Source: Massilia rhizosphaerae
GTDB taxonomy: Bacteria > Pseudomonadota > Gammaproteobacteria > Burkholderiales > Burkholderiaceae_D
Direction of reading: 5' to 3'
Assembly: GCF_016093545.1 (NCBI RefSeq)
Contig: NZ_JADKYX010000001.1
Location: 124,001-188,000, forward strand
DNA length: 64,000 bases
In this document: positions 1-64,000 of the stretch, piece after piece
How positions within the stretch are numbered: the stretch's first letter is position 1
Layout of the letters: each line of letters starts with the position of its first letter
Notes under the pieces: model-generated
Seen by the model: only the letters and a program-made list of their open reading frames with translations
What the model was told of the DNA's origin: nothing
Database searches by the model: none
Program-made: the position numbers and the translations under genes

Positions 1-327
1 ACGCAGGCCGGCATGAGCGCGGAGCAGCTGGCGGCGCAGGCGTCGGTGTCGCCGCAGGAAGCAATGCGGCTGGCGGAGGAACACGTCGCGCGCGAACGGG
101 AACGGCGCGACGCGGAACAGGAACGCGAACGGCGCCACCAACTGGAGCTGCTGGCGCTGCAGAACGACGTCAACAAGGCGGCCCTGGCCACGCAGGCGCA
201 GCTGGGCACGGGCCTGGTCGCGGGCGCGGCGGCGCTGGCGCAGGGCCAGGCGTGCCGGCACGCGGACGCCCAGGCCGGCGACCGTTTCTGCGGCCGCTGC
301 GGCGCACCGCTGCCGGCACGGGGATGA
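1..327 (+). CDS. C-terminal part of a coiled-coil / zinc-ribbon protein, 5' end outside the window
   Basis: The reading frame is open from the first base, so the gene probably starts upstream; an internal ATG at 13 is the first one visible. The visible part has a charged Glu/Arg-rich helix, a small Ala/Gly-rich segment, and a C-terminal zinc-ribbon tail with C-x-H and later CGRCG ligands. Proteins with a membrane or SPFH-type body and a terminal zinc ribbon often end this way, but the body is not visible and the family is not certain. The stop codon overlaps the start of the following kinase gene in an ATGA arrangement, which indicates translational coupling and a shared operon. The zinc-ribbon tail is seen; the link to the kinase is inferred from the overlap. 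Confidence 0.6.
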   Translation, partial: TQAGMSAEQLAAQASVSPQEAMRLAEEHVARERERRDAEQERERRHQLELLALQNDVNKAALATQAQLGTGLVAGAAALAQGQACRHADAQAGDRFCGRCGAPLPARG

Positions 328-2540
328 TGCAGTCGGCGATCGACAAGCTGCGCGAACTGCGCGCGCTGCACGAAGACGGCCTGTTGAGCCGCCAGGAGTT
401 CGACAGCCGCAAGAACGCGATCCTGGACGCGGCCTATCCGGCCGACGCGCCCGCGCTCGCCGACGGGCCTGCGCGGGCCGGCACGGAGATCGGCCTGATG
501 GCCACGCAGGAAATGGGGCCCGCGCACCGGCGCTACCGCCTGGAGCGCCTGATCGCGCAGGGCGGCATGGGCGAGGTGTGGCAGGCGACCGACCTGGCCA
601 CGCACGCGGAACTGGGCCACAGCGCCCAGGTCGCGTTGAAGATCCTGCCGCCGAGTCTCACGGAAAACTCGCTGCACGCCAAGCTCCTGATCGAGGAAGC
701 GGCGCGCGCGCGCCAGCTGGCGCACCAGCATATCGTGCGCGTCTACGACTGGGCGCAGGACCCGGCCACGGGCAGCTATTTCATCATCATGGAATGCCTG
801 GACGGCGAGGACCTCGACGCCCTGCTGGCGCGCGAGGGCCGGCTCGGCCTCGCGCGCGCGCTGGACCTGCTCGCGCCGGTGGCCGATGCGCTCGACTACG
901 CGTGGGAGCGACACGGCCTCGTCCACCGCGACATCAAGCCGGCCAACGTCTTTCTGGCGCGCGGCGGCGACGTCAAGCTGCTCGACTTCGGCATCGCGGC
1001 GCGCGCCCGGGCCGGCGGTCTCGCGCTGGAGGCGCCGGCCGGTTCGGGCACGGCCGGCTACCGCGCGCCCGAAGCGGGCAGCGCCGGGGGCGTGCCGGCG
1101 CGCGCGCTGGACGTGCATGCGGTCGCGGCGATGCTGCATCGAATGGTGACGGGCGCGCTGCCGGGCGGCGACGCCGCGCGCCCCGAGGGCTTGAACGACG
1201 CCCAGTGGCAGGTGCTGCAATCGGGCTGCGCGCGCGACCCGGCGGCGCGTCCCGCCAGCGTGACCGAACTGCTCGCGCGGCTGCGCGCGGCGGACGGTCC
1301 CAGCGCGGACGAGCTGCGTGCCCGCGCCGAGGCCGACGCGGCCCGCGCGCGCGCCGAGCAGGCCGCGCAGGCCGCACGCGACGTCGCCGCGCGCAAGCTG
1401 GCAGAGGCGCGCGCGCAGGCGGAAGCGGCGGCCAAGGCCCAGCTGGACCGCCAGCGCCGCGAACAGGAGCGGGCGGCGAAGGCGTCCGCGGAACAGGCGC
1501 GCGCGGCGCGCAAGGACGCGTTGCGCCAGCAATTGCTGGAACGGCGCGCGGCCGAAGCGGAAAAGGCCAGGCTGGAACGCGAGGAGGCGCAGCGCAAGCT
1601 CGCGCAGGCCAAGGCGGCCGCCATCTACCTCGCCGAGCAGAAGCGCGCCCGGCTCGAAGAGGCGGCGCGCGCGCAAGCCATGCTCGAGCAGCTGCTGCCC
1701 ACGCCCGCGAGTCCCGTGGCCGATACGGAAGGCGTGCTGCGCGACCGTTTCGAGGACGGCGACACCAAGGGTCCGGAACTGGTGCTGCTACCGACGGGCC
1801 GCTTCCAGATGGGCTCCCCGGAGCACGAGCGCAAGACCGCGATGGACGCGGGTTCGCAGCCGGGCTGGCTGGCGCGCGAACTGCCGCAGCACTGGGTCGG
1901 CATCGACAAGCCGATCGCGATGGGCCGCTATCCCGTCACGGTGGGCGAATGGCGGCTGTTCGTCGCGAGCACGGGCTGGCGCCCGAGCGGGGAAGTCGAC
2001 TGGGACGCGCCGGGCTTCGCGCAGACCGACCGCCATCCCGTCGTCGGCGTGAACTGGTTCGACGCGATCCGCTACGTGCGCTGGCTGTCCGAGGTCACGG
2101 GCAAGTCGTACCGGCTGCCCAGCGAAGCCGAGTGGGAATACGCGTGCCGGGCCGGGACGAAGACGGCGTTCTCGTTCGGCGACACCATCTCGACGGACCA
2201 GGCCAACTACGACGGCAATTTCACGTACAACGGCGGCGCGCGCGGCGTGTACCGGCGCGGGACGACGCCGGTCGGCATGTTCGCCGCCAATCCCTGGGGC
2301 CTGTTCGACATGCACGGCAACGTGTGGGAATGGGTGCAGGACGTCGTCCACGACAATTACGACGGCGCGCCGCTGGACGGCAGCGCGTGGGAAGCGGGCG
2401 GCGACCAGGCCCGCCGCATCCTGCGCGGCGGCTCGTGGCTGTACAACCCGCGCTACCTGCGTGCGGCGCTGCGCAACGGGTTTTCGGCCGCGCTGTCGAA
2501 CGACATCGTCGGCTTTCGCGTCGTGCGCGACCTGATGTGA
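324..2540 (+). CDS. Ser/Thr protein kinase fused to a coiled coil and an FGE-sulfatase (SUMF1-like) domain
   Basis: A 738-residue multidomain protein. Residues 4-33 resemble a SHOCT-type short helical motif. Residues about 75-330 are a Hanks-type kinase: glycine loop AQGGMGEVW, the VALK lysine at 106, HRDIKPAN at 201, DFG at 221 and APE at 248. Residues about 335-470 are a long Ala/Arg/Glu coiled coil. Residues about 485-738 are an FGE-sulfatase fold with GRFQMGSP, RLPSEAEWEYA, GNVWEW and RGGSW. The two cysteines that bind copper in genuine formylglycine-generating enzymes, normally just after RGGS, are absent, so this domain is probably a sensor or scaffold rather than an oxidase. No transmembrane segment is obvious. 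The ATG is chosen because it overlaps the preceding stop; a longer frame upstream lies inside the previous gene. Kinase-FGE fusions are known in bacterial signalling and near some type VI secretion loci, but no such machinery is seen here. Confidence 0.9.
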   Translation: MMQSAIDKLRELRALHEDGLLSRQEFDSRKNAILDAAYPADAPALADGPARAGTEIGLMATQEMGPAHRRYRLERLIAQGGMGEVWQATDLATHAELGHSAQVALKILPPSLTENSLHAKLLIEEAARARQLAHQHIVRVYDWAQDPATGSYFIIMECLDGEDLDALLAREGRLGLARALDLLAPVADALDYAWERHGLVHRDIKPANVFLARGGDVKLLDFGIAARARAGGLALEAPAGSGTAGYRAPEAGSAGGVPARALDVHAVAAMLHRMVTGALPGGDAARPEGLNDAQWQVLQSGCARDPAARPASVTELLARLRAADGPSADELRARAEADAARARAEQAAQAARDVAARKLAEARAQAEAAAKAQLDRQRREQERAAKASAEQARAARKDALRQQLLERRAAEAEKARLEREEAQRKLAQAKAAAIYLAEQKRARLEEAARAQAMLEQLLPTPASPVADTEGVLRDRFEDGDTKGPELVLLPTGRFQMGSPEHERKTAMDAGSQPGWLARELPQHWVGIDKPIAMGRYPVTVGEWRLFVASTGWRPSGEVDWDAPGFAQTDRHPVVGVNWFDAIRYVRWLSEVTGKSYRLPSEAEWEYACRAGTKTAFSFGDTISTDQANYDGNFTYNGGARGVYRRGTTPVGMFAANPWGLFDMHGNVWEWVQDVVHDNYDGAPLDGSAWEAGGDQARRILRGGSWLYNPRYLRAALRNGFSAALSNDIVGFRVVRDLM

Positions 2541-2648
2541 CGGGCCGAGCACGATACGCAGCAGCAACTTCAGCGCAGTGACATAATGGAACGGCACGCG
2601 GGCGCTGCCGGCCGTGCCGTCCGCGTCCTTGCAATCGAGGAGGTTGCC

Positions 2649-2753
2649 ATGCGCATTCCCAAGGACATTCAAATCCCCTTCGTCGTGCTGTCGCTGGAAG
2701 CCGTGCTGCTGACCGGCGCCGCGCTGATTTTCCTCGTGCTGCGACCCGGTTGA
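2649..2753 (+). CDS. 34-residue single-span membrane miniprotein
   Basis: A short frame begins with ATG six bases after a strong GAGGAGG ribosome-binding site. The product has a short basic, Pro-containing head (MRIPKDIQIP) followed by about 22 consecutive hydrophobic residues and a three-residue tail RPG. It therefore looks like a small N-in or N-out membrane peptide. It lies 108 bases downstream of the kinase-FGE gene on the same strand and ends seven bases before the stop of the convergent FHA gene. A sequence resembling a -10 box (CATAAT, 2582-2587) lies upstream without a clear -35. Function is unknown. The strong Shine-Dalgarno and the clean membrane profile are the only support. Confidence 0.5.
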   Translation: MRIPKDIQIPFVVLSLEAVLLTGAALIFLVLRPG

Positions 2754-2760
2754 GCGGAGG

Positions 2761-4242
2761 TCACGCGCCCAGCAGGCGGGCGGCCGCGCGGCGGCGGTCC
2801 GCGGTGCGTTCGGCCTGGTCTTCCGGACGGGCGCTGCACGCGAAGCGCACGCGGCCCGTGAACCGGGCGAGGCGTTCCAGCACGGTGGCGGGCCCCAGCG
2901 CCGTGTCCTGGCCGGTGCCGGGGTCGCGGTGCCAGAAACCGCCGTCGCGGTGGAACAGCACCGGCATGCCCGCCGCGCGGGGCAAGGCGCCGCCGCCGGC
3001 TTCCGGTTCGGCGTCCGGCGCGCACAGCACGAAGCATTCGGCGGCACCGCCGGCGTCCACGCGGTGCAGGGTCAGCGCGTGCCCGTGCAGCGCGGTGACG
3101 ACGAACGTCACGACGCCGCGGATGCTGGCCGTCAGCTCGATGCGCATGCCGAGCCTGAGCGGCACCGGCACGTGCTTGCCGGGCCAGACGCCGTCCAGCA
3201 GCAGGCCGTAGCGCGACACGTCCTCGATCTCGAAGCCGCCGCGCGCGGGCCGGACGACGGCGTGGCGCGCGGACAGGCGGCGCGTGAGGCCGTCCCGTTC
3301 CGGACCGTGTTCGCCGTAGTGTTCGAGCAGCAGGTCGGCCTCGGCGCCGGCGGATTCGCAGCGGCCCAGCACGCACTCGTCCAGCGCGAACAGCCGCACG
3401 TGGCGCTGCGCGCCCGCATCCGGTTCCGCGTACACGAGGCAGGCGGCGCTCGCCGGGCACGGATGGGCCGCACGTTCGGCCGGCAAGTCGATTTCGATCA
3501 GGTCCTCGTCCCACGCGATCGTCGGCAGGGCGACGGCCACCTTGCCGCCCGCGTCCGCGCCGAGGTGCAGCTGGGCGATGGAGGCGTTGCGGGCCTGGAT
3601 GTCGATGTCCAGCGCGCCGCCGCCGGACAGGCCGTGCACGCGGGCGATGCCGGCGTCGTCGGCGCTGATGCGCACGTTCTTGTGTGTGGCGAGGAAGGTC
3701 TGGTGGATCTCGCCCAGCGACGCGTCCGGGCGCGGCACGAGCAGCACGAGCGTCGCCACCCACGTGCGCGCGGCGGCCGGCAGGGCGGCGTCGCGCGCGT
3801 GGATTTCCAGGTCGATGCGGTACTGGCCGTGTTCGCGGCCGCGCGACGAGAATTCCACGAACACGGGACGCCAGTCGCCGCGCAGGCTGCGCGTGAATTG
3901 CAGGCGGCCGGCGCCGCCCGGCAGCAGTTGCGATTCCAGTAACACGGTCAGCTGCGGGGGCACGTCGTCCGGCATGCCGCGCAAGTCCAGCTTGATGGCC
4001 TGGCGTCCGCCGGCCGCGCGCGGGTCGAAGCCGCTCACGTGCAGGTGCGGACGGGCTGCGGGCGTGGGCGCCGGGCGGATGGCCGCCGCGCCCTCGGCGC
4101 GCGCCCGTTGCAACAGGTCGAAGCTGGAGCCGAGCAGGTCCACCGCGCCCGCCGGCTGGCGGTGGCCGTGCGCGCACACCGTCTCGCCGGGGGCGACCCA
4201 GACGGTGCAATGCGGGTGGTCGGGACTGCTGCAACGCTTCAT
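2761..4242 (-). CDS. FHA-domain protein with N-terminal Cys/His cluster
   Basis: A 493-residue protein. The first 27 residues carry four cysteine/histidine positions (C4, C12, C23, H25/H27), which suggests a small zinc-binding head. Residues about 60-270 form a region of unknown fold that may read as beta-sandwich modules. Residues about 280-372 match a forkhead-associated domain: VLGR near the start, LSARH in place of the usual S-x-R-H, and DVSRYGLLLDG in place of the S-x-N-G strand. The last 120 residues are not assigned. FHA domains bind phosphothreonine, so the natural role is a reader of one of the two kinases in this region. The gene lies 131 bases downstream of the PP2C gene on the same strand, giving a writer / eraser / reader set. 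The phosphopeptide target is not known. Confidence 0.8.
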   Translation of the reverse strand: MKRCSSPDHPHCTVWVAPGETVCAHGHRQPAGAVDLLGSSFDLLQRARAEGAAAIRPAPTPAARPHLHVSGFDPRAAGGRQAIKLDLRGMPDDVPPQLTVLLESQLLPGGAGRLQFTRSLRGDWRPVFVEFSSRGREHGQYRIDLEIHARDAALPAAARTWVATLVLLVPRPDASLGEIHQTFLATHKNVRISADDAGIARVHGLSGGGALDIDIQARNASIAQLHLGADAGGKVAVALPTIAWDEDLIEIDLPAERAAHPCPASAACLVYAEPDAGAQRHVRLFALDECVLGRCESAGAEADLLLEHYGEHGPERDGLTRRLSARHAVVRPARGGFEIEDVSRYGLLLDGVWPGKHVPVPLRLGMRIELTASIRGVVTFVVTALHGHALTLHRVDAGGAAECFVLCAPDAEPEAGGGALPRAAGMPVLFHRDGGFWHRDPGTGQDTALGPATVLERLARFTGRVRFACSARPEDQAERTADRRRAAARLLGA

Positions 4243-4373
4243 GGGCGGTTATCGGCTCGGCGGTTGGATGGGCGGACGGCGCGCGGGCACAGCTTACGCG
4301 ATTGTAGCCGAGCGCGGCGCCCGCGATTCATTGTTGAGCAAGACTTTTTTCCAAAATGCATCATTTGCAACGG

Positions 4374-5363
4374 TCAGGAACCCGGCAGCGCCGTCTCGTC
4401 GCGTAGCCGGTCGGGGCCGGGGACGCGCACGAGGATCGCGCTGACGTTGTCCGGGTAAAAGAACGCGGCCGGATGCGCGTCGTAGGCGGCCAGCAGGGCG
4501 TGCAGCATCGTGGCCGCGTCGGGCTCGCCCGCCAGCAACTGCGGCCACTGGCCCACCCAGCCGCACGGGTCGGAGCACGACCACAGGCCGTCCGTCGCCA
4601 GCAGGTACGTGCCGCCGGCGCGCAGCGCGAGCGGACGGCGGTCGGCCAGGCCGCACAGCCAGGCCGGCAGGTTCAACGGCGACAATTCGAACAGCGGGTC
4701 GTTCAGCCGCGACGGATCGGCGAACGCGTTCCCGAGCAGGAAGGCTTGCGCCACCTGCGGGCGGTGTTCGCCGTGCACCTGCTGCCACCAGTCTGCCTCG
4801 CCCAGCACGCCGGCCATCGCATAGGCGGTGGCGGGCACGTGGTCGACAGTCAGCGGCGTCGCCCGCGCCGGCGTGATGTCGTACAGGCGCGAATCGCCCA
4901 CGTGGTACAGCAGCGGCGCCTCGTCCGCGCGCAGTTCCAGCAAGGTGAGCGTGGTGCCGGGGCGCGGGCCCGGTGCGTCGGCGAAATGGCGCTGCAGGTC
5001 GGCGTGCAGGGCGTCCAGGCGGCGCGCCAGCTCGGCCCCGGTGGCGCACGGCGGCAGCGCGAGCAGGCCGGCGACGACGGCTTCCGCCGCCTCCCGCCCG
5101 TGGCCGTGGCCGCCCATCCCGTCCAGCACCGCGAGCCGGGCGTGGCCGCGACGCCAGCCGGCCAGGCGCCGGCGCTGCACGGCCTGGTCCTGCAGCCAGG
5201 CCGCGTTGCCGTCCGCGTCGATCAGCAGCAGATTGTCCTGGTTTTCCGCGCGCAGGCGCGGGCCGGCGCCCAGGCGCGAGCAGGCGGCGACGTCGAGGGC
5301 GCCGAAGCGCATCCCGGCGATCCAGGCGCCGGGGTCGGAAACGGGAGGGGGCGAGTTCGGCAT
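4374..5363 (-). CDS. PP2C-family serine/threonine protein phosphatase
   Basis: A 329-residue protein with the metal-dependent PP2C signature in order: ENQDN near residue 40, LDGMGGHGHG near 80, GTTLTLL near 135, VGDSRLY near 155, ATDGLW near 262 and DNVSAI near 308. The aspartates that hold the Mn/Mg ions are therefore present and the enzyme should be active. The size is slightly above the 240-260 residues of stand-alone PppA/Stp1 enzymes; the extra length is mostly an insertion of about 60 residues between the VGDSRLY and ATDGLW motifs. No membrane segment is seen, so it is probably cytosolic. It is followed by the FHA gene on the same strand and most likely reverses phosphorylation by the neighbouring kinases. 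Start at ATG 5363; a longer upstream frame would be out of the family alignment. Confidence 0.92.
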   Translation of the reverse strand: MPNSPPPVSDPGAWIAGMRFGALDVAACSRLGAGPRLRAENQDNLLLIDADGNAAWLQDQAVQRRRLAGWRRGHARLAVLDGMGGHGHGREAAEAVVAGLLALPPCATGAELARRLDALHADLQRHFADAPGPRPGTTLTLLELRADEAPLLYHVGDSRLYDITPARATPLTVDHVPATAYAMAGVLGEADWWQQVHGEHRPQVAQAFLLGNAFADPSRLNDPLFELSPLNLPAWLCGLADRRPLALRAGGTYLLATDGLWSCSDPCGWVGQWPQLLAGEPDAATMLHALLAAYDAHPAAFFYPDNVSAILVRVPGPDRLRDETALPGS

Positions 5364-5404
5364 CTTCGTACTCTAACCGGAAATGCCGAAACGCCAAGCG
5401 CCGA

Positions 5405-6652
5405 TTAGATGGGGTTTTTATGCCTACCCGTGAGTAATACGGCCGCGTTCACGAGCACGCAGGCGCCGGCCGCCGCCATCGCGCAGCGCACGCCGCACGC
5501 ATCCGCGATCCGGCCCCAGAACAGGCTGCCCGCCGTGTAGCCGCCCGCCATCACGACGAGGTAGATCGCGAGCGTCCGGGCGCGCACCTCCGCGGGGAAC
5601 GACAGCTGGGCCGTGGCGTTCAGGGTCGACACGACGGCCGACCAGGCCATGCCGCCGCACACGATCAGCGGGACCAGGCGGGACAAGGTGTGCAGGAACG
5701 GCATCGCGGCGAGCATCGCGCCGTACACGACGAGCGCGCCGGCCAGGATGTTGGTCTTGTCGATGCGCGCGCGGAGCGCGGGCAGGCAGAACGCGGCGAT
5801 GACGGCGCCGCCGCCCAGGCTGCCCATCAGGGTGCCGAACACGCTGGCGTCCATGCGCAGCACGTCGCGCACGAACACGGGCAACAGCCCGGCGAACGCG
5901 ATGGTGGCGAAGAACACGGTCGCCACGTTGCGCAGGATGCGGCGGTAGCGCGGGCAGCCGAACGCCGTGCGTACGCCTTCGCCCAGGCGCGCGCCGTAGC
6001 CCGCGCAGGGTTTCACGTGCGTGCGGTCGTCGCGCCACCAGGCGCGGTAGATCGCGAGCAGGCCCACGAACGAGATCGCGTTGAGGAGGAACAGCGGGCC
6101 GGGACCGATCCACTTGAACAGGACGCCGCCCAGCGCCGGCCCGAGGATCGCGGCCGTGTTGTACGACAGGTTGTTGAGGGTCGCCGCCGCCTCGACTTCG
6201 TCCGGCTCCACGAGCCCGGACATCGCCGCCTGCCACGCCGGCCACATGAACGCGGACCCGCAGCCGATGCAGAACAGCACCGCCAGCACGGCGGCATGGG
6301 GCGCGTGGCCGCTCGTCACCAGCGCGGCCAGCGCGCACGCGCAGCCGGCCATGAACAGATTGCAGAAAAACAGGAATTTCGGGCGGTGCACGGCATCGGC
6401 GACGACGCCGGCGAACAGCGCGAACAGGAAGATCGGGATGTACGTCGACGTCTGCACGAGCGTCGTCGTGGATGCGGAATGCGAACTGGAGGCGATCAGC
6501 CAGGCCGACGCGAACGTCTGGATCCACGTGCCGAGGTTCGAGACCAGGTTGGCGCACCACAGATGCCGGTAGCGCGCATGGCGCAGCGGTTGCGTCAGCG
6601 GGACCCGGCGCCGGGCCGGCGCGGCCGCCGGGGTGAAGGTGGATGTCGTCAT
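5405..6652 (-). CDS. MFS transporter of the MFS_3 / EntS-like exporter family
   Basis: A 415-residue protein with about 12 hydrophobic segments and the layout of the DUF894/MFS_3 group (EntS-like exporters). It starts with a basic, Pro-rich cytosolic tail, followed by RYLWC-type and NLVSNLGTW motifs at the first helix. The substrate cannot be inferred; relatives export siderophores or drugs, and no siderophore genes are seen here. It sits between the phosphatase and the acetyltransferase and shares no obvious function with the phosphorylation genes. It reads divergently from the GNAT gene, with 107 bases between them that must contain both promoters. Confidence 0.85.
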   Translation of the reverse strand: MTTSTFTPAAAPARRRVPLTQPLRHARYRHLWCANLVSNLGTWIQTFASAWLIASSSHSASTTTLVQTSTYIPIFLFALFAGVVADAVHRPKFLFFCNLFMAGCACALAALVTSGHAPHAAVLAVLFCIGCGSAFMWPAWQAAMSGLVEPDEVEAAATLNNLSYNTAAILGPALGGVLFKWIGPGPLFLLNAISFVGLLAIYRAWWRDDRTHVKPCAGYGARLGEGVRTAFGCPRYRRILRNVATVFFATIAFAGLLPVFVRDVLRMDASVFGTLMGSLGGGAVIAAFCLPALRARIDKTNILAGALVVYGAMLAAMPFLHTLSRLVPLIVCGGMAWSAVVSTLNATAQLSFPAEVRARTLAIYLVVMAGGYTAGSLFWGRIADACGVRCAMAAAGACVLVNAAVLLTGRHKNPI

Positions 6653-6759
6653 CGACCCAGTCTACGGGCGCGGCCCGGCCGGGTCAACGCGGCAGCAACA
6701 AGGTTTGCGTGGTTTTCCCAACGTGACGTTTCGACAAGCCGCTGTGCTATCGTATCGCC

Positions 6760-7230
6760 ATGCCGATACGCCCGATGGAACACGCCGACATCCCGGCCGC
6801 CGCCGCCGTGCTGCGCCGCGCCGCCGAAACCTTCTTCCTGCACGAATCCGCGCCGGAGGACGCCGCAGCCTTCCTCGCCCAGCACGACGCCGCGGGCCTG
6901 CGCCGCAACCTGGACGCCGGCTTCGTCTACCACGCGGCCATCGAGGACGGCGTGCTGGCCGGCTTCGTCGGCGTGCGCGGCGGCACGCACGTGTTCCACC
7001 TGTTCGTCGATGCCGCGTACCAGCGGCGCGGCATCGCGCAGGCGTTGTGGGAGGCCGCGCGCGCGCAAGCCCTCGTGCCCGGACACCCGGGCGTCTTTAC
7101 CGTGAACGCATCGAATTTCGCCGTGCCGTTCTATGCGTCGCTCGGCTTCGAGCGCACGGCGCCCATGCAGGCCGACAAGGTGCCCTATAACCCGATGCGC
7201 CTGTCAATGCCGCTCGTCGGTGCGGCGTAG
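6760..7230 (+). CDS. GNAT-family N-acetyltransferase
   Basis: A 156-residue single-domain acetyltransferase. The acetyl-CoA binding motif A is seen as LFVDAAYQRRGIAQALW, followed by the motif B helix NASNFAVPFYASLGF, which is typical for the family. The acceptor substrate is unknown. The 3' end overlaps the 3' end of the convergent SH3-like gene by 27 bases, so the two transcripts are antisense to each other at their ends. The start ATG is the first in frame after the upstream region shared with the divergent MFS gene. Confidence 0.88.
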   Translation: MPIRPMEHADIPAAAAVLRRAAETFFLHESAPEDAAAFLAQHDAAGLRRNLDAGFVYHAAIEDGVLAGFVGVRGGTHVFHLFVDAAYQRRGIAQALWEAARAQALVPGHPGVFTVNASNFAVPFYASLGFERTAPMQADKVPYNPMRLSMPLVGAA

Positions 7231-7659
7231 CCACAGGCTGCTCGCCCAGCCTTCGACCGCGCCGCCGCCGACGCGCACGCGCCACCAGTCCCCGTCCGTC
7301 GCACCCGTCGCCGTGACGATCGTGCCCGCCGCCAGCACGCGCATGCGGGCGGCGCGCACGCCGCGGTCCTCGCGCAGGTTCAGGTCGTCGACGACGCGGT
7401 AGCGCGCGCCGGGGGCGGGGCCGATGGTGGCCACCGCCGCCGTCCGGACGGCGGCCGCCGCGGTCGCCGCCGCCGGCGCGGGCGGCAGCAGGGCGGAGAA
7501 CAGCAGGCCGAACGCCAGCGTGCCGCCGCCCAGCACGCCCAGCGCCCGCAGATTGGGCCGGCGCCACCAGGCGCGCGGCGTGCACCACGCGGCCAGCACG
7601 AGCGTGAGCGCGAACGCGACGCACCAGCGGAGCCACGGTGCGATGTCGGCGAAGTCCAT
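7204..7659 (-). CDS. Membrane-anchored SH3-like domain protein
   Basis: A 151-residue protein with two predicted transmembrane helices (residues about 7-26 and 40-60), an Ala-rich linker and a C-terminal bacterial SH3-type domain (about 85-148): DDLNLREDRGVRAARMRVLAAGTIV and DGDWWRVRV, ending in WASSLWL. Bacterial SH3 domains commonly bind peptidoglycan or cell-wall peptides. It is the last gene of the minus-strand operon and begins seven bases after the stop of the 526-residue protein. With the FtsW-like gene in the same operon, a role at the cell wall is plausible, but that is inferred. Confidence 0.75.
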   Translation of the reverse strand: MDFADIAPWLRWCVAFALTLVLAAWCTPRAWWRRPNLRALGVLGGGTLAFGLLFSALLPPAPAAATAAAAVRTAAVATIGPAPGARYRVVDDLNLREDRGVRAARMRVLAAGTIVTATGATDGDWWRVRVGGGAVEGWASSLWLRRTDERH

Positions 7660-7666
7660 GCGTGCC

Positions 7667-9247
7667 TCAGGCGTCGAAGCGCAGCACGTAATGGCCCGCG
7701 ACGAGATGGTGTCCCACCGGCAGGCGGTACGGCTGCTCCGGCGTCGCCGCGTCGATCGCCGCCACGAAGTCCAGGTGCTCGTCCAGGTGGTACAAGGCCT
7801 GCGTGGGCGACAGCCGGGCGATCAGCCAGGCGTCGGGCGCCGCTTCGAAGCTGAACGCGTCGCGCGAGAGCCCCAGGCGGTCGGCGCTGGACGGCGGCGT
7901 GCCGGTCGCGTTGCGCAGGAAGCGCGGCGAATCCAGCACGCGCAAGGCCGCCAGCATGGGCGCGCCCCGTCCGAACGTGAAGCGCGCGCCGCTCGCCACC
8001 GGCAGCGCCGGCGGCTGCGGCAGCATGAGCAGGGCGCAATAGCGGTCGGCCAGCGCGGGAGCGCAGGCGGCCAGTTCCAGGCGCGTGCCGTCGACGGGAC
8101 TGAAGCTGGCCGGCACCGCGATCCGCTCGCGGCCGGCCGGTGTGATGGCCCGCAGTGCGTCGTGTTCGTCCACGGCGAAGCCGATGACGGCGTCCGCCGC
8201 CTGCGCCGACGGGACGAAGGCGCGGTTCAGGCCGACCTCCAGCACTTGCGCGCCCGTCTCGCGGTAGCGCGACAGCCGCGGCAGCGCGAGTGCCGCGAGG
8301 GCCACGCGCCGGCGTGGGACCGGGGCGTAGGTCGCATCCGGCGCCGCCTCGGCCGGCTGCACCGATGGGGTGCGCGCGAGCGGCACGGCCGTCAGTTCCG
8401 GGTCGGGCGCGCGCGGCTTCCAGACGGCGGGACGGGCGGACGGCGAAGCGCCGGCCGCGCGCGCGGCGGCGGGCGCGACGACGGGGGCCGGCGGCCGCGC
8501 GGTGCCCGGCATGCGCTGGGGCGTCACGCGCAGCAGCAGGCGCAGCGCGGCGCCGGTGGCGTCGACGGCGCCGCGGCGCGACTTGATCGTCCAGTAGCCG
8601 GCGGCCGCGTCCCAGCTGCAGTCGAAGGCGTCCTTCGGGCGCACCTGCACTTCCAGCGGCGCGTCCGGGCCGTCGTTGATGACGAGGACCGCGCCGTCCG
8701 CGCCGAACGGCCAGCCCGGCGCGGCGTAGGTCGCGTCGTTCTCGTCGTGTCCGATCAACGTCAGTCTCTGGTTCGGGTAGATGGGGCAGACGGTCTTCCA
8801 CACGGCGCTGTCGCGCGACACGCTGACCGTGTACTGCACGGTTTCACCCGGCGCGGGCAGGTAGACGGCGTGGCCGAACTTGACCTCGACTTCGCCCGGC
8901 TCCAGGCGGTCGGCGCCGATGACGTGGTAGCGGACGTCGTCGCCCTGCAGCAGGTCGCCGAAATCCTTCTGGTGCAGCGCCGCCAGGCCTTGCGCGAGGT
9001 CGCGCACGCGGGCGCCGCGCGTGAGGTGGCGGTCGTCGTCGACCTCTTCCTGCGGCAGCATCAGCGTGATGTGCGAAAAGCAGCGCACGGGGGCGCGCCC
9101 GCGCTGCTCGCGCGGCGTGCGTTCCAGCAGGTCGCGCAGCAGCGGGCGGCGCGCGAACAGCGCCATTCGGGGCGCCTGCCAGATCGCGTGGGCGTCGAAG
9201 ACGTCGTTGATCTTGCCTAGGGCTTCATGTTGGACGTAGACCGGCAT
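7667..9247 (-). CDS. Protein of unknown function with a possible degenerate C-terminal FHA-like domain
   Basis: A 526-residue cytosolic-looking protein that I do not recognise. Residues 1-230 form a conserved-looking region with many beta-strand-like stretches (for example LMLPQEEVDDD, GEVEVKFGHAVYL and RLTLIGHDENDATY). Residues about 235-310 are a Pro/Ala-rich linker. Residues about 330-415 are another folded block. Residues about 420-526 recall an FHA fold, with FTFGRG at its start and a later LSRDAF, but the match is weak. No signal peptide or membrane helix is seen. The ATG is preceded by a good GAGGAGAACG ribosome-binding site and lies 31 bases inside the end of the FtsW-like gene, so the two are translationally coupled. 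An open frame continues upstream but runs antiparallel to no other evidence and overlaps the FtsW-like gene completely. Confidence 0.7.
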   Translation of the reverse strand: MPVYVQHEALGKINDVFDAHAIWQAPRMALFARRPLLRDLLERTPREQRGRAPVRCFSHITLMLPQEEVDDDRHLTRGARVRDLAQGLAALHQKDFGDLLQGDDVRYHVIGADRLEPGEVEVKFGHAVYLPAPGETVQYTVSVSRDSAVWKTVCPIYPNQRLTLIGHDENDATYAAPGWPFGADGAVLVINDGPDAPLEVQVRPKDAFDCSWDAAAGYWTIKSRRGAVDATGAALRLLLRVTPQRMPGTARPPAPVVAPAAARAAGASPSARPAVWKPRAPDPELTAVPLARTPSVQPAEAAPDATYAPVPRRRVALAALALPRLSRYRETGAQVLEVGLNRAFVPSAQAADAVIGFAVDEHDALRAITPAGRERIAVPASFSPVDGTRLELAACAPALADRYCALLMLPQPPALPVASGARFTFGRGAPMLAALRVLDSPRFLRNATGTPPSSADRLGLSRDAFSFEAAPDAWLIARLSPTQALYHLDEHLDFVAAIDAATPEQPYRLPVGHHLVAGHYVLRFDA

Positions 9248-11574
9248 GATTCGTTCTCCTCTAAATCTAAAGATTGGCTGCTGGCGGCAGCGGCACCTAG
9301 CAGGGGGCAGATGAAAAACAGCAGGTGCGAGCCGCCCGCCGACAAAAAGCTCATCGGCTGGCCCATCACCGGGAAGATCGCGAGATTCGTGCCCCACGAG
9401 AGCAGGAAGTGGCCGAATGCGAACGCGGCGCCGCCGGCCAGGAAAAAGCAGCGCAGGCGCGCGAGCCACGCGACGCGGAAGTCGCGCGCCCGTGCCCCCG
9501 CCAGCCAGCAGCGCGCGGCCAGGTGCAGCAGCGCGGCGAGGAACGTGGCCTGCAGCAGCCACAGGCCGACGGCCGCCGCCAGGCCGTGGCGCTGCAGGAA
9601 GAACGACGCCGCGAAGTCGTCCTGCACGGCCGGGATGCGCAGCGCGAAGCCGGGATCGAGCCCCAGTTGCGCCACGCCGAACAGGCCGTCGGCGCCGCGC
9701 CAGCCGCCTTGCGCGATGGCGCGCGCGCCCATCAGCAATTGCTGGCCGGTGTGCGGGTGGGTACCCGGGTCGAGCCAGACGAGGAAGCGGTCCGCATAAA
9801 AATCCCAGCGCGCGATGCCGTCCGCGCCGGCGCCGCGCAGCAGCGCCACGGCCAGCACGGCGCACACGCCCACGCCCGCGAGCGCGCACGCGGCGCCGCG
9901 CCGGCCCGTGGCCAGCGCCTGCGCCAGCATCATCGTGCCGGCCCACAGTGCCAGCAGCACGAGCGGCGAATAATCGTCGACCTGCACGAGGGCCACCCCG
10001 AGCAGCAGCATGAACAGCAGCGCGGGCGCCGCGAGCCGCAGGCCGCGGCGCCACGCGCCGCCCGGCGACGGACCCTCGGCGCACGCGAGCGCCAGGCAGT
10101 GGGCGGACAGGGCGGCCAGCGCGAACTTGGCGAATTCCACGGGCTGCAGGTCGAACACGCCCGTCTCGTCGCCGTACGCCACTTGCAGCAGCAGCGCGAC
10201 GAGTGCGGCGCCGGTCAAGAGCAGCAGCGCCAGTTCGATGCGGGCCTGGGCCAGCGGGCGCGCCGGCCGCGCGAGGTGCGCCAGTGCGACGGCGCCGGTG
10301 CCCAGCGCCAGCAGGGCCGCCGTCTTGTGGAAGTCGCGCAGCCAGGCGGTGTCCGGCGCGCCCAGGCCCAGGTCGAGCTGCGTCAGCAAGCCGACGGCCA
10401 GCAGCGGCAGCGCCACCGCGAGCGCGGGATCGAGGCGGCGCGGGGCCGCCAGCGCGAACGCCAGCGCGGCCCAGGCGACGAGCAGCCCGATGCCCGCGCC
10501 GCCCGGCGCGCCGGTGCGCTGTAGCCAGAACAGGACGATGCCGGCGCCGGCCAGCAGCAGTGCGCCGCCGGCCGCCGCGCCCGCCCGCAGGCGCGTCCCC
10601 GCGCGCGCGGAGAAGGCCGCCGCGAGGGCGCCCGCGCCGGCAAGGACGAGGATGGCCAGCAGCGGCGCCGTCGCCCGGTCCGGCAGATCCCACGGCGCGC
10701 GCCGGGCCCACGTCCACGCGACGCCCGGCGGCAGATGCAGCGCCGTGTCCGGGTACAGCGCGACGTGAGCGGCGGGGCGCAGGTGCAGGACGTCGCCGTT
10801 CGTCGCGAGCAGCAGGCGGGTGCGGCCCGCGACGAGGGTCTGGCCGCCGTCGAGCCGGAGCGGGCGGCCCGCCAGCAAGGCGTCGCGGCCGTCCTCGGCC
10901 AGCAACAGCGGCACGCCCGGCGCGGCGGCGAGAACGAGGCCGTCGCGCCCCTGGCCGCGCGCGATGGTGGCGGCGGGCGCCGGCAGGCCGGCGACGGCGA
11001 TGCGGTTGCCGCAATCGAGGTTGCCGCCGAAGACGAGCGGACGGGCGACGGCGAGCATGCCGGGCGCGATCCGGTTCCACAGGGCGGCCAGGCGCGTGCC
11101 GACGCGCGCGTCCGGACACGCCGGCTGCGGCCTGCCGTCGCGGCGCAGCAGGGCGCCGTCGTAGCGCCAGGCCGTCGCGCCGCTGGAAAACGCGACGGTG
11201 CGGGCATCGGCCGCATCGACGCCCGCGCGCAGGGCGCCGACCTGGAAGCGCTGGCCCGGCGCCAGCACGACGCTGCCGGCGCGGCGCCGGCGCGCGCCAT
11301 CCTGGACGAGCAGCGGCGCGCCGGTGCCGTCGTCGGCCGCCCACCAGCTGCCGTCGGCGGCGCGGCCAAGGCGGAGATGGCCGCCGTCCCTGGGCGGCGC
11401 GCCGAGCGCCGCGTGGTCGAGATCGAGCGCCGCGCCCCGGGCCAGCACGATGGCGACCCGCGCCGGCATCCACGCGGCCGGCGCGCGCAGCAGCGCGATC
11501 ATCTGCAGGGTGCACAGGGCGGCGAGCAGGATGGCGGCGGCAAAGCGCACCGTGACGTGCGGCGCGCGCATCAT
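9217..11574 (-). CDS. FtsW/RodA/SpoVE (SEDS)-family membrane protein with a large N-terminal ectodomain
   Basis: A 785-residue protein, about twice the usual SEDS length. One transmembrane helix (about 13-33) is followed by an extra domain of about 260 residues (35-298) rich in short beta strands with repeated LARG/LAED/LLAT patterns, probably periplasmic. From residue 300 there are about 12 hydrophobic segments. SEDS landmarks are present: QPVEFAK (477-483) for QPSEFAK, GQQLLMGARAIAQGGWRG for the loop-4 amphipathic helix, PAVQDDF near 650 for the PE-x-HTDF motif containing an aspartate reported essential in RodA, and MGQPMSFLSAGGSHLL near 740 for the last helix. SEDS proteins polymerise glycan chains from lipid II. 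No partner class B PBP is nearby. The start overlaps the kinase stop by ATGA, so this SEDS protein and a kinase are co-translated. Confidence 0.85.
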   Translation of the reverse strand: MMRAPHVTVRFAAAILLAALCTLQMIALLRAPAAWMPARVAIVLARGAALDLDHAALGAPPRDGGHLRLGRAADGSWWAADDGTGAPLLVQDGARRRRAGSVVLAPGQRFQVGALRAGVDAADARTVAFSSGATAWRYDGALLRRDGRPQPACPDARVGTRLAALWNRIAPGMLAVARPLVFGGNLDCGNRIAVAGLPAPAATIARGQGRDGLVLAAAPGVPLLLAEDGRDALLAGRPLRLDGGQTLVAGRTRLLLATNGDVLHLRPAAHVALYPDTALHLPPGVAWTWARRAPWDLPDRATAPLLAILVLAGAGALAAAFSARAGTRLRAGAAAGGALLLAGAGIVLFWLQRTGAPGGAGIGLLVAWAALAFALAAPRRLDPALAVALPLLAVGLLTQLDLGLGAPDTAWLRDFHKTAALLALGTGAVALAHLARPARPLAQARIELALLLLTGAALVALLLQVAYGDETGVFDLQPVEFAKFALAALSAHCLALACAEGPSPGGAWRRGLRLAAPALLFMLLLGVALVQVDDYSPLVLLALWAGTMMLAQALATGRRGAACALAGVGVCAVLAVALLRGAGADGIARWDFYADRFLVWLDPGTHPHTGQQLLMGARAIAQGGWRGADGLFGVAQLGLDPGFALRIPAVQDDFAASFFLQRHGLAAAVGLWLLQATFLAALLHLAARCWLAGARARDFRVAWLARLRCFFLAGGAAFAFGHFLLSWGTNLAIFPVMGQPMSFLSAGGSHLLFFICPLLGAAAASSQSLDLEENESCRSTSNMKP

Positions 11575-12530
11575 GCGGCGCTCCGGAAGAGGACGGGGGC
11601 GCGGTCCAGGTCTCGTGCCGCGCGCGCGATCAGGCGGCTGACTTCCAGCGCGTGGCGCGGACGGTGTTCCGGACGGGGCGCCAGCAGGGACCGCAGCAGG
11701 ACCAGCAAACCGTCGTGGTCGCGCGCGGGCACGCGCCCGAGGAACAGCGCGGCCTCGTCGGGCGCGAGGATCGCGGGCATGGGCCGCAAGGCGGCGGCGC
11801 CCGCGGGGCCGTGGGTGCGGTAGGCGTCGGCGCAGGCGGCGCAATAGCGCAGCGGCACGGCGGTGACGATGGTGTAGAGCAGGGCGCCCAGTGCGAAATA
11901 ATCGCTGCGCGCGTCGGTGCGGTAGCGGCCGGCGTCGTCGGGGAAAAATTGTTCCGGCGCTTGCCAGGCGGCGGTGCCCGCGTAGGAATGGGCCGTGCTG
12001 TTCGCCAGCTGCCGGTTCGTGCCGAAATCCGCGAGTTTCAGCGCGCCCGCGCGCGCGTCGATGAGCAGGTTGGCGGGTTTCAGGTCGAGATAGCGCCAGC
12101 CGTATTGATGGACTTTCGCGAGCGCTCCGTTGACCTGGGCCGTCCACGCCAGCGCTTGGCCGACGTCCGGGCCCGCGCCGCGGCTGCGCAGCGTCGCCAG
12201 GTGGGCGGCGAGGTCGCCGTCGAGCAATTCGAGCGCCAGCGCGGGCAGGCCGTCGTGGTCGCCGCTGTCGAGCAGGCGCACGATGTGGCGCTGGTCCCAC
12301 GGCTGCAGGCCGCGCAGGAAGGCGATCTCGGCATCGAAGCTGGCGCGCCACAGCGCGCGCTGCGGCGGCAGGGCCTGGTCCATCTGCGCGCGGTTGACGA
12401 GTTTCACGGCCGCCGGTGTACCGTCCAGCACGGATGCGGCGCGCCAGACCTCGCCGTAGCTGGAGCTGTTCAACCGGGCCTGCAGACGCCACGCGCCCGC
12501 GGTCAATGTGATGATGTCGCCTGCTTCCAC
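11571..12530 (-). CDS. Ser/Thr protein kinase with non-canonical catalytic loop
   Basis: A 319-residue Hanks-type kinase without transmembrane helices. The lysine of subdomain II is K43 (AAVKLV), the catalytic loop is YLDLKPANLL (Asp149), DFG is present (LADFGTN) and APE is WQAPEQF. Two deviations are visible: the usual HRD is YLD, and the glycine loop is LNSSSYGEVWRA. Since the catalytic aspartate, lysine and DFG remain, activity is likely but may be tuned. The C-terminal lobe ends at the protein terminus, so there is no sensory module. It is the first gene of a four-gene operon (kinase, SEDS-like, unknown, SH3-like) and overlaps the next gene by four bases. It probably phosphorylates one or more of the co-encoded proteins; that is inferred. 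Confidence 0.9.
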   Translation of the reverse strand: MEAGDIITLTAGAWRLQARLNSSSYGEVWRAASVLDGTPAAVKLVNRAQMDQALPPQRALWRASFDAEIAFLRGLQPWDQRHIVRLLDSGDHDGLPALALELLDGDLAAHLATLRSRGAGPDVGQALAWTAQVNGALAKVHQYGWRYLDLKPANLLIDARAGALKLADFGTNRQLANSTAHSYAGTAAWQAPEQFFPDDAGRYRTDARSDYFALGALLYTIVTAVPLRYCAACADAYRTHGPAGAAALRPMPAILAPDEAALFLGRVPARDHDGLLVLLRSLLAPRPEHRPRHALEVSRLIARAARDLDRAPVLFRSAA

Positions 12531-12631
12531 TGGTCCTCCCGTGCGGCGGATGCCGCTCGAGGAGGCTTAGCGGGGGGAGGGGAAAAGGCGGCCTCCGAAA
12601 CCCGGCGTCGCTTCGCTACTGCGCGGGCAAT

Positions 12632-12654
12632 AAAAAACCGCGCACGGGGCGCGG
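12632..12654 (-). terminator. Rho-independent terminator of the glycine-zipper gene
   Basis: Read on the minus strand, a six-base GC-only stem (CCGCGC / GCGCGG) with a five-base loop is followed directly by TTTTTT. It lies 46 bases after the stop of the glycine-zipper gene. Confidence 0.8.
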
Positions 12655-12664
12655 CTCTTCGTTC

Positions 12665-12689
12665 CCGCGCACGGGGCGCGGTTTCTTTT
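12665..12689. repeat. Second copy of the same hairpin, 27 bases away
   Basis: The same CCGCGC-ACGGG-GCGCGG hairpin recurs, here followed on the plus strand by TTTCTTTT. The two copies form a direct repeat with a 27-base period. A plus-strand terminator has no obvious gene to serve. Confidence 0.6.
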
Positions 12690-12699
12690 CGTCCGGCGA

Positions 12700-13194
12700 T
12701 CAGCGGCGCCAGCCGCGGTCGTGGTCCTCGCCACGGTCACGGTCCCAACCGCGGTCGCGATCCCAGCCGCGGTGCCAGCCGCGATCGTGGTCGTGGTAGC
12801 GGCCCCGTTCGACAACGACGACGTCCGGGCGCGCATCGTAATAATAGCGCTGCGGTTCGACGTAGACGGTGCGCGGCTCCACGTACACGGGCCGCTGCTC
12901 GACGTACACGGGGCGGGACTGGACGTAGGTCGGTGCCGATTGGTAATAGCCGCCCGAGTAGGCGTAGCCGCGGTTGCGGTAGTAATAGTCGTCGTTCGAG
13001 CGGACGGAATTGCCGACCGCGGCGCCGATGACGCCGCCGACGAGTGCACCGTTGCGTCCGCCCACGCTGCCGCCGATGGCGGCGCCGGCCAATGCGCCCA
13101 CGACCGTGTTCACACCCCGATCGTCAGCCATCGCCGTGGAGGAAACGGCAGCTGCGGCCAGGAGCATGGCACCAATGCATTTTTTCTTCAACAT
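12700..13194 (-). CDS. Exported glycine-zipper protein with Tyr-Val-Glu repeats
   Basis: A 164-residue protein. Residues 1-23 are a signal peptide (MLKKKCIGAMLLAAAAV, cleavage after AMA). Residues about 30-65 are an alternating Gly/Ala zipper typical of two-helix outer-membrane or envelope proteins (rickettsia 17 kDa / YMGG-like). Residues about 85-120 hold four imperfect repeats of P-V-Y-V-E followed by a Tyr-rich stretch. The C-terminus is a charged Arg/Asp/His/Gly tail with repeated DRGW. The start at 13194 is chosen because AAGGAAC lies at a proper distance; an ATG 21 bases upstream lacks this. Function unknown; glycine-zipper proteins often act in envelope stability or stress. Confidence 0.8.
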   Translation of the reverse strand: MLKKKCIGAMLLAAAAVSSTAMADDRGVNTVVGALAGAAIGGSVGGRNGALVGGVIGAAVGNSVRSNDDYYYRNRGYAYSGGYYQSAPTYVQSRPVYVEQRPVYVEPRTVYVEPQRYYYDARPDVVVVERGRYHDHDRGWHRGWDRDRGWDRDRGEDHDRGWRR

Positions 13195-13410
13195 GGCTTG
13201 TTCCTTGCGCCTCAACGGGGATCGGGATGATCGCGACTACGCCAGGCATGCAGGCATCATAGATCGGGTGCCGGGCGCTGCCACCAGTTCATACAGATTA
13301 TTACATCTGCTGCACGGTCGGTAACATTGGTTACAGGAACCCGTTTTCGGCCCTTGCAGTCGGCACAGTCTGCCCCATTTAAGAGGGGTTATCGACTGCC
13401 CGGATCCACC

Positions 13411-14553
13411 ATGGCGCGCCGACGTTCTTTCGTTTCCATTGTTGCCATCCTGCTGTTGTTGCACGGCTATATCGGCGTGCGGCTGCTGCCTGCGATGGGG
13501 GCCGGTCCCGTCGGGATGCTGGCGGGGGCGGTGCTGCTCGCCGTGCTGGCCGCGCTCGTGCGGATCGGCCTCGTGGCGCCGAGCCTGCGTCGCACGCGCT
13601 GGTCCGAACCGCTCATGTGGGCCGGGCTGCTGGCCATGGGTTTCTTTTCTTCGCTGTTCGTATTGACGCTCGCGCGCGACGTCGTGCTGCTGGCCCTGGC
13701 GCTCGGCGGCGCGGGCGGGCCGGCGTTCACGCACGACAGCGCCGCCGCCGTGCCCCTGCTGGCGCTGGCCGTCACGTTCATCGGCTTCATCAACGCCCGC
13801 CGCGTGGCGCGCGTCGTCAAGGTCGAGGTGCCGATCGACGGCTTGCCCGAAGACTTGCACGGCTATTCGATCGCCCAGATTTCCGACATCCACGTGGGCC
13901 CAACCATCCGCCGGCCGTATCTGAACGCCATCGTCACGAAGGTCAATGCGCTCAAGCCGGACGCCATCGCCATCACGGGCGACCTCGTGGATGGCACCGT
14001 GCAACGCCTGGCCCTGCACACGGAACCGCTGGCGCGCCTGTCCGCGCCGGACGGCGCGTTCTTTGTCACGGGCAACCACGAATACTATTCCGGCGTGGAA
14101 CCGTGGTTGGCCGAGGTGCGCCGCCTGGGCCTGCGCGTGTTGATGAACGAGCACGTGATCCGGCGCCGGGGCAGCGCCAAGGTGATGATCGCCGGCGTCA
14201 CCGACTACACGGCGCAGCAATTCGACCCCCTGCACAAGAGCGACCCGCACCAGGCCGCCGCCGGCGCGCCGGACGACGTCGCCGTGCGCATCCTGCTCGC
14301 GCACCAGCCGCGCAGCGCGCCGGCCGCGGCGGACGCGGGCTTCGATCTGCAATTGTCCGGCCACACGCACGGCGGCCAGTTTTTTCCGTGGAATCTGTTC
14401 GTCCCGCTGCAGCAACCGTTCGTCGCCGGCCTGAACCGCGTGCGCTCGCTGTGGGTGTACACGAGCCGCGGCACCGGCTACTGGGGACCGCCCAAGCGCT
14501 TCGGCGCGCCGTCCGAAATCACGCTCGTGCGCCTCGTGCCCGGCCGCGCTTGA
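13411..14553 (+). CDS. Membrane-anchored metallophosphoesterase (YkuE/YaeI-like)
   Basis: A 380-residue protein. Four hydrophobic segments lie within the first about 150 residues. The rest is a calcineurin-type phosphoesterase with all metal motifs: ISDIHVG, ITGDLVD, VTGNHEYY, LLAHQP and LSGHTHGGQ. Relatives act on UDP-2,3-diacylglucosamine-like lipids or unknown lipid/nucleotide substrates at the membrane; the exact substrate cannot be read from sequence. The ATG at 13411 leads into a basic, then hydrophobic N-terminus (MARRRSF); an in-frame upstream GTG-like extension has no hydrophobic or conserved content. It is divergent from the glycine-zipper gene across 216 bases that hold both promoters. 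Confidence 0.88.
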   Translation: MARRRSFVSIVAILLLLHGYIGVRLLPAMGAGPVGMLAGAVLLAVLAALVRIGLVAPSLRRTRWSEPLMWAGLLAMGFFSSLFVLTLARDVVLLALALGGAGGPAFTHDSAAAVPLLALAVTFIGFINARRVARVVKVEVPIDGLPEDLHGYSIAQISDIHVGPTIRRPYLNAIVTKVNALKPDAIAITGDLVDGTVQRLALHTEPLARLSAPDGAFFVTGNHEYYSGVEPWLAEVRRLGLRVLMNEHVIRRRGSAKVMIAGVTDYTAQQFDPLHKSDPHQAAAGAPDDVAVRILLAHQPRSAPAAADAGFDLQLSGHTHGGQFFPWNLFVPLQQPFVAGLNRVRSLWVYTSRGTGYWGPPKRFGAPSEITLVRLVPGRA

Positions 14554-14570
14554 CGGCCCCCGTATCGGCG

Positions 14571-14594
14571 AAATATATGTACGACAATATATTT
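14571..14594. promoter_or_regulatory. Inverted repeat upstream of the M28 peptidase, putative operator
   Basis: AAATATAT, an eight-base spacer, then ATATATTT: a perfect AT-only inverted repeat in otherwise GC-rich DNA. It lies 62 bases before the ATG of the M28 peptidase gene and 18 bases after the preceding stop. It could be a dimeric regulator site or part of the promoter. Confidence 0.5.
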
Positions 14595-14655
14595 CCACAA
14601 ACACAGACGGATGCGTTATCGTTCTGGTTTTTTCATCGACCAAAGGACTGCACGC

Positions 14656-16107
14656 ATGAACCGCCGCCTCCGTCTTCCCGCCTTGAGTCTGATCGCCTCT
14701 GCCTGCCTGCTGGGCGGCGCGGCGACTGCCGCCAATCCAGGCAATGATCCGGCCGCGCTCGCCAAGGTGCGCGATACGGCGATGCAGAGCGATTACGCCT
14801 ACCAGCGGCTGGAGGACTTGACGGACCTCGTCGGCCCGCGCCTGTCGGGTTCGCCCGGTGCCGCCGCCGCCGTCACCCAGGTCGCCGACGCGTTGCGCAA
14901 GCTGGGCGCCAAGGTCACGCTGCAGCCGGTCAAGGTGCCGCACTGGGTGCGCGGCGAGGAGACGGCGGCGCTCGTCGACTACCATGGCCGGCCGGCCGGC
15001 ATCACGCAAAAGATCGTGCTGACGGCGCTGGGCGGATCGGGCGCGACGCCGGCCGCCGGCATCACGGCGCCCGTGATCATCGTGCGCTCCTTCGAGGAGC
15101 TCAAGGCGCGCGCGGCCGAGGTCAAGGGTCGCATCGTGCTGTTCGACGTGCCGTTCGACCAGCACATGGCGGACCGCGGCCTGGCGGGCACGGCGTACGG
15201 CCAGGCCGTCGCGTTCCGCGGGGCCGGCCCGCGCATGGCGGCCGAGATGGGCGCCGTGGCCGCGCTCGTGCGCGCCGTCGGCGGCGCCGCCTACCGCATC
15301 CCGCACACGGGCTTGACGCTCCTGAAGGACGGCGCCCGCATCCCGGCGGCGGCCGTCACGATCGAGGATGCGCTGCTGATCGACCGCCTGTCCAAGCGCG
15401 GCCCCGTGACGATGCACCTGACCTTGACGCCGCAGATCCTGCCGGACGCGGACAGCTTCAACGTGATCGCCGATTGGCCGGGCACGGACAAGGCCGACGA
15501 GATCGTGCTCGTGTCGGGCCACCTGGATTCCTGGGACCTCGCCACCGGCGCCAACGACGACGGGTCCGGCGTCGTCACCGCGATGGAAGTGATCGACACG
15601 CTGCGCAAGCTGGGCTACCATGCGCGCCGCACGATCCGCGTGGTCGCCTGGATGAACGAGGAGAACGGCGGCCGCGGCGGGCATACCTATGACGCCGTCA
15701 ACAAGAAGGTCGCCGACAAGCATTTTGCCGCGTACGAGGACGACGGCGGTTCCGGCCGTCCGTTCGGCCTGCACGCGGGCATCAGCCTGGCCGGCGAGAA
15801 GCTGCTGGCGCCGCTGCAGGCGGCCTTGACGCCGATCGGCGCGGGCGCGTTCCGCCGCGAGGACGTCGTCGGTTCGGGCGACCTGCACGACCTGGAAGAT
15901 TCCGGCGTGCCGAGCTTCGAGCCGTGGATCGATTCCGCCAACTATTTTAATTATCACCATACCCCCGCCGATACCTTCGATAAGGTGGACCCGGACAACC
16001 TGCGCCGCCACGCCGCCGTGATGGCGACGACGGCCTGGTTCCTGGCCAATCTGGACCAGCCGATCGGCCGCGCCAACGTCGCGACCGAAGCGAAGTCCGC
16101 CAAGTAA
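14656..16107 (+). CDS. Secreted M28-family metallopeptidase (carboxypeptidase Q-like)
   Basis: A 483-residue exported zinc peptidase. Residues 1-26 are a signal peptide ending in ATAA. A protease-associated (PA) domain lies at about 125-250. The M28 catalytic core follows, with the zinc ligands and base visible as SGHLDSWD, GANDDGSG, MNEENGG, and YHHTPADT near the C-terminus. The layout PA domain then M28 matches the CPQ/PGCP group of secreted carboxypeptidases acting on dipeptides. The ATG at 14656 gives a clean signal peptide; a start 45 bases earlier is possible but adds an unlikely leader. It probably degrades peptides in the periplasm or medium. Confidence 0.9.
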   Translation: MNRRLRLPALSLIASACLLGGAATAANPGNDPAALAKVRDTAMQSDYAYQRLEDLTDLVGPRLSGSPGAAAAVTQVADALRKLGAKVTLQPVKVPHWVRGEETAALVDYHGRPAGITQKIVLTALGGSGATPAAGITAPVIIVRSFEELKARAAEVKGRIVLFDVPFDQHMADRGLAGTAYGQAVAFRGAGPRMAAEMGAVAALVRAVGGAAYRIPHTGLTLLKDGARIPAAAVTIEDALLIDRLSKRGPVTMHLTLTPQILPDADSFNVIADWPGTDKADEIVLVSGHLDSWDLATGANDDGSGVVTAMEVIDTLRKLGYHARRTIRVVAWMNEENGGRGGHTYDAVNKKVADKHFAAYEDDGGSGRPFGLHAGISLAGEKLLAPLQAALTPIGAGAFRREDVVGSGDLHDLEDSGVPSFEPWIDSANYFNYHHTPADTFDKVDPDNLRRHAAVMATTAWFLANLDQPIGRANVATEAKSAK

Positions 16108-16121
16108 TACGCTGTCGACGC

Positions 16122-16145
16122 GCGTGACGGGGCCGCCCGTCACGC
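16122..16145. other. Hairpin after the M28 peptidase gene
   Basis: A ten-base perfect stem (GCGTGACGGG / CCCGTCACGC) with a four-base loop lies 15 bases after the stop codon. No T-run follows, so it may be a processing or Rho-assisted end signal rather than an intrinsic terminator. Confidence 0.55.
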
Positions 16146-16266
16146 CAGGCAGTGTCGTCCGACGTGGCAGTCCGTCACGCCGGACCCGCGGCGGCCGGAC
16201 GCGACGTCCGCCGCCGGGTTCCTGTTGCCTTCCCTTGCCGCGCCGACCCGCCGGGGTGCCCGCGCC

Positions 16267-16638
16267 TTATCCGGCGTCGATGCGCCGGATCGCACGCGCG
16301 TGGCCGCGGAACGGCCGGCCGTACACGGTCTGGATGCCGCTGGCAAAGTTCTGGCCCCAGACCAGTTGCGGCCGCGTGTCGTGCGGCTCGTTCGACCAGT
16401 ACCACACGCGATCGAAGCGCTCGCGCAGGTTGGCGAACAGCAGCGCGAGTTCGCGCCGCGTCGGCAGCTCGCCGTCTTGCGCGGCCGCCCACTCGCGCGC
16501 GGCCGGCCAGCTGACGTCGGACGCTTCGTCCGGCAGCAGCACCAGATGGTAGTCGGACTCGCCGTTCTTGCCGAGTATCAGGCCGGCATAGGCTTCGCCT
16601 TCCTTCAACATTTCTTGGATCCTCAGGTAATCACCCAT
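16267..16638 (-). CDS. DUF1566 (Lcl C-terminal-like) domain protein
   Basis: A 123-residue protein, nearly all of it a single domain of the DUF1566 type: an Asp-rich first part with SWPAAREWAA, LPTRRELALLFANL, and VWYWSNEP followed by QTVYGRPFRGHARAIR. Proteins with this domain occur as phage- or surface-associated small proteins and adopt a C-type-lectin-like fold. There is no signal peptide. It is transcribed toward the M28 peptidase gene and has no operon partner. Function is unknown. Confidence 0.75.
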   Translation of the reverse strand: MGDYLRIQEMLKEGEAYAGLILGKNGESDYHLVLLPDEASDVSWPAAREWAAAQDGELPTRRELALLFANLRERFDRVWYWSNEPHDTRPQLVWGQNFASGIQTVYGRPFRGHARAIRRIDAG

Positions 16639-16986
16639 TGCGCAACCCTTTCGTCATGTTTCATGTCTTGCGGTCTCGTATGACCATCGATCGCCGCGCT
16701 TGGTTGCGACGTGCGATACGACCTAGGTCATGACGACGTGCGCGGTAGTCGTTCTCAGCGCTTTCTCCGAGCTTGGGATATGGCAATTGTTAAATACGCG
16801 CCGCCCCATACGCCCGTCTTTCACGCCAAAAGTTTGCAATTGCAAGTCTGTAAGTCGTTGATTCCTTGATGAAATATTGTTTAGTAATTCGTTATTTTGG
16901 GAAATTTATTTTAAAAAAGATTGAACTTAGGCAGTTTCCTAGCCTCAAAGGGTTACCTTCACTCACTTGATGTTAGGAATCTCCAG
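16639..16986. other. 348-base non-coding region, AT-rich toward the beta-helix genes
   Basis: No gene seen. The last 200 bases are clearly AT-rich compared with the flanks (for instance the run around 16900-16920). The final 66 bases form the leader that is duplicated at 20056. The promoters of the DUF1566 gene and of the first beta-helix gene must lie here, but no convincing -35/-10 pair was identified. Confidence 0.6.
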
Positions 16987-16990
16987 ATGA
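16921..16990 (+). repeat. Duplicated leader of the beta-helix genes, copy 1
   Basis: The 66 bases before the ATG match, with few changes, the 67 bases before the third paralogue at 20056-20123, including the shared core CAAAGGGTTA and TTCACTCACTTGATGT. This shows the duplication included the 5' regulatory region. Confidence 0.8.
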
Positions 16991-18150
16991 AAAAACGCGC
17001 TACCTTTGCTTCGAACGTTCGTCTCAACACCCTGCTGTGCTGCAGTGCCGCGGTTCTCCTGGCCGCAGGCGGCAACGCCCTGGCAATGACCACGCCGGCC
17101 ACCACTTATAACTATTATGTGTCGCCGACCGGTTCGGACTCGGCGGCCGGCACGAAGGCCGCGCCGTTCAAGACCCTGGCCCGCGCGGCCAAGTCCGCCA
17201 CCCGCCCGGGCACGACCGTCTGGGTCGCGCCGGGCACCTACGCCGGCGGCATCAAGACGACGGCCAGCGGCACGAGCTCGGCCCGCATCTACTGGGTGTC
17301 GACGACGAAGTGGGGCGCGAAGATCGTTCCGCCGTCCTACTCCTACAACAACAACGCGTGGGACAACCGCGGCAACTACGTGAGCATCATCGGCTTTACC
17401 GTCGACGGCACGTACTCGCACAGCGGCACGAAGTGGACGCACGGCATCTACACGGGCGGTTCGTACGGCATGATCGCCGAGAACCACATCCACCACATCG
17501 CGAAGTCCGTGACCTGCACGAGCGCCGGCGGTTCGGCGATCGGCGTGGACAGCTATTACCACGGCGTGATGACGGACGTGATCAGCAACGTCGTCCACGA
17601 CATCGGTCCGGCCGGTTGCCGGTACGTCCAGGGCATCTATTTCAGCACGTCGGGTTCGATCAAGAACAACCTCGTGTACCGCGTGGGCGCGGTGGCGATC
17701 CACCTGTGGCACGACGCGAACCACGTGACCATCACCAACAACACGGCGACCTCGTCGACCTTCGGCATGGTGGTCGGCGGCGGCAATTTCTATTACACGA
17801 CGGCCGGCGCGAACTACATCTTTGTTGCGAACAACATCGTGTACGACAACGTCTACGGCATCTCGGAACAGGGTGTTACGGGCAAGCAGAATGTCTACAA
17901 GAACAACCTCGTCTACAAGAACTCGACGTACAACATCTCGCTGCGCAATGGTCTCGTGGCCACGGCGACGGTCAGCTCGGATCCCCTGCTCAAGGCTTAC
18001 TCGCGCACGGCGACGACGCCCGACTTCCACCTGACCAGCAGCTCGCCGGCAATCGGCCGCGGCACCGCGACGAATGCCTACCCGACCGACCTGGACGGCA
18101 AGCCCCGTAACTGGTCGACGGGTTTCGACATCGGAGCCTACCAGCACTGA
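16987..18150 (+). CDS. Exported parallel beta-helix protein, paralogue 1
   Basis: A 387-residue protein with an N-terminal signal peptide (residues 1-33, ending in NALA). Residues about 40-70 are a DUF1565-type entry, YYVSPTGSDSAAGT-x-AAPFKTL. Residues about 75-330 form a right-handed parallel beta-helix with regularly spaced N-N-x-V / N-N-I-V turns such as IKNNLVYRVGAVAIHLW and ITNNTATSSTFGM. Such folds carry pectate lyases, polysaccharide epimerases and other surface or carbohydrate-active proteins. Catalytic residues of a specific lyase are not evident. It ends in PRNWSTGFDIGAYQH, a common C-terminal cap. The start is set by the signal peptide and AGGAAT-like ribosome-binding site; a longer frame through the leader is considered unlikely. 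Confidence 0.85.
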   Translation: MKKRATFASNVRLNTLLCCSAAVLLAAGGNALAMTTPATTYNYYVSPTGSDSAAGTKAAPFKTLARAAKSATRPGTTVWVAPGTYAGGIKTTASGTSSARIYWVSTTKWGAKIVPPSYSYNNNAWDNRGNYVSIIGFTVDGTYSHSGTKWTHGIYTGGSYGMIAENHIHHIAKSVTCTSAGGSAIGVDSYYHGVMTDVISNVVHDIGPAGCRYVQGIYFSTSGSIKNNLVYRVGAVAIHLWHDANHVTITNNTATSSTFGMVVGGGNFYYTTAGANYIFVANNIVYDNVYGISEQGVTGKQNVYKNNLVYKNSTYNISLRNGLVATATVSSDPLLKAYSRTATTPDFHLTSSSPAIGRGTATNAYPTDLDGKPRNWSTGFDIGAYQH

Positions 18151-18174
18151 TTCCGCCTTCCTCACTGTAGTCCC

Positions 18175-18220
18175 GGTCCGGCTTGCCGGACCACCCGCGC
18201 CCGCGGCGGCCTGCCGCGGG
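18175..18220. other. Two hairpins after beta-helix paralogue 1
   Basis: GGTCCGG / CCGGACC with a four-base loop (18175-18192), then CCCGCGGC / GCCGCGGG with a five-base loop (18200-18220). No T-run follows; they may slow read-through into paralogue 2. Confidence 0.5.
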
Positions 18221-18304
18221 TTCGCTTCCCAGTGTTGCGCCTGCTAACACCGACGCTGCGGCTCGTGCCCGCGGCAGGGGAACCCACGCACTCAAGGAAT
18301 GTAA

Positions 18305-19909
18305 ATGAAACAACTCAATATCGCGTTCACCACCCGTATCAACGTCCTGCTGTGCAGCAGCGCCGCCGTCCTCCTCGCCGCATGCGGCGGGGCGGGCGAC
18401 GCATCGACGGGCACGCCGGCCCAGACGGCAGCCTATGTCGACACCCATGCCGGCGCCGGACAAACGAATGAGCCGAATGCGGCCGACGCCGGTACGGCGG
18501 CGGCCAGCGGCACGTCGAACGACTTCGCCGTCAGCGGCTACGACACGAACCCGCGCGCCGGCGCCGGGTCGATCAATGGCGCGATCGCCAGCGCGGCCGC
18601 GGCCCAGGCCGGGACGCAGACCCGCCTGCTGGCCAGCGTGACGTCGGTCGATACGTCGAGCGCGGCGTCCCAAGTGACCCAGCTGTACCAAACGCTGCTG
18701 GGCCGTGCGCCGGATGCGGCCGGTCTCGCATACTGGACCCAGGTCATGGCGAACGGCGCGCCGCTCTCCGCCGTCGAAGCGGCCATCCGCGGCAGCGCCG
18801 AATACGCGAGCCTGCATAACACGTCGACCGGCACGGGTTCGACGGTGACGGTGCCTCCGACCACGTACAACTATTATGTGTCGCCGACGGGCTCCGACTC
18901 GGCGGCCGGCACGAAGGCCGCGCCGTTCAAGACGCTGGCCCGCGCCGCCAAGGCCGCGACGAAACCGAGCACGACCGTCTGGGTCGCGCCGGGCACCTAC
19001 GCCGGCGGCATCAAGACGACGGCCAGCGGTACGAGCGCGGCCCGCATCTACTGGGTGTCGACGACGAAGTGGGGCGCGAAGGTCGTTCCGCCTTCGAGCT
19101 CGAGCAACAACAACGCCTGGGACAACCGCGGCAATTACGTGAGCATCATCGGATTCAACGTCGACGGCACGAATTCGGGCAGCGGCACGAAGTGGACGCA
19201 CGGTATCTACACGGGCGGTTCGTACGGCATGATCGCCGACAACCACATCCACCACATCGCGAAGTCCGTGGCTTGCACGAGCGCCGGCGGTTCCGCGATC
19301 GGCGTCGACAGCTACTACCACGGCGTGCTGACGGACGTCGTCAGCAACGTCGTCAACGACATCGGTCCGGCCGGTTGCACGTACGTCCAGGGCATCTATT
19401 TCAGCACGTCGGGCACGATCAAGAACAACCTCGTGTACCGCGTGGGCGCGGTGGCGATCCACCTGTGGCACGACGCCACGAACGTGATCATCACCAACAA
19501 CACGGCGGCCGCGTCGAACTTTGGCATGGTGATCGGCGGCGGCGATTTCTATTTCACGTCGGCCGGCGCGAACAACGTGTTTGTTGCGAACAATATCGTG
19601 TACGACAACAAGTACGGGATCTCGGAGCAGGGCAAGACGGGCAAGCAGAACGTCTACAAGAACAACCTGATCTACAAGAACTCGACGTACAACACGTCGC
19701 TGCGCAATGGTCTCGTGGCCACGGCGACGGTCGGTTCGGATCCGCTGTTCAAGGCCTATTCGCGCACGGCGGCGACGCCCGACTTCCACCTGACCACCAG
19801 CTCGCCGGCAATCGGCCGCGGTATCGCGACGAACGCCTACCCGACCGACCTGGACGGCAAACCGCGTAACGCCACGAGCGGCTACGACATCGGCGCTTAC
19901 CAGCACTGA
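18305..19909 (+). CDS. Lipoprotein with DUF4214 and parallel beta-helix domains, paralogue 2
   Basis: A 534-residue protein. The N-terminus is a lipoprotein signal (lipobox LAAC, Cys27) instead of the plain signal of its neighbours. Residues about 30-105 are a low-complexity Ala/Gly/Thr linker. Residues about 115-170 are a DUF4214 domain (QLYQTLLGRAPDAAGLAYW), often found in extracellular or sugar-associated proteins. From about residue 180 the sequence is a near-copy of the other two beta-helix proteins, from NYYVSPTGSDSAAGT to IGAYQH. The protein is therefore a hybrid: a new N-terminal module on a duplicated beta-helix. It is 155 bases after paralogue 1. It probably sits at the cell surface; the role in capsule or polysaccharide is inferred. 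Confidence 0.85.
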   Translation: MKQLNIAFTTRINVLLCSSAAVLLAACGGAGDASTGTPAQTAAYVDTHAGAGQTNEPNAADAGTAAASGTSNDFAVSGYDTNPRAGAGSINGAIASAAAAQAGTQTRLLASVTSVDTSSAASQVTQLYQTLLGRAPDAAGLAYWTQVMANGAPLSAVEAAIRGSAEYASLHNTSTGTGSTVTVPPTTYNYYVSPTGSDSAAGTKAAPFKTLARAAKAATKPSTTVWVAPGTYAGGIKTTASGTSAARIYWVSTTKWGAKVVPPSSSSNNNAWDNRGNYVSIIGFNVDGTNSGSGTKWTHGIYTGGSYGMIADNHIHHIAKSVACTSAGGSAIGVDSYYHGVLTDVVSNVVNDIGPAGCTYVQGIYFSTSGTIKNNLVYRVGAVAIHLWHDATNVIITNNTAAASNFGMVIGGGDFYFTSAGANNVFVANNIVYDNKYGISEQGKTGKQNVYKNNLIYKNSTYNTSLRNGLVATATVGSDPLFKAYSRTAATPDFHLTTSSPAIGRGIATNAYPTDLDGKPRNATSGYDIGAYQH

Positions 19910-19940
19910 TCGAGCCGTCGTCGCGGCGCTTCGGCGCACG

Positions 19941-19985
19941 GCCCGGCTCGGGAGGACGCGGTCCTTCCCGAACCGGGCCTTTTTC
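19941..19985 (+). terminator. Rho-independent terminator after paralogue 2
   Basis: A long stem of about 17 pairs with one bulge (GCCCGG...ACCGGGC), a short loop and CTTTTTC, 32 bases after the stop codon. Confidence 0.85.
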
Positions 19986-20055
19986 GTTCCTTCGGCCGCC
20001 GAAGACCGCTCATCCTTATCTGTTCATTACCATAGGAAATTTTTTTTAGAAAAGC

Positions 20056-20126
20056 TTGAACTTAGTCAGTTTCCTTGCATCAAAGGGTTATCTTCACTCA
20101 CTTGATGTATGGATCTTTTCTGATGA
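20056..20126 (+). repeat. Duplicated leader of the beta-helix genes, copy 2
   Basis: Near-identical counterpart of the leader at 16921, ending at the ATG of paralogue 3. The preceding bases are also AT-rich (TTTTTTTT at 20040-20047 and AAAAG). Confidence 0.8.
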
Positions 20127-21286
20127 AAAAACTGCTGAATTTTGCTTCGAACGTTCGTCTCAACACTCTGCTGAGCTGCAGCGCCGCGGTGCTGCTGGCC
20201 GCGGGCGGCAACGCCCTGGCCATGACCACGCCGGCCACCACTTATAACTATTATGTGTCGCCGACCGGTTCGGACTCGGCGGCCGGCACGAAGACCGCGC
20301 CGTTCAAGACCCTGGCCCGCGCGGCCAAGGCCGCGACCCAGCCGAGCACGACCGTGTGGGTCGCGCCGGGCACCTACGCCGGCGGCATCAAGACGACGGC
20401 CAGCGGCACGAGCACGGCCCGCATCTACTGGGTGTCGACGACGAAGTGGGGCGCGAAAATCGTTCCGCCGTCCTATTCCTACAACAACAACGCGTGGGAC
20501 AACCGCGGCAACTACGTCAGCATCATCGGCTTCGACGTCGACGGCACCAACTCGCTCAGCGGCACCAAGTGGACGCACGGGATCTACACGGGCGGTTCGT
20601 ACGGCATGATCGCCGAGAACCACGTCCACAACATCGCGAAATCCGTCACCTGCACGAGCGCGGGCGGTTCGGCGATCGGCGTGGACAGCTATTACCACGG
20701 CGTGCTGACGGACGTGATCAGCAACGTCGTCAACGACATCGGCCCGGCCGGTTGCACCTACGTCCAGGGCATCTATTTCAGCACGTCGGGTTCGATCAAG
20801 AACAACCTCGTGTACCGCGTGGGCGCGGTGGCGATCCACCTGTGGCACGACGCGAACCACGTGACCATCACCGACAACACGGCAACCTCGTCGACCTTCG
20901 GCATGGTGATCGGCGGCGGCGACTTCTATTACACGACGGCCGGCGCGAACTACATCTTTGTTGCGAACAACATCGTGTACGACAACGTCTACGGCATCTC
21001 GGAGCAGGGCACGACGGGGACCCAGAATGTGTACAAGAACAATCTCGTGTACAAGAACTCGAAGTACAACATCTCGCTACGCAATGGTCTCGTGGCCACG
21101 GCGACGGTCAGCTCGGATCCCCTGCTCAAGGCTTACTCGCGCACGGCGACGACGCCCGACTTCCACCTGACCAGCAGCTCCCCGGCAATCGGCCGCGGCA
21201 CCGCGACGAATGCCTACCCGACCGACCTGGACGGCAAGCCCCGCAATTCGACGACGGGTTACGACATCGGCGCCTACCAGCACTAA
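20123..21286 (+). CDS. Exported parallel beta-helix protein, paralogue 3
   Basis: A 387-residue protein of exactly the same length as paralogue 1 and nearly the same sequence throughout, with the signal peptide MKKLLNFASNVRLNTLLSCSAAVLL split as in paralogue 1 and the DUF1565 and beta-helix parts conserved. Differences are scattered (for example FDVDGTNSLSG for FTVDGTYSHSG and GTTGTQNV for GVTGKQNV). The duplicated leader precedes it. The equal length argues that copies 1 and 3 are the older pair or have been kept alike by gene conversion, while copy 2 is rearranged. Function as for paralogue 1. Confidence 0.85.
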   Translation: MKKLLNFASNVRLNTLLSCSAAVLLAAGGNALAMTTPATTYNYYVSPTGSDSAAGTKTAPFKTLARAAKAATQPSTTVWVAPGTYAGGIKTTASGTSTARIYWVSTTKWGAKIVPPSYSYNNNAWDNRGNYVSIIGFDVDGTNSLSGTKWTHGIYTGGSYGMIAENHVHNIAKSVTCTSAGGSAIGVDSYYHGVLTDVISNVVNDIGPAGCTYVQGIYFSTSGSIKNNLVYRVGAVAIHLWHDANHVTITDNTATSSTFGMVIGGGDFYYTTAGANYIFVANNIVYDNVYGISEQGTTGTQNVYKNNLVYKNSKYNISLRNGLVATATVSSDPLLKAYSRTATTPDFHLTSSSPAIGRGTATNAYPTDLDGKPRNSTTGYDIGAYQH

Positions 21287-21295
21287 GCCGGCGCG

Positions 21296-21314
21296 GCCCG
21301 GGTTCGTCCCGGGC
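21296..21314. other. Hairpin after paralogue 3
   Basis: GCCCGGG / CCCGGGC with a five-base loop, ten bases after the stop codon and just before the terminator at 21326. Confidence 0.5.
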
Positions 21315-21325
21315 GACGCACACCG

Positions 21326-21359
21326 CGGCCCGCACGCTCCACGCGCGCGGGCCGTTTTT
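21326..21359 (+). terminator. Rho-independent terminator after paralogue 3
   Basis: CGGCCCGC / GCGGGCCG stem with a loop of 13 bases followed by TTTTT. It ends 15 bases before the stop of the convergent yedK gene. Confidence 0.85.
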
Positions 21360-21373
21360 CATTGGAGGCGGCG

Positions 21374-22045
21374 TCAATCGTTCAGGGGCGTCGTGATCCC
21401 GGGCCCCTCCGCGCCGGCCCGGTTCACGGCCGTGCTCACCTTGTACCATTCGAAGGCGTCGGCCGGCACGGCGGCATGGCGCGCCAGTTCGATCGCCTGC
21501 TGGGGCGACAGGTCCGGATCGAGCCACAGCCTGGCGTCTTCCGCATCCAGCACGACGGGGCGGCGGTCGTGGATGTCCAGCATGCCGCCGGACGCGTCGT
21601 CGGTGACGATGACGAAGCCGGCCTCGGCGCGATTCTCTTGAAACGGCCCGAAGTTGGCGACGGCCAGCATGAACAGGGGACGATGGTCCTTGCGGTGGAT
21701 GTGCCAGGGCTGTTTGTGACCCTTTTCTCCCGTCCACTCGTACCAGCCCTCGGCCGGCACGATGCCGCGCCCGTTCTTGACGAGCCGCGACCAGTAACGG
21801 TTCGCCAGCTTTTCCAGGCGCGCATTGATGACAATGGGCACCTTGCCTTCGGCCCATCGCGCGCGATAGCTCCAGAAGACGTCGTCCACGCGATGCTCGC
21901 CGTCCTGCACGTGCATGACGGGCCGATACGAGCCAGGCGCCGCGTTCGGCGTCGGTTTCGATGCGCTGTCGAAGACGGCGTCCGTCCAGCCGATCAGGTT
22001 GGCGTAGTGACGCGCCGTCTGGCTTTGGTCGAATCGTCCACACAT
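21374..22045 (-). CDS. yedK: SRAP-domain protein (abasic-site crosslinking, HMCES/YedK family)
   Basis: A 223-residue protein with the SRAP signature: the N-terminal MCGRF with catalytic Cys2, a conserved NARLE, PAEGWYEW with the glutamate, and a late histidine in DIHDRRPVVL. In the family, Cys2 forms a thiazolidine link to abasic sites in single-stranded DNA and shields them from error-prone repair. The length is normal. No SOS box could be firmly placed upstream. It is convergent with beta-helix paralogue 3. Confidence 0.93.
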   Translation of the reverse strand: MCGRFDQSQTARHYANLIGWTDAVFDSASKPTPNAAPGSYRPVMHVQDGEHRVDDVFWSYRARWAEGKVPIVINARLEKLANRYWSRLVKNGRGIVPAEGWYEWTGEKGHKQPWHIHRKDHRPLFMLAVANFGPFQENRAEAGFVIVTDDASGGMLDIHDRRPVVLDAEDARLWLDPDLSPQQAIELARHAAVPADAFEWYKVSTAVNRAGAEGPGITTPLND

Positions 22046-22285
22046 GGGGGGATGGTAGCGCAGATGGCCGACGACGGCCGTCCGTTAGCGCGGTGCATGC
22101 CGTCGACGCACTCACAGTGGCCGAGGCCTTGCCGAACGGTGCCAAAGTCGCGTATCGTTTCGCAAATGCAACAATTGCACTGCCGGCGATCGATGCCTGC
22201 CTCGTGTCCTGGGTGGCCGGCCCTGTGCCCAGTCCGGTGAGGCGGGCGCTTCCGACATCAATAATCACCTAGTCGAGGACAACAA

Positions 22286-23200
22286 ATGCCTTCACCTTCG
22301 GCCGCCGGCGTCGCCGCGGGCTTTCCCGAGCCGAGCGCCTATCTCAAGAAGCTGACGTTCGGTTTCAACAGCAGGATTCTACAGGCGCGCCTGGACGACA
22401 TCCAGCGGGTGAGCCGTGTAGGCCTGGGCTTCGAATACGTGTTGGACAACGATACCTTTACGTATTCGATGCACCGTTTCGGCGACGACCTGTGGGTGGT
22501 ATTCGTCACGCTCAGGCGCGAGGCGATCCGTCTCGCGCTTGGCGGCAAGGACGGCTGGGAGGCCGAATGGCGCCGTGCGGTGGCATACGGTTACTGGTCG
22601 CTGGCGATGCAGATGGATGCGCGCCGTGCAACCATCGAACGGAATGCGGCCGACGGCGGCGAGAACTGGGGCGCGCCGGGGCTCGAGTGGTTCGGCGGCG
22701 TCGCCGGCGATTGCCTGGCGTTGGGCTGGACCGACTACGCGCGCGATCTCGCCCGGCGCGCCCGCTGGATGGACAGCATGCGCGGCTTCCCCGACGGCGC
22801 GCAAGGGTACCAGCGCGCGACCCAGCGCTTTGTCCTGCGCCTGATCGAAGACGGGAATGGCACGGCAGAAGGCGATGTCGGCGTGCCGGAATTCGACACC
22901 CTGCTGGCGAACTGGCGCTCGGCGCCTGCGGCCGATCTCGCACCCGTGCTCCTGGCCGCGTGCGACCGCCACACGCACCAATGCCGGTCGACGGACACCG
23001 ACATGGAATTCGACCTTCCGTTCGAAGCGTTCTGGTACGACCCCTACGAGATCCTGGCCGTGCTGCGCCTGCGCGCATCCGCGGGCCTGGACAATCCCGC
23101 GCTCGGCCATCCGCTGCTGGACACCCCGCTGGGCCGATTGCAGGGGCCGTCGGCGCCCGTGCTGGACGAGGTGCTGGCGGCGGCGGTGTCCGCATGCTGA
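22286..23200 (+). CDS. Protein of unknown function, first gene of an unusual cassette
   Basis: A 304-residue soluble protein with no signal peptide or membrane helix. It is rich in Trp and Asp/Arg and reads as mostly alpha-helical, with segments such as DYARDLARRARWMDSMRGF and FWYDPYEILAVLRLRASAG; the HPLLDTPLGRL end resembles the C-terminal end of DUF1910/DUF1911-type immunity proteins, but only loosely. It follows 240 bases of non-coding DNA in which nothing was recognised, and overlaps the next gene by seven bases. An immunity or regulatory role is a guess; family unknown. Confidence 0.65.
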   Translation: MPSPSAAGVAAGFPEPSAYLKKLTFGFNSRILQARLDDIQRVSRVGLGFEYVLDNDTFTYSMHRFGDDLWVVFVTLRREAIRLALGGKDGWEAEWRRAVAYGYWSLAMQMDARRATIERNAADGGENWGAPGLEWFGGVAGDCLALGWTDYARDLARRARWMDSMRGFPDGAQGYQRATQRFVLRLIEDGNGTAEGDVGVPEFDTLLANWRSAPAADLAPVLLAACDRHTHQCRSTDTDMEFDLPFEAFWYDPYEILAVLRLRASAGLDNPALGHPLLDTPLGRLQGPSAPVLDEVLAAAVSAC

Positions 23201-24168
23201 CCTTGCGTCGGAGTGAAGTCCACAGAACGATGCAAAGGACGATCAGATGGTCGAATTTCATGTCGGGGGACGGTGAGACCGGGACGAAAAGAAATTCGAA
23301 GCCCCTGCGTGGGGCCGTCGCCGCAGCGCTGCTCGGCGTGAGCTGCCATGGCGGCGCGCGGAACGTCCTGGACGCCGCGTTCGTCTACGAACAGTTCAGC
23401 GCCATCGAAACCGCGGCCCTGGCGTGCCAGCCGCCTTCCATGGAGGACAAGGCGGGATTCGGCAAAAAACTCGCAGCGGCACGCAAGGAATTCGTCCGGA
23501 CCTTGCAGGCGGGCGGCTCGTCGTCGGCACAGGCCGAGGCCGAGGCGGACCGGCGAAGCGCAGCACAAGGGACCAGGATAGCCGCGCTGATCGACGCCCA
23601 GGGATGCGATAGCGGCGATGTGGTTCCCCTGCTGCGCCGGTATGTCGAGATCGGCGCGTGGGACCCGCGCAAGGGACCGTTTCCGCTCCCCCCGCCGCCG
23701 CCCGTCCTGTCGCAGGCAACCAGGGATGCCATGTTGGCGGCCGCCGGCTACACGCGGGAGGGCCAAGCCTGGCGCAACGAGTGCGGACGCGCCATCGAAC
23801 CGCAGTTCACGACGGTCCAGTTGACCGGCAAGGCGGTGCCGCAGGTAATCGTCACCAGCGCCGACGCGATCTGTTACGGCCATTCGGAGTACCGCAATAC
23901 GGTGCTGCAACAGGCGGCCGGCCGGTGGACGCAACTCGCCGAATTGATCGGCGTTCTCGACGTGGGATCGGCAGTCACGCACGGCTATCGTGAACTCATT
24001 CTCGGCGGCCCGGGCTACTGTGGCAACGAGGTTTATCGTTGGACCGGGCGGGCCTACGCCTACGTGTGCAACGCGCCCGGCGACATGGACGCCGACCTGC
24101 GCCGCACATGCACGGCTGCGCCTAGCCGGATCCGCTGGTGCAGGCCAGGAAGGGATGCCCGGCCATGA
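23194..24168 (+). CDS. Exported protein of unknown function, second gene of the cassette
   Basis: Up to 324 residues. The start is uncertain: ATG at 23194 overlaps the previous stop, and ATGs at 23230 and 23260 are also possible; the last gives a shorter leader before a hydrophobic segment RGAVAAALLGVSC that may be a signal or weak lipobox. The mature part has a helical first half with an Ala/Glu coiled region and a second half with several cysteines (CGRA, ICYGHSEY, GPGYCGNEVYRW, YVCNAPGDMD), probably forming disulfides outside the cytoplasm. No known family is recognised. The stop overlaps the next start by ATGA. Confidence 0.6.
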   Translation: MLTLRRSEVHRTMQRTIRWSNFMSGDGETGTKRNSKPLRGAVAAALLGVSCHGGARNVLDAAFVYEQFSAIETAALACQPPSMEDKAGFGKKLAAARKEFVRTLQAGGSSSAQAEAEADRRSAAQGTRIAALIDAQGCDSGDVVPLLRRYVEIGAWDPRKGPFPLPPPPPVLSQATRDAMLAAAGYTREGQAWRNECGRAIEPQFTTVQLTGKAVPQVIVTSADAICYGHSEYRNTVLQQAAGRWTQLAELIGVLDVGSAVTHGYRELILGGPGYCGNEVYRWTGRAYAYVCNAPGDMDADLRRTCTAAPSRIRWCRPGRDARP

Positions 24169-24626
24169 TCGCTGTCATGCGTCGGCTTGCGGTGTGGCTC
24201 GCACCGATCATGGCCTGCACGGGCGCGCACGCGACGAGCTTCGACTGCGACAGCGAATCGCTGTCCCGGATCGAGAAGACGATCTGCAGCCGCGACGATC
24301 TCGCGGCGCTGGACAACGAGATGGCCGACACGTATCGCCGCATGCTCTCGCTCGCACGGACGCCGGCCGATGTGACGGCATCCCAGCGCCGCTGGCTCGC
24401 GGCGCGCAACCGGTGCAACGATGCGGCATGCGTCGCGCAGACTTATCGAGACAGGCTGACCGAACTGCGTGCGACGCCCGGGGCGGGCTGGCGCGAATTC
24501 CACGATCCTGCCACGGGCCTGCGCTTTCGCTACCTCGCCAACCGCAGCGTCAAGCCGTGCGCGGGCGACGCGGGACCGCGCTGCCATATCCTCAGCGGTC
24601 CGGGCATGGCCGCGGGCAGCGCATAA
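24165..24626 (+). CDS. LprI-like / DUF1311 exported protein, possibly truncated
   Basis: A 153-residue protein with a signal peptide (residues 1-21, ending in AHA). The mature part starts with SFDCDSESLSRIEKTICSRDDLAALD, split here by the Cys pair pattern of the LprI N-terminal domain (lysozyme-inhibitor-like, DUF1311), and has a later C-x4-C (RCNDAAC). After residue 110 comes a second block, F-x-DPATGLRFRYLANR with C...C, that looks like the beginning of another domain and then stops abruptly after GPGMAAGSA. Related proteins probably carry more sequence after this point, so a truncation or frameshift is possible, but no compensating frame was convincing. Expected location: periplasm. It is translationally coupled to the gene before it. 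Confidence 0.65.
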   Translation: MIAVMRRLAVWLAPIMACTGAHATSFDCDSESLSRIEKTICSRDDLAALDNEMADTYRRMLSLARTPADVTASQRRWLAARNRCNDAACVAQTYRDRLTELRATPGAGWREFHDPATGLRFRYLANRSVKPCAGDAGPRCHILSGPGMAAGSA

Positions 24627-24721
24627 GTTCGGGGATTGACGCCGTCGTGACGGATCGTCCAGGCGAGACATGCGCCGAAGGAGAACGAAGCCATGGATGA
24701 TGACAACGGGAGTCGACGGTC

Positions 24722-25810
24722 TTGATCAAACAGGTTTTATCGCTGCGGGCGCCGATTCTTTTCCTGTCTGCGCTTCATGGTGCGAGTTTGGCGACGCCGC
24801 TGGAAGCCGGTGCGCAAGGGGTGTGGTCCGGAACGCTCGGAAACAGCCCAATCGTCGCCTGTTTCGACGCGCGCAGCGACGACGGGCAACGGCACGGGAG
24901 CTATTACTATGTCCGCTATTTGGCGCCGATTGCCCTGACACCCCAAACGGTCGAGGGCGAATGGGCGGAAGGCGCCGACGCGCGCTGGTCATTGTCTTCC
25001 CCGCAGCGGAACCATCTGGAGGGCGCATGGCGCAGCAGCGACGGCCGCAAGGATTTACCCGTTCGGCTGACGCGGTTGCCCGGCACGAGCGCCATGCAAG
25101 CGTGCGGCAGCGACGCGTACAACCTCCCGTTGGAGCAGGCAGCCCTCAAGGTGAAAGTGGGATCGGTCAGATATCTCGGGAAAAAGCGTTATCGTCCGGT
25201 TTCGATCGCCGGCGTCCAGCTGGTAGAACTGATCGACGCAGCGCCGGGCATCGCGGCCATCAACCGGCAACTGCGCGCCGAACTGCCGGGCGATGACGCG
25301 GCACAGCGCCAACAGTTGCGAGAACTCGTCAGGACGGAAGGCCGCTACGTGTTCGACACCGTCACGGCCGAGCCGGTCGAATGGACCGATCGATCGGTCA
25401 CGATCCGGTTGCACCGTGATTTTGCCGGCGCAGGCGCATCAGGGGCGGAAGACGGATCGCGTACCTGGAACGTGGTCAGCGGGGGCGAGATCGATCCGTG
25501 GCGCTGGTTCGGCGTCGGGTCGGATCGTAGCGCCGATTTGCCGCTGCCGGTCGTGGGCAGGACGGGTGTGCTGCCGGCGAACCTGAAGGATTATTTGGTG
25601 AAAGCCGCTCACGCGGGCGGCGATTGCCGCGCGCTGTACGATGAATCGTCGGCGGCGGGCATTCAGGTCAGCGAAGTCGGCATCGAATTCCTGCTGGGGG
25701 ATACGTTGCGGCCCGAGTGCATGCAGACTGTCTTCGTGTCGCCCGAGGCGATACAGCCGTTTTTGAACGAACGAGGAAAAGCGGAATTACGATGGCTGAC
25801 GAAAAAATAA
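24722..25810 (+). CDS. Exported protein of unknown function, fourth gene of the cassette
   Basis: A 362-residue protein starting at TTG 24722, since no in-frame ATG exists downstream of the upstream stop at 24701 that would keep the signal peptide; GGGAG lies at a good distance. Residues 1-24 are a signal peptide ending in SLA. The first half has beta-strand-rich repeats (GVWSGTLGNSPIVACFD and GSYYYVRYLAPIAL), the second half a mixed region (VEWTDRSVTIRLHRDF, GEIDPWRWFG). Four cysteines are spread out. I do not recognise a family. The 3' end overlaps the next gene by 19 bases. Confidence 0.6.
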   Translation: MIKQVLSLRAPILFLSALHGASLATPLEAGAQGVWSGTLGNSPIVACFDARSDDGQRHGSYYYVRYLAPIALTPQTVEGEWAEGADARWSLSSPQRNHLEGAWRSSDGRKDLPVRLTRLPGTSAMQACGSDAYNLPLEQAALKVKVGSVRYLGKKRYRPVSIAGVQLVELIDAAPGIAAINRQLRAELPGDDAAQRQQLRELVRTEGRYVFDTVTAEPVEWTDRSVTIRLHRDFAGAGASGAEDGSRTWNVVSGGEIDPWRWFGVGSDRSADLPLPVVGRTGVLPANLKDYLVKAAHAGGDCRALYDESSAAGIQVSEVGIEFLLGDTLRPECMQTVFVSPEAIQPFLNERGKAELRWLTKK

Positions 25811-26811
25811 CCGCCCGCGTCGCCCTGAGGGTTGGCATGATCGGGCTGGCATTGTGCGTGGTCGCCGGCCGTGCGAGCGCAGCGGATTCCCTGTGCGCGC
25901 CGGACGAAACGGTGTTTTTCAATTGCCGGATCAAGGACAGTCCCAAACTGCTGTCGGTATGCGGACGGGCCGGCGAGGACGCCAGGCGCGGCGCGGCGCT
26001 TCCGGGCGACTATCTGCAATACCGTTTCGGCTCGCACGACAAACCCGAGCTGGTTTTTCCGAAAACGCGGGCAGGCTCGCTCGACAGGTTCCGGGTCGCG
26101 CACGAGTACGTTCGCTCCGCGTTTTACGAAAGCCATCAATTGAGCTTCCGGTCGGGCGGGGCCGACTATCGCGTGTATGCGGTCAGCCAGCTGGCGGACG
26201 AGGAGCCGGCTGCGCCGCAGGACGAGTACGGCGGGGTCGTCGTCGGCGGCGCCGGCGGCCATGACGTCAACGTGCCATGCGGTACCTTGCCCGAGAACGA
26301 TCTCGGCAGCCTGGTCCGCAAGTTCGGCGTCGAGCATCGGGAAGACGAGGCCGAGGCGGACGACGTCGCCAAGGCCAGTTTTCAGCTCTGCCAGGCAATG
26401 CCGGCAAATGGGCGCCTGAGCGGCAACGAGCTTCGTCCGCTGAACGATGCGTTCATGATGGGATTGCACGAGACGCCTGACATCATCGACTTGAAAGAGG
26501 GCGCGGTCGAGCAACTGGTCGCGAAACCGCTGCACGGCAAGCTGGCTCCCGAGCGGACGACACCTGGGCGCCAGGCGGCCTGGCGTTACACACCCGTCCC
26601 CGGCTTCGCCGGCAACGACCGGGCCGAATTCGTCGTCCGTGGTACCGCGAAGACGGGCGAAGCGGTCGAATTCCGCCTGATCTACCAGCTGAGGATGGAA
26701 GCCGACCACCTGAGCGCCTATTTTCCCCGGCGCGGCCTGTCCGGGCAGCCGGTACGGGATATGTATTGTTTGATTCCGTACTTTCTGCTCGATTACGTAC
26801 CGGCGCGTTGA
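25792..26811 (+). CDS. Exported protein of unknown function, fifth gene of the cassette
   Basis: A 339-residue protein with a signal peptide (about 1-30, ending in SAA) and six cysteines, including LCAPDETVFFNCRIKD and a late MYCLIPY. The C-terminal third (about 250-315) holds an Ig-like beta block, RQAAWRYTPVPGFAGNDRAEF, split by loops, of the kind seen in cadherin-like repeats of secreted proteins. An in-frame upstream extension lies within the previous gene and lacks a leader. Together with the four preceding genes it forms a compact five-gene cassette of exported proteins, each overlapping or nearly touching the next, so the set is probably one operon. Function unknown. Confidence 0.6.
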   Translation: MADEKITARVALRVGMIGLALCVVAGRASAADSLCAPDETVFFNCRIKDSPKLLSVCGRAGEDARRGAALPGDYLQYRFGSHDKPELVFPKTRAGSLDRFRVAHEYVRSAFYESHQLSFRSGGADYRVYAVSQLADEEPAAPQDEYGGVVVGGAGGHDVNVPCGTLPENDLGSLVRKFGVEHREDEAEADDVAKASFQLCQAMPANGRLSGNELRPLNDAFMMGLHETPDIIDLKEGAVEQLVAKPLHGKLAPERTTPGRQAAWRYTPVPGFAGNDRAEFVVRGTAKTGEAVEFRLIYQLRMEADHLSAYFPRRGLSGQPVRDMYCLIPYFLLDYVPAR

Positions 26812-26899
26812 GGCCGTGGCGCTTTCAAAGCAGCAATCAACAGAGCAAGCGGCACGCGGTCGGTATTGCATTTTCGACCCTGAACGGGTCTGGCTGTGC

Positions 26900-26905
26900 T
26901 AGAAT
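26900..26905 (+). promoter_or_regulatory. Putative -10 box of tRNA-Leu
   Basis: TAGAAT lies ten bases before the mature tRNA 5' end. No good -35 hexamer is seen at 16-18 bases, so the assignment rests on the -10 and the position. Confidence 0.35.
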
Positions 26906-26915
26906 CCTGCGCGCT

Positions 26916-27002
26916 GCCCGGATGGTGAAACTGGTAGACACCCGGGACTTAAAATCCCGTGCCAGCAATGGCGTGCCGGTTCGATCCCGGCTCCGGGCAC
27001 CA
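26916..27002 (+). tRNA. tRNA-Leu (anticodon UAA)
   Basis: An 87-base tRNA with an encoded CCA end. The acceptor stem GCCCGGA pairs with TCCGGGC, the anticodon stem CGGGA pairs with TCCCG around a seven-base loop with TAA at 26950-26952, and GGTTCGATCC gives the T-loop. The long variable arm (about 14 bases) is expected for a class II leucine tRNA. It reads UUA codons, which are rare in this GC-rich genome. Confidence 0.97.
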
Positions 27003-27223
27003 CGGATTCCCTCACCATCTTTTCGCCCCCTGCGAGGATTCGCCGCCGCCCGTCGGCCGGACCGGATCCCTCGCGCTCCATTTTCCACAGGTTCCCAGTC
27101 GCCGCGGGTGGCGCGCGCGCTTGACGCGAACGCTTCCCTTCAACCCGGCGCACGCATGGTGTAGCATGCGGGTCGACACGCCCACGGCCCCGATGCCGCG
27201 GCAGGACATGCACAGGAAACGCT

Positions 27224-28030
27224 TTGAATATCACGATCAACGAAGAACTCCGCTCTTTCATCGATCCCCTCACGCCCGTCGAATACGCGGCGCTCGAACG
27301 CAGCCTGCTGGCCGACGGCTGCCGCGACGCGCTCGTGCTGTGGCGCGACGTGCTGATCGACGGGCACAATCGCTACGACATCTGCACCAAGCACGGCATC
27401 CCGTTCCGCACGGTCGCCAACGACAAGTTCGACTCGCTCGAAGACGTCATGCTGTGGGTGATCGACAATAATCTCGCACGCCGCAGCGTGTCCGATTTCC
27501 AGCGCGGCATGCTCGCGCTGCGCAAGAAGGAGATCGTGGCCGCGCGCGCCGCGCAGCGCGCCGCGCTGCAACCCGCGGACGCCGCGCCGGAAGCCGCCGC
27601 GCAGGAGCCGGCCGAGGATCCGTCCGACCCGCCCTGGAGCACGCGCGAAGACGTGGCCAAGGCCGCGCGCGTGTCGGCCAATACGCTGAGCCAGATCGAA
27701 CGCATCCGCAAGACGGCGGCGCCGGAACTGGTGGATGCCGTGCGCAGCGGGACGATTTCCGTCAGCGCGGCCGCCAGCGTCGCGTCGCTGCCGCCGGAGG
27801 CGCAGGTCGCGGCCGTCGCCGGCGGACGCAAGGAATTGCAGCAGGCCGCGCGCCAGGTGCGCGAGCAGAAGGCGGGCGCGAAGCCGAAGAAGGAGACCGT
27901 GCCGGATTCGCCGGAAGACCAGGTCAAGGCCTTGCGCGCGCAGGTCGGCGAATTGAAGGACCGCGTCGCCACTTTGATGACGGAAAACGAGGTGCTGCGC
28001 CAGAAGCTCGCCGCGCTGGGCGGCGCCTGA
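27224..28030 (+). CDS. ParB-like / plasmid partition-related protein
   Basis: A 268-residue protein. Residues about 30-75 contain the ParB N-terminal core with IDGHNRYDICTKHGIPF. Residues about 80-110 are helical, with LARRSVSDFQRG as in ParB/RepB relatives. Residues about 125-160 hold a helix-turn-helix-like stretch (VAKAARVSANTLSQIERI), and the C-terminus (about 235-266) is a leucine-zipper coiled coil. It starts at TTG 27224 with AGGAAA at proper spacing; an ATG-start option in the same frame is absent. It stands alone, without a ParA partner, so it is more likely a stand-alone DNA-binding regulator than a segregation protein. It lies 222 bases after tRNA-Leu. Confidence 0.8.
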   Translation: MNITINEELRSFIDPLTPVEYAALERSLLADGCRDALVLWRDVLIDGHNRYDICTKHGIPFRTVANDKFDSLEDVMLWVIDNNLARRSVSDFQRGMLALRKKEIVAARAAQRAALQPADAAPEAAAQEPAEDPSDPPWSTREDVAKAARVSANTLSQIERIRKTAAPELVDAVRSGTISVSAAASVASLPPEAQVAAVAGGRKELQQAARQVREQKAGAKPKKETVPDSPEDQVKALRAQVGELKDRVATLMTENEVLRQKLAALGGA

Positions 28031-28208
28031 TAGCGAAGGAGGTCCCGTGACGATGTCGCGCGCGCGACAAGCTCGAAGCCGATTTCGGCGCACGTTATAC
28101 GTAGCGCAAAGGCGGGCTAAAACGCCGGTTTGAACAAATATGCACCCTGCATTCCTGAGTTTTACTTGAGACGGCCACTCGGCTGTCAACCAACACAAGG
28201 AGTGCATC

Positions 28209-28835
28209 GTGCGTATCCCATCGCTGTTTTCATTGAAACCGTTGTGTCTCGCCGCCCTGCTGTGCGCCGCGGCCGGGGCCCAGGCGGCCATCACGGTCTA
28301 CACCTCCGAGAGCGCGTTCCTCGCCGCCGTGTCGGCGCCGGGCACCGATACCTTCGACGACCTGACCGTGGCGCCGTACGGCGACACGGTCTACCGTACC
28401 GCCGGCGCGTACAACTACCAGGCGTATTCCGCTACGGGCATCTGGGGCGCGGGCGGCCCGACGGATTTCTGGCTGTCGAACAACACCCGCTATAACCCCA
28501 TCGTGTTCTCGCAATTCAGCAGCGGGGTGAGCGCCTTCGGCGGCAATTTCTTCGCGTCGGATATCGCCGGCCAGTTCGTGCCGGATGGGACGATGGTGTT
28601 GACGGCCATCGACGGCGGCACGCTCACGTATGACCTGACGGGCGCGACGACGGGATCTTTCGTGGGCTTCGTCTCGACGGCGCCGCTGTCGTCCGTGACG
28701 CTGGGCACGGACGGCGGCGAATACTGGCCGACGGCGAACAACGTGGTGCTCGCGGTGCCGGAACCGGCCACGTACGGCATGATGTTGGTGGGCATGACGT
28801 TGCTGGGGTTGGCGGCACGCCGCCGGCGCGGCTGA
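28209..28835 (+). CDS. PEP-CTERM sorting-domain protein
   Basis: A 208-residue exported protein. The GTG start is preceded by CAAGGAGTG. Residues 1-26 are a signal peptide (AGAQA cleavage). The body is beta-rich, with repeated Gly/Thr/Phe motifs. The C-terminus is a canonical PEP-CTERM signal: VPEPATYG, a hydrophobic helix, and an Arg cluster RRRRG. Such proteins are cleaved by exosortase and probably bind exopolysaccharide. No exosortase gene is in the window. Confidence 0.88.
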   Translation: MRIPSLFSLKPLCLAALLCAAAGAQAAITVYTSESAFLAAVSAPGTDTFDDLTVAPYGDTVYRTAGAYNYQAYSATGIWGAGGPTDFWLSNNTRYNPIVFSQFSSGVSAFGGNFFASDIAGQFVPDGTMVLTAIDGGTLTYDLTGATTGSFVGFVSTAPLSSVTLGTDGGEYWPTANNVVLAVPEPATYGMMLVGMTLLGLAARRRRG

Positions 28836-28848
28836 CGGCCCACCGTCC

Positions 28849-28872
28849 CGGACCGGCAAGGACGCCGGTCCG
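28849..28872. other. Hairpin after the PEP-CTERM gene
   Basis: CGGACCGGC / GCCGGTCCG with a six-base loop, 13 bases after the stop codon and without a T-run. Confidence 0.5.
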
Positions 28873-29012
28873 GCGCTCCTCGACCTCGAAGGCGATGAAT
28901 GCCTGATCGTCGCGAGCGGCGCAGCGTGACCGTGCGCCTGCGGCGGGATGGTGGCGTGGCCGGGCATCCTGTCGCTATAATCGCGGGATTCGAGATTCAA
29001 ACATCGCTTCCC

Positions 29013-29564
29013 GTGGCCAAACTCTACTTCCGCTACTCGGCGATGAACGCCGGCAAATCCACCTCCCTGCTGCAAGTCGCCCACAACTACGAAGAGCAGG
29101 GCCAGAAGGTGCAGTTGTACACGGCCGCCATCGACGACCGCTACGGCGTCGGCCAGATCACGTCGCGTCTCGGCCCCCAGCGCCAGACGGAAGTGTTCGA
29201 CAAGCAGACCAATTTCCTGGAACGCGCGCCGGCCGTGTCCTGCGTGCTCGTCGACGAAGCCCAGTTCCTGACGAAGGAGCAGGTCGTGCAGTTGCACCAA
29301 CTGGCGCAGGTGCGCGGCGTGCCCGTGATCTGCTACGGCCTGCGCAGCGATTTCCGCGGCGAGCCGTTTCCCGGCTCGGCCTATCTGCTGGCGCTGGCCG
29401 ACGATATCGAGGAAATCAAGAATATTTGCTCGTGCGGCAAGAAGGCGACGATGAACATCCGGGTCGATCCGGAAGGCCGCCGCATCCGCGAAGGGGAGCA
29501 GGTCAGCATCGGCGGCAACGAGCGTTATCGCCAGGCCTGCGGCCGCTGTTTCTACACGGGCTGA
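29013..29564 (+). CDS. tdk: Thymidine kinase
   Basis: A 183-residue type II thymidine kinase. The GTG start gives the conserved N-terminus AKLYFRYSAMNAGKST with the P-loop lysine at residue 15; longer upstream frames add sequence not found in the family. Also conserved are VLVDEAQFL (catalytic Glu), YGLRSDFRGEPF, and the zinc-binding pairs CSCGKK and CGRC. The enzyme phosphorylates deoxythymidine with ATP in the salvage pathway. Length is close to the E. coli enzyme but ends just after the last zinc ligand, so the C-terminal tail is about 20 residues shorter. Confidence 0.96.
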   Translation: MAKLYFRYSAMNAGKSTSLLQVAHNYEEQGQKVQLYTAAIDDRYGVGQITSRLGPQRQTEVFDKQTNFLERAPAVSCVLVDEAQFLTKEQVVQLHQLAQVRGVPVICYGLRSDFRGEPFPGSAYLLALADDIEEIKNICSCGKKATMNIRVDPEGRRIREGEQVSIGGNERYRQACGRCFYTG

Positions 29565-29576
29565 TCCGGGCCGTCG

Positions 29577-30137
29577 ATGTCCTGGCTGGCTGCTTGCGCC
29601 GTCCATCTGCCCGCCTGGGCCCGCGGCCTCGGGGAGATCGGGCTCTACCTCGTGCCGTCGCTGGCGCTGGCGTTCCTGATCTGGATGGTGACGAAAGCGC
29701 ATCCCGTGTTCTTCCTGTTCAGTGCCGTCGGCACGTTCTGCCACGAGCTGGCGCATTTCGCCGTCGGGTTGCTGCTGGGGGCGGAGCCGGTCGGCTTCAC
29801 GGTCATTCCGCGCCGCAGCGGCCGCACGTGGGAGCTGGGGTCGGTGTCGTTTGCCAACCTGCGCTGGTATAACGCGGCGCCGGCCGCGCTGGCGCCGTTC
29901 CTCGTGCTGCTGGTGCCGCTGGCGGTAGCCTGGTGGCGCACGCGCGCGGCGTGGCATTTCGGTCCGGCCGACCTGGCGCTCACCCTGCTGCTGGCGCCGC
30001 AGTTCCTGTCGTTCTGGCCGTCGCCCGTCGACTGGAAGCTGGCGCTGCGCAGCTGGCCGTATCTGTTGATCATCGCCGCGGCCGGCCTGGCCTTCTGTTG
30101 GCATGAAACGAGTTTGTTTCGATTTGTAAAAGCGTAG
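29577..30137 (+). CDS. Small membrane protein with an HExxH motif (M50-like)
   Basis: A 186-residue protein with about five hydrophobic segments. Residues about 54-59 contain CHELAHF, a zinc-metallopeptidase HExxH site at the membrane interface. The second M50 element (N-x-x-PA-x-x-x-D or DG) is not clear; a weak candidate is NAAPAALAPF. Regulatory intramembrane cleavage or inactive membrane-protein roles are both possible. It starts 13 bases after tdk and is likely co-transcribed with it. Confidence 0.7.
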   Translation: MSWLAACAVHLPAWARGLGEIGLYLVPSLALAFLIWMVTKAHPVFFLFSAVGTFCHELAHFAVGLLLGAEPVGFTVIPRRSGRTWELGSVSFANLRWYNAAPAALAPFLVLLVPLAVAWWRTRAAWHFGPADLALTLLLAPQFLSFWPSPVDWKLALRSWPYLLIIAAAGLAFCWHETSLFRFVKA

Positions 30138-30304
30138 CCGCGGCGGCGGCGTCCAGACTTAAGCTCGGCTGAAGACGCGTGCGAGCCGGCTCTGCGCCGC
30201 TGCGCTATCCTGTAGAATGGGTTGCATCCGCCGCTGTGTCGGCGCGATTGCCAGCCTCCCGCCTGGCGATCGCCATTGAATATCCCGTCCGGAGAACCTA
30301 GAGA

Positions 30305-32560
30305 ATGAAGAAGCAGATGTTGATGGTCGCGCTGGCGTTTGCCATGTCGGCCCACGTGGTCACGGCGCAACCGGAAAAGGTTGCCGCCGTCCAGACCGAC
30401 AAGGCCGCCATCGTCCAGCTCAAGCCATCCGCCGCCCAGACCCAGGCCGCGCTGTGGGCGTCGCGCGTGCTCGCGCGCTACCACTACAAGGCAATGCCGC
30501 TGGACGATGCGATGTCCGCGAAGATCTTCGACGCCTACTTCAAGGCGCTCGACAGCGAGAAGCTGTACTTCACCCAGGCCGACATCGACGGCTTCGCGCC
30601 CGTCCGCAACAAGCTCGACGACGCCATCAACAACGAAGACCTGACGGTGCCTTTTCAGATCTACAACTTGTATCAGCAGCGCTTCTTCGACCGCATGGCG
30701 TTTGCGCGTCAGCTGTTGAAGGAGGGTAAATTCGATTTCGGCAAGGACGAGACCCTGCAGATCGATCGCGAAAAGGCCGCGTGGCCGAAGAGCGAGGACG
30801 AGGCGCAGGACTTGTGGCGCAAGCGCGTCAAGAACGACTGGCTGCGCCTGAAGCTGGCCGGCAAGGACGACAAATCGATCCGCGAGACGCTGGACAAGCG
30901 CTACGAGGGTTACCAGAACCGCCTCAAGAAGCTCAACAACGAGGACGTGTTCCAGATGTTCATGAACGCGTACGCGATGGCGATCGAGCCGCATACAAAC
31001 TACCTCGGCCCGCGCTCGGCCGAGAACTTCGACATCGCCATGCGCCTGTCGCTGGACGGCATCGGCGCCGTGCTGCAGTCGCGCGACGACTATACCGTGA
31101 TCCGCGAAGTCGTCCCCGGCGGCCCGGCCGACAAGTCCGGCAAGCTGAAGGTGGGCGACCGCATCGTCGGCGTCGCGCAAGGCAACGGCCCGTTCACGGA
31201 CGTGATGGGCTGGCGCATCGACGACGTCGTGCAGCTCGTGCGCGGCGAACGCAACTCGACGGTCCGCCTGGACGTGCTGCCGGCCGCCGCCGGCCTGGAC
31301 GGCAAGCACACGACCGTGTCGCTCGTGCGCCAGAAGATCAGCATGGAAGAACAGTCGGCCAAGAAAAAGATCATCGAGGTGACCGATAACGGCGTGAAGC
31401 GCCGCATCGGCGTGATCCAGCTGCCGACCTTCTACCAGGACTTCGAGGCGCGCCGCCGCGGCGACAAGGACTTCAAGAGCGCCACGCGCGACGTCAAGCG
31501 CATCCTCGGCGAACTCAAGAAGGAGAAGGTCGACAACGTCCTGATCGACCTGCGCAACAACGGCGGCGGCTCGCTGATCGAGGCCGTCGAACTGACGGGC
31601 CTGTTCATCGACAAGGGCCCGGTCGTGCAGCAGCGCAGCGCCGAAGGCCGCGTCGAGGTCGAAAGCGACACGGATGCCGGCCTGGCGTGGGACGGCCCGA
31701 TGGGCGTGCTGATCAACCGCGGTTCCGCGTCCGCGTCGGAAATCTTCGCCGCCGCGATCCAGGACTATGGCCGCGGCATCATCATCGGCGAGCCGAGCTT
31801 CGGCAAGGGCACCGTGCAGACCTTGATCAACCTCGACCGCTTCTCGCAGGACAGCAAGGCGAAGTACGGCGAACTCAAGATGACGATCGCCCAGTTCTTC
31901 CGCATCAACGGCGGCACCACGCAGTTGCGCGGCGTCACCCCGGACATCAAGTTCCCCGTCACGTCGGATGACGACAACTTCGGCGAGTCGTCGTACGACA
32001 ACGCGCTGCCGTGGACGCAGATCAAGCCGGCGACCTACATGCCGGCCGGCGACATCAAGGAACTGTTCAATCCGCTGCAGAAGAAGCATGACGCGCGCGT
32101 CGCCAAGGACCGCGATTTCCTCGACATCGAGCAGGACATCGCCGAGGCCCTCAAGCTGCGCAAGGACAACGTGATCTCGCTCAACGAGACCGTGCGTCGC
32201 AAGGAGCGCGAAAAGCAGGAAGCCAAGGCCCGCCTGCGCGAGGCCCGGCTGGCCGGCAAGGACAATGCGGACGACCCGGCGGCGGGACCGGGCAGCAAGG
32301 AACCGCGCAGCAAGGTGCCGACGCCCACGAGTCCCAAGAAGACGAACGTTGCGCTGAAAGGCCTGGCGGGCGCCGACGACGGCCTGCAGGGCGACGAGCG
32401 CAGCCTGACGGCCGAGCTGGCCGCCGAGAAGGCCGCCAAGAACGCCAAGGACGTCTATCTGCAGGAGGCCGCCCACATCCTGGCCGACGAGACCGGCATG
32501 CTGAAGGCCGACACCCGGATGGCATCGCGCGCCATGCCGTATTTGTCAATTCTGAAATAG
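30305..32560 (+). CDS. prc: Carboxy-terminal processing protease (Prc/Tsp)
   Basis: A 751-residue periplasmic S41 protease, as long as typical Prc. Residues 1-21 are a signal peptide. The N-terminal helical region (about 45-225) includes the DLTVPFQIYNLYQQRF block. A PDZ domain lies at about 245-340 (IGAVLQSRDDYTVIREVV and GGPADKSGKLKVGDRI). The catalytic domain holds the nucleophile Ser474 in NRGSASASE and the general base Lys501 in FGKGTVQ. A charged helical C-terminus (about 590-750) resembles DUF3340. It degrades periplasmic proteins with non-polar C-termini and processes PBP3-type substrates. A rho-independent terminator follows at 32629. Confidence 0.94.
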   Translation: MKKQMLMVALAFAMSAHVVTAQPEKVAAVQTDKAAIVQLKPSAAQTQAALWASRVLARYHYKAMPLDDAMSAKIFDAYFKALDSEKLYFTQADIDGFAPVRNKLDDAINNEDLTVPFQIYNLYQQRFFDRMAFARQLLKEGKFDFGKDETLQIDREKAAWPKSEDEAQDLWRKRVKNDWLRLKLAGKDDKSIRETLDKRYEGYQNRLKKLNNEDVFQMFMNAYAMAIEPHTNYLGPRSAENFDIAMRLSLDGIGAVLQSRDDYTVIREVVPGGPADKSGKLKVGDRIVGVAQGNGPFTDVMGWRIDDVVQLVRGERNSTVRLDVLPAAAGLDGKHTTVSLVRQKISMEEQSAKKKIIEVTDNGVKRRIGVIQLPTFYQDFEARRRGDKDFKSATRDVKRILGELKKEKVDNVLIDLRNNGGGSLIEAVELTGLFIDKGPVVQQRSAEGRVEVESDTDAGLAWDGPMGVLINRGSASASEIFAAAIQDYGRGIIIGEPSFGKGTVQTLINLDRFSQDSKAKYGELKMTIAQFFRINGGTTQLRGVTPDIKFPVTSDDDNFGESSYDNALPWTQIKPATYMPAGDIKELFNPLQKKHDARVAKDRDFLDIEQDIAEALKLRKDNVISLNETVRRKEREKQEAKARLREARLAGKDNADDPAAGPGSKEPRSKVPTPTSPKKTNVALKGLAGADDGLQGDERSLTAELAAEKAAKNAKDVYLQEAAHILADETGMLKADTRMASRAMPYLSILK

Positions 32561-32628
32561 AATGGCGGTCAAAGAGTGTTAATTATGCAATAGAAATTTG
32601 TAGAAATATTCATCCGGAAAGGATGGCG

Positions 32629-32664
32629 AAAGGCGGGGCTCCCCTTGGGAGTCCCGCCTTTTTT
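32629..32664 (+). terminator. Rho-independent terminator of prc
   Basis: AGGCGGGGCTCCC pairs with GGGAGTCCCGCCT (one G-T pair) around a short loop, followed by TTTTTT. Confidence 0.9.
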
Positions 32665-32762
32665 CATGCTGTTCAATTGAAAATTGTCTTTTTTTCAGGT
32701 GTGCTACATTCACTCAGCAGTTAAATTAAGAATAACTTTTCACACTGAGCAAGGAGTTCATT

Positions 32763-33545
32763 ATGGCAACTCGTTACCTCATCGCGGTGGCTCTCCTGTT
32801 CGGGAGCACATGCGGAGCCCAGGCTGAAGTCGTCTCGACAGCGGCCCAATCGGGCTTCCTGTCCGGTTGGACCGGCGGCAACGGTTCGGACGTGGTCGGT
32901 TCCGGTGTCCTGTCGAGCGGCGTGAGCCTCGTCGGCGGGGCGGCCTATGGCAGCGGCAATCTGGCGCAGGCGTTGTACCAGAAGGCGAGCGCAAGCGTCG
33001 GCCAGGCCAGCACGGAAGTCAAATTGTCGTATTCGCAAGGTATCGAAGGCACGTATCTGCTGAGCACAAGCAATGCCAAGCTCGCGGCGATGCTGGGTAA
33101 CGGCATGTCCGTCGTGTCCACCAGCGACGGCAAGATCGTCGCGGCCGGTGAGAAGGGCGCCTCGGGTGGCGGTGGCGGTGGCGGGGGCGGCGGTAGCGCG
33201 TCGGGCGGCGGCGGCGGCGGTGGATCCACGACGGGAGGCGGATCGACGGGCGGCGGCAACAGCGTCGACGGTGCGCCTTCCGGCAATTATGGCAACTCGG
33301 ATGGCAACTCGGGCAATGGCGCGACGGTGATCACGCCGGTCGCCAGCGGCGAGCAGGGCGGTGCCATCGTCGAGCTGCCGATCCCGGCCAAGAACGGTGC
33401 CGGCAACGGCTCGGGCCTCGGCCTCGACATGCCGGTGGCCCTGCCGGCCGCGCAAGTGGCGGCCGTGCCGGAGCCGTCGTCGATCGCGCTGATGATGGCC
33501 GGCGTGCTGGGCGCGCTGGGCGTCGTCCGGCGCCGCAAGTCCTGA
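32763..33545 (+). CDS. PEP-CTERM protein with a polyglycine tract
   Basis: A 260-residue exported protein. Residues 1-21 form a signal peptide (CGAQA). The first 130 residues are Gly/Ser-rich beta-like. Residues about 138-170 are almost pure Gly with some Ser/Thr, an unusual low-complexity spacer. After it come Asn/Gly repeats and the C-terminal sorting signal VPEPSSIAL, a hydrophobic helix and RRRKS. It is probably exported, cleaved by an exosortase encoded elsewhere, and linked to the extracellular matrix. It is not part of an operon; it has its own terminator. Confidence 0.85.
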   Translation: MATRYLIAVALLFGSTCGAQAEVVSTAAQSGFLSGWTGGNGSDVVGSGVLSSGVSLVGGAAYGSGNLAQALYQKASASVGQASTEVKLSYSQGIEGTYLLSTSNAKLAAMLGNGMSVVSTSDGKIVAAGEKGASGGGGGGGGGGSASGGGGGGGSTTGGGSTGGGNSVDGAPSGNYGNSDGNSGNGATVITPVASGEQGGAIVELPIPAKNGAGNGSGLGLDMPVALPAAQVAAVPEPSSIALMMAGVLGALGVVRRRKS

Positions 33546-33566
33546 TCCGCGGCAGTTTTTCCACGA

Positions 33567-33598
33567 ACGCCCCCGCGCCCGCGGGGGCGTTGCTTTTG
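33567..33598 (+). terminator. Rho-independent terminator of the polyglycine PEP-CTERM gene
   Basis: A 12-pair stem AACGCCCCCGCG / CGCGGGGGCGTT with a minimal loop, then TTGCTTTT. Confidence 0.85.
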
Positions 33599-33686
33599 GG
33601 GCCCCGCGTTCTTTCTCGTCCCTTGATTTCAGGTACAATCTTTGGAACGGTCGTGCTTTTTTGGCCGGCACAACAAAGGAGACGAG

Positions 33687-34877
33687 ATGGACCTGACCTA
33701 TACGGGCGACGACCTGGCCTTCCGCGACCAGGTACGCGCCTTCCTCGAGGCCGAGCTGCCGGCCGACCTGCGCCACAAGGTGCAAAACCACTTGCGCCTG
33801 CACAAGGAGGACTACGTGCGCTGGCACCGCATCCTGGCGCGCCAGGGTTGGGTCGCGCCCGGCTGGCCGCGCGAATTCGGCGGGCCGGGCTGGACGCCCG
33901 TGCAGCGCCACATCTTCGAAGAGGAATGCGCCCGCGCCGGCACGCCGCCCATCCTGCCGTTCGGCGTGAACATGGTCGCGCCCGTCATCATGGCGTTCGG
34001 CAGCCAGGCCCAGAAGGATCACTATCTGCCGCGCATCCTTTCCTGCGAGGACTGGTGGTGCCAGGGCTATTCCGAGCCGGGCGCCGGGTCCGACCTCGCG
34101 TCGCTCAAGACCACGGCGGCACGCGACGGCGACCACTACGTCGTCAACGGCCAGAAGACGTGGACGACGCTGGCCCAGCACGCCGACATGATCTTCTGCC
34201 TCGTGCGCACCGACCCCACCGTGCGCAAGCAGGAGGGCATCTCCTTCCTGCTGATCGACATGCATGCGCCCGGTGTCACCGTCCGTCCGATCATCATGTT
34301 GGACGAAGATCATGAAGTGAACGAAGTCTTTTTCGACAATGTGCGCGTGCCGGTGTCTAACCTCGTGGGTCAGGAAAACAAGGGCTGGACCTATGCCAAG
34401 TATCTGCTGGGCCACGAGCGCACGGGCATCGCGGCCGTCGGCCGGTCCAAGCGCGAGCTGGCCCGCCTCAAGACGCTGGCGCGGCGCGAACACAAGAATG
34501 GCGCGCTGCTGCTGCGGGATCCGTTGTTCGCCGCGAAGGTCGCGGAGCTGGAGATCGAGCTGATGGCACTCGAGATGACCGTATTGCGCGTGCTGGCCGA
34601 CGCCGACAAGGCACCGGGCCCGGAAGCGTCCGTGCTCAAGGTGCGGGGCACCGAGATCCAGCAGCGGCTGTCGGAACTGATGGTCGAGGCGGCCGGTCCG
34701 CTGGCGCTGCCGTTCGACGCGGCCTACCTCGAAGGCGAGCGCGAGCACAGCGTCATCGATGACGATTTTGCCGCACCGCTCTTGCCGCATTACTTCAATT
34801 ACCGCAAGACGTCGATCTACGGCGGCTCCAACGAGATCCAACGCAACATCATCTCCCAGATGATTCTGGGCCTGTGA
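33687..34877 (+). CDS. Acyl-CoA dehydrogenase, first subunit type
   Basis: A 396-residue FAD-dependent acyl-CoA dehydrogenase. Family marks include GWVAPGWPREFGGPGW, WWCQGYSEPGAGSDLASL for FAD and acyl binding, and KTSIYGGSNEIQRNIISQ at the C-terminus. The usual catalytic glutamate of YEGT is glycine here; the glutamate in GHERTGIA, in helix G, is the likely base as in isovaleryl-CoA-dehydrogenase-type enzymes. GAGACGAG gives a good ribosome-binding site for ATG 33687. It is the first of four genes of one operon; the acyl substrate is unknown. Confidence 0.9.
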   Translation: MDLTYTGDDLAFRDQVRAFLEAELPADLRHKVQNHLRLHKEDYVRWHRILARQGWVAPGWPREFGGPGWTPVQRHIFEEECARAGTPPILPFGVNMVAPVIMAFGSQAQKDHYLPRILSCEDWWCQGYSEPGAGSDLASLKTTAARDGDHYVVNGQKTWTTLAQHADMIFCLVRTDPTVRKQEGISFLLIDMHAPGVTVRPIIMLDEDHEVNEVFFDNVRVPVSNLVGQENKGWTYAKYLLGHERTGIAAVGRSKRELARLKTLARREHKNGALLLRDPLFAAKVAELEIELMALEMTVLRVLADADKAPGPEASVLKVRGTEIQQRLSELMVEAAGPLALPFDAAYLEGEREHSVIDDDFAAPLLPHYFNYRKTSIYGGSNEIQRNIISQMILGL

Positions 34878-34885
34878 GGAAAGAC

Positions 34886-36058
34886 ATGGACTTCAACTTC
34901 AAGGAAGAACAGCTGCAGCTGGCGGACGCCCTCAAGCGCTGGATCGCGCGCGACTACACGTTCGAAGCGCGCCGCGCCATCGTCGCGTCGCCGGCCGGCG
35001 TGTCGGTCGCCGCCTGGGGCACGCTCGCGGAGCTGGGCCTGACGGCGCTCCCGCTGCCGGAAGCGCACGGCGGCTTCGACGGGGACGCCGTCGACATGTT
35101 CGTCGTGATGCAGGAACTGGGCCGCGGCCTCGTCGTCGAACCGTACGTCGCGACCATGCTCGGCGCCGAGTTCCTGCGCCGCGGCGGCGCGCATGGCGGC
35201 TTGCTGGAGCGCGTCGCCGGCGGCGAACTGAAGCTGGCCTGCGCGCTGGGCGAGCGCCAGTCCCGCCACGACCTGCGCGACGTCGCCACGCGCGCCACGC
35301 GCGACGGCGCCGGCTGGCGCCTGAACGGCGAGAAGAAGGTCGTGCTGCACGGTGCCCAGGCGGGCGTCCTGGTCGTGTCGGCGCGCAGTGGCGGCGCCCA
35401 GCGCGACGAGGACGGCATCACGCTGTTCGCCGTCCCGGCCGATGCGCCCGGCGTCGTCCTGCGCGACGTGCGCCTGCTGGACGGCCAGCGCGCCGCCGAC
35501 GTGCTGCTGCGCGACGTGCGCGTCGAACACGATGCCGTGATCGGCGCGGCGGACGCCGGCTGGACCGTCCTGGAAGCGGCGGCGGACTACGGCGTGGGGC
35601 TGCTGTGCGCGGAAGCGGTGGGCGCGATGGACGCGCTGTTCGCGGCGACGCTCGACTATCTCAAGACGCGCCAGCAGTTCGGCGTCCCGATCGGCAAATT
35701 CCAGGCGCTGCAGCACCGCATGGCCGACATGTACGTGCACCTCGAGCAGGCCCGTTCGATGGCGCTGCTGGCGGCCGTGCGCCTGGCCGACGACGCGCGC
35801 GGGGCCGGCGGCGGCAAGGCGGCGGCCGAACGCCGCCGCGCCGCGGCCGCCGCCAAGTACCGCGTGGGCCAGGCGGCGCGCTTCGTCGGCCAGCACGCGA
35901 TCCAGCTGCACGGCGGCATGGGCGTGACGGACGAGCTGCCGGCGTCGCACTATTTCAAGCGCCTGTCGACGATCGAGCTGACCCTGGGCGACAGCGACCA
36001 CCACCTGGCGCGCTTCATCGCGCAGCCGGGCTTCGACCGGGACGAGGAGGCGGCATGA
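34886..36058 (+). CDS. Acyl-CoA dehydrogenase, second subunit type
   Basis: A 390-residue acyl-CoA dehydrogenase homologue, starting eight bases after the first one stops. It keeps the general layout and RQQFGVPIGKFQALQHRMADM, QLHGGMGVTDELPASHYFKRL, but not a clear helix-G glutamate: the region around residue 235 has an aspartate (AADYGVGL) instead, and the C-terminal YGGSNE motif is replaced by STIELTLGDSDHH. It may therefore be a non-catalytic or altered partner of the first enzyme, as in actinobacterial heterotetrameric FadE pairs. The stop overlaps the next start by ATGA. Confidence 0.88.
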   Translation: MDFNFKEEQLQLADALKRWIARDYTFEARRAIVASPAGVSVAAWGTLAELGLTALPLPEAHGGFDGDAVDMFVVMQELGRGLVVEPYVATMLGAEFLRRGGAHGGLLERVAGGELKLACALGERQSRHDLRDVATRATRDGAGWRLNGEKKVVLHGAQAGVLVVSARSGGAQRDEDGITLFAVPADAPGVVLRDVRLLDGQRAADVLLRDVRVEHDAVIGAADAGWTVLEAAADYGVGLLCAEAVGAMDALFAATLDYLKTRQQFGVPIGKFQALQHRMADMYVHLEQARSMALLAAVRLADDARGAGGGKAAAERRRAAAAAKYRVGQAARFVGQHAIQLHGGMGVTDELPASHYFKRLSTIELTLGDSDHHLARFIAQPGFDRDEEAA

Positions 36059-36531
36059 AGGAATACTGGTATTTCGAGGATTTCGAGCCGGGCCAGGACA
36101 TCGACCTGGGCACGCGCACCGTCACGGAAGACGAGATCGTCGCGTTCGCCCGCGACTACGATCCGCAGCCGTTCCACGTCGACCACGACGCGGCCGCGCA
36201 GTCGATCTACGGCGGCGTCATCGCGAGCGGCTGGCACACGTGCGCCATGATGATGCGCCTCGTCGTCGACGGCTTGCTGGGCCGGTCGTCCAGCATGGGG
36301 TCGCCGGGACTGGAGGGCGTGCGCTGGCTCGCGCCCGTGCGCGCGGGCGACACCCTGAACGTGCGCTACCGGACCGTGCAAGTCAAGGCGTCGGCGTCCA
36401 AGCTTGACCGCGGCGTCGTCTGGTCGATGTGGGTCGCCGTCAACCAGCGCGGCGAGACGGTGTGCACGATCGAGGGCATGGGCATGTTCGGGCGCCGGCC
36501 CGGCGGGGAGCGCCGCGATGGCCCTGCATGA
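36055..36531 (+). CDS. MaoC-family (R)-hydratase, first copy
   Basis: A 158-residue hot-dog protein. The N-terminus WYFEDFEPGQ is typical of MaoC-like hydratases, and the catalytic Asp and His are in DYDPQPFHVD. They hydrate enoyl-CoA to (R)-3-hydroxyacyl-CoA. The gene is translationally coupled to the second dehydrogenase and overlaps the next MaoC gene by 14 bases. The four genes together form a fatty-acid-like oxidation module. Confidence 0.88.
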   Translation: MKEYWYFEDFEPGQDIDLGTRTVTEDEIVAFARDYDPQPFHVDHDAAAQSIYGGVIASGWHTCAMMMRLVVDGLLGRSSSMGSPGLEGVRWLAPVRAGDTLNVRYRTVQVKASASKLDRGVVWSMWVAVNQRGETVCTIEGMGMFGRRPGGERRDGPA

Positions 36532-36979
36532 AGTGACCGGGCTGGACGCCTTGCGCGCCCTCGTGGGCACGGAGCTGGGGCGCTCGCGCTGGTTCGAAGT
36601 CGGCCAGGATCGCATCGCCACGTTCGCCGACGCCACCGACGACCATCAATGGATCCACGTCGACCCGGACCGCGCCGCTCGCGAATCGCCGTTCGGGACC
36701 ACCGTGGCGCACGGCTTCCTCACGCTGTCGCTGCTGCCGTCGATGCTGGCCGACGTGCTCGTGATGCTGGATGCGAAGCTCGTCGTGAACTACGGGCTGA
36801 ACAAGGTGCGCTTTCCCGCGCCGGTGCCGGCCGGCAGCCGCGTGCGCGGGGCCATCGTGCTGGCGAAGCTGGAAGACGAAGGCAATTCCTGCCAGCTCAC
36901 GCTCGCCGTCACGGTCGAGCGGGAGGGCGGCACGAAGCCCGTGTGCGTGGCCGAATTCCTCGTGCGCCGCTACGCCTGA
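36518..36979 (+). CDS. MaoC-family (R)-hydratase, second copy
   Basis: A 153-residue hot-dog protein with the catalytic pair in DATDDHQWIHVD and a conserved AHGFLTLSLLPSM. It is only distantly similar to the first copy. Both copies keep Asp and His, so neither is an obvious non-catalytic subunit; heterodimer formation is possible. The gene is the last of the four-gene operon and ends four bases before the stop of the convergent GGDEF gene. Confidence 0.88.
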   Translation: MALHEVTGLDALRALVGTELGRSRWFEVGQDRIATFADATDDHQWIHVDPDRAARESPFGTTVAHGFLTLSLLPSMLADVLVMLDAKLVVNYGLNKVRFPAPVPAGSRVRGAIVLAKLEDEGNSCQLTLAVTVEREGGTKPVCVAEFLVRRYA

Positions 36980-36983
36980 AGGT

Positions 36984-37916
36984 TCAGGCGCCGCAGCCGG
37001 CGCCGCTCAGGCGGTAGCGGTTGCGGCCCTCGGCCTTGGCCTGGTACAGCAGGGCGTCGGCCACCTGGATCAGGTCGGCCGGGATGCTGTGCTCGCCCGG
37101 CACCATGCACGCGATGCCCATGCTGGCCGTCAGGTACGGCGCCGTCGGCGACGCGTCGTGCGGGATGGCCATGTGCTCCAGCTCCGTCATGAGCCGGTGC
37201 GCGACGCCCGTCGCGCCGCGGCCGTCCAGCTGCGGCAGCAGGATCGCGAATTCCTCGCCGCCGTAGCGCGCGACGAGGTCCTGCGTGCGCGCGGCCGCGT
37301 GGCGCATGGCCGTCGCGAACTGCACGAGCGTCGTGTCGCCGGCCTGGTGGCCGTAATGGTCGTTGTACAGCTTGAAATGGTCGATGTCGACGAGGATCAA
37401 CGCCACCGGCAGGCCGGCGCGGCCGCAGCGGCGCCATTCGGCGTCGAGGCGCTCGTCGAAGGCGCGGCGGTTCGCGACGCCGGTCAGCGCGTCGGTGAGG
37501 ATCAGGGCGCGCAGGGCGTCGCGCTGGCGCTTGACGGTCAGCTGCGTGCGCACGCGGGCGCGCACGACGGCCGCGTTGACGGGTTTGCTGATGAAGTCGG
37601 CGGCGCCGGCGCCCAGCGCGCGCGTCTCGTCCTCGGGCGACTTCAGCGCCGTCACGAAGATCACGGGGATGTCGCTCGTCTCCGGCGACGCCAGCAATTC
37701 CTTGCACACGGCGTAACCGTCCATGCCCGGCATGACGGCGTCCAGCAGGATCAGGTCGGGGCGCTGGGTATGGGCGATCTCGAGCGCGCGCGGACCGTCC
37801 ATCGCGAACAGTACCTCGTGCTCGTCCTGCAGGGCGCCGTGCAGGATCTGGATGTTTTCCATCGCATCGTCGACCACCAGGATGCGGCCGTTCAGGGCCA
37901 TATCGGTCCAGCTCAT
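36984..37916 (-). CDS. Response regulator with diguanylate cyclase (GGDEF) output
   Basis: A 310-residue protein. Residues about 10-125 are a receiver domain ([19 protein letters not shown] with the phospho-acceptor Asp, and FVTALK, with a Lys in SKPVN). Residues about 140-305 are a GGDEF domain with GGEEF at 219-223, so it can make c-di-GMP, and an RxxD inhibitory site (RTQD) five residues before it. Its start overlaps the stop of the hybrid histidine kinase by ATGA, which points to that kinase as its phosphodonor. The gene lies 5 kb from the MSHA pilus ATPase, a plausible c-di-GMP receptor. Confidence 0.94.
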
Positions 37917-40900
37917 GCATCCTCCTTCGTATCCAGTAGCGCGCGCACCAGCTGGGCCGCCTGCTCGAATTGCAGCGTCGCCACCGCGTCCGCCAGCGGC
38001 GCCACCTTGCCGGGTTCGAGCCGGGCGAGGGCCGGGCGCACCGCGTCGAACTGCGCCATCGCTTTCATGTTGTTATTGTGGAGCAAATCGAGCAGCTGCG
38101 CCAACTCCCGACGCAGGACGGCGCCATCCTCGGTCGACGCGGACGTCGCGGCCGTATCCGGACCGGCTTCGGCGGCGGCGGGTTCCGGCTCGGGCAGGTC
38201 GCGCGCCGCTTCCAGCACGATCGCGAGGGCGGCATCGAGACGGGCCAGGCGCAGCGCGAGCGCCGCCGCGTCCTCGCTGCGCAGCGCCTGCTCCAGTTCC
38301 AGCGCCTGGCCGGCGACGTCCGTCGCGCCCAGGTTGGCGGCCACGCCGCGCAGCCGGTGCGCCGCCTGGCCCGCGCCCGCGCGGTCGCCCGCCTCGAGAC
38401 GGGCCCGGATGTCGGACACGGCGCCGCCCTGCGACTGCTCGAAGCGCTTGAACAGTGCGGCGAAGCTGGCGAAATTCCCGCCGAAGCGGGGCAGCGTCGC
38501 CTTCAGGTCGACGCCCGGGATGTGCGCCGGCACGGCCGGGCCGGACGGCGGTTCGGCACCCTCCGTCTCGCCCGCGGGCGCCGCCGGGCAGCCCGTGACC
38601 TGGATCAGGGTGTCGACCAGTTCGTCCACGTCGATCGGCTTGGCGAGGTAATCGTTCATGCCGGCGGCCAGGGCGCGTCTGCGGTCCTCGTCCAGCGCAT
38701 TGGCCGTCATCGCGATCACGGGCAGCGTATCGAGCCCCATCGCGCGGATGGCGGCCGCCGCTTCGAAACCGTCCATCACGGGCATCTGCAAGTCCATCAG
38801 CACGGCGTCGTACTGGGCCGCGTTCTCGCCCAGCATGCTGACGGCGATGCGGCCGTTCGCCGCGAAATCGACGCTGGCGCCCGCGTGCACGAGCACGTAG
38901 TTGGCCACTTCCTGGTTGAGCAGATTGTCCTCCACGACGAGCACGCGCAGGCCGGCGAGCCGGCCGCTCAGCGGGAGCGCGCGTTGCGGGGCCGGCGCCG
39001 GCGCGCCGCTGTGCAGTTCCGCCAGCACGTCGGCCAGCGCGCCGCGCGTGAACGGCTTGGCCAGGACGGCGTCGATGCGCAGGTCGGCCGCCAGCGCGTC
39101 GAGGCGTTCGCGTTCCGGGTCGGCCGCCAGCAGCGCGCAGCGGGGCATGGCGATGGCGCGGTCGGCGCGCGCGAACGCGATCACGGAGGCGCCGTCCAGG
39201 TCGCCCAGCACGCTGTCGATGAACGCGAGGTCGAACGGTCCGGCCGTGCGCAGCTGCGCGAGCGCGTCGGCGCCGCCGGCGGCCGTCGCCACCTCCCAGC
39301 CGCGTCCCGCGAGCAGACCGGCCAGCGCGGCGCGGCCGCTCGCGTTGTCGTCCGCGACCAGGACGCGCAGGCGCGGCCCGTCCGCCGGCGCGGCCGGCGC
39401 GGCGTGCGGGTCGGCGCCGAACGTGGCGGCGAAGCGGAATGTGGCGCCGTGGTCCGGCACGCTCTCCACCTGCAGCTCGCCGCCCATCAGGCGCACGAGG
39501 CGCCGGCTGATCGCCAGGCCCAGGCCCGTGCCGCCGTACTTGCGGCTCGTGGAACTGTCGGCCTGCGAGAATGCCTCGAACATGCGCTGCTGCTGCTCGG
39601 GCGCGATGCCGATGCCGGTGTCGCGCACGGCGAAGGCGAGGGCGACCGGTCCGGCGGCGCCGCCCGCCGGCTCGATCGACAGCACGACCTCGCCCCGCTC
39701 GGTGAACTTGATCGCGTTGCTGACGAGGTTGAGCAGCACCTGTCCGAGGCGCATCGGATCGCCGACGAGGCGCGCCGGCACGTCCGGGTGGATTGCAAAC
39801 ACGGGTTCGATGCCCTTGTTCCACGCGCTCGTGGCGGACATCGCGGCGATGCTGGACAGGACGTCGTCCAGCGCGAACGGCGTCTGCTCGAGCACGAGCT
39901 GGCCCGCCTCGACCTTCGAATAATCGAGCACGTCGTTCAGCATCGACAGCAGCGATTTCGCGGCCATCTGCATGCGCGCGACATAGCCCCGTTCGCGCCG
40001 GCCCAGGTCCGCCTCCTCGAGCAGGCGCGCGAGGCCGATGACGGCGTTCATCGGCGTGCGGATCTCGTGGCTCATATTGGCCAGGAATTCGCCCTTGGCG
40101 CTGCTGGCCGCTTCCGCCGCGCGCAGCGCTTCCTCCAGCTGCGACTGCGTGCGCTTGAGTTCCGTGATGTCGGCATGGAGCATGTAGAAGCCCTGCACGC
40201 GGCCGTCCGCGTCCACGTCCGGGATGTAGCTGCCCCAGGCCTGGATCGCCTTGCCGGACCCCTTGCGCTCCAGGCGGCGCTCGAAGAACTGGCGTTCGCC
40301 GCGCAGCACGCCGTCGAGGTAGGGCTGCACTTCGGCCATCTGTTCCTCGTCCACGAGCTCGTGCATCGGGCGGCCGACGACGTCGTCCGCGTCGCGTTCG
40401 AGCCAGTCGCGATAGGGCTTGTTGGCGAAACGGCAGCGCAGGTCGGCGTCCCAGTAGCCGACGAGCGCGGGCAGGTGGTCCGTCACGGTGCGGATCATGC
40501 GTTCGCTTTCCTCCAGCCGGCGGCTGGCGGCGCGCAGGGCGGCGGCCGTCTCCACGCGGGCCGTGATGTCGCGGATGGTGCCTTGCACGATGCCGCGGCC
40601 GCCGATGTCCACGCTGTTGAGCAGCACGTCGGCGTGGAAGTCCGAGCCGTCGCGGCGCCGGTAGATCCACTCGAAGCGGCAGTCGCCCGTGTCGAGCGCG
40701 CGCCGCATCGCCTCGTGCCACAGGTCGTCGGAGCGGCGCCCGTTCGGCTGGAATTCGGGCGAGCTGGTCGCCGGCGCCATCGCGAGGAATTCGTCCGCGT
40801 CGGCGCAGCCGAACAGGTCGATCGCCGCCTGGTTGGCGCTGAGGAAGCCGGCCCCGTAGGCGATGAGCACGTGCGCGTCGCCGGAGCCCTCGAACAGGGT

Positions 40901-42415
40901 GCGGAACAGCTCCTCGTTGTCGCGGTTGCGCTGTTCCTGGCGCTTGCGTTCCGTGATGTCGAGCACCACGACGTTGATGCCGACCAGTTCGCGCTCCGGG
41001 CCGAACACGGGATAGTAGCTGCAGATCCAGTGGCGCATCACGCCCGGTTCCGCCGGCGTGTCGCCGCTGTCCTCGACGTCGATCAGCGGCCGGCCCGTCG
41101 TCAGCACCTCGCGGTACGGCTTCTCGAGATGGACGCCGCGCTCGCCCAGCAGTTCGGGCAAGGTGCGCCCCACGTGGGCGTTGGCGGGCAGCGCGTTCAC
41201 GGCCGCCAGGTAGTCGTTGATCATCACGACCTTGAGGCTGCGGTCGACGAAGGCGAGGCCGACGGGCGCCGTCGCGTACACGGTGGCCAGCATGGCGGAG
41301 GAGCGCTGCAATTCGTTGGTGCGCTCCGCCACGAGCGATTCGAGGCCGGCGCGGTACTGCTGCAGCTCGCCCTCGACCTTGTGCAGCGCGCGCGCGACGC
41401 TGGCCGCCTCGCGGATCGCCAGCGGCGGGATGACGAGCGCCTCGCCCCGTCCCAGCGCGGCCGCCGGTTCCGTCAGCGCCCGCACGGAGCGCGCGATCGA
41501 GTCGCCGATGCGCCACGCGAGGCCCAGGCTGACGGCCAGCATGACGGCCATCCAGGCGAGCGTCGTGGCGGGATCGGGGCCGAGGATTTCGCGCGCCGCG
41601 TGGCGCGGGAAGCTGATCGCCACGGCCCAGTCGTGACCCAGCGTGCGGGAGTAGGCCGAGTACATGGGCTGGGGGCCGTGGTCGAGCAGTTCGACGATGC
41701 CGACCGGCGCGCGCGTCAGCGCCCGGGCCAGCTCCGGCCGCATCGAGTCGCCGAGCGCGTGTTCGGTGTGTCCGCGGAACGCGACGAGGCGCCGGTGGTT
41801 GTCGAACACGAGGGCGCGCCAGTGCGGCGGCAGGTTCTGGTTGGCCAGCAGTTCCTGCAGGCGGCGCGGGCGCAGGTCGACGCTCAAGGCATACGCCACC
41901 TTGCCGTTGTGCCAGACCGGGACCGCGATCGAGATCACCCACGGCTGCGTGGCGTCGCCGCGGTGCAGGCCGGAGATGACGGTGTCGCCGGTGTTGAACA
42001 CGGCGCGGATATCGGCCTCGTTGCCGCGCGCCGGCAGGAGGCTGCCGAGGGCGTGGCGGGTGTCGAGGAGCACGGTGCCGTCCGGCGCGCTGACGGCGAC
42101 CGCGTAGGCGGGGAATTCGGGCCGCAGCAGGCGGCGCGCGGCCGCGTGGAAGGCGGCCAGGTCGCCCGTCGCCAGGTTGGTCTGGTTGGCCAGGGTGCGG
42201 GCCGCCGTTTCGCCGTTGGCGAGGTCGCGGTCGACGGCGGCGGCCAGGGCGCGCGCGATCATCTCCGCGTCCTCGGCGATGTGGGCGCGCTCGCGGTGGT
42301 CGGCGTCGCGCGCGAACACGAGGTAGCCGATCAGGATCGGCAAGGCGCACGCCAGCACGAGCGTCACCAGCTTGGCGCGTATGGAAGGTAGCGAACGACG
42401 TTGTAACAACTGCAC
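37913..42415 (-). CDS. Large hybrid sensor histidine kinase with phosphorelay domains
   Basis: A 1500-residue membrane protein. A signal anchor helix (about 15-35) and a second helix near 310-330 flank a periplasmic double-Cache-like sensor. A HAMP-like stretch is followed by three PAS domains (about 395-520, 530-640, 655-770). The HisKA box [10 protein letters not shown] has His783, then the HATPase domain with the expected N, G1 and G2 boxes. Two receiver domains follow: the first has [11 protein letters not shown], the second [11 protein letters not shown] with Asp1208. The C-terminal HPT domain has His1353 in [13 protein letters not shown]. The output is probably a relay to the co-encoded GGDEF response regulator. 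GTG 42415 is preceded by GGAGC; a longer frame would extend through a repeat element upstream. Confidence 0.93.
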
Positions 42416-42488
42416 TGCAAGCTCCGCGATCGGTGCGCAGCTCAAGCGGCGCAAGTATGCATGGTAGCCCAGCCGCCACCTCCCTGTA

Positions 42489-42504
42489 AATTCGGGGTCA
42501 GAGC
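42489..42504 (+). repeat. REP-like 16-base motif, forward copy
   Basis: AATTCGGGGTCAGAGC. Its inverted counterpart lies at 42579, and further copies at 56.2-56.4 kb. Confidence 0.75.
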
Positions 42505-42578
42505 GTTTTTTTTCGGCGCGAACCTCGGCAAGCCGTTGTTTTATCGAAGAATTAACGCGGCAGTGCGCCAAAAACGGT

Positions 42579-42594
42579 GCTCTGACCCCGAATT
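42579..42594 (-). repeat. REP-like 16-base motif, inverted copy
   Basis: GCTCTGACCCCGAATT, the reverse complement of the copy at 42489. The pair could fold into a 16-bp stem around a 74-base loop. Confidence 0.75.
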
Positions 42595-42691
42595 TCCATG
42601 CCGGAATGGCGGGGAGTCGCGCCGACGATACGCTTTGTCATACGTAAAGTCATTCTGTAGGTTAATTTTTCGTTCCTGTGACATACAATGC

Positions 42692-42703
42692 AGGACTAGT
42701 CCT
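42692..42703. promoter_or_regulatory. 12-bp palindrome upstream of mshE
   Basis: AGGACTAGTCCT is a perfect palindrome, 20 bases before the mshE start and a few bases downstream of the putative -10 box. It is placed like an operator, but no known regulator can be named from the sequence. Confidence 0.45.
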
Positions 42704-42723
42704 ACATTGATCGAAGAGGTGGT

Positions 42724-44430
42724 ATGGCGCGGCCCGAAAAAGTCCGACTTGGCGAAATCCTGGTGCAACAAAAGCTGTTGTCGGAAGATCAGCTGAACCA
42801 GGCGCTGGCCGACCAGAAGCGCACCGGCCGCAAGCTGGGCCGCGTGTTCGTGGAGAGCGGCTTCGTCACGGAAGAGCAGATATCCGGCGCGTTGGCACGC
42901 CAGCTCGGCATCCCTTACCTCAACCTCAAGTTCTACAACATCAACCAGGACGTCGTGCGCCTGCTGCCGGAAACGCAGGCGCGCCGCTTCCGCGCCCTGG
43001 TGCTGGAAGACCGCGGCGAGACGGTGCTCGTCGGCGTCTCCGATCCGACCGACCTCTTTGCCTACGACGAGATCGCGCGCCTGCTGAAGAAGGGCGTCGA
43101 GCTGGCCGTCGTCAACGAGACCGAAGTGCTGCAGGCGATCGACCGCATCTACCGCCGCACCGGCGAGATCACGGGCCTCGCGCGCGAGCTCGAACAGGAC
43201 CTGGGCGACACGACCTCCGTCGACTTCAACACGTTGTCCGCCAATTCCGGCCTGGAAGAAGCGCCGGTCGTGAAGCTGCTGCAATCGGTGTTCGACGACG
43301 CGGCCCAGGTGCGCGCGTCCGACATCCACATCGAGCCGCAGGATGGCCGCCTGCAGATCCGCTTCCGCATCGACGGCGTGCTGCACCTGCAGACGGAAGC
43401 CGACATCAAGATCGCGACGCCGCTGGCGCTGCGCCTGAAGCTGATGGCGGACCTCGACATCTCGGAAAAACGCCTGCCGCAGGACGGCCGCTTCGCCGTC
43501 AAGGTGCGCAACCAGCGCATCGACGTCCGTATCTCGACGATGCCCACGCAGTACGGCGAATCCGTCGTCATGCGTCTGCTGAACCAGGTCGGCACCACGC
43601 TGCGGCTGGACGCGATCGGCATGCCGCCCGCGCTGGTCGAGCGCTTCCGCGCCATCGTCCAGCGCCCCAACGGCCTTGTGCTCGTGACCGGACCGACGGG
43701 TTCCGGCAAGACGACCACGCTGTACAGCGCGCTGGCCGAGCTGAACTCCGTCGAGAAAAAGCTGATCACGGTCGAGGACCCGATCGAATACCGGCTGTCC
43801 GGCATCAACCAGGTGCAGGTCAACGACAAGATCGAGCTGAATTTCGCGCGCGTGCTGCGCTCCGCGCTGCGCCAGGACCCGGACATCGTGCTCGTCGGCG
43901 AGATGCGCGACCAGGAGACGGCGCAGATCGGCCTGCGCGCCGCGATGACGGGTCACCTCGTGCTGTCCACGCTGCACACGAACGATGCCGCGTCGACCCC
44001 GCTGCGCCTGATGGACATGGGAGTGCCGCGCTACATGGTGAGCGGATCGCTGCAGGCCGTGCTGGCGCAGCGTCTCGTGCGCGTGATCTGCGAAAGCTGC
44101 TCGGAACCGTACCCGTTGCCGGCGCCGGAGCGCGCCTGGCTGCGCGCGGAACTGGGCGACCGCGCCGAGACGGTGCCGTTCTTCCACGGGCGCGGCTGCT
44201 CCCACTGCAACGGCACGGGGTTCCGCGGCCGCACGGGCGTGTACGAACTGCTGGAGATGACGCGCGCCGTCAACGAGGCCGCCAACCACCCGGACCCGTC
44301 GCACTTCCTCAAGGTGGCCCATGCGGAGATGCGCGGCGAGACGCTGCGCCGCAGCGGCGTGCGCCTCGCGATCCAGGGCCGCACGACGGTGTCCGAAGCG
44401 ATGCGCATCAGTAACCAGATGGAAGACTGA
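42724..44430 (+). CDS. mshE: MSHA pilus extension ATPase
   Basis: A 568-residue GspE/PilB-type ATPase. Residues about 7-65 match the MshEN domain, which binds c-di-GMP: RLGEILVQQ and LLSEDQLNQALADQ, and a second copy KLGRVFVESGFVTEEQISGALARQ. The catalytic domain has Walker A GPTGSGKTTT at residue 323, VEDPIEY (Asp box), a Walker B region DIVLVGEMRDQET and the His box STLHTNDAAS. Four cysteines of the zinc finger are visible as CESC and CSHC. It powers pilus extension. It is the first gene of the mshE-mshG-pilin-mshA unit. Confidence 0.94.
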   Translation: MARPEKVRLGEILVQQKLLSEDQLNQALADQKRTGRKLGRVFVESGFVTEEQISGALARQLGIPYLNLKFYNINQDVVRLLPETQARRFRALVLEDRGETVLVGVSDPTDLFAYDEIARLLKKGVELAVVNETEVLQAIDRIYRRTGEITGLARELEQDLGDTTSVDFNTLSANSGLEEAPVVKLLQSVFDDAAQVRASDIHIEPQDGRLQIRFRIDGVLHLQTEADIKIATPLALRLKLMADLDISEKRLPQDGRFAVKVRNQRIDVRISTMPTQYGESVVMRLLNQVGTTLRLDAIGMPPALVERFRAIVQRPNGLVLVTGPTGSGKTTTLYSALAELNSVEKKLITVEDPIEYRLSGINQVQVNDKIELNFARVLRSALRQDPDIVLVGEMRDQETAQIGLRAAMTGHLVLSTLHTNDAASTPLRLMDMGVPRYMVSGSLQAVLAQRLVRVICESCSEPYPLPAPERAWLRAELGDRAETVPFFHGRGCSHCNGTGFRGRTGVYELLEMTRAVNEAANHPDPSHFLKVAHAEMRGETLRRSGVRLAIQGRTTVSEAMRISNQMED

Positions 44431-44439
44431 TAAGCGCCC

Positions 44440-45687
44440 ATGCCGTTCTTCGCTTACAAAGGCCGCAACGCGCGCGGCGAATTGGTGCAGGGCGTGCTGG
44501 AAGGCGCCGACAGCGGGGCTTGTGCCGACCAGTTGTTCGGCACCGGCGTCACGCCGCTGGAGATCTCGCCCACCACCCGCAAGGCGACGACGGCCGGCAG
44601 CGGCGGCGGCGCCGGCGAGAGCCTGTGGGAGCGCCTCACCCGCAAGAAGGTGACGTCGATCGACGTGCAGCTGTTCAGCCGCCAGATCTACACCCTGCTG
44701 AAATCCGGCGTGCCGATCATGCGCGGCCTGGCCGGGTTGCAGGAATCCGCGACGAACAAGAGCTTCGCGCGCGTGATCCAGGACCTGCGCGAGTCGCTGG
44801 ACGCGGGCCGCGAGCTGTCGACCGCCATGCGCCGCCACACGGAATGCTTCACGCCGTTCTACCTGTCGATGGTGCGCGTGGGCGAGATGACGGGCCGCCT
44901 GGAAGACGTCTTCCTGCGCCTGTTCGACCACCTCGAATTCGACCGCGACATGCGCGACCGCGTAAAGACGGCGCTGCGTTACCCGACGTTCGTCATCGTC
45001 GCGATGGTCGCGGCGATGATCGTCGTGAACGTGTTCGTGATCCCGCAGTTCGAGAAGGTTTTCAAGACCTTCCACGCCCAGCTGCCGCTGATGACGCGCA
45101 TCCTGATCGCGACGTCGCGCTTCACGGTCGACTATTGGCCAGTGATGGCCGCCGTGGCCGTCGCCGCGTTCTTCGGCTTTCGCGCCTGGACCCGCACGTC
45201 GGCGGGACGCCTCGTGTGGGACCGCTACAAGCTGCGCTTCCCGATCGCCGGCAAGATCATCCACAAGGCCACGATGGCCCGCTTCGCGTGCAGCTTCGCG
45301 CTGTCGATCCGCAGCGGCGTGCCGATCGTGCAAGCCCTCACGGTCGTCGCGCAGACGGCCGACAACGCCTACCTGACCTTGCGCCTCGACCAGATGCGCG
45401 ACGGCGTCGAGCGCGGCGAAAGCATCCTGCGCACGGCCACCAACGCGCACGTGTTCACGCCGATCGTGCTGCAGATGATCGCGGTGGGCGAGGAATCGGG
45501 CTCGCTCGACGACCTGATGGACGAGATCGCGCAGATGTACGAACGCGAGGTCGATTACGAACTCAAGACGCTGTCCAGCCAGATCGAGCCGATCCTGATC
45601 ACCTTCCTCGGTGCGATGGTGCTCATGCTGGCGCTGGGCATCTTCCTGCCGATCTGGGACCTGGGCAAGGCGGCCCTGCATCATTGA
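44440..45687 (+). CDS. mshG: MSHA biogenesis inner-membrane platform protein
   Basis: A 415-residue GspF/PilC-family protein with three transmembrane helices (about 180-210, 235-255 and 375-395) and the duplicated GspF domain: FSRQIYTLLKSGVPI, and FACSFALSIRSGVPIVQAL in the second half. It forms the inner-membrane base that couples the ATPase to pilus assembly. It begins nine bases after mshE. Confidence 0.92.
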   Translation: MPFFAYKGRNARGELVQGVLEGADSGACADQLFGTGVTPLEISPTTRKATTAGSGGGAGESLWERLTRKKVTSIDVQLFSRQIYTLLKSGVPIMRGLAGLQESATNKSFARVIQDLRESLDAGRELSTAMRRHTECFTPFYLSMVRVGEMTGRLEDVFLRLFDHLEFDRDMRDRVKTALRYPTFVIVAMVAAMIVVNVFVIPQFEKVFKTFHAQLPLMTRILIATSRFTVDYWPVMAAVAVAAFFGFRAWTRTSAGRLVWDRYKLRFPIAGKIIHKATMARFACSFALSIRSGVPIVQALTVVAQTADNAYLTLRLDQMRDGVERGESILRTATNAHVFTPIVLQMIAVGEESGSLDDLMDEIAQMYEREVDYELKTLSSQIEPILITFLGAMVLMLALGIFLPIWDLGKAALHH

Positions 45688-45700
45688 TATGAGGATCACC

Positions 45701-46207
45701 ATGGCAAGCACCGGACCAAGGCGGCCACGCGGCTTCTCGCTGCTGGAGTTCGCACTCGTCACCGCCATTACGGCCGCGCTGTGCGCCGTGCTGCTGCACC
45801 GCCTGGACGGTTACCGCCAGGCGGCGGAGGAGGTGGCGGCGCGCCAGACCGTGGCCGCGCTGCGCACGGCGCTGCAGGTCGAGACGACGCGCGCGCTGGC
45901 CCAGGGCCGGCCGGACGCGCTGGTCAAGCTCGCGGGACAGAATCCGATGGAATTGCTGGTCCGGCCGCCGGCGAATTACCTTGGCGAATTCGCGCTCTCC
46001 GAGCAGGGACGGGTGGCAAGAAGAGGGTGGGTGTTTGACCCGCGCGACAAAATCCTCATTTATTTCACCCCGGAACGAGAAAGATTTGCTTCAGGCAAAT
46101 CGGAATTGCCTGCGTTCAAGGTAGAATTGACGCGAATCCTCACTGTCGGGGGAACGCCCGCGACGAGCCTTGCGCTGAACGAAGTCGGCGTGCAAGGCGG
46201 ACATTAA
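45701..46207 (+). CDS. Type IV pilin-like MSHA minor pilin
   Basis: A 168-residue prepilin-like protein. Near the N-terminus is a class III-type cleavage motif, RGFSLLEFALVTAI, with the Glu at +5. After the hydrophobic alpha-1 helix there is a soluble C-terminal domain. The start at ATG 45701 is chosen because GAGG lies at the right distance; the ATG four codons upstream lacks it. The size suggests a minor pilin, MshB-like. It lies between mshG and the major pilin gene. Confidence 0.8.
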   Translation: MASTGPRRPRGFSLLEFALVTAITAALCAVLLHRLDGYRQAAEEVAARQTVAALRTALQVETTRALAQGRPDALVKLAGQNPMELLVRPPANYLGEFALSEQGRVARRGWVFDPRDKILIYFTPERERFASGKSELPAFKVELTRILTVGGTPATSLALNEVGVQGGH

Positions 46208-46251
46208 CAACCCACGCGGCGTGGACGCCGCATCAATTACCGGAGAGTTGC

Positions 46252-46767
46252 ATGAAAGTAAGCATCAAGAACAATGCCCAGGGCGGCTTCACCTTGATCG
46301 AATTGATCGTCGTGATCGTGATCCTGGGCATTCTGGCGGCGACGGCGTTGCCGAAGTTTGCGAGCCTGGGTGGCGACGCCCGCTTGGCTTCGCTGAATGC
46401 GGCGAAAGGTTCGTTGAACGCCACTGCGGCGATGGCGCACGGCAAGTGGCTGGCCAGCCCTACTGTGTCGGCCGCCGGCAAAGTCACCGTGGAAGATGTA
46501 ACGATCAATTTCCAGACGAACGGTTATCCGAAAGCGGAAAGTGCCACGGCACTTGCGGCCGGCCTCGGTACCGGCGACTACAAAACGTATGTGAAAGGCG
46601 ATGCCGGCAACCCCGTGACGGCCCTGGCAGCCGATCAATTGGCGGTCGTTCCGGCAAGTCTCAGCGCCGCCAGCGCAGCGAACTGCTACATCATTTACAC
46701 GGCGACGGCCTCGGCGCCGCCGACCGTGACGGTTCCGGCGACAGCGACCGCGGACAACTGCAACTGA
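46252..46767 (+). CDS. mshA: Major MSHA-type pilin
   Basis: A 171-residue pilin. The leader is short with GGFTLIELIVVIVILGI cleavage motif, Glu at +5, and PKFASLGGDAR following the alpha-1 helix, as in MSHA pilins. Two Cys near the C-terminus (SANCYI and ADNCN) form the disulfide-bounded D-region. It is followed by a terminator, so it is likely the most abundant transcript of the unit. The call mshA rather than mshB follows from position and the C-terminal disulfide. Confidence 0.85.
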   Translation: MKVSIKNNAQGGFTLIELIVVIVILGILAATALPKFASLGGDARLASLNAAKGSLNATAAMAHGKWLASPTVSAAGKVTVEDVTINFQTNGYPKAESATALAAGLGTGDYKTYVKGDAGNPVTALAADQLAVVPASLSAASAANCYIIYTATASAPPTVTVPATATADNCN

Positions 46768-46784
46768 TCGTTTCCGCCTGATTG

Positions 46785-46820
46785 ATCGGGACCGCAACAA
46801 AGCGGTCCCGATTGTCGTTT
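46785..46820 (+). terminator. Terminator after mshA
   Basis: An 11-pair perfect stem ATCGGGACCGC / GCGGTCCCGAT around AACAAA, followed by a T-rich stretch. It separates the pilin unit from the mshI unit. Confidence 0.8.
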
Positions 46821-46928
46821 ACGGCCAGGGTGCGGCGCGTGGACAACACCCATTAGTAGTTCCACACGGAAAACCAGAAATATTCTTCCAGAGTAAAATT
46901 TTGGTATCGGTTTTCCCCACCGCTTGAA

Positions 46929-46934
46929 TATAAT
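46929..46934 (+). promoter_or_regulatory. Putative promoter of the mshI unit (-10 box)
   Basis: TATAAT, a consensus -10 hexamer, 52 bases before the mshI start. It is centred in the imperfect palindrome CTTGA-ATATAA-TCAAG. No consensus -35 is seen at normal spacing, so an activator may be needed. Confidence 0.5.
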
Positions 46935-46985
46935 CAAGCCTCTAGCTCATCTATCTCGACTCGGTCACGGATACCACCGCCACGC

Positions 46986-47933
46986 ATGGGTTTTTTCAGT
47001 AAAGCACAGCACAATGCAGCCTGGCTGGCCATGGTGCCGCAGCGCGATGGCATCGCCGCGGCCAGCGTGCGCCGTGGCGCGGGGGAGGGCGCGAAACCGG
47101 CCCTGACGCACGCCGCCTTCTTCCCCGGTGCGCCGTCCGCCGACGCCCTCGACAAGGCCGCGAAGGAGATGCACAGCGCGAGCTACCGCTGCACGACGGT
47201 GCTGGCCGGCGGCGACTACCAGTTCATGTCGGTCGAGTCGCCGAACGTCCCGCGCGAGGAGCTGAAAAGCGCCATGCGCTGGCGCCTCAAGGACATCCTC
47301 GATTTCCCCATCGACGACGCGACGTTCGACGTCCTCGACATCCCGCTCGATCCGAACGCCGTCGCGCGTCCGCAGCAGAGCGTGTTCGCCATCGCCGCGC
47401 GCAACGGCGTGATTGCGGCGCGCCAGAAGATGTTCAACGCGGCCAAGGTCAAGCTGCGCGTGATCGACATCCCCGAGATGGCCCAGCGTAACGTGTCGGC
47501 CCTGCTGGAGCCGGAAGGCCGCGGCGTCGCCATGCTGTCGTTCGGCGAGGACGGTGGGCTCCTGACGGTGTCCTGGCGCGGCGAGTTGTACCTGTCGCGC
47601 CGCATCGACGTGACCCTCGCGCAGATCCTGGACGACGACCACGACCGCAAGCACCAGAGCTTCGACAAGATCACGCTCGAGCTGCAGCGCTCCCTCGACA
47701 ACTTCGAGCGCCAGTTCGCGTTCATCAGCGTGGCCAAGCTGGTGCTGGCGCCGACCGGCGCCGTCGGCCTGGACGAATACCTGTCGAGCAATCTGTACAC
47801 GCGCGTCGAGACGCTCGACCTGGCCGACGTGGTCGACCTCGAGCGCGTGCCCGAGCTCGCGGATCCGGGACGCCAGCAGCGCTTCTTCGTGCCCATCGGG
47901 GCCGCGCTGCGCGTGGAGGCGGGGGCCGCATGA
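46986..47933 (+). CDS. mshI: MSHA biogenesis protein MshI (PilM-like)
   Basis: A 315-residue cytosolic protein resembling the actin-like PilM half of MshI: REELKSAMRWRLKDILDFPIDDATFD and an ATPase-fold core. It starts the second transcription unit, 164 bases after the terminator. It anchors the inner-membrane subcomplex, together with the PilN-like protein. The stop overlaps the next start by four bases. Confidence 0.85.
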   Translation: MGFFSKAQHNAAWLAMVPQRDGIAAASVRRGAGEGAKPALTHAAFFPGAPSADALDKAAKEMHSASYRCTTVLAGGDYQFMSVESPNVPREELKSAMRWRLKDILDFPIDDATFDVLDIPLDPNAVARPQQSVFAIAARNGVIAARQKMFNAAKVKLRVIDIPEMAQRNVSALLEPEGRGVAMLSFGEDGGLLTVSWRGELYLSRRIDVTLAQILDDDHDRKHQSFDKITLELQRSLDNFERQFAFISVAKLVLAPTGAVGLDEYLSSNLYTRVETLDLADVVDLERVPELADPGRQQRFFVPIGAALRVEAGAA

Positions 47934-48601
47934 GCCAGCAGATCAATCTGTTCAACCCGCAGTTCCAGCCGCAGAAGAAGATCCTGTCGGTCAATTCGAT
48001 GGCCGCCGCGCTCGGCGTGCTGGTGCTGGGACTCGTCGGTGCCGGCGTCTACGCCAAGGTGCGCGTGATGCAACTGGAGACGCAGGTCGCGCAGGGCGAA
48101 GCGCGCGTGCAAGCGGCGCAGAAGCGCCTGGAGAGCGCAACCGCCGCATTCGCCCCGCGCGCGATGGACAGCCGGCTCGAAGCCGAACTGGCCGACGCCC
48201 AGGCCGAGCGCGACGCGCTGCGCCGCGTGGCCGACGTGATCGAGCGCGGTGACCTGGGCAACACCCAGGGCTATGCCGAATACTTCCGCGCGCTGGCGCG
48301 CCAGAGCATGGACGGGCTGTGGCTGACGGGCGTATCCATCGCCGGCGCCGGCGCGGAGATCGGCGTGCGCGGGCGCGCCCTCGATCCGGCCCTCGTCCCG
48401 GGCTACCTGGCGCGATTGCGCAACGAGCGCGTCCTGCAAGGCACGCCGGTCGGCAGCATGCAGATCGGCCAGGCGCCCACCGTCAAGGTGCGCGGCGCCG
48501 ACGGCAAGGAGACGGAGGCGCCCGCGCCGTACGTCGAATTCACGCTGCAGTCGGCCGCCGCGTCGGCGCCCGCCGGAGCGAGCGGCGGAGGGCGGCAATG
48601 A
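47930..48601 (+). CDS. PilN-like MSHA assembly protein
   Basis: A 223-residue bitopic protein. The N-terminal INLFNPQF motif is the PilM-binding peptide of PilN proteins, followed by one transmembrane helix (about 24-45), a coiled coil and a ferredoxin-like periplasmic domain. In many MSHA loci this function is the C-terminal half of MshI or a separate mshI2. It is coupled to mshI and mshJ by overlapping ATGA codons. Confidence 0.85.
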   Translation: MSQQINLFNPQFQPQKKILSVNSMAAALGVLVLGLVGAGVYAKVRVMQLETQVAQGEARVQAAQKRLESATAAFAPRAMDSRLEAELADAQAERDALRRVADVIERGDLGNTQGYAEYFRALARQSMDGLWLTGVSIAGAGAEIGVRGRALDPALVPGYLARLRNERVLQGTPVGSMQIGQAPTVKVRGADGKETEAPAPYVEFTLQSAAASAPAGASGGGRQ

Positions 48602-49296
48602 AGCGCCGCTGGCTCCAGTTCGCGGCGCGCGTGGAAGCGCTGCAGCCGCGCGAACGCATCATGGCCTTCGGCGCCACCGTCGTCGTGCTCGTGTTCCTCG
48701 CGAACGCGCTCGTGTTCGCGCCGCTCGCGCGCAAGGAGAGCGCGCTGCGCCAGACGGTGCGGCAGCAGACCGCGACCATCGACGGCGTCGACGCCGAGAT
48801 CACGGCGAAGGCGCGCGCCTTCGGCAACGATCCGAACGAGGCGCTGCGCAAGCGCCTGGCCGACGTGCGCGCCGAGACGGCACGCACCAGCGAAGCGCTG
48901 CGCACGATGCAGAAGGGCCTCGTGCCGCCGGAGCGCATCGCGCCGCTGCTGGAAGCCATCCTGCGCGCGAACGGCCGGCTGAAACTCGTGTCGCTCAAGA
49001 CGCTGCCCGTGACGACGCTGAACGACAGCCCGGCACCTGCGACGTCCGTTGCGGCACCGGTGCCGCAGCCCACGTCGTCCGCCGGGAAGTCGGCGGACCT
49101 GCTGTACCGCCACGGCGTCGAGCTGACGGTGCGCGGGAGCTATCTCGACATGGTCGACTACATGCACGCGCTGGAGACGCTGCCCACCCAGCTGTTCTGG
49201 GGCAAGGCGCAGCTGGACGCGGAAGAGTACCCGAACGTGCGCCTCACTTTGACCTTGTACACCCTGAGCCTGGACCCGAAATGGATGAAGCTGTGA
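48598..49296 (+). CDS. mshJ: MSHA biogenesis protein MshJ (PilO-like)
   Basis: A 232-residue bitopic membrane protein with one N-terminal helix (about 20-40), a coiled coil (about 45-110) and a PilO-like periplasmic domain (GVELTVRGSYLDMVDYMHALE). It partners the PilN-like protein. Overlaps by four bases with the preceding gene. Confidence 0.85.
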   Translation: MKRRWLQFAARVEALQPRERIMAFGATVVVLVFLANALVFAPLARKESALRQTVRQQTATIDGVDAEITAKARAFGNDPNEALRKRLADVRAETARTSEALRTMQKGLVPPERIAPLLEAILRANGRLKLVSLKTLPVTTLNDSPAPATSVAAPVPQPTSSAGKSADLLYRHGVELTVRGSYLDMVDYMHALETLPTQLFWGKAQLDAEEYPNVRLTLTLYTLSLDPKWMKL

Positions 49297-49664
49297 TCAC
49301 GACGACGACCAAGCGCGCCCTCGGCGCCGCGTTCCTCGCCCTGCTGTGCGCCGGCGCCCATGCGCAGGCCCTGCAGGACCCGACCCGGCCGCCCGCCGGC
49401 GCCATTCCGGTGGCGGCGGGGCCCGCGGGCGCCGGCAGCGGTCCGCAACTGCAGACGATCCTGATCGGCCGCGCGGCCGGCGGGCGCCACCTGGCCGTCA
49501 TCGACGGCGAGACCGTGCGCCCGGGCGACAGCTTCCACGGGGCGAAGGTCGCGCGCATCGGCGACAACGAGGTCGAACTGGTGCGCGGCGGCGAGCGCCA
49601 GGTGCTGCGCCTGTATGCCGACGCCGCCGACGGGATGACCCCGGCGCATGCCGCGCGGCGCTGA
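49281..49664 (+). CDS. mshK: MSHA biogenesis protein MshK (PilP-like)
   Basis: A 127-residue protein if ATG 49281 is used, 123 if GTG 49293 is used; the GTG overlaps the mshJ stop in a GTGA and may be the true start. It has a signal peptide, then LQDPTRPP, the hallmark of MshK/PilP-type linker proteins, and a short beta domain (LQTILIGRAAGGRHLAVIDG and RPGDSFHGAKVARIGD). It links the inner-membrane complex to the secretin. Confidence 0.82.
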   Translation: MDEAVITTTTKRALGAAFLALLCAGAHAQALQDPTRPPAGAIPVAAGPAGAGSGPQLQTILIGRAAGGRHLAVIDGETVRPGDSFHGAKVARIGDNEVELVRGGERQVLRLYADAADGMTPAHAARR

Positions 49665-49676
49665 CAAAGGATGAGG

Positions 49677-51482
49677 ATGAACGACAAGCGTACCCGGATG
49701 CGTACCGTGGCGGTGTCGATAGCCGCCGTGCTGGTCCTGTGCGGCTGCCAGACGACGCCCAGCACGGCCACCTACGACAAGATCAAGGGCGAGATGGCGG
49801 GCAGCGTGAGCAAGCGTCCGGCCGCCGCGCCGGCCGTGGACGCGGCCGTGGCCGACGCGCTGCTGCCTCCGGCCGCCGCGCTGGCCACGCAACTGCCGAA
49901 AGCGCGGCCCGCGTTGGAAGAGCGTTTCAACGTCTCCTTCAACAACGTGCCGGCGCAGCAGTTCTTCCGCTCGATCGTCGCGGGCACGCGCTACAACATC
50001 CTCGTGCATCCGGACGTCGCCGGCACCATCACGGCGAACCTGAAGGACGTCACGCTGCCGGAGACGCTCGACGCGATCCGCGAGATGTACGGCTACGACT
50101 ACAAGATCGAGGGCAACCGCATCTCGATCAAGCCGCTGACGATGCAGACCAAGATGTTCCACGTGAACTACCTGGTCGGCAAGCGGGCCGGCATGTCGAT
50201 GACGCGCGTGACGTCGACGTCCGTGTCGAACGCCGCCAACAACAACAACGGCAACAACCAGAACAACCAGGGCGGCCAAAGCCCGTTCGGCAACCAGGGC
50301 GGCCAGAACAACAACGGCAACAACCAGAACGGCCAGGGCGGCGGCCAGATGGACAGCACGGACGTCGCGACCTCGTCGACCAACGACTTCTGGACCGATC
50401 TGAAGCAGTCCATCGAAGCCATCGTGGGTTCGAAGGAGGGCGGCCGCAGCGTCGTCGTCAGCCCGCAGTCGGGCGTGATCGTGATCCGCGCCATGCCGGA
50501 GGAACTGCGCAACGTCGACGCCTACCTGAAGGCGACGCAGCTCGCCGTCGACCGCCAGGTGATCCTGGAAGCGAAGATCCTCGAGGTGGAGCTGAACGAC
50601 AGCTACCAGAGCGGCGTCAACTGGGCGTCGTTCGCGTCGATCAAGAGCGGCCATGACAACCGCGTGTCCGGCGGCCTGCTTTCGCCGGGCGCCACGCTCA
50701 CGCCGCTGCCGTTCGGCGGCGGGCAGCCGGGCACGATCTCGGATCCGAGCACGGGCCTGGCGGCCAGCACCGGCTTCTCGCTGTCGAACGCGGCGGCGAC
50801 GGCGGGGTCGATGTTCGGCCTGGCCGTGCAGACGTCGAACTTCGCCGCGCTGATCTCCTTCCTCGAGACGCAGGGCACCGTGCACGTGCTGTCTAGCCCC
50901 CGCGTGGCGGCCGTCAACAACCAGAAGGCGGTGCTGAAGATCGGCACGGACGAGTTCTACGTGACGGGCGTGCAGACCACGACGAATTCCACGACGACCG
51001 GCAACACGGTGTCGCCGAGCGTCACCCTGCAGCCGTTCTTTTCCGGCGTCGTGCTCGACGTCACGCCGCAGATCGACGAGCAGGGCAACATCCTGCTGCA
51101 CGTGCACCCGTCCGTGAGCCAGGTCTCGACGATCAACAAGTCCGTCAACCTCGGCACGGCCGGCAGCCTGAATCTGCCGCTGGCGGCGTCGGCCACGTCT
51201 GAGCTGGACAGCATCGTGCGCGGCCAGAACGGCCAGGTCGTCGCCATCGGCGGCTTGATGCGCCAGTCCTCGACGGCCGACGACACGGGCGTGCCCGGGA
51301 CGAGCAGCGTGCCGGTGCTGTCCGCGCTGTTCGGCGCGAAGAAGCGCGTGAACCAGAAGCGCGAACTGGTCGTGCTGATCAAGCCGACGATTGTCGAAGG
51401 CATCAACAACTGGAACGACGACCTGCTCGACACCAACCGCCGCATCGAGCAGCTCGACCCGCGCAGACGGGGGAACCGCTAA
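49677..51482 (+). CDS. mshL: MSHA secretin lipoprotein
   Basis: A 601-residue outer-membrane secretin. A lipobox LCGC places the lipid on Cys24. N0/N1-like domains follow (about 80-165). Residues about 180-230 are an Asn/Gly/Gln-rich low-complexity tract. The secretin core covers about 280-590, with VILEAKILEVELND, QGTVHVLSSPRVAAVNNQKA and IVRGQNGQVVAIGGLMRQ. The ATG at 49677 is chosen since AAAGG lies five bases before it; the ATG six bases earlier has no spacing for it. It forms the ring through which the pilus exits. Confidence 0.9.
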   Translation: MNDKRTRMRTVAVSIAAVLVLCGCQTTPSTATYDKIKGEMAGSVSKRPAAAPAVDAAVADALLPPAAALATQLPKARPALEERFNVSFNNVPAQQFFRSIVAGTRYNILVHPDVAGTITANLKDVTLPETLDAIREMYGYDYKIEGNRISIKPLTMQTKMFHVNYLVGKRAGMSMTRVTSTSVSNAANNNNGNNQNNQGGQSPFGNQGGQNNNGNNQNGQGGGQMDSTDVATSSTNDFWTDLKQSIEAIVGSKEGGRSVVVSPQSGVIVIRAMPEELRNVDAYLKATQLAVDRQVILEAKILEVELNDSYQSGVNWASFASIKSGHDNRVSGGLLSPGATLTPLPFGGGQPGTISDPSTGLAASTGFSLSNAAATAGSMFGLAVQTSNFAALISFLETQGTVHVLSSPRVAAVNNQKAVLKIGTDEFYVTGVQTTTNSTTTGNTVSPSVTLQPFFSGVVLDVTPQIDEQGNILLHVHPSVSQVSTINKSVNLGTAGSLNLPLAASATSELDSIVRGQNGQVVAIGGLMRQSSTADDTGVPGTSSVPVLSALFGAKKRVNQKRELVVLIKPTIVEGINNWNDDLLDTNRRIEQLDPRRRGNR

Positions 51483-52376
51483 ATGTACACGGCGCACTTC
51501 GGCCTGCGCGAGCTGCCGTTCGGGATCACGCCCGACACCAGCTTTTTCTTCGGCAGCCCGCATTCGCAGGAGGCCCTGAACACGCTGCTCGTCGCGGCGC
51601 GCACCGGCGAAGGCTTCATCAAGATCACGGGCGAAGTCGGCACCGGCAAGACCCTGTTGTGCCGCAAGTTCATGTCGACCCTGGGACCGGAGTTCGTCAC
51701 CGCGTATATCCCGAACCCGTACCTGGAACCGCGCACGCTGATGCTGGCGCTGGCGGACGAGCTGGAAGTCGGCTACGACAAGGACGCCGACCAGCACCAG
51801 GTTCTGAAAGCGATCACGCACCGGCTGCTGCGCCTGGCGGCCGACGGCAAGCGCGTCCTGTTGTGCCTCGACGAGGCGCAGGCGATGCCCGTCGAGACCC
51901 TGGAAGCGCTGCGCCTGCTGACGAACCTCGAAACGGAAAAGCGCAAGCTGCTGCAGATCGTGCTGTTCGGCCAGCCGGAACTGAACCGCAAGCTCGAACT
52001 GCAATCCATCCGCCAGCTGGCGCAGCGTATCACGTTCCACTACCACCTCGGACCCCTGTCGCGCGACGACCTCGATTACTACGTCGCGCACCGCCTGCGC
52101 GTGGCGGGATATGATGGCGCGCGCCTGTTCTCGCGCGGCGCGGTGGCGCGCCTGTACGCGGCCAGCGGCGGCGTGCCGCGCCTCGTCAACATCCTCGCGC
52201 ACAAGGCCATGATGCTGTGCTATGGCCAGGGCCGCCAGCAGGTCGCGCGCGCGCACGTGAGCGCGGCCGCGCGCGACACGCTCGCGACGAGCCGGCGCCG
52301 CCTGTGGCCCTGGGCCGTGCTCGCGGCCGCGCTGGTCGCCGCCGGCGGCGGCGTCGCGTGGGCGCTGAGCCATTGA
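51483..52376 (+). CDS. mshM: MSHA biogenesis ATPase MshM (ExeA-like)
   Basis: A 297-residue AAA ATPase of the ExeA group: FGLRELPFGITPDTSFFF, Walker A GEVGTGKT, Walker B LLCLDEAQAM and sensor LFGQPELNRKL. A C-terminal transmembrane helix (about 272-293) anchors it in the membrane. The start follows the mshL stop with no gap. ExeA-like proteins help to place the secretin, often via peptidoglycan binding. Confidence 0.88.
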   Translation: MYTAHFGLRELPFGITPDTSFFFGSPHSQEALNTLLVAARTGEGFIKITGEVGTGKTLLCRKFMSTLGPEFVTAYIPNPYLEPRTLMLALADELEVGYDKDADQHQVLKAITHRLLRLAADGKRVLLCLDEAQAMPVETLEALRLLTNLETEKRKLLQIVLFGQPELNRKLELQSIRQLAQRITFHYHLGPLSRDDLDYYVAHRLRVAGYDGARLFSRGAVARLYAASGGVPRLVNILAHKAMMLCYGQGRQQVARAHVSAAARDTLATSRRRLWPWAVLAAALVAAGGGVAWALSH

Positions 52377-52387
52377 CGGGGAGCCGA

Positions 52388-53617
52388 ATGAGCCTGATTA
52401 ACAAGATGCTGCAGGACCTGGATGCGCGCGGGACGCCCAAGGATGGCGCGCTGCCCGGCCAGGTCAAGCCCGTCGGACACGTGCCGTCACGGCCTGGTCG
52501 CCGGACGATCGCGGTCGCCGTCTGCGCCGCCGTGGCCGTGCTGGCGCTGGCCTGGTTGGGGTGGACCCGGCTGCAGCGCGCCGCGCATCCGCTGCCCGCG
52601 GCGCCGGCGCCCGTCGCGGCGGCGCCCGTCAAGGTGGCGCCGGTCGTGACGGGGCCCGTGCGGGCGCCGAACGCGCCCGCCGCGGCCGCGTCGAACGCGG
52701 TCCCGCCGGCAGCGGTGCCGCATGCCGATCCGGTAGCGCCGCCGGCCGCCGCCGCTTTCGACGACGGGGCAGAGAAGCCCATGACGCGTGCCGAACGGCG
52801 TGCCGAGCGGGCGCGTGCCGCCGCGCAGCGCAAGGAAGAGCGGGCCGTCGTGCACCCGCAGGCCGTCGCGCCGATGGAGCCGGACAGCGCGGAAGCGCGC
52901 GAGGCGCGGCGCGCGATCGCGCAGGTGCTCGCGGCGCGCGGCAAGGCGGCGGGCAAGCGCTCCGCCGCGCTGCTCGCCGCCGCCCGCGCGGCCGCAAGGG
53001 ACGATGGTGCGCGGCAGGGCAAGCATGCGGCGCAAGGCCGCCAGGAAACGGGTGCGCAGCGCGCCGAAAGCGAATACCGGCGCGCGCTGGCGAGCCTGCA
53101 GGATGGCCGCATGGGCGACACGGTGGCATCGCTCGAGCAGGCCCTGAAGTACGATCCGGCGCACGAGGCGGCGCGCCAGACGCTGGTCGGCCTGCTGATC
53201 GAAGGGAACCGCCCGGACGAGGCGATGCGCCAGTTGCAGCTCGGCCTCACGCTGGATGCGCGCCAGCCGGCGATGGCGATGCTGCTCGCGCGCCTGCAGA
53301 TCGAGCGGGGCGGCAGCGGCATCGACACCTTGCTGCGCACGCTGCCCTACGCGGGCAACGATCCGGATTACCACGCCTTCCTGGCCGCCGCGCTGGCGCG
53401 CCAGCAGCGTCACCGCGAGGCGGCCGAGCAGTACCAGCTGGCCGTGCGCGCGATGCCGTCGAACGGCGTGTGGTGGATGGGGCTCGGCATTTCACTGCAG
53501 GCCGAGAAGCGCAACGCCGAGGCGCTGGACGCCTTCCAGCGGGCGCGCGCGAGCGGCGGGTTGTCGCAGGAATTGCAGGGATTCGTGGAGCGGCGCGTCC
53601 AGCAGCTCGGACGCTGA
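52388..53617 (+). CDS. mshN: MSHA biogenesis protein MshN (TPR protein)
   Basis: A 409-residue bitopic protein. It begins MSLINKMLQDLDARG, typical of MshN, then a transmembrane helix (about 42-58), an Ala/Pro-rich periplasmic linker with a charged helical segment, and a C-terminal set of TPR-like repeats (about 215-400; AESEYRRALASLQDGRMGDTV and EAAEQYQLAVRAMPSNGVWW). It is the last gene of the unit. Confidence 0.85.
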   Translation: MSLINKMLQDLDARGTPKDGALPGQVKPVGHVPSRPGRRTIAVAVCAAVAVLALAWLGWTRLQRAAHPLPAAPAPVAAAPVKVAPVVTGPVRAPNAPAAAASNAVPPAAVPHADPVAPPAAAAFDDGAEKPMTRAERRAERARAAAQRKEERAVVHPQAVAPMEPDSAEAREARRAIAQVLAARGKAAGKRSAALLAAARAAARDDGARQGKHAAQGRQETGAQRAESEYRRALASLQDGRMGDTVASLEQALKYDPAHEAARQTLVGLLIEGNRPDEAMRQLQLGLTLDARQPAMAMLLARLQIERGGSGIDTLLRTLPYAGNDPDYHAFLAAALARQQRHREAAEQYQLAVRAMPSNGVWWMGLGISLQAEKRNAEALDAFQRARASGGLSQELQGFVERRVQQLGR

Positions 53618-53645
53618 AGGCTGTTTTCGGTGTTCGGTGGGCACG

Positions 53646-53685
53646 GGGTGCCCACCCTACGTATGGCGCCGTAGGGTGGGCGCCC
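53646..53685. repeat. Palindromic repeat between mshN and the aminotransferase gene
   Basis: GGGTGCCCACCCTACG pairs with CGTAGGGTGGGCGCCC (one mismatch) around eight bases. GTAGGGTGGGC is a widespread intergenic repeat core in proteobacteria. It lies 28 bases after the mshN stop and 20 before the end of the convergent gene, and could stop both transcripts. Confidence 0.7.
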
Positions 53686-53705
53686 CGCGCCCACTTTCGC
53701 TTACG

Positions 53706-54863
53706 TCACACCTTGGACAAGCGGTCGAGTGCCAGTGCCAACGTCTCGTCCTTCTTCGCAAAACAAAACCGCACGATCCCCGATTCCGTCGGCCGGCTGT
53801 AAAACGCCGACACGGGAATCGCCGCCACCTTGACCTCGCGCGTGAGCCACTGCGCGAACTCGGACTCGGACAGATCCGAAATCCCGACATAACGCACGCA
53901 CTGGAAATACGTGCCGTCCGCCGGCAGCAGCGTAAAACGCGTGCGCGCCAGTCCCGCGCGGAACAGGTCGCGCTTGCGCTGGTAGAACGCGGGCAGGTCG
54001 CGCCACGGCGCCGGATCGCGCATGAAGTCCGCCAGTCCGGCCTGCATCGGCGTGTTCACGCTGAACACATTGTATTGGTGGACCTTGCGGAATTCCGCCA
54101 TCAGGGACGCCGGCGCTGCCACGTAACCGACCTTCCAGCCCGTCACGTGATAGGTCTTGCCGAAGCTGGAGACGACGAACGCGCGCTCGGCCAGTACGGG
54201 ATGGCGGCTCACGGACGCATGCGGCTGGCCGTCGTAGACCATGTGTTCGTAGACCTCGTCCGACAGGACCAGGATGTCCGTGCCGTCCACGATGTCCGCC
54301 AGGGCGTCGAGGTCGGCCTGGCGCAGGATGGTGCCCGTCGGGTTGTGCGGCGTGTTCACGACGATCATCCGGGTCTTCGGCGTGACGGCGGCGGCCACGG
54401 CGTCCCACGGCACGCTGTAGCCGTTCGCGTCGACGCGCATCGCGACGGGCACGGCCACGCCGCCGGCCAGCGCGATCGACGGCTGGTAGCTGTCGTAGCA
54501 GGGCTCGATGACGATCACTTCGTCGCCCGGATGCACGGCGCACAGGATCGCCGTGATGATGCCTTGCGTGGCGCCGGCCGTGACCGTGATCTCGGCGTTG
54601 GCGTCGTACGCGTGGCCGTACAGCGCGGCGACCTTGGCGGCGACGGCCGCGCGCAATTGCGGCAGGCCCGTCATCGGCGCGTACTGGTTGTGGCCGGCGC
54701 GCATGGCGGCGTCGACGGCGTCCAGCAGGCGCGCGTCGCACGAAAAGTCGGGGAAGCCCTGTCCCAGGTTGACGGCGCCGTGTTCATGGGCGAGGGCGGA
54801 CATCAGGGTGAACACGGTGGTGCCGACGGCCGGCAGGCGCGATTGCAGGGCGGGTGTGGTCAT
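53706..54863 (-). CDS. Class I/II aminotransferase (methionine aminotransferase-like)
   Basis: A 385-residue PLP enzyme with NLGQGFPDF, YAPMTGLPQLR, NTPHNPTGT (PLP-contacting Asn), LSDEVYEHM (Asp), and the Schiff-base lysine in SSFGKTYHVTGWKVG. The layout matches YbdL-type enzymes that transaminate methionine and aromatic residues. It is cytosolic and a single gene. Confidence 0.9.
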   Translation of the reverse strand: MTTPALQSRLPAVGTTVFTLMSALAHEHGAVNLGQGFPDFSCDARLLDAVDAAMRAGHNQYAPMTGLPQLRAAVAAKVAALYGHAYDANAEITVTAGATQGIITAILCAVHPGDEVIVIEPCYDSYQPSIALAGGVAVPVAMRVDANGYSVPWDAVAAAVTPKTRMIVVNTPHNPTGTILRQADLDALADIVDGTDILVLSDEVYEHMVYDGQPHASVSRHPVLAERAFVVSSFGKTYHVTGWKVGYVAAPASLMAEFRKVHQYNVFSVNTPMQAGLADFMRDPAPWRDLPAFYQRKRDLFRAGLARTRFTLLPADGTYFQCVRYVGISDLSESEFAQWLTREVKVAAIPVSAFYSRPTESGIVRFCFAKKDETLALALDRLSKV

Positions 54864-54891
54864 GGTGCGGATGGCGTGGACGATGGTCGGG

Positions 54892-55347
54892 TCATTCTAC
54901 CGTGGCCGGCGCCTCGGTCTTGACCCAGGCGTCGGGCGTCATGATGCGGAACAGGTTGTCGCGCGCGGCGCGCCGGGCCAGCTTGAGCAGGGCCTTGTCC
55001 TTCGTGATGAGGACGGCGGCGTCGGCGTCGCGCGCGATTTCCAGGAATTTCTGGTCGTCGCGGTCCGTGCAGACGGGCAGGCGCAGCGCGCGCGAGGTGG
55101 GCGCCACGACCTCGATCAGCGCGTCGAAGCGGCTGGCCGCCTCCGGACGCGTCGCGTCGTCGAGGGGCAGGTGCGCGTAATGCAGGACGATGCGGTATTC
55201 GTCGCGGCAGTCGGCGCGGGTGACGGCGCGCACGCGGCCGGACTCGAGGGCGGCCAGCAACGGCGCCCAGCGCGGATCGCGGAAAACGAACAGGTCGAGG
55301 CAGACGTTGGTGTCAATGACGATGGGTTTCGCTGGAGCAGGTATCAT
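54892..55347 (-). CDS. PIN-domain protein, putative toxin-type nuclease
   Basis: A 151-residue PIN domain of the COG1569 type. The acidic metal site is visible: Asp in IVIDTNV, Glu in DEYRIVL, Asp in [11 protein letters not shown] and Asp in ITKDKALL. Such proteins are often toxins, but no antitoxin gene is next to it. ATG 55347 is 35 bases from the divergent yaaA start, so the promoters must overlap. A longer frame exists but runs through yaaA on the opposite strand. Confidence 0.82.
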
Positions 55348-55381
55348 GTCAGCAATTTTACCCGCTGTGCGTGTTTCAACA

Positions 55382-56152
55382 ATGCTGATCGTCCTTTCGC
55401 CCGCCAAATCCCTCGACCTCGATTCCCCGCCCACCACCCGCGCACGCACGACGCCGCGCTTCATCGACGAAGCGGCCGAACTGATCCGGATCCTGAAACC
55501 CAAGTCGCCGGCCGAGATCGGCGCGCTGATGGATATCTCGGATCAATTATCTGTATTAAACGTGACGCGTTACGCGGACTGGCATCCGGACCACGCCGCG
55601 GCGCGCCAGGCGATCATGTCGTTCGACGGCGACGTCTACACGGGCCTGGCCGCCCGCACGCTCGATGCGCGCGCGCTGGCGTACGTGCAGGGCAGGGTGC
55701 GCATCCTGTCCGGCCTGTACGGCGTGCTGCGCCCGCTGGACGGCATGCATCCGTACCGCCTGGAGATGGGCACGCGCCTCGCGAACCCGCGCGGCAAGGA
55801 CCTGTATGCCTTCTGGGGCGAACGCGTGACGGCGGCGCTGAATGCCGACCTGAAGGACGCGGGCGCGACTGTCCTCGTGAACCTGGCGTCGGAAGAGTAT
55901 TTCCGGTCCGTGAAGCCGAAGCTGCTGGACGTGCCGGTGATCACGCCCGTGTTCGAGGACTGGAAGAACGGCAAGTACAAGATCATCTCGTTCTTCGCCA
56001 AGCGGGCGCGCGGGATGATGGCGCGCTATGCGGCCGAGAACGGCATCACGGACGTCGAACGGCTGAAGGCATTCGACGTCGACGGCTATGCGTTCGACGA
56101 GAGCGTGTCGACCGACAAGGCGTGGGTATTCCGCCGCCGGCTGGACGTCTGA
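55382..56152 (+). CDS. yaaA: Peroxide stress protein YaaA
   Basis: A 256-residue DUF328 protein. It begins with the conserved [12 protein letters not shown] and contains the family motifs [32 protein letters not shown] and [14 protein letters not shown]. It protects against oxidative damage by limiting free iron, with DNA-binding activity reported. An in-frame ATG 36 bases upstream would add a non-conserved leader. Confidence 0.93.
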
Positions 56153-56174
56153 CCGCGAGCCAGTACCCAACGCC

Positions 56175-56229
56175 GGCAAATTCGGGGTCAGAGCACATTT
56201 CGGCAAATTTTGGGGTCAGAGCACATTTC
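56175..56229 (+). repeat. REP-like element, two tandem forward units
   Basis: Two head-to-tail units of about 27 bases, each built on GGCAAATT-x-x-GGGTCAGAGCAC then ATTTC. The same 16-base core occurs at 42.5 kb. Confidence 0.75.
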
Positions 56230-56339
56230 GGTGCATGATCTTCGCGGAAAATTTACACGCGAATCGATGACGGCCCGCGCCGTCTGCAGCCCGACAGCGG
56301 GCCGGCGCGACTGGGATGCCTTCGCATCGCGACATTGAT

Positions 56340-56383
56340 CCGAAATGTGCTCTGACCCCGAATTTATGCTCTGACCCCGAATT
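56340..56383 (-). repeat. REP-like element, two inverted units
   Basis: GTGCTCTGACCCCGAATT followed by TGCTCTGACCCCGAATTC, the reverse complement of the forward units at 56175. With them it forms a BIME-like mosaic around about 110 bases of unrelated sequence. Confidence 0.75.
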
Positions 56384-56393
56384 CTTGGGGGTG

Positions 56394-56421
56394 AAAAAAA
56401 TGCCCGCGAGATTGCGGGCAT
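56394..56421 (-). terminator. Rho-independent terminator of bamD
   Basis: On the minus strand, ATGCCCGC / GCGGGCAT with a six-base loop, followed by seven T. It lies nine bases past the bamD stop. Confidence 0.9.
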
Positions 56422-56429
56422 TGTCGTCT

Positions 56430-57269
56430 TTACTGCACGGCGTCTTTCGGCGCCGGTTTCGGGCCGGCTTTGGCCCAGAACTTCCACCACGGGGCGTCGC
56501 CCGAGCCCTTGCCGCCCATGAAGCGGCTGTTCGGGTAGTTTTTCGCGAAGATGCGTTGCGTGTCGTCGCGCAGGTCGAACATGCCCAGCTTGTCGTAGCA
56601 GCGGATCATGATGAACAGGGCTTCTTCGCGCGCCGTCGCCTGGCTGAACTGCGTCACCGCGTTCTGCGCGCGGTTCAGCGCGGCCAGGTAGGCGCCGCGG
56701 CGGTAGTAGTAGTTGGCCACGTGCACTTCGTACTCCGCCATCGCGTCGATCAGGTAGTTCATGCGGGCGATCGAGTCCGGCGCGTATTTGCTGTTCGGGA
56801 ATTTGTCGACCAGTTCCTTGAACGCGGCAAACGCTTCGCGCGTCGCCTTCGGATCGCGCTCGGTCGGATCCTGGGCGTAGATGAAGCTGAGGAAGCCGAT
56901 CTGGTCGTTGAAGTTGATCAGGCCGCGCAAGTAGTACATATAGTCGACCTGCGGATGGTTCGGGTGCAGCTTGATGAAGCGTTCGACGGCCGCCAGCGCC
57001 TCGGCCTGGTCCTGCGCCTTGTAGTGCGCATAGGCGATTTCCATCTGCGCCTGGGCGGCGTAGGTGCCGAACGGGTAGTTGGACTCGAGTCGCTCGAACA
57101 GCTTGATCGCGGCTTCATAGTGGCCGCCATCCATTTCCTCTTGCGCGTCAGCGTATAATTTCGATGCTGACACGTTCTTGTTTTCGTCGGATCTTTCCGG
57201 CAACAAACCGCAAGCTGACAAACTGAGCAGGACGCTAGTCACGACTAATACAGACAATTTTTTTTGCAT
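56430..57269 (-). CDS. bamD: Outer-membrane protein assembly lipoprotein BamD
   Basis: A 279-residue lipoprotein: signal peptide with lipobox LSAC and lipidated Cys20, then five TPR-like repeats, including SASKLYADAQEEMDGGHY and FERLESNYPFGTYAAQAQM split at the turn. It is an essential subunit of the BAM complex that inserts beta-barrel proteins in the outer membrane. It is divergent from rluD, as in other betaproteobacteria. Confidence 0.96.
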   Translation of the reverse strand: MQKKLSVLVVTSVLLSLSACGLLPERSDENKNVSASKLYADAQEEMDGGHYEAAIKLFERLESNYPFGTYAAQAQMEIAYAHYKAQDQAEALAAVERFIKLHPNHPQVDYMYYLRGLINFNDQIGFLSFIYAQDPTERDPKATREAFAAFKELVDKFPNSKYAPDSIARMNYLIDAMAEYEVHVANYYYRRGAYLAALNRAQNAVTQFSQATAREEALFIMIRCYDKLGMFDLRDDTQRIFAKNYPNSRFMGGKGSGDAPWWKFWAKAGPKPAPKDAVQ

Positions 57270-57335
57270 AAGCTCTGGTGCAAGAAAGTTTTACCGAGAT
57301 TCAACGAACGGCTGATTATAGCCGATGGGACTGAC

Positions 57336-58385
57336 GTGATATTAACTGCTACGCCGAATTCGGCGGAAAACCTTTTCGACCCCGACCTGGACGAGGACCT
57401 CGACGCCGAGCTCGACGCCGCATTCGACTCCGATGCCGGTGGCCCCGACTATTCTCCCATTACGCTGGAACTGGGGCCCGAACACTGCGGGCAGCGGTTG
57501 GACAAGGTCGTGGCCGGATTGGTGCCGCAATTCTCGCGCAGCCGCCTGCAGCAATGGTTCGACGAAGGCCACATCACCGTCGACGGCAAGCCGGCCAAGG
57601 GCAAGGGCACGGCGTACGGCGACGAGACCGTCGTCGTGGTCCCGCAGCCCGCGCCCGAGGACACGGCCTATACGCCGGAAGCGATGGAACTGGACATCGT
57701 CCACGAGGACGACGCCATCATCGTCATCAACAAGCCGGCCGGCCTCGTCGTGCATCCGGGCTCGGGCAACTGGTCCGGCACCCTGCTGAACGGCCTCTTG
57801 CACCACTGCCCGCAGTTGGTCTCGGTGCCGCGCGCCGGCATCGTGCACCGGCTCGACAAGGACACGAGCGGCCTGATGGTCGTCGGCAAGACGCTTGAAG
57901 CGCAGACCGACCTCGTGCGCCAGTTGCAGGCGCGCACCGTCAAGCGCGAATACTTCGCCCTCGTGTGGGGCACGCCGCGGGCCTACGGCACCATCGATTC
58001 GGCGATCAGCCGCGACCCGAAGGACCGCGTCAAGATGGCCGTGTCGAACAGCCCGCTGGCCAAGCCCGCCATCACGCACTACGAGGTGATCGAGACGGGC
58101 GAGCTGGACCGCCGTCCCGTCAGCCTCGTGCAATGCCGCCTGGAGACGGGCCGCACGCACCAGATCCGCGTGCACATGCAGTCGCTCGGCTTCAGCCTCG
58201 TCGGCGACACCGTGTACGGCAAGCAGCACCTGCGGTCGTTCTTCCACCGCCAGGCTCTGCAGGCGCGCCGCCTCGGCCTCACGCATCCCGTGACCGGCGA
58301 GCACGTGGAATGGATCGTGCCGCTGGCCGACGATTTCGCGGAACTTCTGGAACAGGCCGGGATCGAAGAACCGGAAGCGATCTGA
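57336..58385 (+). CDS. rluD: 23S rRNA pseudouridine synthase RluD
   Basis: A 349-residue enzyme. After an acidic, poorly conserved N-terminus (about 1-45), an S4 domain (about 48-110) and the catalytic domain with Asp174 in HRLDKDTSGL. It makes pseudouridines 1911, 1915 and 1917 in helix 69 of 23S rRNA. The GTG at 57336 is the best start: GGGA lies before it, and upstream frames overlap the bamD start region. Confidence 0.94.
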   Translation: MILTATPNSAENLFDPDLDEDLDAELDAAFDSDAGGPDYSPITLELGPEHCGQRLDKVVAGLVPQFSRSRLQQWFDEGHITVDGKPAKGKGTAYGDETVVVVPQPAPEDTAYTPEAMELDIVHEDDAIIVINKPAGLVVHPGSGNWSGTLLNGLLHHCPQLVSVPRAGIVHRLDKDTSGLMVVGKTLEAQTDLVRQLQARTVKREYFALVWGTPRAYGTIDSAISRDPKDRVKMAVSNSPLAKPAITHYEVIETGELDRRPVSLVQCRLETGRTHQIRVHMQSLGFSLVGDTVYGKQHLRSFFHRQALQARRLGLTHPVTGEHVEWIVPLADDFAELLEQAGIEEPEAI

Positions 58386-59185
58386 TGACCGGATCCGATC
58401 TGCAGGACGCCGATCTGATTCTCCCGGTCACGCGCGACCAATGGCCCGATCTGCCTGACGCGTTCGGTGCCTTGGCCACGACGCGGCGCGGCGGCGTCAG
58501 CATGGGCCCGTACGGCGATGGCCGGGGCGGCGGTGGCCTGAACCTGGGCCGCCACGTGGGCGACGATCCCGGCGCCGTGCAGGCCAACCGCGCGCGCCTG
58601 CAGGCACGGCTGCCCGGGGCGCCCGCATGGATCGCGCAGGTGCACGGTGCCGACGTCGTCGACGCGGAGACCGTCCAACCGGACGGGCCCGTGCGCACGG
58701 GCGACGCGAGCATCGCGACGGTGCCGGGCGTCGTCTGCGCCATCCTGACGGCCGATTGCCTGCCCGTGCTGTTCGCGGACCTGGGCGGCAAGGTCGCGGG
58801 CGCCGCGCACGCCGGCTGGCGCGGCCTGGCCGGCGGCGTGCTGGGGCAGACGGTCGCCGCCATGCGCGCGGCGGGCGCGGGCGAGATCACGGCGTGGCTG
58901 GGGCCGGCGATCGGTCCGGACGCGTTCGAGGTCGGCCCCGACGTCCTGGCCGCCTTCGAAGCGGCGTTGCCGGGACAGGTGGCGGATGCCTTCCGGCCGT
59001 ATCCTGGCCGGCCGGGCAAGTATTTGGCGGACATTTATTTGCTGGCGAGGCGCATGCTGGCCCGCGCCGGGGTCACGCGCGTGCACGGGGGCGGGCGCTG
59101 CACGGCGATCGAGTCCGATTGGTTTTATTCCTACCGGCGTGACGGCGTCAGCGGCCGCCTGGCCAGCCTCATCTGGCTGAAATAG
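58385..59185 (+). CDS. pgeF: Peptidoglycan editing / laccase-domain protein
   Basis: A 266-residue YfiH-family protein with the Cys/His metal site: QVHGADVV, TADCLPVLF and AHAGWRG. Members act on purine nucleosides (adenosine deaminase/phosphorylase) and, as PgeF, prevent wrong incorporation of serine in the peptidoglycan stem. The ATG overlaps the rluD stop by one base (TGATG), so the genes are translationally coupled. Confidence 0.92.
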   Translation: MTGSDLQDADLILPVTRDQWPDLPDAFGALATTRRGGVSMGPYGDGRGGGGLNLGRHVGDDPGAVQANRARLQARLPGAPAWIAQVHGADVVDAETVQPDGPVRTGDASIATVPGVVCAILTADCLPVLFADLGGKVAGAAHAGWRGLAGGVLGQTVAAMRAAGAGEITAWLGPAIGPDAFEVGPDVLAAFEAALPGQVADAFRPYPGRPGKYLADIYLLARRMLARAGVTRVHGGGRCTAIESDWFYSYRRDGVSGRLASLIWLK

Positions 59186-59227
59186 CGACAACGGCCGGCC
59201 AGCGGAACGGCTCAGCAGCGGGGCGGT

Positions 59228-59524
59228 TCAGTGCGTCCCGCCGTCACGTCCCGCCGCGCCCGCGTCGGTGCAGCTGTGCCCGGCCGTGGCGCCATCCGCA
59301 CCCGGCACGCCAGCCGCCACGGGCACGATCGTCGCGCCATCGGCCGCGTGCGGGGCCGTCCGGGCCGCGCGTGCCCGCCGCCGCCTTGATCCCGCAAGGT
59401 AAAATACGAGTGAGAATGGCAACACGCCATAGCCGAAAAAAGTCATAATGCCGCCAACCACAGTCGGCTCCGTCGCCGCCATCAGGGTTACGACGTACAT
59501 CCATCCTATGGCGATGATCCACAT
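59228..59524 (-). CDS. Small conserved membrane protein
   Basis: A 98-residue protein with two hydrophobic segments (about 1-18 and 25-45, MTFFGYGVLPFSLVFYLAG) and an Arg-rich, then Ala/Gly-rich tail. Similar small proteins are often found upstream of phaC in Burkholderiales. Function unknown. It reads divergently from phaC with 50 bases between the starts. Confidence 0.7.
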   Translation of the reverse strand: MWIIAIGWMYVVTLMAATEPTVVGGIMTFFGYGVLPFSLVFYLAGSRRRRARAARTAPHAADGATIVPVAAGVPGADGATAGHSCTDAGAAGRDGGTH

Positions 59525-59574
59525 GCGATGCTCCGGTTGCTGTCGACAAATCGATTCTACACAATGGACGCCTT

Positions 59575-61329
59575 ATGAATACGCCTGATGCTACCCCGCA
59601 GATGCTCGCCGCTCCCTGGATGGCGCCGTTCGCGCAATTCACCGATCCCTCCGCCTGGCAGTCGTGGATGAAGCTTCCCGACGGCGCCGACGGCACGGCA
59701 GCGTTCGCACCGGTGGCAAAAATGCTCGGCGATGTCGGTGCCGGGCTGTCGCCGGCGAAGCTGGAAGCGCTGCGCGACGATTACGTCCAGAAGGCCACGA
59801 AGCTGTGGCAGGATTTTGTCTCGGGCAAGCTGCCTTCGTTCAGCGACCGCCGTTTTTCCGCGCCGGAATGGACGGCGAATCCGATGTCCGCGTACAGCGT
59901 CGCCTCGTACCTTCTGAACTCCGAATTCCTCGTCGCGCTCGCCGAGGCCGTCGAGGCGCCGCCGCGCGAGAAGCAGAAGATCCGGTTCGCCGTCCAGCAG
60001 ATCGTCGACGCGATGTCGCCCGCCAACTTCCTCGCGACGAATCCGGAAGCCCAGCAGAAAATGATCGAGACCAAGGGCGAAAGTCTCACGAAGGGTCTGC
60101 AGAACATGCTGGCCGACTTGCAGAAGGGCCGCATCTCGCAGTCGGACGAGTCCGCGTTCGAAGTCGGGCGCAACGTCGGCGTCACACCCGGCACGGTCGT
60201 GTTCGAGAACCCGTTGTTCCAGCTGATACAGTACACGCCGGCGACCCCGACCGTGCACGAGGTACCGCTGCTGATGGTTCCGCCGTGCATCAACAAATAC
60301 TACATCCTCGACCTGCAGCCGGAAAATTCGCTCGTCCGCTACCTCGTGGAGCAGGGCAACACGGTGTTCATGCTGTCCTGGCGTAACCCGGACCAGAGTC
60401 TCGCGGGCACGACGTGGGACGATTACGTGGAGCAGGGCGCGATCCGCGCGCTGGAGGTGACCCGCGCGATCACGGGCGAGGACAAGGTGAACGTGTTCGG
60501 CTTCTGCGTGGGCGGCACGATTGCCGCGACGGCGCTGGCCGTGCTGGCCGCGCGCGGCCAGAAGCCCGCCGCGAGCCTGTCGCTGTTCACGACGCTGCTC
60601 GATTTTTCCGACACGGGCGTGCTGGATGTCTTCGTCGACGACACGCAGGTGAGGCTGCGCGAACAGCAGTTGGCGCGGGGCGGCTTGATGCCGGGACGCG
60701 ACCTGGCGACGACGTTCTCGGCGCTGCGTCCGAACGATCTCGTGTGGAACTATGTCCAACAGAACTACCTGAAAGGCAAGACGCCGCCCGCGTTCGACCT
60801 GCTGTACTGGAATGCGGACAGCACGAACCTGCCGGGCCCGATGTATTGCTGGTATCTGCGCAATACTTATCTCGAAGACAAGCTCAAGGTGCCGGGCGCG
60901 CTGACCGTGGCGGGCGTCAAGGTCGACCTGGGCGCCATCGATTGCCCGACCTTCCTGTACGGCTCGAAGGAAGACCATATCGTGCCGTGGGACGCGGCGT
61001 TCGCGTCGATGGGCTTGCTGAATCCCAAGAAGCCGAAGAACAACCGCTTCGTGCTGGGCGCGTCCGGCCACATCGCGGGCGTGATCAATCCGGCGTCGAA
61101 GAACAAGCGTAGCTACTGGATCAACGAAGGGGGCCGCACCCGTCCCAAGACGGCGGCTGACTGGTTTGACGGTGCGGTCGAGAAGAAGGGCAGCTGGTGG
61201 CCGGCATGGGCGCAGTTCCTCGTCGAACATGGCGGCAAGGAAGTTGCGCCGCCTGCGCAGCCGGGCAATGCGCAGTTCCCGCCGCTCGAACCGGCGCCCG
61301 GCAGTTATGTCAAGGCCAGGGCCGATTGA
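59575..61329 (+). CDS. phaC: Class I poly(3-hydroxyalkanoate) synthase
   Basis: A 584-residue PhaC. The lipase-like box GFCVGG carries the nucleophile Cys311; the other triad members are visible as Asp in SKEDHIVPW and His in SGHIAG. The N-terminal 200 residues are typical of class I, with a helical domain that dimerises. It polymerises (R)-3-hydroxyacyl-CoA, mainly 3-hydroxybutyryl-CoA, at the granule surface. phaA and phaB are not in the window. Confidence 0.96.
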   Translation: MNTPDATPQMLAAPWMAPFAQFTDPSAWQSWMKLPDGADGTAAFAPVAKMLGDVGAGLSPAKLEALRDDYVQKATKLWQDFVSGKLPSFSDRRFSAPEWTANPMSAYSVASYLLNSEFLVALAEAVEAPPREKQKIRFAVQQIVDAMSPANFLATNPEAQQKMIETKGESLTKGLQNMLADLQKGRISQSDESAFEVGRNVGVTPGTVVFENPLFQLIQYTPATPTVHEVPLLMVPPCINKYYILDLQPENSLVRYLVEQGNTVFMLSWRNPDQSLAGTTWDDYVEQGAIRALEVTRAITGEDKVNVFGFCVGGTIAATALAVLAARGQKPAASLSLFTTLLDFSDTGVLDVFVDDTQVRLREQQLARGGLMPGRDLATTFSALRPNDLVWNYVQQNYLKGKTPPAFDLLYWNADSTNLPGPMYCWYLRNTYLEDKLKVPGALTVAGVKVDLGAIDCPTFLYGSKEDHIVPWDAAFASMGLLNPKKPKNNRFVLGASGHIAGVINPASKNKRSYWINEGGRTRPKTAADWFDGAVEKKGSWWPAWAQFLVEHGGKEVAPPAQPGNAQFPPLEPAPGSYVKARAD

Positions 61330-61414
61330 CGAGGGTTCGATCGACATTGCGAAATAAATCATTCAGTTGCTCAGCGAATAATTGCTGCACCTGCGTTCGC
61401 AACGTGGTATTTTT

Positions 61415-61428
61415 AGAGGATATCCTCT
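61415..61428. promoter_or_regulatory. 14-bp palindrome upstream of phaR
   Basis: AGAGGATATCCTCT is a perfect palindrome, 78 bases before the phaR start. TTGC at 61382 and GCAA at 61399 add a second, looser dyad. PhaR is known to repress phasin genes and itself, so an autoregulatory site is possible. Confidence 0.45.
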
Positions 61429-61505
61429 TGGAATCGGAGACGCCGCGGGAGATCCCCACGGTCGCCGCATAATAAATGCGCTACGGCGCTGTACATGGAA
61501 ATGAG

Positions 61506-62060
61506 ATGAGTAGTGTCAAAAAAAGCACTGAACGCCTGATCAAGAAGTATCCGAATCGCCGGCTGTACGACACCCAGACCAGTTCTTACATCACCTTGTC
61601 CGACGTAAAGCAACTCGTGCTCGATTCCGACGAGTTCACGGTCGTCGACGCCAAGACGAACGAAGACCTGACCCGCAGCATCCTCCTGCAGATCATTCTC
61701 GAAGAGGAAGCGCACGGCGTGCCGATGTTCTCCAGTGGCGTGTTGTCCCAGATCATCCGTTACTATGGCCATGCGATGCAGGGCATGATGGGCTCCTACC
61801 TGGAAAAGAACGTGCAGGCGTTCACCGACATCCAGAACAAGTTCGTCGGCTCGGCCACGGGCGCGCTGGAAGGTAAGCCGTTCAGCACGGAAATGTGGAC
61901 CCAGTTCATGAATATCCAGGGCCCGATGATGCAGGGCATGATGAACAACTACATCGACCAGAGCAAGAACCTGTTCCTGCAGATGCAGGAGCAGATGCAG
62001 AGCCAGAGCAAGGCGATGTTCGGGGCGTTTCCGTTCGGCGTGCCGCCAGAAAAGAAATAG
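61506..62060 (+). CDS. phaR: PHA synthesis transcriptional repressor PhaR
   Basis: A 184-residue protein with the PHB accumulation regulatory domain: RLIKKYPNRRLYDTQTSSYITLSDVK, split by its Tyr-rich turn, and a second domain from about residue 60 with FSSGVLSQIIRYYGHAM. The C-terminus is Met/Gln-rich and helical. In relatives PhaR senses free PHB granules and represses phaP and phaR. The ATG at 61506 is the first in the family alignment. Confidence 0.95.
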   Translation: MSSVKKSTERLIKKYPNRRLYDTQTSSYITLSDVKQLVLDSDEFTVVDAKTNEDLTRSILLQIILEEEAHGVPMFSSGVLSQIIRYYGHAMQGMMGSYLEKNVQAFTDIQNKFVGSATGALEGKPFSTEMWTQFMNIQGPMMQGMMNNYIDQSKNLFLQMQEQMQSQSKAMFGAFPFGVPPEKK

Positions 62061-62106
62061 ACTGCATCTGGCTGTTCCGGGCAACGTCCCGGCCCGGCCG
62101 GCGTGC

Positions 62107-62146
62107 GCAAACAAGAATGCCACCCTCGGGTGGCATTCTTGTTTGC
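62107..62146. terminator. Bidirectional terminator, perfect 19-bp palindrome
   Basis: A 19-bp perfect stem with a two-base loop, ending in CTTGTTTG / CAAACAAG. It lies between the convergent phaR and lipoprotein genes and can serve both. Confidence 0.8.
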
Positions 62147-62181
62147 CGGCGCATCGTCCGGCACTGCCGGACGGCGCCCCG

Positions 62182-62961
62182 TCAGCGCGGTGCAGCCTGC
62201 TGGGCAGGAGCCGGCGCCGCGACCGACGCCGGCACGGACGCCATTGCCGGCTCGGCCGATTTGTCGGCCGGCGTCGATTCGCCGTCCCACCAGTGCTGTG
62301 CGGCCGCGCGGTCGAACGGCGCCAGCGCGGCGGTCTCGATCGTCACATTGTTCAACACGGGATAGGTGGTCTTGAACAGGCCGATGTCCTGGTCGGCGAG
62401 GTTGTCGATCGCGATGTCCCAGGTGCTGCCGGACATGCCGGCGATGGCCTGGTCCAGCAGCGGTATGACGGGGCCGGCGCGGAATTCGCCGCCCACGCGG
62501 TGGCGCAGCTTCGCCGTCACGCGGCCGATGTACGTCACGGAATTCGGCTTGACGTTCAGCTTGGCGAGGAGGGGCACGCTGAACATGCCGTTGATCGGGA
62601 AGGCGCGCGCCATGCCGAAGATGTCGATGAGCTTGTATTCGCCCGCGACGAGGGCCAGGCGCAGCAGGTACAAGTCCTGGCCGTTCGCGTGCAGCGAGTC
62701 GGCATCCTTGTCGATCTTGAAGTTCTGGCGGTCTTCCTTGCTCTGCGCGTCCGGCTTTTCGATGTGGACGACGTACGGAACCGGTTCGAAGCGGCTGCGA
62801 TCGGGGCGGGAGACGACGACGGTCATCAGGACGATCGATTTGTCCTTGGTGTCGATGGCCTTGGTCTGCTTGTCGAACGCCATCGGATTGACGGTCGCGC
62901 AGCCGGTGACGACGCAGCACGCAGCGAGCGCGGCGAGGAAGCGAATGAGTTTCGTGATCAT
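62182..62961 (-). CDS. Lipoprotein of unknown function
   Basis: A 259-residue lipoprotein with lipobox VTGC after a hydrophobic leader starting at MITKLIRF; an ATG nine codons upstream is possible but adds nothing typical. The mature protein is mostly beta, with FEPVPYVVHIEK, LDIFGMARAFPINGMFSVPLLA in two parts, and an Ala/Pro-rich tail at residues about 230-259. The family is not known; proteins with such a layout are widespread as hypothetical lipoproteins in Burkholderiales. Confidence 0.7.
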   Translation of the reverse strand: MITKLIRFLAALAACCVVTGCATVNPMAFDKQTKAIDTKDKSIVLMTVVVSRPDRSRFEPVPYVVHIEKPDAQSKEDRQNFKIDKDADSLHANGQDLYLLRLALVAGEYKLIDIFGMARAFPINGMFSVPLLAKLNVKPNSVTYIGRVTAKLRHRVGGEFRAGPVIPLLDQAIAGMSGSTWDIAIDNLADQDIGLFKTTYPVLNNVTIETAALAPFDRAAAQHWWDGESTPADKSAEPAMASVPASVAAPAPAQQAAPR

Positions 62962-63194
62962 GTTGTGGACGATAAATGGTATGCCCATGGTCGGCGCGGT
63001 AACGCGCGGCAGGGTATTGTTGGCATGGGGAAATGCATGTTAGCACATGGATAATGCGCAGAAATGCGCGCATGGTCACGGATTCGTTAAATGCTTGTCG
63101 TGCGGCGCCCGCGGCATTTTGCTTGGCATGGTGCTGTCCGCCTCCACTTGCTGTAAAATCGCGGATTGCCCAAAATTTTTGCCGCACTTTGACA

Positions 63195-64000
63195 ATGCAA
63201 GAACTCCGCCGCAATCCTCTTCCCGCCAACACGGACACTACCGGCAGCGCGACGCCGCCAACGCCGGCCGCGCCCAAGGTCGGTTTCGTCTCGCTCGGCT
63301 GCCCCAAGGCGCTGGTCGACTCCGAACAGATCCTCACGCAGCTGCGCGCGGAGGGTTACGAGACCGCCAAGTCGTACGCCGGCGCCGACCTCGTGATCGT
63401 CAACACCTGCGGCTTCATCGACGCGGCCGTGCAGGAATCGCTGGATGCGATCGGCGAAGCGCTCGCGGAAAACGGCAAGGTGATCGTCACCGGCTGCCTC
63501 GGCGCCAAGAAGGATGCGGCGGGCGGCGACATCATCACGAAGGTGCACCCCAAGGTGCTCGCCGTGACCGGCCCGCACGCCGTGGCCGAGGTGATGGACT
63601 CCGTGCACACGCACCTGCCCAAGCCGCACGACCCGTTCATCGACCTCGTGCCGGACCACGGCGTCAAGCTGACCCCGAAGCACTACGCTTACCTCAAGAT
63701 TTCCGAAGGCTGCAACCACCGCTGCAGCTTCTGCATCATCCCGTCGATGCGCGGCGACCTCGTGTCGCGCCCCATCCACGACGTGCTGCAGGAAGCGGAA
63801 AACCTGTTCAGGGCGGGCGTGAAGGAACTCCTCGTGATCTCGCAGGACACGAGCGCATACGGCGTCGACGTCAAGTTCCGCACGGGCTTCTGGAACGGCC
63901 GCCCCGTCAAGACGCACATGACGCAGTTGACGGAAGCGCTGGGCCAGATGGCCAAGCAGTACGGCGCGTGGGTGCGCCTGCACTATGTGTACCCGTACCC
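63195..64000 (+). CDS. rimO: Ribosomal protein S12 methylthiotransferase (3' end outside window)
   Basis: At least 268 residues, cut by the window end. An N-terminal variable tail precedes [18 protein letters not shown] split at the first cysteine. The UPF0004 domain has its three cysteines in GCPK, NTCGFID and TGCLG; the radical-SAM motif is [11 protein letters not shown]. It attaches a methylthio group to Asp89 of ribosomal protein S12. The Cys pattern distinguishes RimO from MiaB. It lies 206 bases after the start of the divergent lipoprotein gene. Confidence 0.95.

Follow-up and report, generated by a model that had tools for sequence, protein, structure and literature searches.

A probable third SEDS-class B PBP peptidoglycan synthase encoded with Ser/Thr kinases, a phosphatase, and FHA proteins in Massilia and its relatives

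The 64,000-nucleotide stretch of DNA analyzed here (the window), together with its left flank, encodes what is probably a third, dedicated SEDS-class B penicillin-binding protein (PBP) peptidoglycan synthase with its own Ser/Thr phospho-signaling set. The preliminary description of this DNA had taken the host for a betaproteobacterium of the Oxalobacteraceae type, and its closest named relatives are indeed Massilia. A literature search, for which subscription papers were largely out of reach, found no report of this locus.

The locus consists of two convergent operons on opposite strands, extending from the window into flanking DNA. Its genes are listed here by position in the window or, outside the window and upstream of the SPFH gene, by position in L004, the adjoining 20 kb on the left of the window.

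1..327, + strand: 3' part of the gene for a 697-aa SPFH/Band 7-like protein; the complete gene (L007:10234-12327) begins 1767 bases before the window
324..2540, + strand: K1, soluble Ser/Thr kinase with a C-terminal SUMF1/FGE-like domain (Pfam)
2761..4242, - strand: FHA493, FHA-domain protein with an N-terminal Cys/His cluster (PF00498 in family members)
4374..5363, - strand: PP2C-type phosphatase (PF13672 below cutoff; conserved motifs)
7204..7659, - strand: SH3, two-TM protein of 151 aa with a bacterial SH3 domain (PF08239)
7667..9247, - strand: U526, 526-aa protein of FhaA-like architecture (AF2 model, FHA fold match)
9217..11574, - strand: third SEDS protein (PF01098, AF2 model, fold match)
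11571..12530, - strand: K2, soluble Ser/Thr kinase (PF00069)
L004:11144-14221, + strand: PBP (PF00905)
L004:14322-15575, + strand: A417
L004:15568-16143, + strand: B191
L004:16137-17183, + strand: C348
L004:17180-18193, + strand: D337

The preliminary description had reported two Ser/Thr kinases, a PP2C phosphatase, an FHA protein, and a SEDS protein together, and all five lie where it called them, with PP2C and FHA493 weak by Pfam in the window's own copies. The direct gene coupling that it described is also present in the sequence: K2 and SEDS overlap by 4 bases (ATGA), and SEDS and U526 overlap by 31. On the other strand, K1 and the SPFH gene overlap by 4 bases. The statement that no PBP is present was mistaken. 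The operon whose last gene is K1 begins with a gene for a class B PBP that has all its catalytic motifs. This gene ends 5.8 kb beyond the left edge of the window, and its apparent absence was an artifact of that edge. The 151-aa membrane SH3 protein, which did not appear in the earlier parts list, is a conserved part of the locus. An MFS gene inside the stretch covered by that description is accessory (30 of 80 loci), and the insert between FHA493 and K1 was variable in the six genomes compared and does not belong to the shared set.

The SEDS protein scored 60 bits to PF01098 (cutoff, 26.4), a family matched at an E value of 0.1 by all 40 SEDS family members. Its AF2 model (pLDDT, 80.7) comprises TM1, a beta domain at residues ~35 to 291 with two FHA-like repeats, and a SEDS core at residues 375 to 771. 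Matches of this model to FtsW and RodA structures ranged from Z 19.5 to 22.5, including FtsW 8bh1 (Z 22.5, 4.2 Å over 323 residues) and RodA 6pl5 (Z 21.4). Among 74 homologues, DDF was present in all and QPxExAK in 72. The Asp of TDF aligns with this DDF, and the catalytic Asp is kept; it is the equivalent of FtsW D297, given as the putative catalytic residue in the available portion of PMC8765783. The genome's two canonical SEDS genes, which lie elsewhere (contig C23) and score 331 and 340 bits to PF01098, are taken as FtsW and RodA. Their ARRWL loop motif is missing from the locus protein, which also reached only 53.3 of the 337.5 bits of the NCBIfam equivalog cutoff for ftsW and 46.9 of the 336.7 bits for rodA. 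The beta domain is predicted to be extracytoplasmic. We call it FHA-like because of Pfam FHA matches in 2 of 40 members, its internal repeat, and a weak match (Z 7.3) to 1wv3, presumably the FHA pair of EssC.

In the PBP, the transpeptidase family PF00905 (55.1 bits) was the only Pfam family over its cutoff; the best NCBIfam model, pbp2_mrdA (2.6e-21), was far under its own. The PBP profile matched 4mnr and 7kis in the PDB. Assignment to class B follows from the SxxK/SxN/KTG motifs (STFK and S[LV]N in 15/15 homologues, KTGT in 14/15), the absence of a glycosyltransferase domain, and a single N-terminal TM segment, predicted by hydropathy in 12 of the 15 homologues, with 2 or 3 in the rest. The protein carries an extension of ~500 aa, and no PBP dimer or pedestal Pfam family was listed for it at E values up to 1. 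In one relative (G106), the gene is split over two frames.

Both kinases appear to be soluble, since no TM segments were found in 19 K1 and 22 K2 homologues, and no PASTA family was matched by Pfam in either. K1 matched PF00069 (110 bits) and PF03781 (197 bits); HRD[LI]KPxN and DFG were found in 45/45 homologues from the 80-locus set and in 18/19 from the 22-genome set, G018 being the exception. Formylglycine-generating enzyme (FGE) has a catalytic Cys pair, and CxxxxC was found in the K1 C-domain of 0/45 and 0/19 homologues. K2 matched PF00069 at 95.4 bits and had DLKPxN and DFG in 74/74 homologues; just 3 of these keep the HRD His. The window's PP2C scored 17.1 bits to PF13672 (cutoff, 24) and 4.6e-9 to NCBIfam Stp1, also under cutoff; its motifs DG[MV]GGH, GDS, and DN[LVIMF][ST]A are present in all 76 homologues, and the gene was not found in 2 of 22 neighborhoods.

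The locus encodes two FHA proteins. The window's own FHA493 had no Pfam match; PF00498 was found in 19 of 25 family members (best, 2e-7), and SxRHA in 69 of 71 homologues. The second, U526, has an N-domain, a disordered linker (residues ~247 to 309), and a C-terminal FHA fold in its AF2 model (pLDDT, 77.8). The C-domain matched FHA 3gqs (Z 8.8) and the FhaA FHA domain 3oun (Z 7.7); by Foldseek alone the best match of U526 was an FHA domain (E, 0.0047), and FGR and G[LI]S[RK] occur in 79/79 homologues. The N-domain matched a Pfam family in 0 of 40 members, and the structure-match lists were taken up by matches to the FHA domain. FHA493 showed low similarity by hhalign to the SEDS N-repeats and the U526 FHA domain (12.6% and less).

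SH3 (PF08239, 36.8 bits) has 2 TM segments and is present in 80/80 loci; loop charge suggests that its SH3 domain lies on the outer side. The name of the SPFH protein rests on a Pfam score barely above cutoff (PF01145, 25.5 bits versus 23.6), and its family reached only 14.7% by hhalign against Band 7 of relatives. The two halves of D337 align with each other (probability, 97.5; E, 5.8e-12). An invariant Ser and Lys in the second repeat, with Lon-like spacing by eye, raised the idea of a Lon-like protease. In hhalign comparisons with profiles of Lon_C and RadA from relatives, however, the probabilities stayed <1%, and we rejected it; the idea that C348 might be another SPFH protein was likewise dropped (1.7%). 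PDB profile searches with D337, U526, FHA493, C348, and B191 gave no significant matches. A role in antiphage defense was also set aside, as PADLOC matched, among 10 locus proteins, K1 and K2 only, as kinases.

The preliminary description had proposed looking for the same gene order in other Oxalobacteraceae. The locus is not unique to this genome: it recurs in relatives belonging to Massilia, Telluria, Duganella, Rugamonas, Pseudoduganella, and Janthinobacterium. Of 195 family genomes sampled, 35 yielded the SEDS gene and 36 the PBP gene, the latter including all 35 with SEDS. This co-occurrence holds although the two genes sit in separate operons, and at the level of sequence the SEDS-PBP pairing is well supported. 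D337 is likewise present in all 35. K2 to PBP lie in order within one stretch in 18 of 22 neighborhoods. With start codons picked by script, SEDS and U526 were spaced by ≤60 bases in all 73 loci with both frames whole, U526 and SH3 were similarly close in 78/78 loci, and K2 and SEDS were close in 46 of 72, 31 of these overlapping by 4 bases. Outside the family, SEDS and U526 are adjacent in G262, where the PBP profile matched only a short part of the extension in a 166-aa frame; in G393 it had no match. The SEDS-U526 pair therefore stands without a known PBP partner in both. Because the family searches scored the best 4, 5, or 11 candidates per genome and the class and phylum searches at most 2 to 5, absences in them are no proof.

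These parts would probably work together as follows. The SEDS protein would polymerize lipid II, and the class B PBP would cross-link the product. Cytoplasmic U526 would dock on phosphothreonine written by K1, K2, or both and thereby recruit or gate the synthase, with PP2C resetting the switch. SH3 and the FHA-like outer domain of SEDS may contact the wall or a partner, and the A417-B191-C348-D337-SPFH block could be a membrane scaffold or sensor. In its fullest form, to which we give somewhat less than an even chance, this would be a third, regulated peptidoglycan synthase in Gram-negatives, made of a SEDS protein with an extracytoplasmic tandem FHA-fold domain and a long PBP. An SPFH scaffold and the cytoplasmic FhaA-like reader would hold the pair, and the kinases and the phosphatase would switch it, to build a special wall structure or to repair the wall under stress.

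The signaling genes probably control the synthase, and we infer that they do so by phosphorylation. Alternatively, the third synthase could be real and the kinase/PP2C/FHA/SPFH genes a separate signaling or membrane-stress module merely sharing its locus. We regard this as unlikely. In G182, a genome of the same genus with a completeness rating of 100%, SEDS and PBP are the only genes missing. The other eleven, which include both kinases, the phosphatase, the two FHA proteins, and the SPFH block, are kept, so the module either has another use or is decaying, and its persistence suggests other targets. Massilia terrae appears to be without the two enzymes. In G001, the A417-to-SPFH block stands without an adjoining kinase, SEDS, or PBP gene. 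In G832, outside the family, a long SEDS protein adjoins a long PBP on a contig with no kinase match. In 5 of 35 genomes the two operons are split between contigs; no contig end explains this in G045, where the SEDS contig continues but does not carry the PBP block. Against separate modules, K2-SEDS-U526-SH3 is a single tight block, PBP is the first gene of the block whose last gene is K1, and D337 accompanies SEDS in every one of its 35 genomes.

Two further readings are far less probable than separate modules. The SEDS-like protein might make or ligate another glycan, since the O-antigen ligase WaaL (7tpg) was its next fold match (Z 13.0) and the ARRWL motif is lost; the FtsW/RodA matches are far stronger, however, the catalytic Asp is kept, and a transpeptidase co-occurs in 35/35 genomes, and we regard this as very improbable. 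Kinase/PP2C/FHA trios in Proteobacteria usually serve T6SS, and the T6SS gene VipB occurs in 32 of the 34 other genomes with the system, so the set might be a PpkA/PppA/Fha-type posttranslational switch that drifted from its secretion genes. As the preliminary description noted, however, no secretion gene is visible beside the locus: the three VipB copies of the window's genome are all on other contigs, and a Pfam scan found no T6SS family among the locus genes that it covered. VipB had no match in 2 of the 34 genomes, one of which consists of 2 contigs and has a completeness rating of 100%. We give this origin only a slim chance.

A dedicated synthase with its own signaling set is our preferred reading. 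Wall control by Ser/Thr kinases through a linked kinase/phosphatase/FHA set is already known in mycobacteria and their kin. If our reading is correct, the same control logic arose, or was assembled, in Gram-negatives (Oxalobacteraceae). The locus would also offer a model in environmental bacteria, probably nonessential because one relative lost both enzymes, for the phospho-gating of a SEDS enzyme, a question that is difficult to address where the system is essential.

Among known systems, the locus resembles the T6SS PpkA/PppA/Fha trio in having a kinase, a PP2C, and an FHA protein in one neighborhood and differs in its SEDS and PBP genes and its distance from VipB. With RodA-PBP2 and FtsW-FtsI it shares the SEDS core fold, the catalytic Asp, and the class B PBP motifs, whereas its scores fall far under the equivalog cutoffs, ARRWL is lost, the SEDS protein has extra TM segments and the FHA-like tandem domain, and the PBP has its long extension. 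The preliminary description had likened the set to the actinobacterial pkn-pstP-fha-rodA cluster. That likeness stands, with SEDS, Ser/Thr kinases, PP2C, and FHA proteins plus a PBP in a conserved neighborhood, and the PBP in every SEDS genome makes it stronger than was thought. Genes of these kinds govern wall growth in mycobacteria, and Mycobacteriales carry an fhaA-fhaB-pstP-rodA-pbpA-pknA-pknB operon, according to the available portions of PMC3989709 and PMC11898655. As far as those portions describe it, that operon shares with the locus a SEDS protein, a class B PBP, two Ser/Thr kinases, one PP2C, and two FHA proteins, one of which in each has a globular N-domain, a linker, and a C-terminal FHA domain. 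The locus differs in being divided into two convergent operons; its kinases lack TM segments and PASTA domains, K1 carries a SUMF1-like domain, and SEDS and PBP have long extensions. It also adds SPFH, SH3, and four unknown proteins, its host has two further canonical SEDS genes, and one relative lost both enzymes. Because the PASTA kinase and the single operon are absent, we consider the locus to be like the actinobacterial one and not a member of it.

The host of the window (C1:124001-188000) has a genome of 7.0 Mb, and its nearest named relatives, judged by the 526-residue protein U526, are Massilia species (at most 89% identity). A preliminary description had reported two Ser/Thr kinases, a PP2C phosphatase, an FHA protein, and a SEDS-family protein together here, without a penicillin-binding protein (PBP). 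Both kinases (K1 and K2), the PP2C-like protein, and the SEDS protein were confirmed. The FHA call on FHA493 holds for its family, in which 19 of 25 members match PF00498, but the window's own member has no Pfam match. The statement on the PBP has to be reversed: a transpeptidase gene lies on the + strand in the 20 kb directly left of the window (L004), and it was invisible in that description because 5.8 kb separate its end from the start of the window.

Features of the locus (bare coordinates refer to the window)
L004:11144-14221, +, PBP, transpeptidase (PF00905, 55.1 bits)
L004:14322-15575, +, A417, conserved protein
L004:15568-16143, +, B191, conserved protein
L004:16137-17183, +, C348, conserved protein
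L004:17180-18193 (= L007:9180-10193), +, D337, conserved protein, left of the window
Starting left of the window and running into it, +, SPFH, Band 7-like protein, overlapping K1 by 4 bases
324-2540, +, K1, kinase with SUMF1-like domain (Pfam)
2761-4242, -, FHA493, FHA protein
4374-5363, -, PP2C-like protein
9217-11574, -, SEDS protein
11571-12530, -, K2, second kinase
Interspersed among the K1, FHA493, PP2C, SEDS, and K2 genes: MFS transporter, short frame of GNAT-like look, two-TM SH3 protein (SH3), U526

The genes form convergent blocks: one strand carries K2-SEDS-U526-SH3 and PP2C-FHA, the opposite strand PBP-A417-B191-C348-D337-SPFH-K1. D337 consists of two homologous repeats, the second with invariant Ser243 and Lys289; no fold was assigned to it. 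Beside the locus are two adjoining, closely similar secreted-protein genes (16921-18150 and 18305-19909, +) that read like beta-helix repeats.

By family membership, the protein encoded at 9217-11574 is a SEDS protein that is neither FtsW nor RodA. An AlphaFold2 model (pLDDT 80.7, pTM 0.81) was built with 39 homologues added to the window protein; in it, residues 380-771 superpose on FtsW (8bh1; Z 22.5, 4.2 A over 323 residues), and the model also matches RodA (6pl5, Z 21.4; 8tj3, the RodA-PBP2 complex, Z 21.3). Its DDF motif, found in 74/74 homologues, aligns with the Asp of the TDF motif in the genome's two canonical SEDS proteins, and QPxExAK is found in 72/74. In FtsW, D297 is treated as a putative catalytic residue, according to PMC8765783. 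TM1 is followed by a beta domain some 250 residues long; its two invariant cysteines (C153 and C188) suggest a disulfide and hence a position on the outer side. The two halves of this domain are homologous (hhalign 78.5%, E 1.7e-5). Pfam FHA is matched by 2 of 40 SEDS members (best 8.1e-4, the match giving no position in the protein), as is the FHA-like Yop-YscD family, and the sole fold match listed for the domain is 1wv3 (Z 7.3), the FHA pair of EssC. We regard the domain as putatively FHA-like. The transpeptidase is a class B PBP by family membership: STFK and S[LV]N occur in 15/15 homologues and KTGT in 14/15, the exception being G106, where the gene is split over two frames.

Across the family, these two proteins occur together. 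SEDS matches were found in 35 of 195 family genomes (own included), representing 4 of 44 genera and 12 of 13 own-genus genomes. The PBP profile (E 1e-30) matched 36 of the 195, namely all 35 SEDS genomes and G091, whose assembly runs to about 610 contigs and whose PBP is cut by a contig end. D337 was found in 38: the same 35, G091, G182, and, weakly, G001. G182, an own-genus genome rated 100% complete, keeps K2, U526, SH3, PP2C, FHA493, K1, SPFH, D337, C348, B191, and A417; SEDS and PBP were found neither in this locus nor genome-wide among the candidates scored (5 of 8 for SEDS, 4 of 20 for PBP). The gap between K2 and U526 is likewise seen in Massilia terrae (L122), taken as the same genome as G182. 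G182 (L230 and L231) is thus a natural knock-out, a clean loss of both genes with eleven partners kept, which shows that the rest of the locus can persist without them. This joint absence from different operons, with eleven neighbours staying, is the best evidence that SEDS and PBP act as a pair. Because related genomes share ancestry, the counts do not represent independent events, and the co-loss is one event. Genes like the secreted-protein pair also lie beside the G182 locus (L230, about 2143-3546 and 4341-5486). In G001, A417-B191-C348-D337-SPFH is present with no other locus genes nearby, and this block is therefore a module of its own. In that genome, of another genus, it adjoins two opposite-strand genes (L232/L233).

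The preliminary description had proposed a search for the same gene order in other Oxalobacteraceae. We examined 18 to 40 kb around the SEDS gene in 21 of the 34 other SEDS genomes; with the window's genome, 18 of these 22 neighbourhoods have the K2-to-PBP order within one stretch, PP2C not being found in two of the 18 (G133 and G106). The examined stretch of G148 ends at B191, and a genome-wide search puts its PBP immediately past that point. Contig ends interrupt the locus in G138 and G003, whose PBP blocks lie on a different contig. A different contig also carries the PBP block of G045, and the 23 kb examined beyond FHA493 contain none of it, so the two blocks are apart in that genome. In 30 of the 35 SEDS genomes, D337 is on the SEDS contig; the MFS gene is missing from 7 of the 22 neighbourhoods. 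Scanning 84,980 species genomes with the U526 alignment yielded 114 relatives, and 80 of them were retained (Massilia 46, Duganella 16, Rugamonas 6, Pseudoduganella 4, Janthinobacterium 3, Telluria 2, other Oxalobacteraceae 3). Their stretches contain U526 (80), SH3 (80), SEDS (78), FHA493 (78), PP2C (76), K2 (75), and MFS (30); K1 (56), SPFH (42), and D337 (25) are also present, in numbers limited by contig ends and by the flank of 10 kb. Between FHA493 and K1, and so between the two operons, relatives (e.g. L045/L046) have an insert that varies from about 0.2 to 17 kb and carries secreted and, by eye, pirin-like genes.

The signaling proteins largely retain their motifs. K1 has HRD[LI]KPxN and DFG in 45/45 homologues of the 80-locus set and 18/19 of the 22-genome set (exception, G018), and GG[MFL]G[QE]V in 39/45. 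K2 homologues have DLKPxN and DFG in 74/74, with the His of HRD in only 3/74; PP2C homologues have DG[MV]GGH, GDS, and DN[LVIMF][ST]A in 76/76. K1 and K2 both lack PASTA repeats and predicted TMs, and FHA493 has one hydrophobic stretch in 13/22 homologues. A CxxxxC Cys pair is the criterion for a formylglycine-generating enzyme; because it is absent from 45/45 homologues, the SUMF1-like domain of K1 is probably not one. U526 has a TM in 0/22 homologues and a Pfam family in 0/40 members. In its model (pLDDT 77.8), the stretch 247-309 is disordered and separates an N-domain from a C-domain of FHA fold (Z 8.8 to 3gqs; Z 7.7 to 3oun, the FHA domain of FhaA). With Foldseek alone nothing reached E 0.001, and the best matches, from 0.0047, were FHA domains. 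The GR and SR of FHA domains bind phosphothreonine, and GR and S[RK] are kept in 79/79 U526 homologues.

Few candidates were scored per genome in wider searches. A search of 274 class genomes detected U526 in three: the own genome plus G262 and G393, the latter two of one genus. A SEDS homologue (E 9.5e-123) adjoins U526 in G262, in an otherwise ordinary neighbourhood; the G393 contig begins just before U526. The PBP profile had no match in G393. Its match in G262 was short, confined to the PBP extension, and fell in a 166-aa frame close to the end of a contig (L171, about 9642-10139, contig C10). Among 398 phylum genomes, the SEDS profile matched the own genome, G018, and G832, where a long transpeptidase/PBP is directly followed by a long SEDS protein (L169:9001-14690) with no kinase match on the contig. 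Long SEDS proteins are thus not confined to this locus. Three large neighbours of the G832 pair (789, 1179, and 496 aa) match no Pfam family. Nothing seen ties the locus to type VI secretion, because the three copies of VipB in the window's genome are all on other contigs and, of the 34 other system genomes, 32 have VipB whereas G139 and G003 have the system with no VipB match.

The analysis shows the parts, their motifs, the gene blocks, SEDS-PBP co-occurrence, and a single co-loss; the activity, complex, substrate, and control are inferred. We favor, with reasonable though not strong confidence, the reading that the locus encodes a third SEDS-bPBP synthase, which would probably be gated through U526 by phosphorylation. 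Our confidence in this reading is slightly lowered by G045, by G106, and by the missing PBP partner in G262/G393. G182, G001, G832, and G045 stand against exclusive control.

According to PMC11898655, FhaA has an N-terminal globular domain, a long linker, and a C-terminal FHA domain, and fhaA shares an operon with rodA, pbpA, pknA, pknB, fhaB, and a phosphatase gene. The modeled U526 matches FhaA in domain architecture. The Massilia locus has the same parts list as the actinobacterial pkn-pstP-fha-rodA locus, to which the preliminary description had likened it. However, the actinobacterial locus is one operon with a PASTA kinase, whereas the Massilia locus comprises two operons and lacks a PASTA kinase, and for these reasons we regard it as a distinct locus rather than a member of the actinobacterial one.
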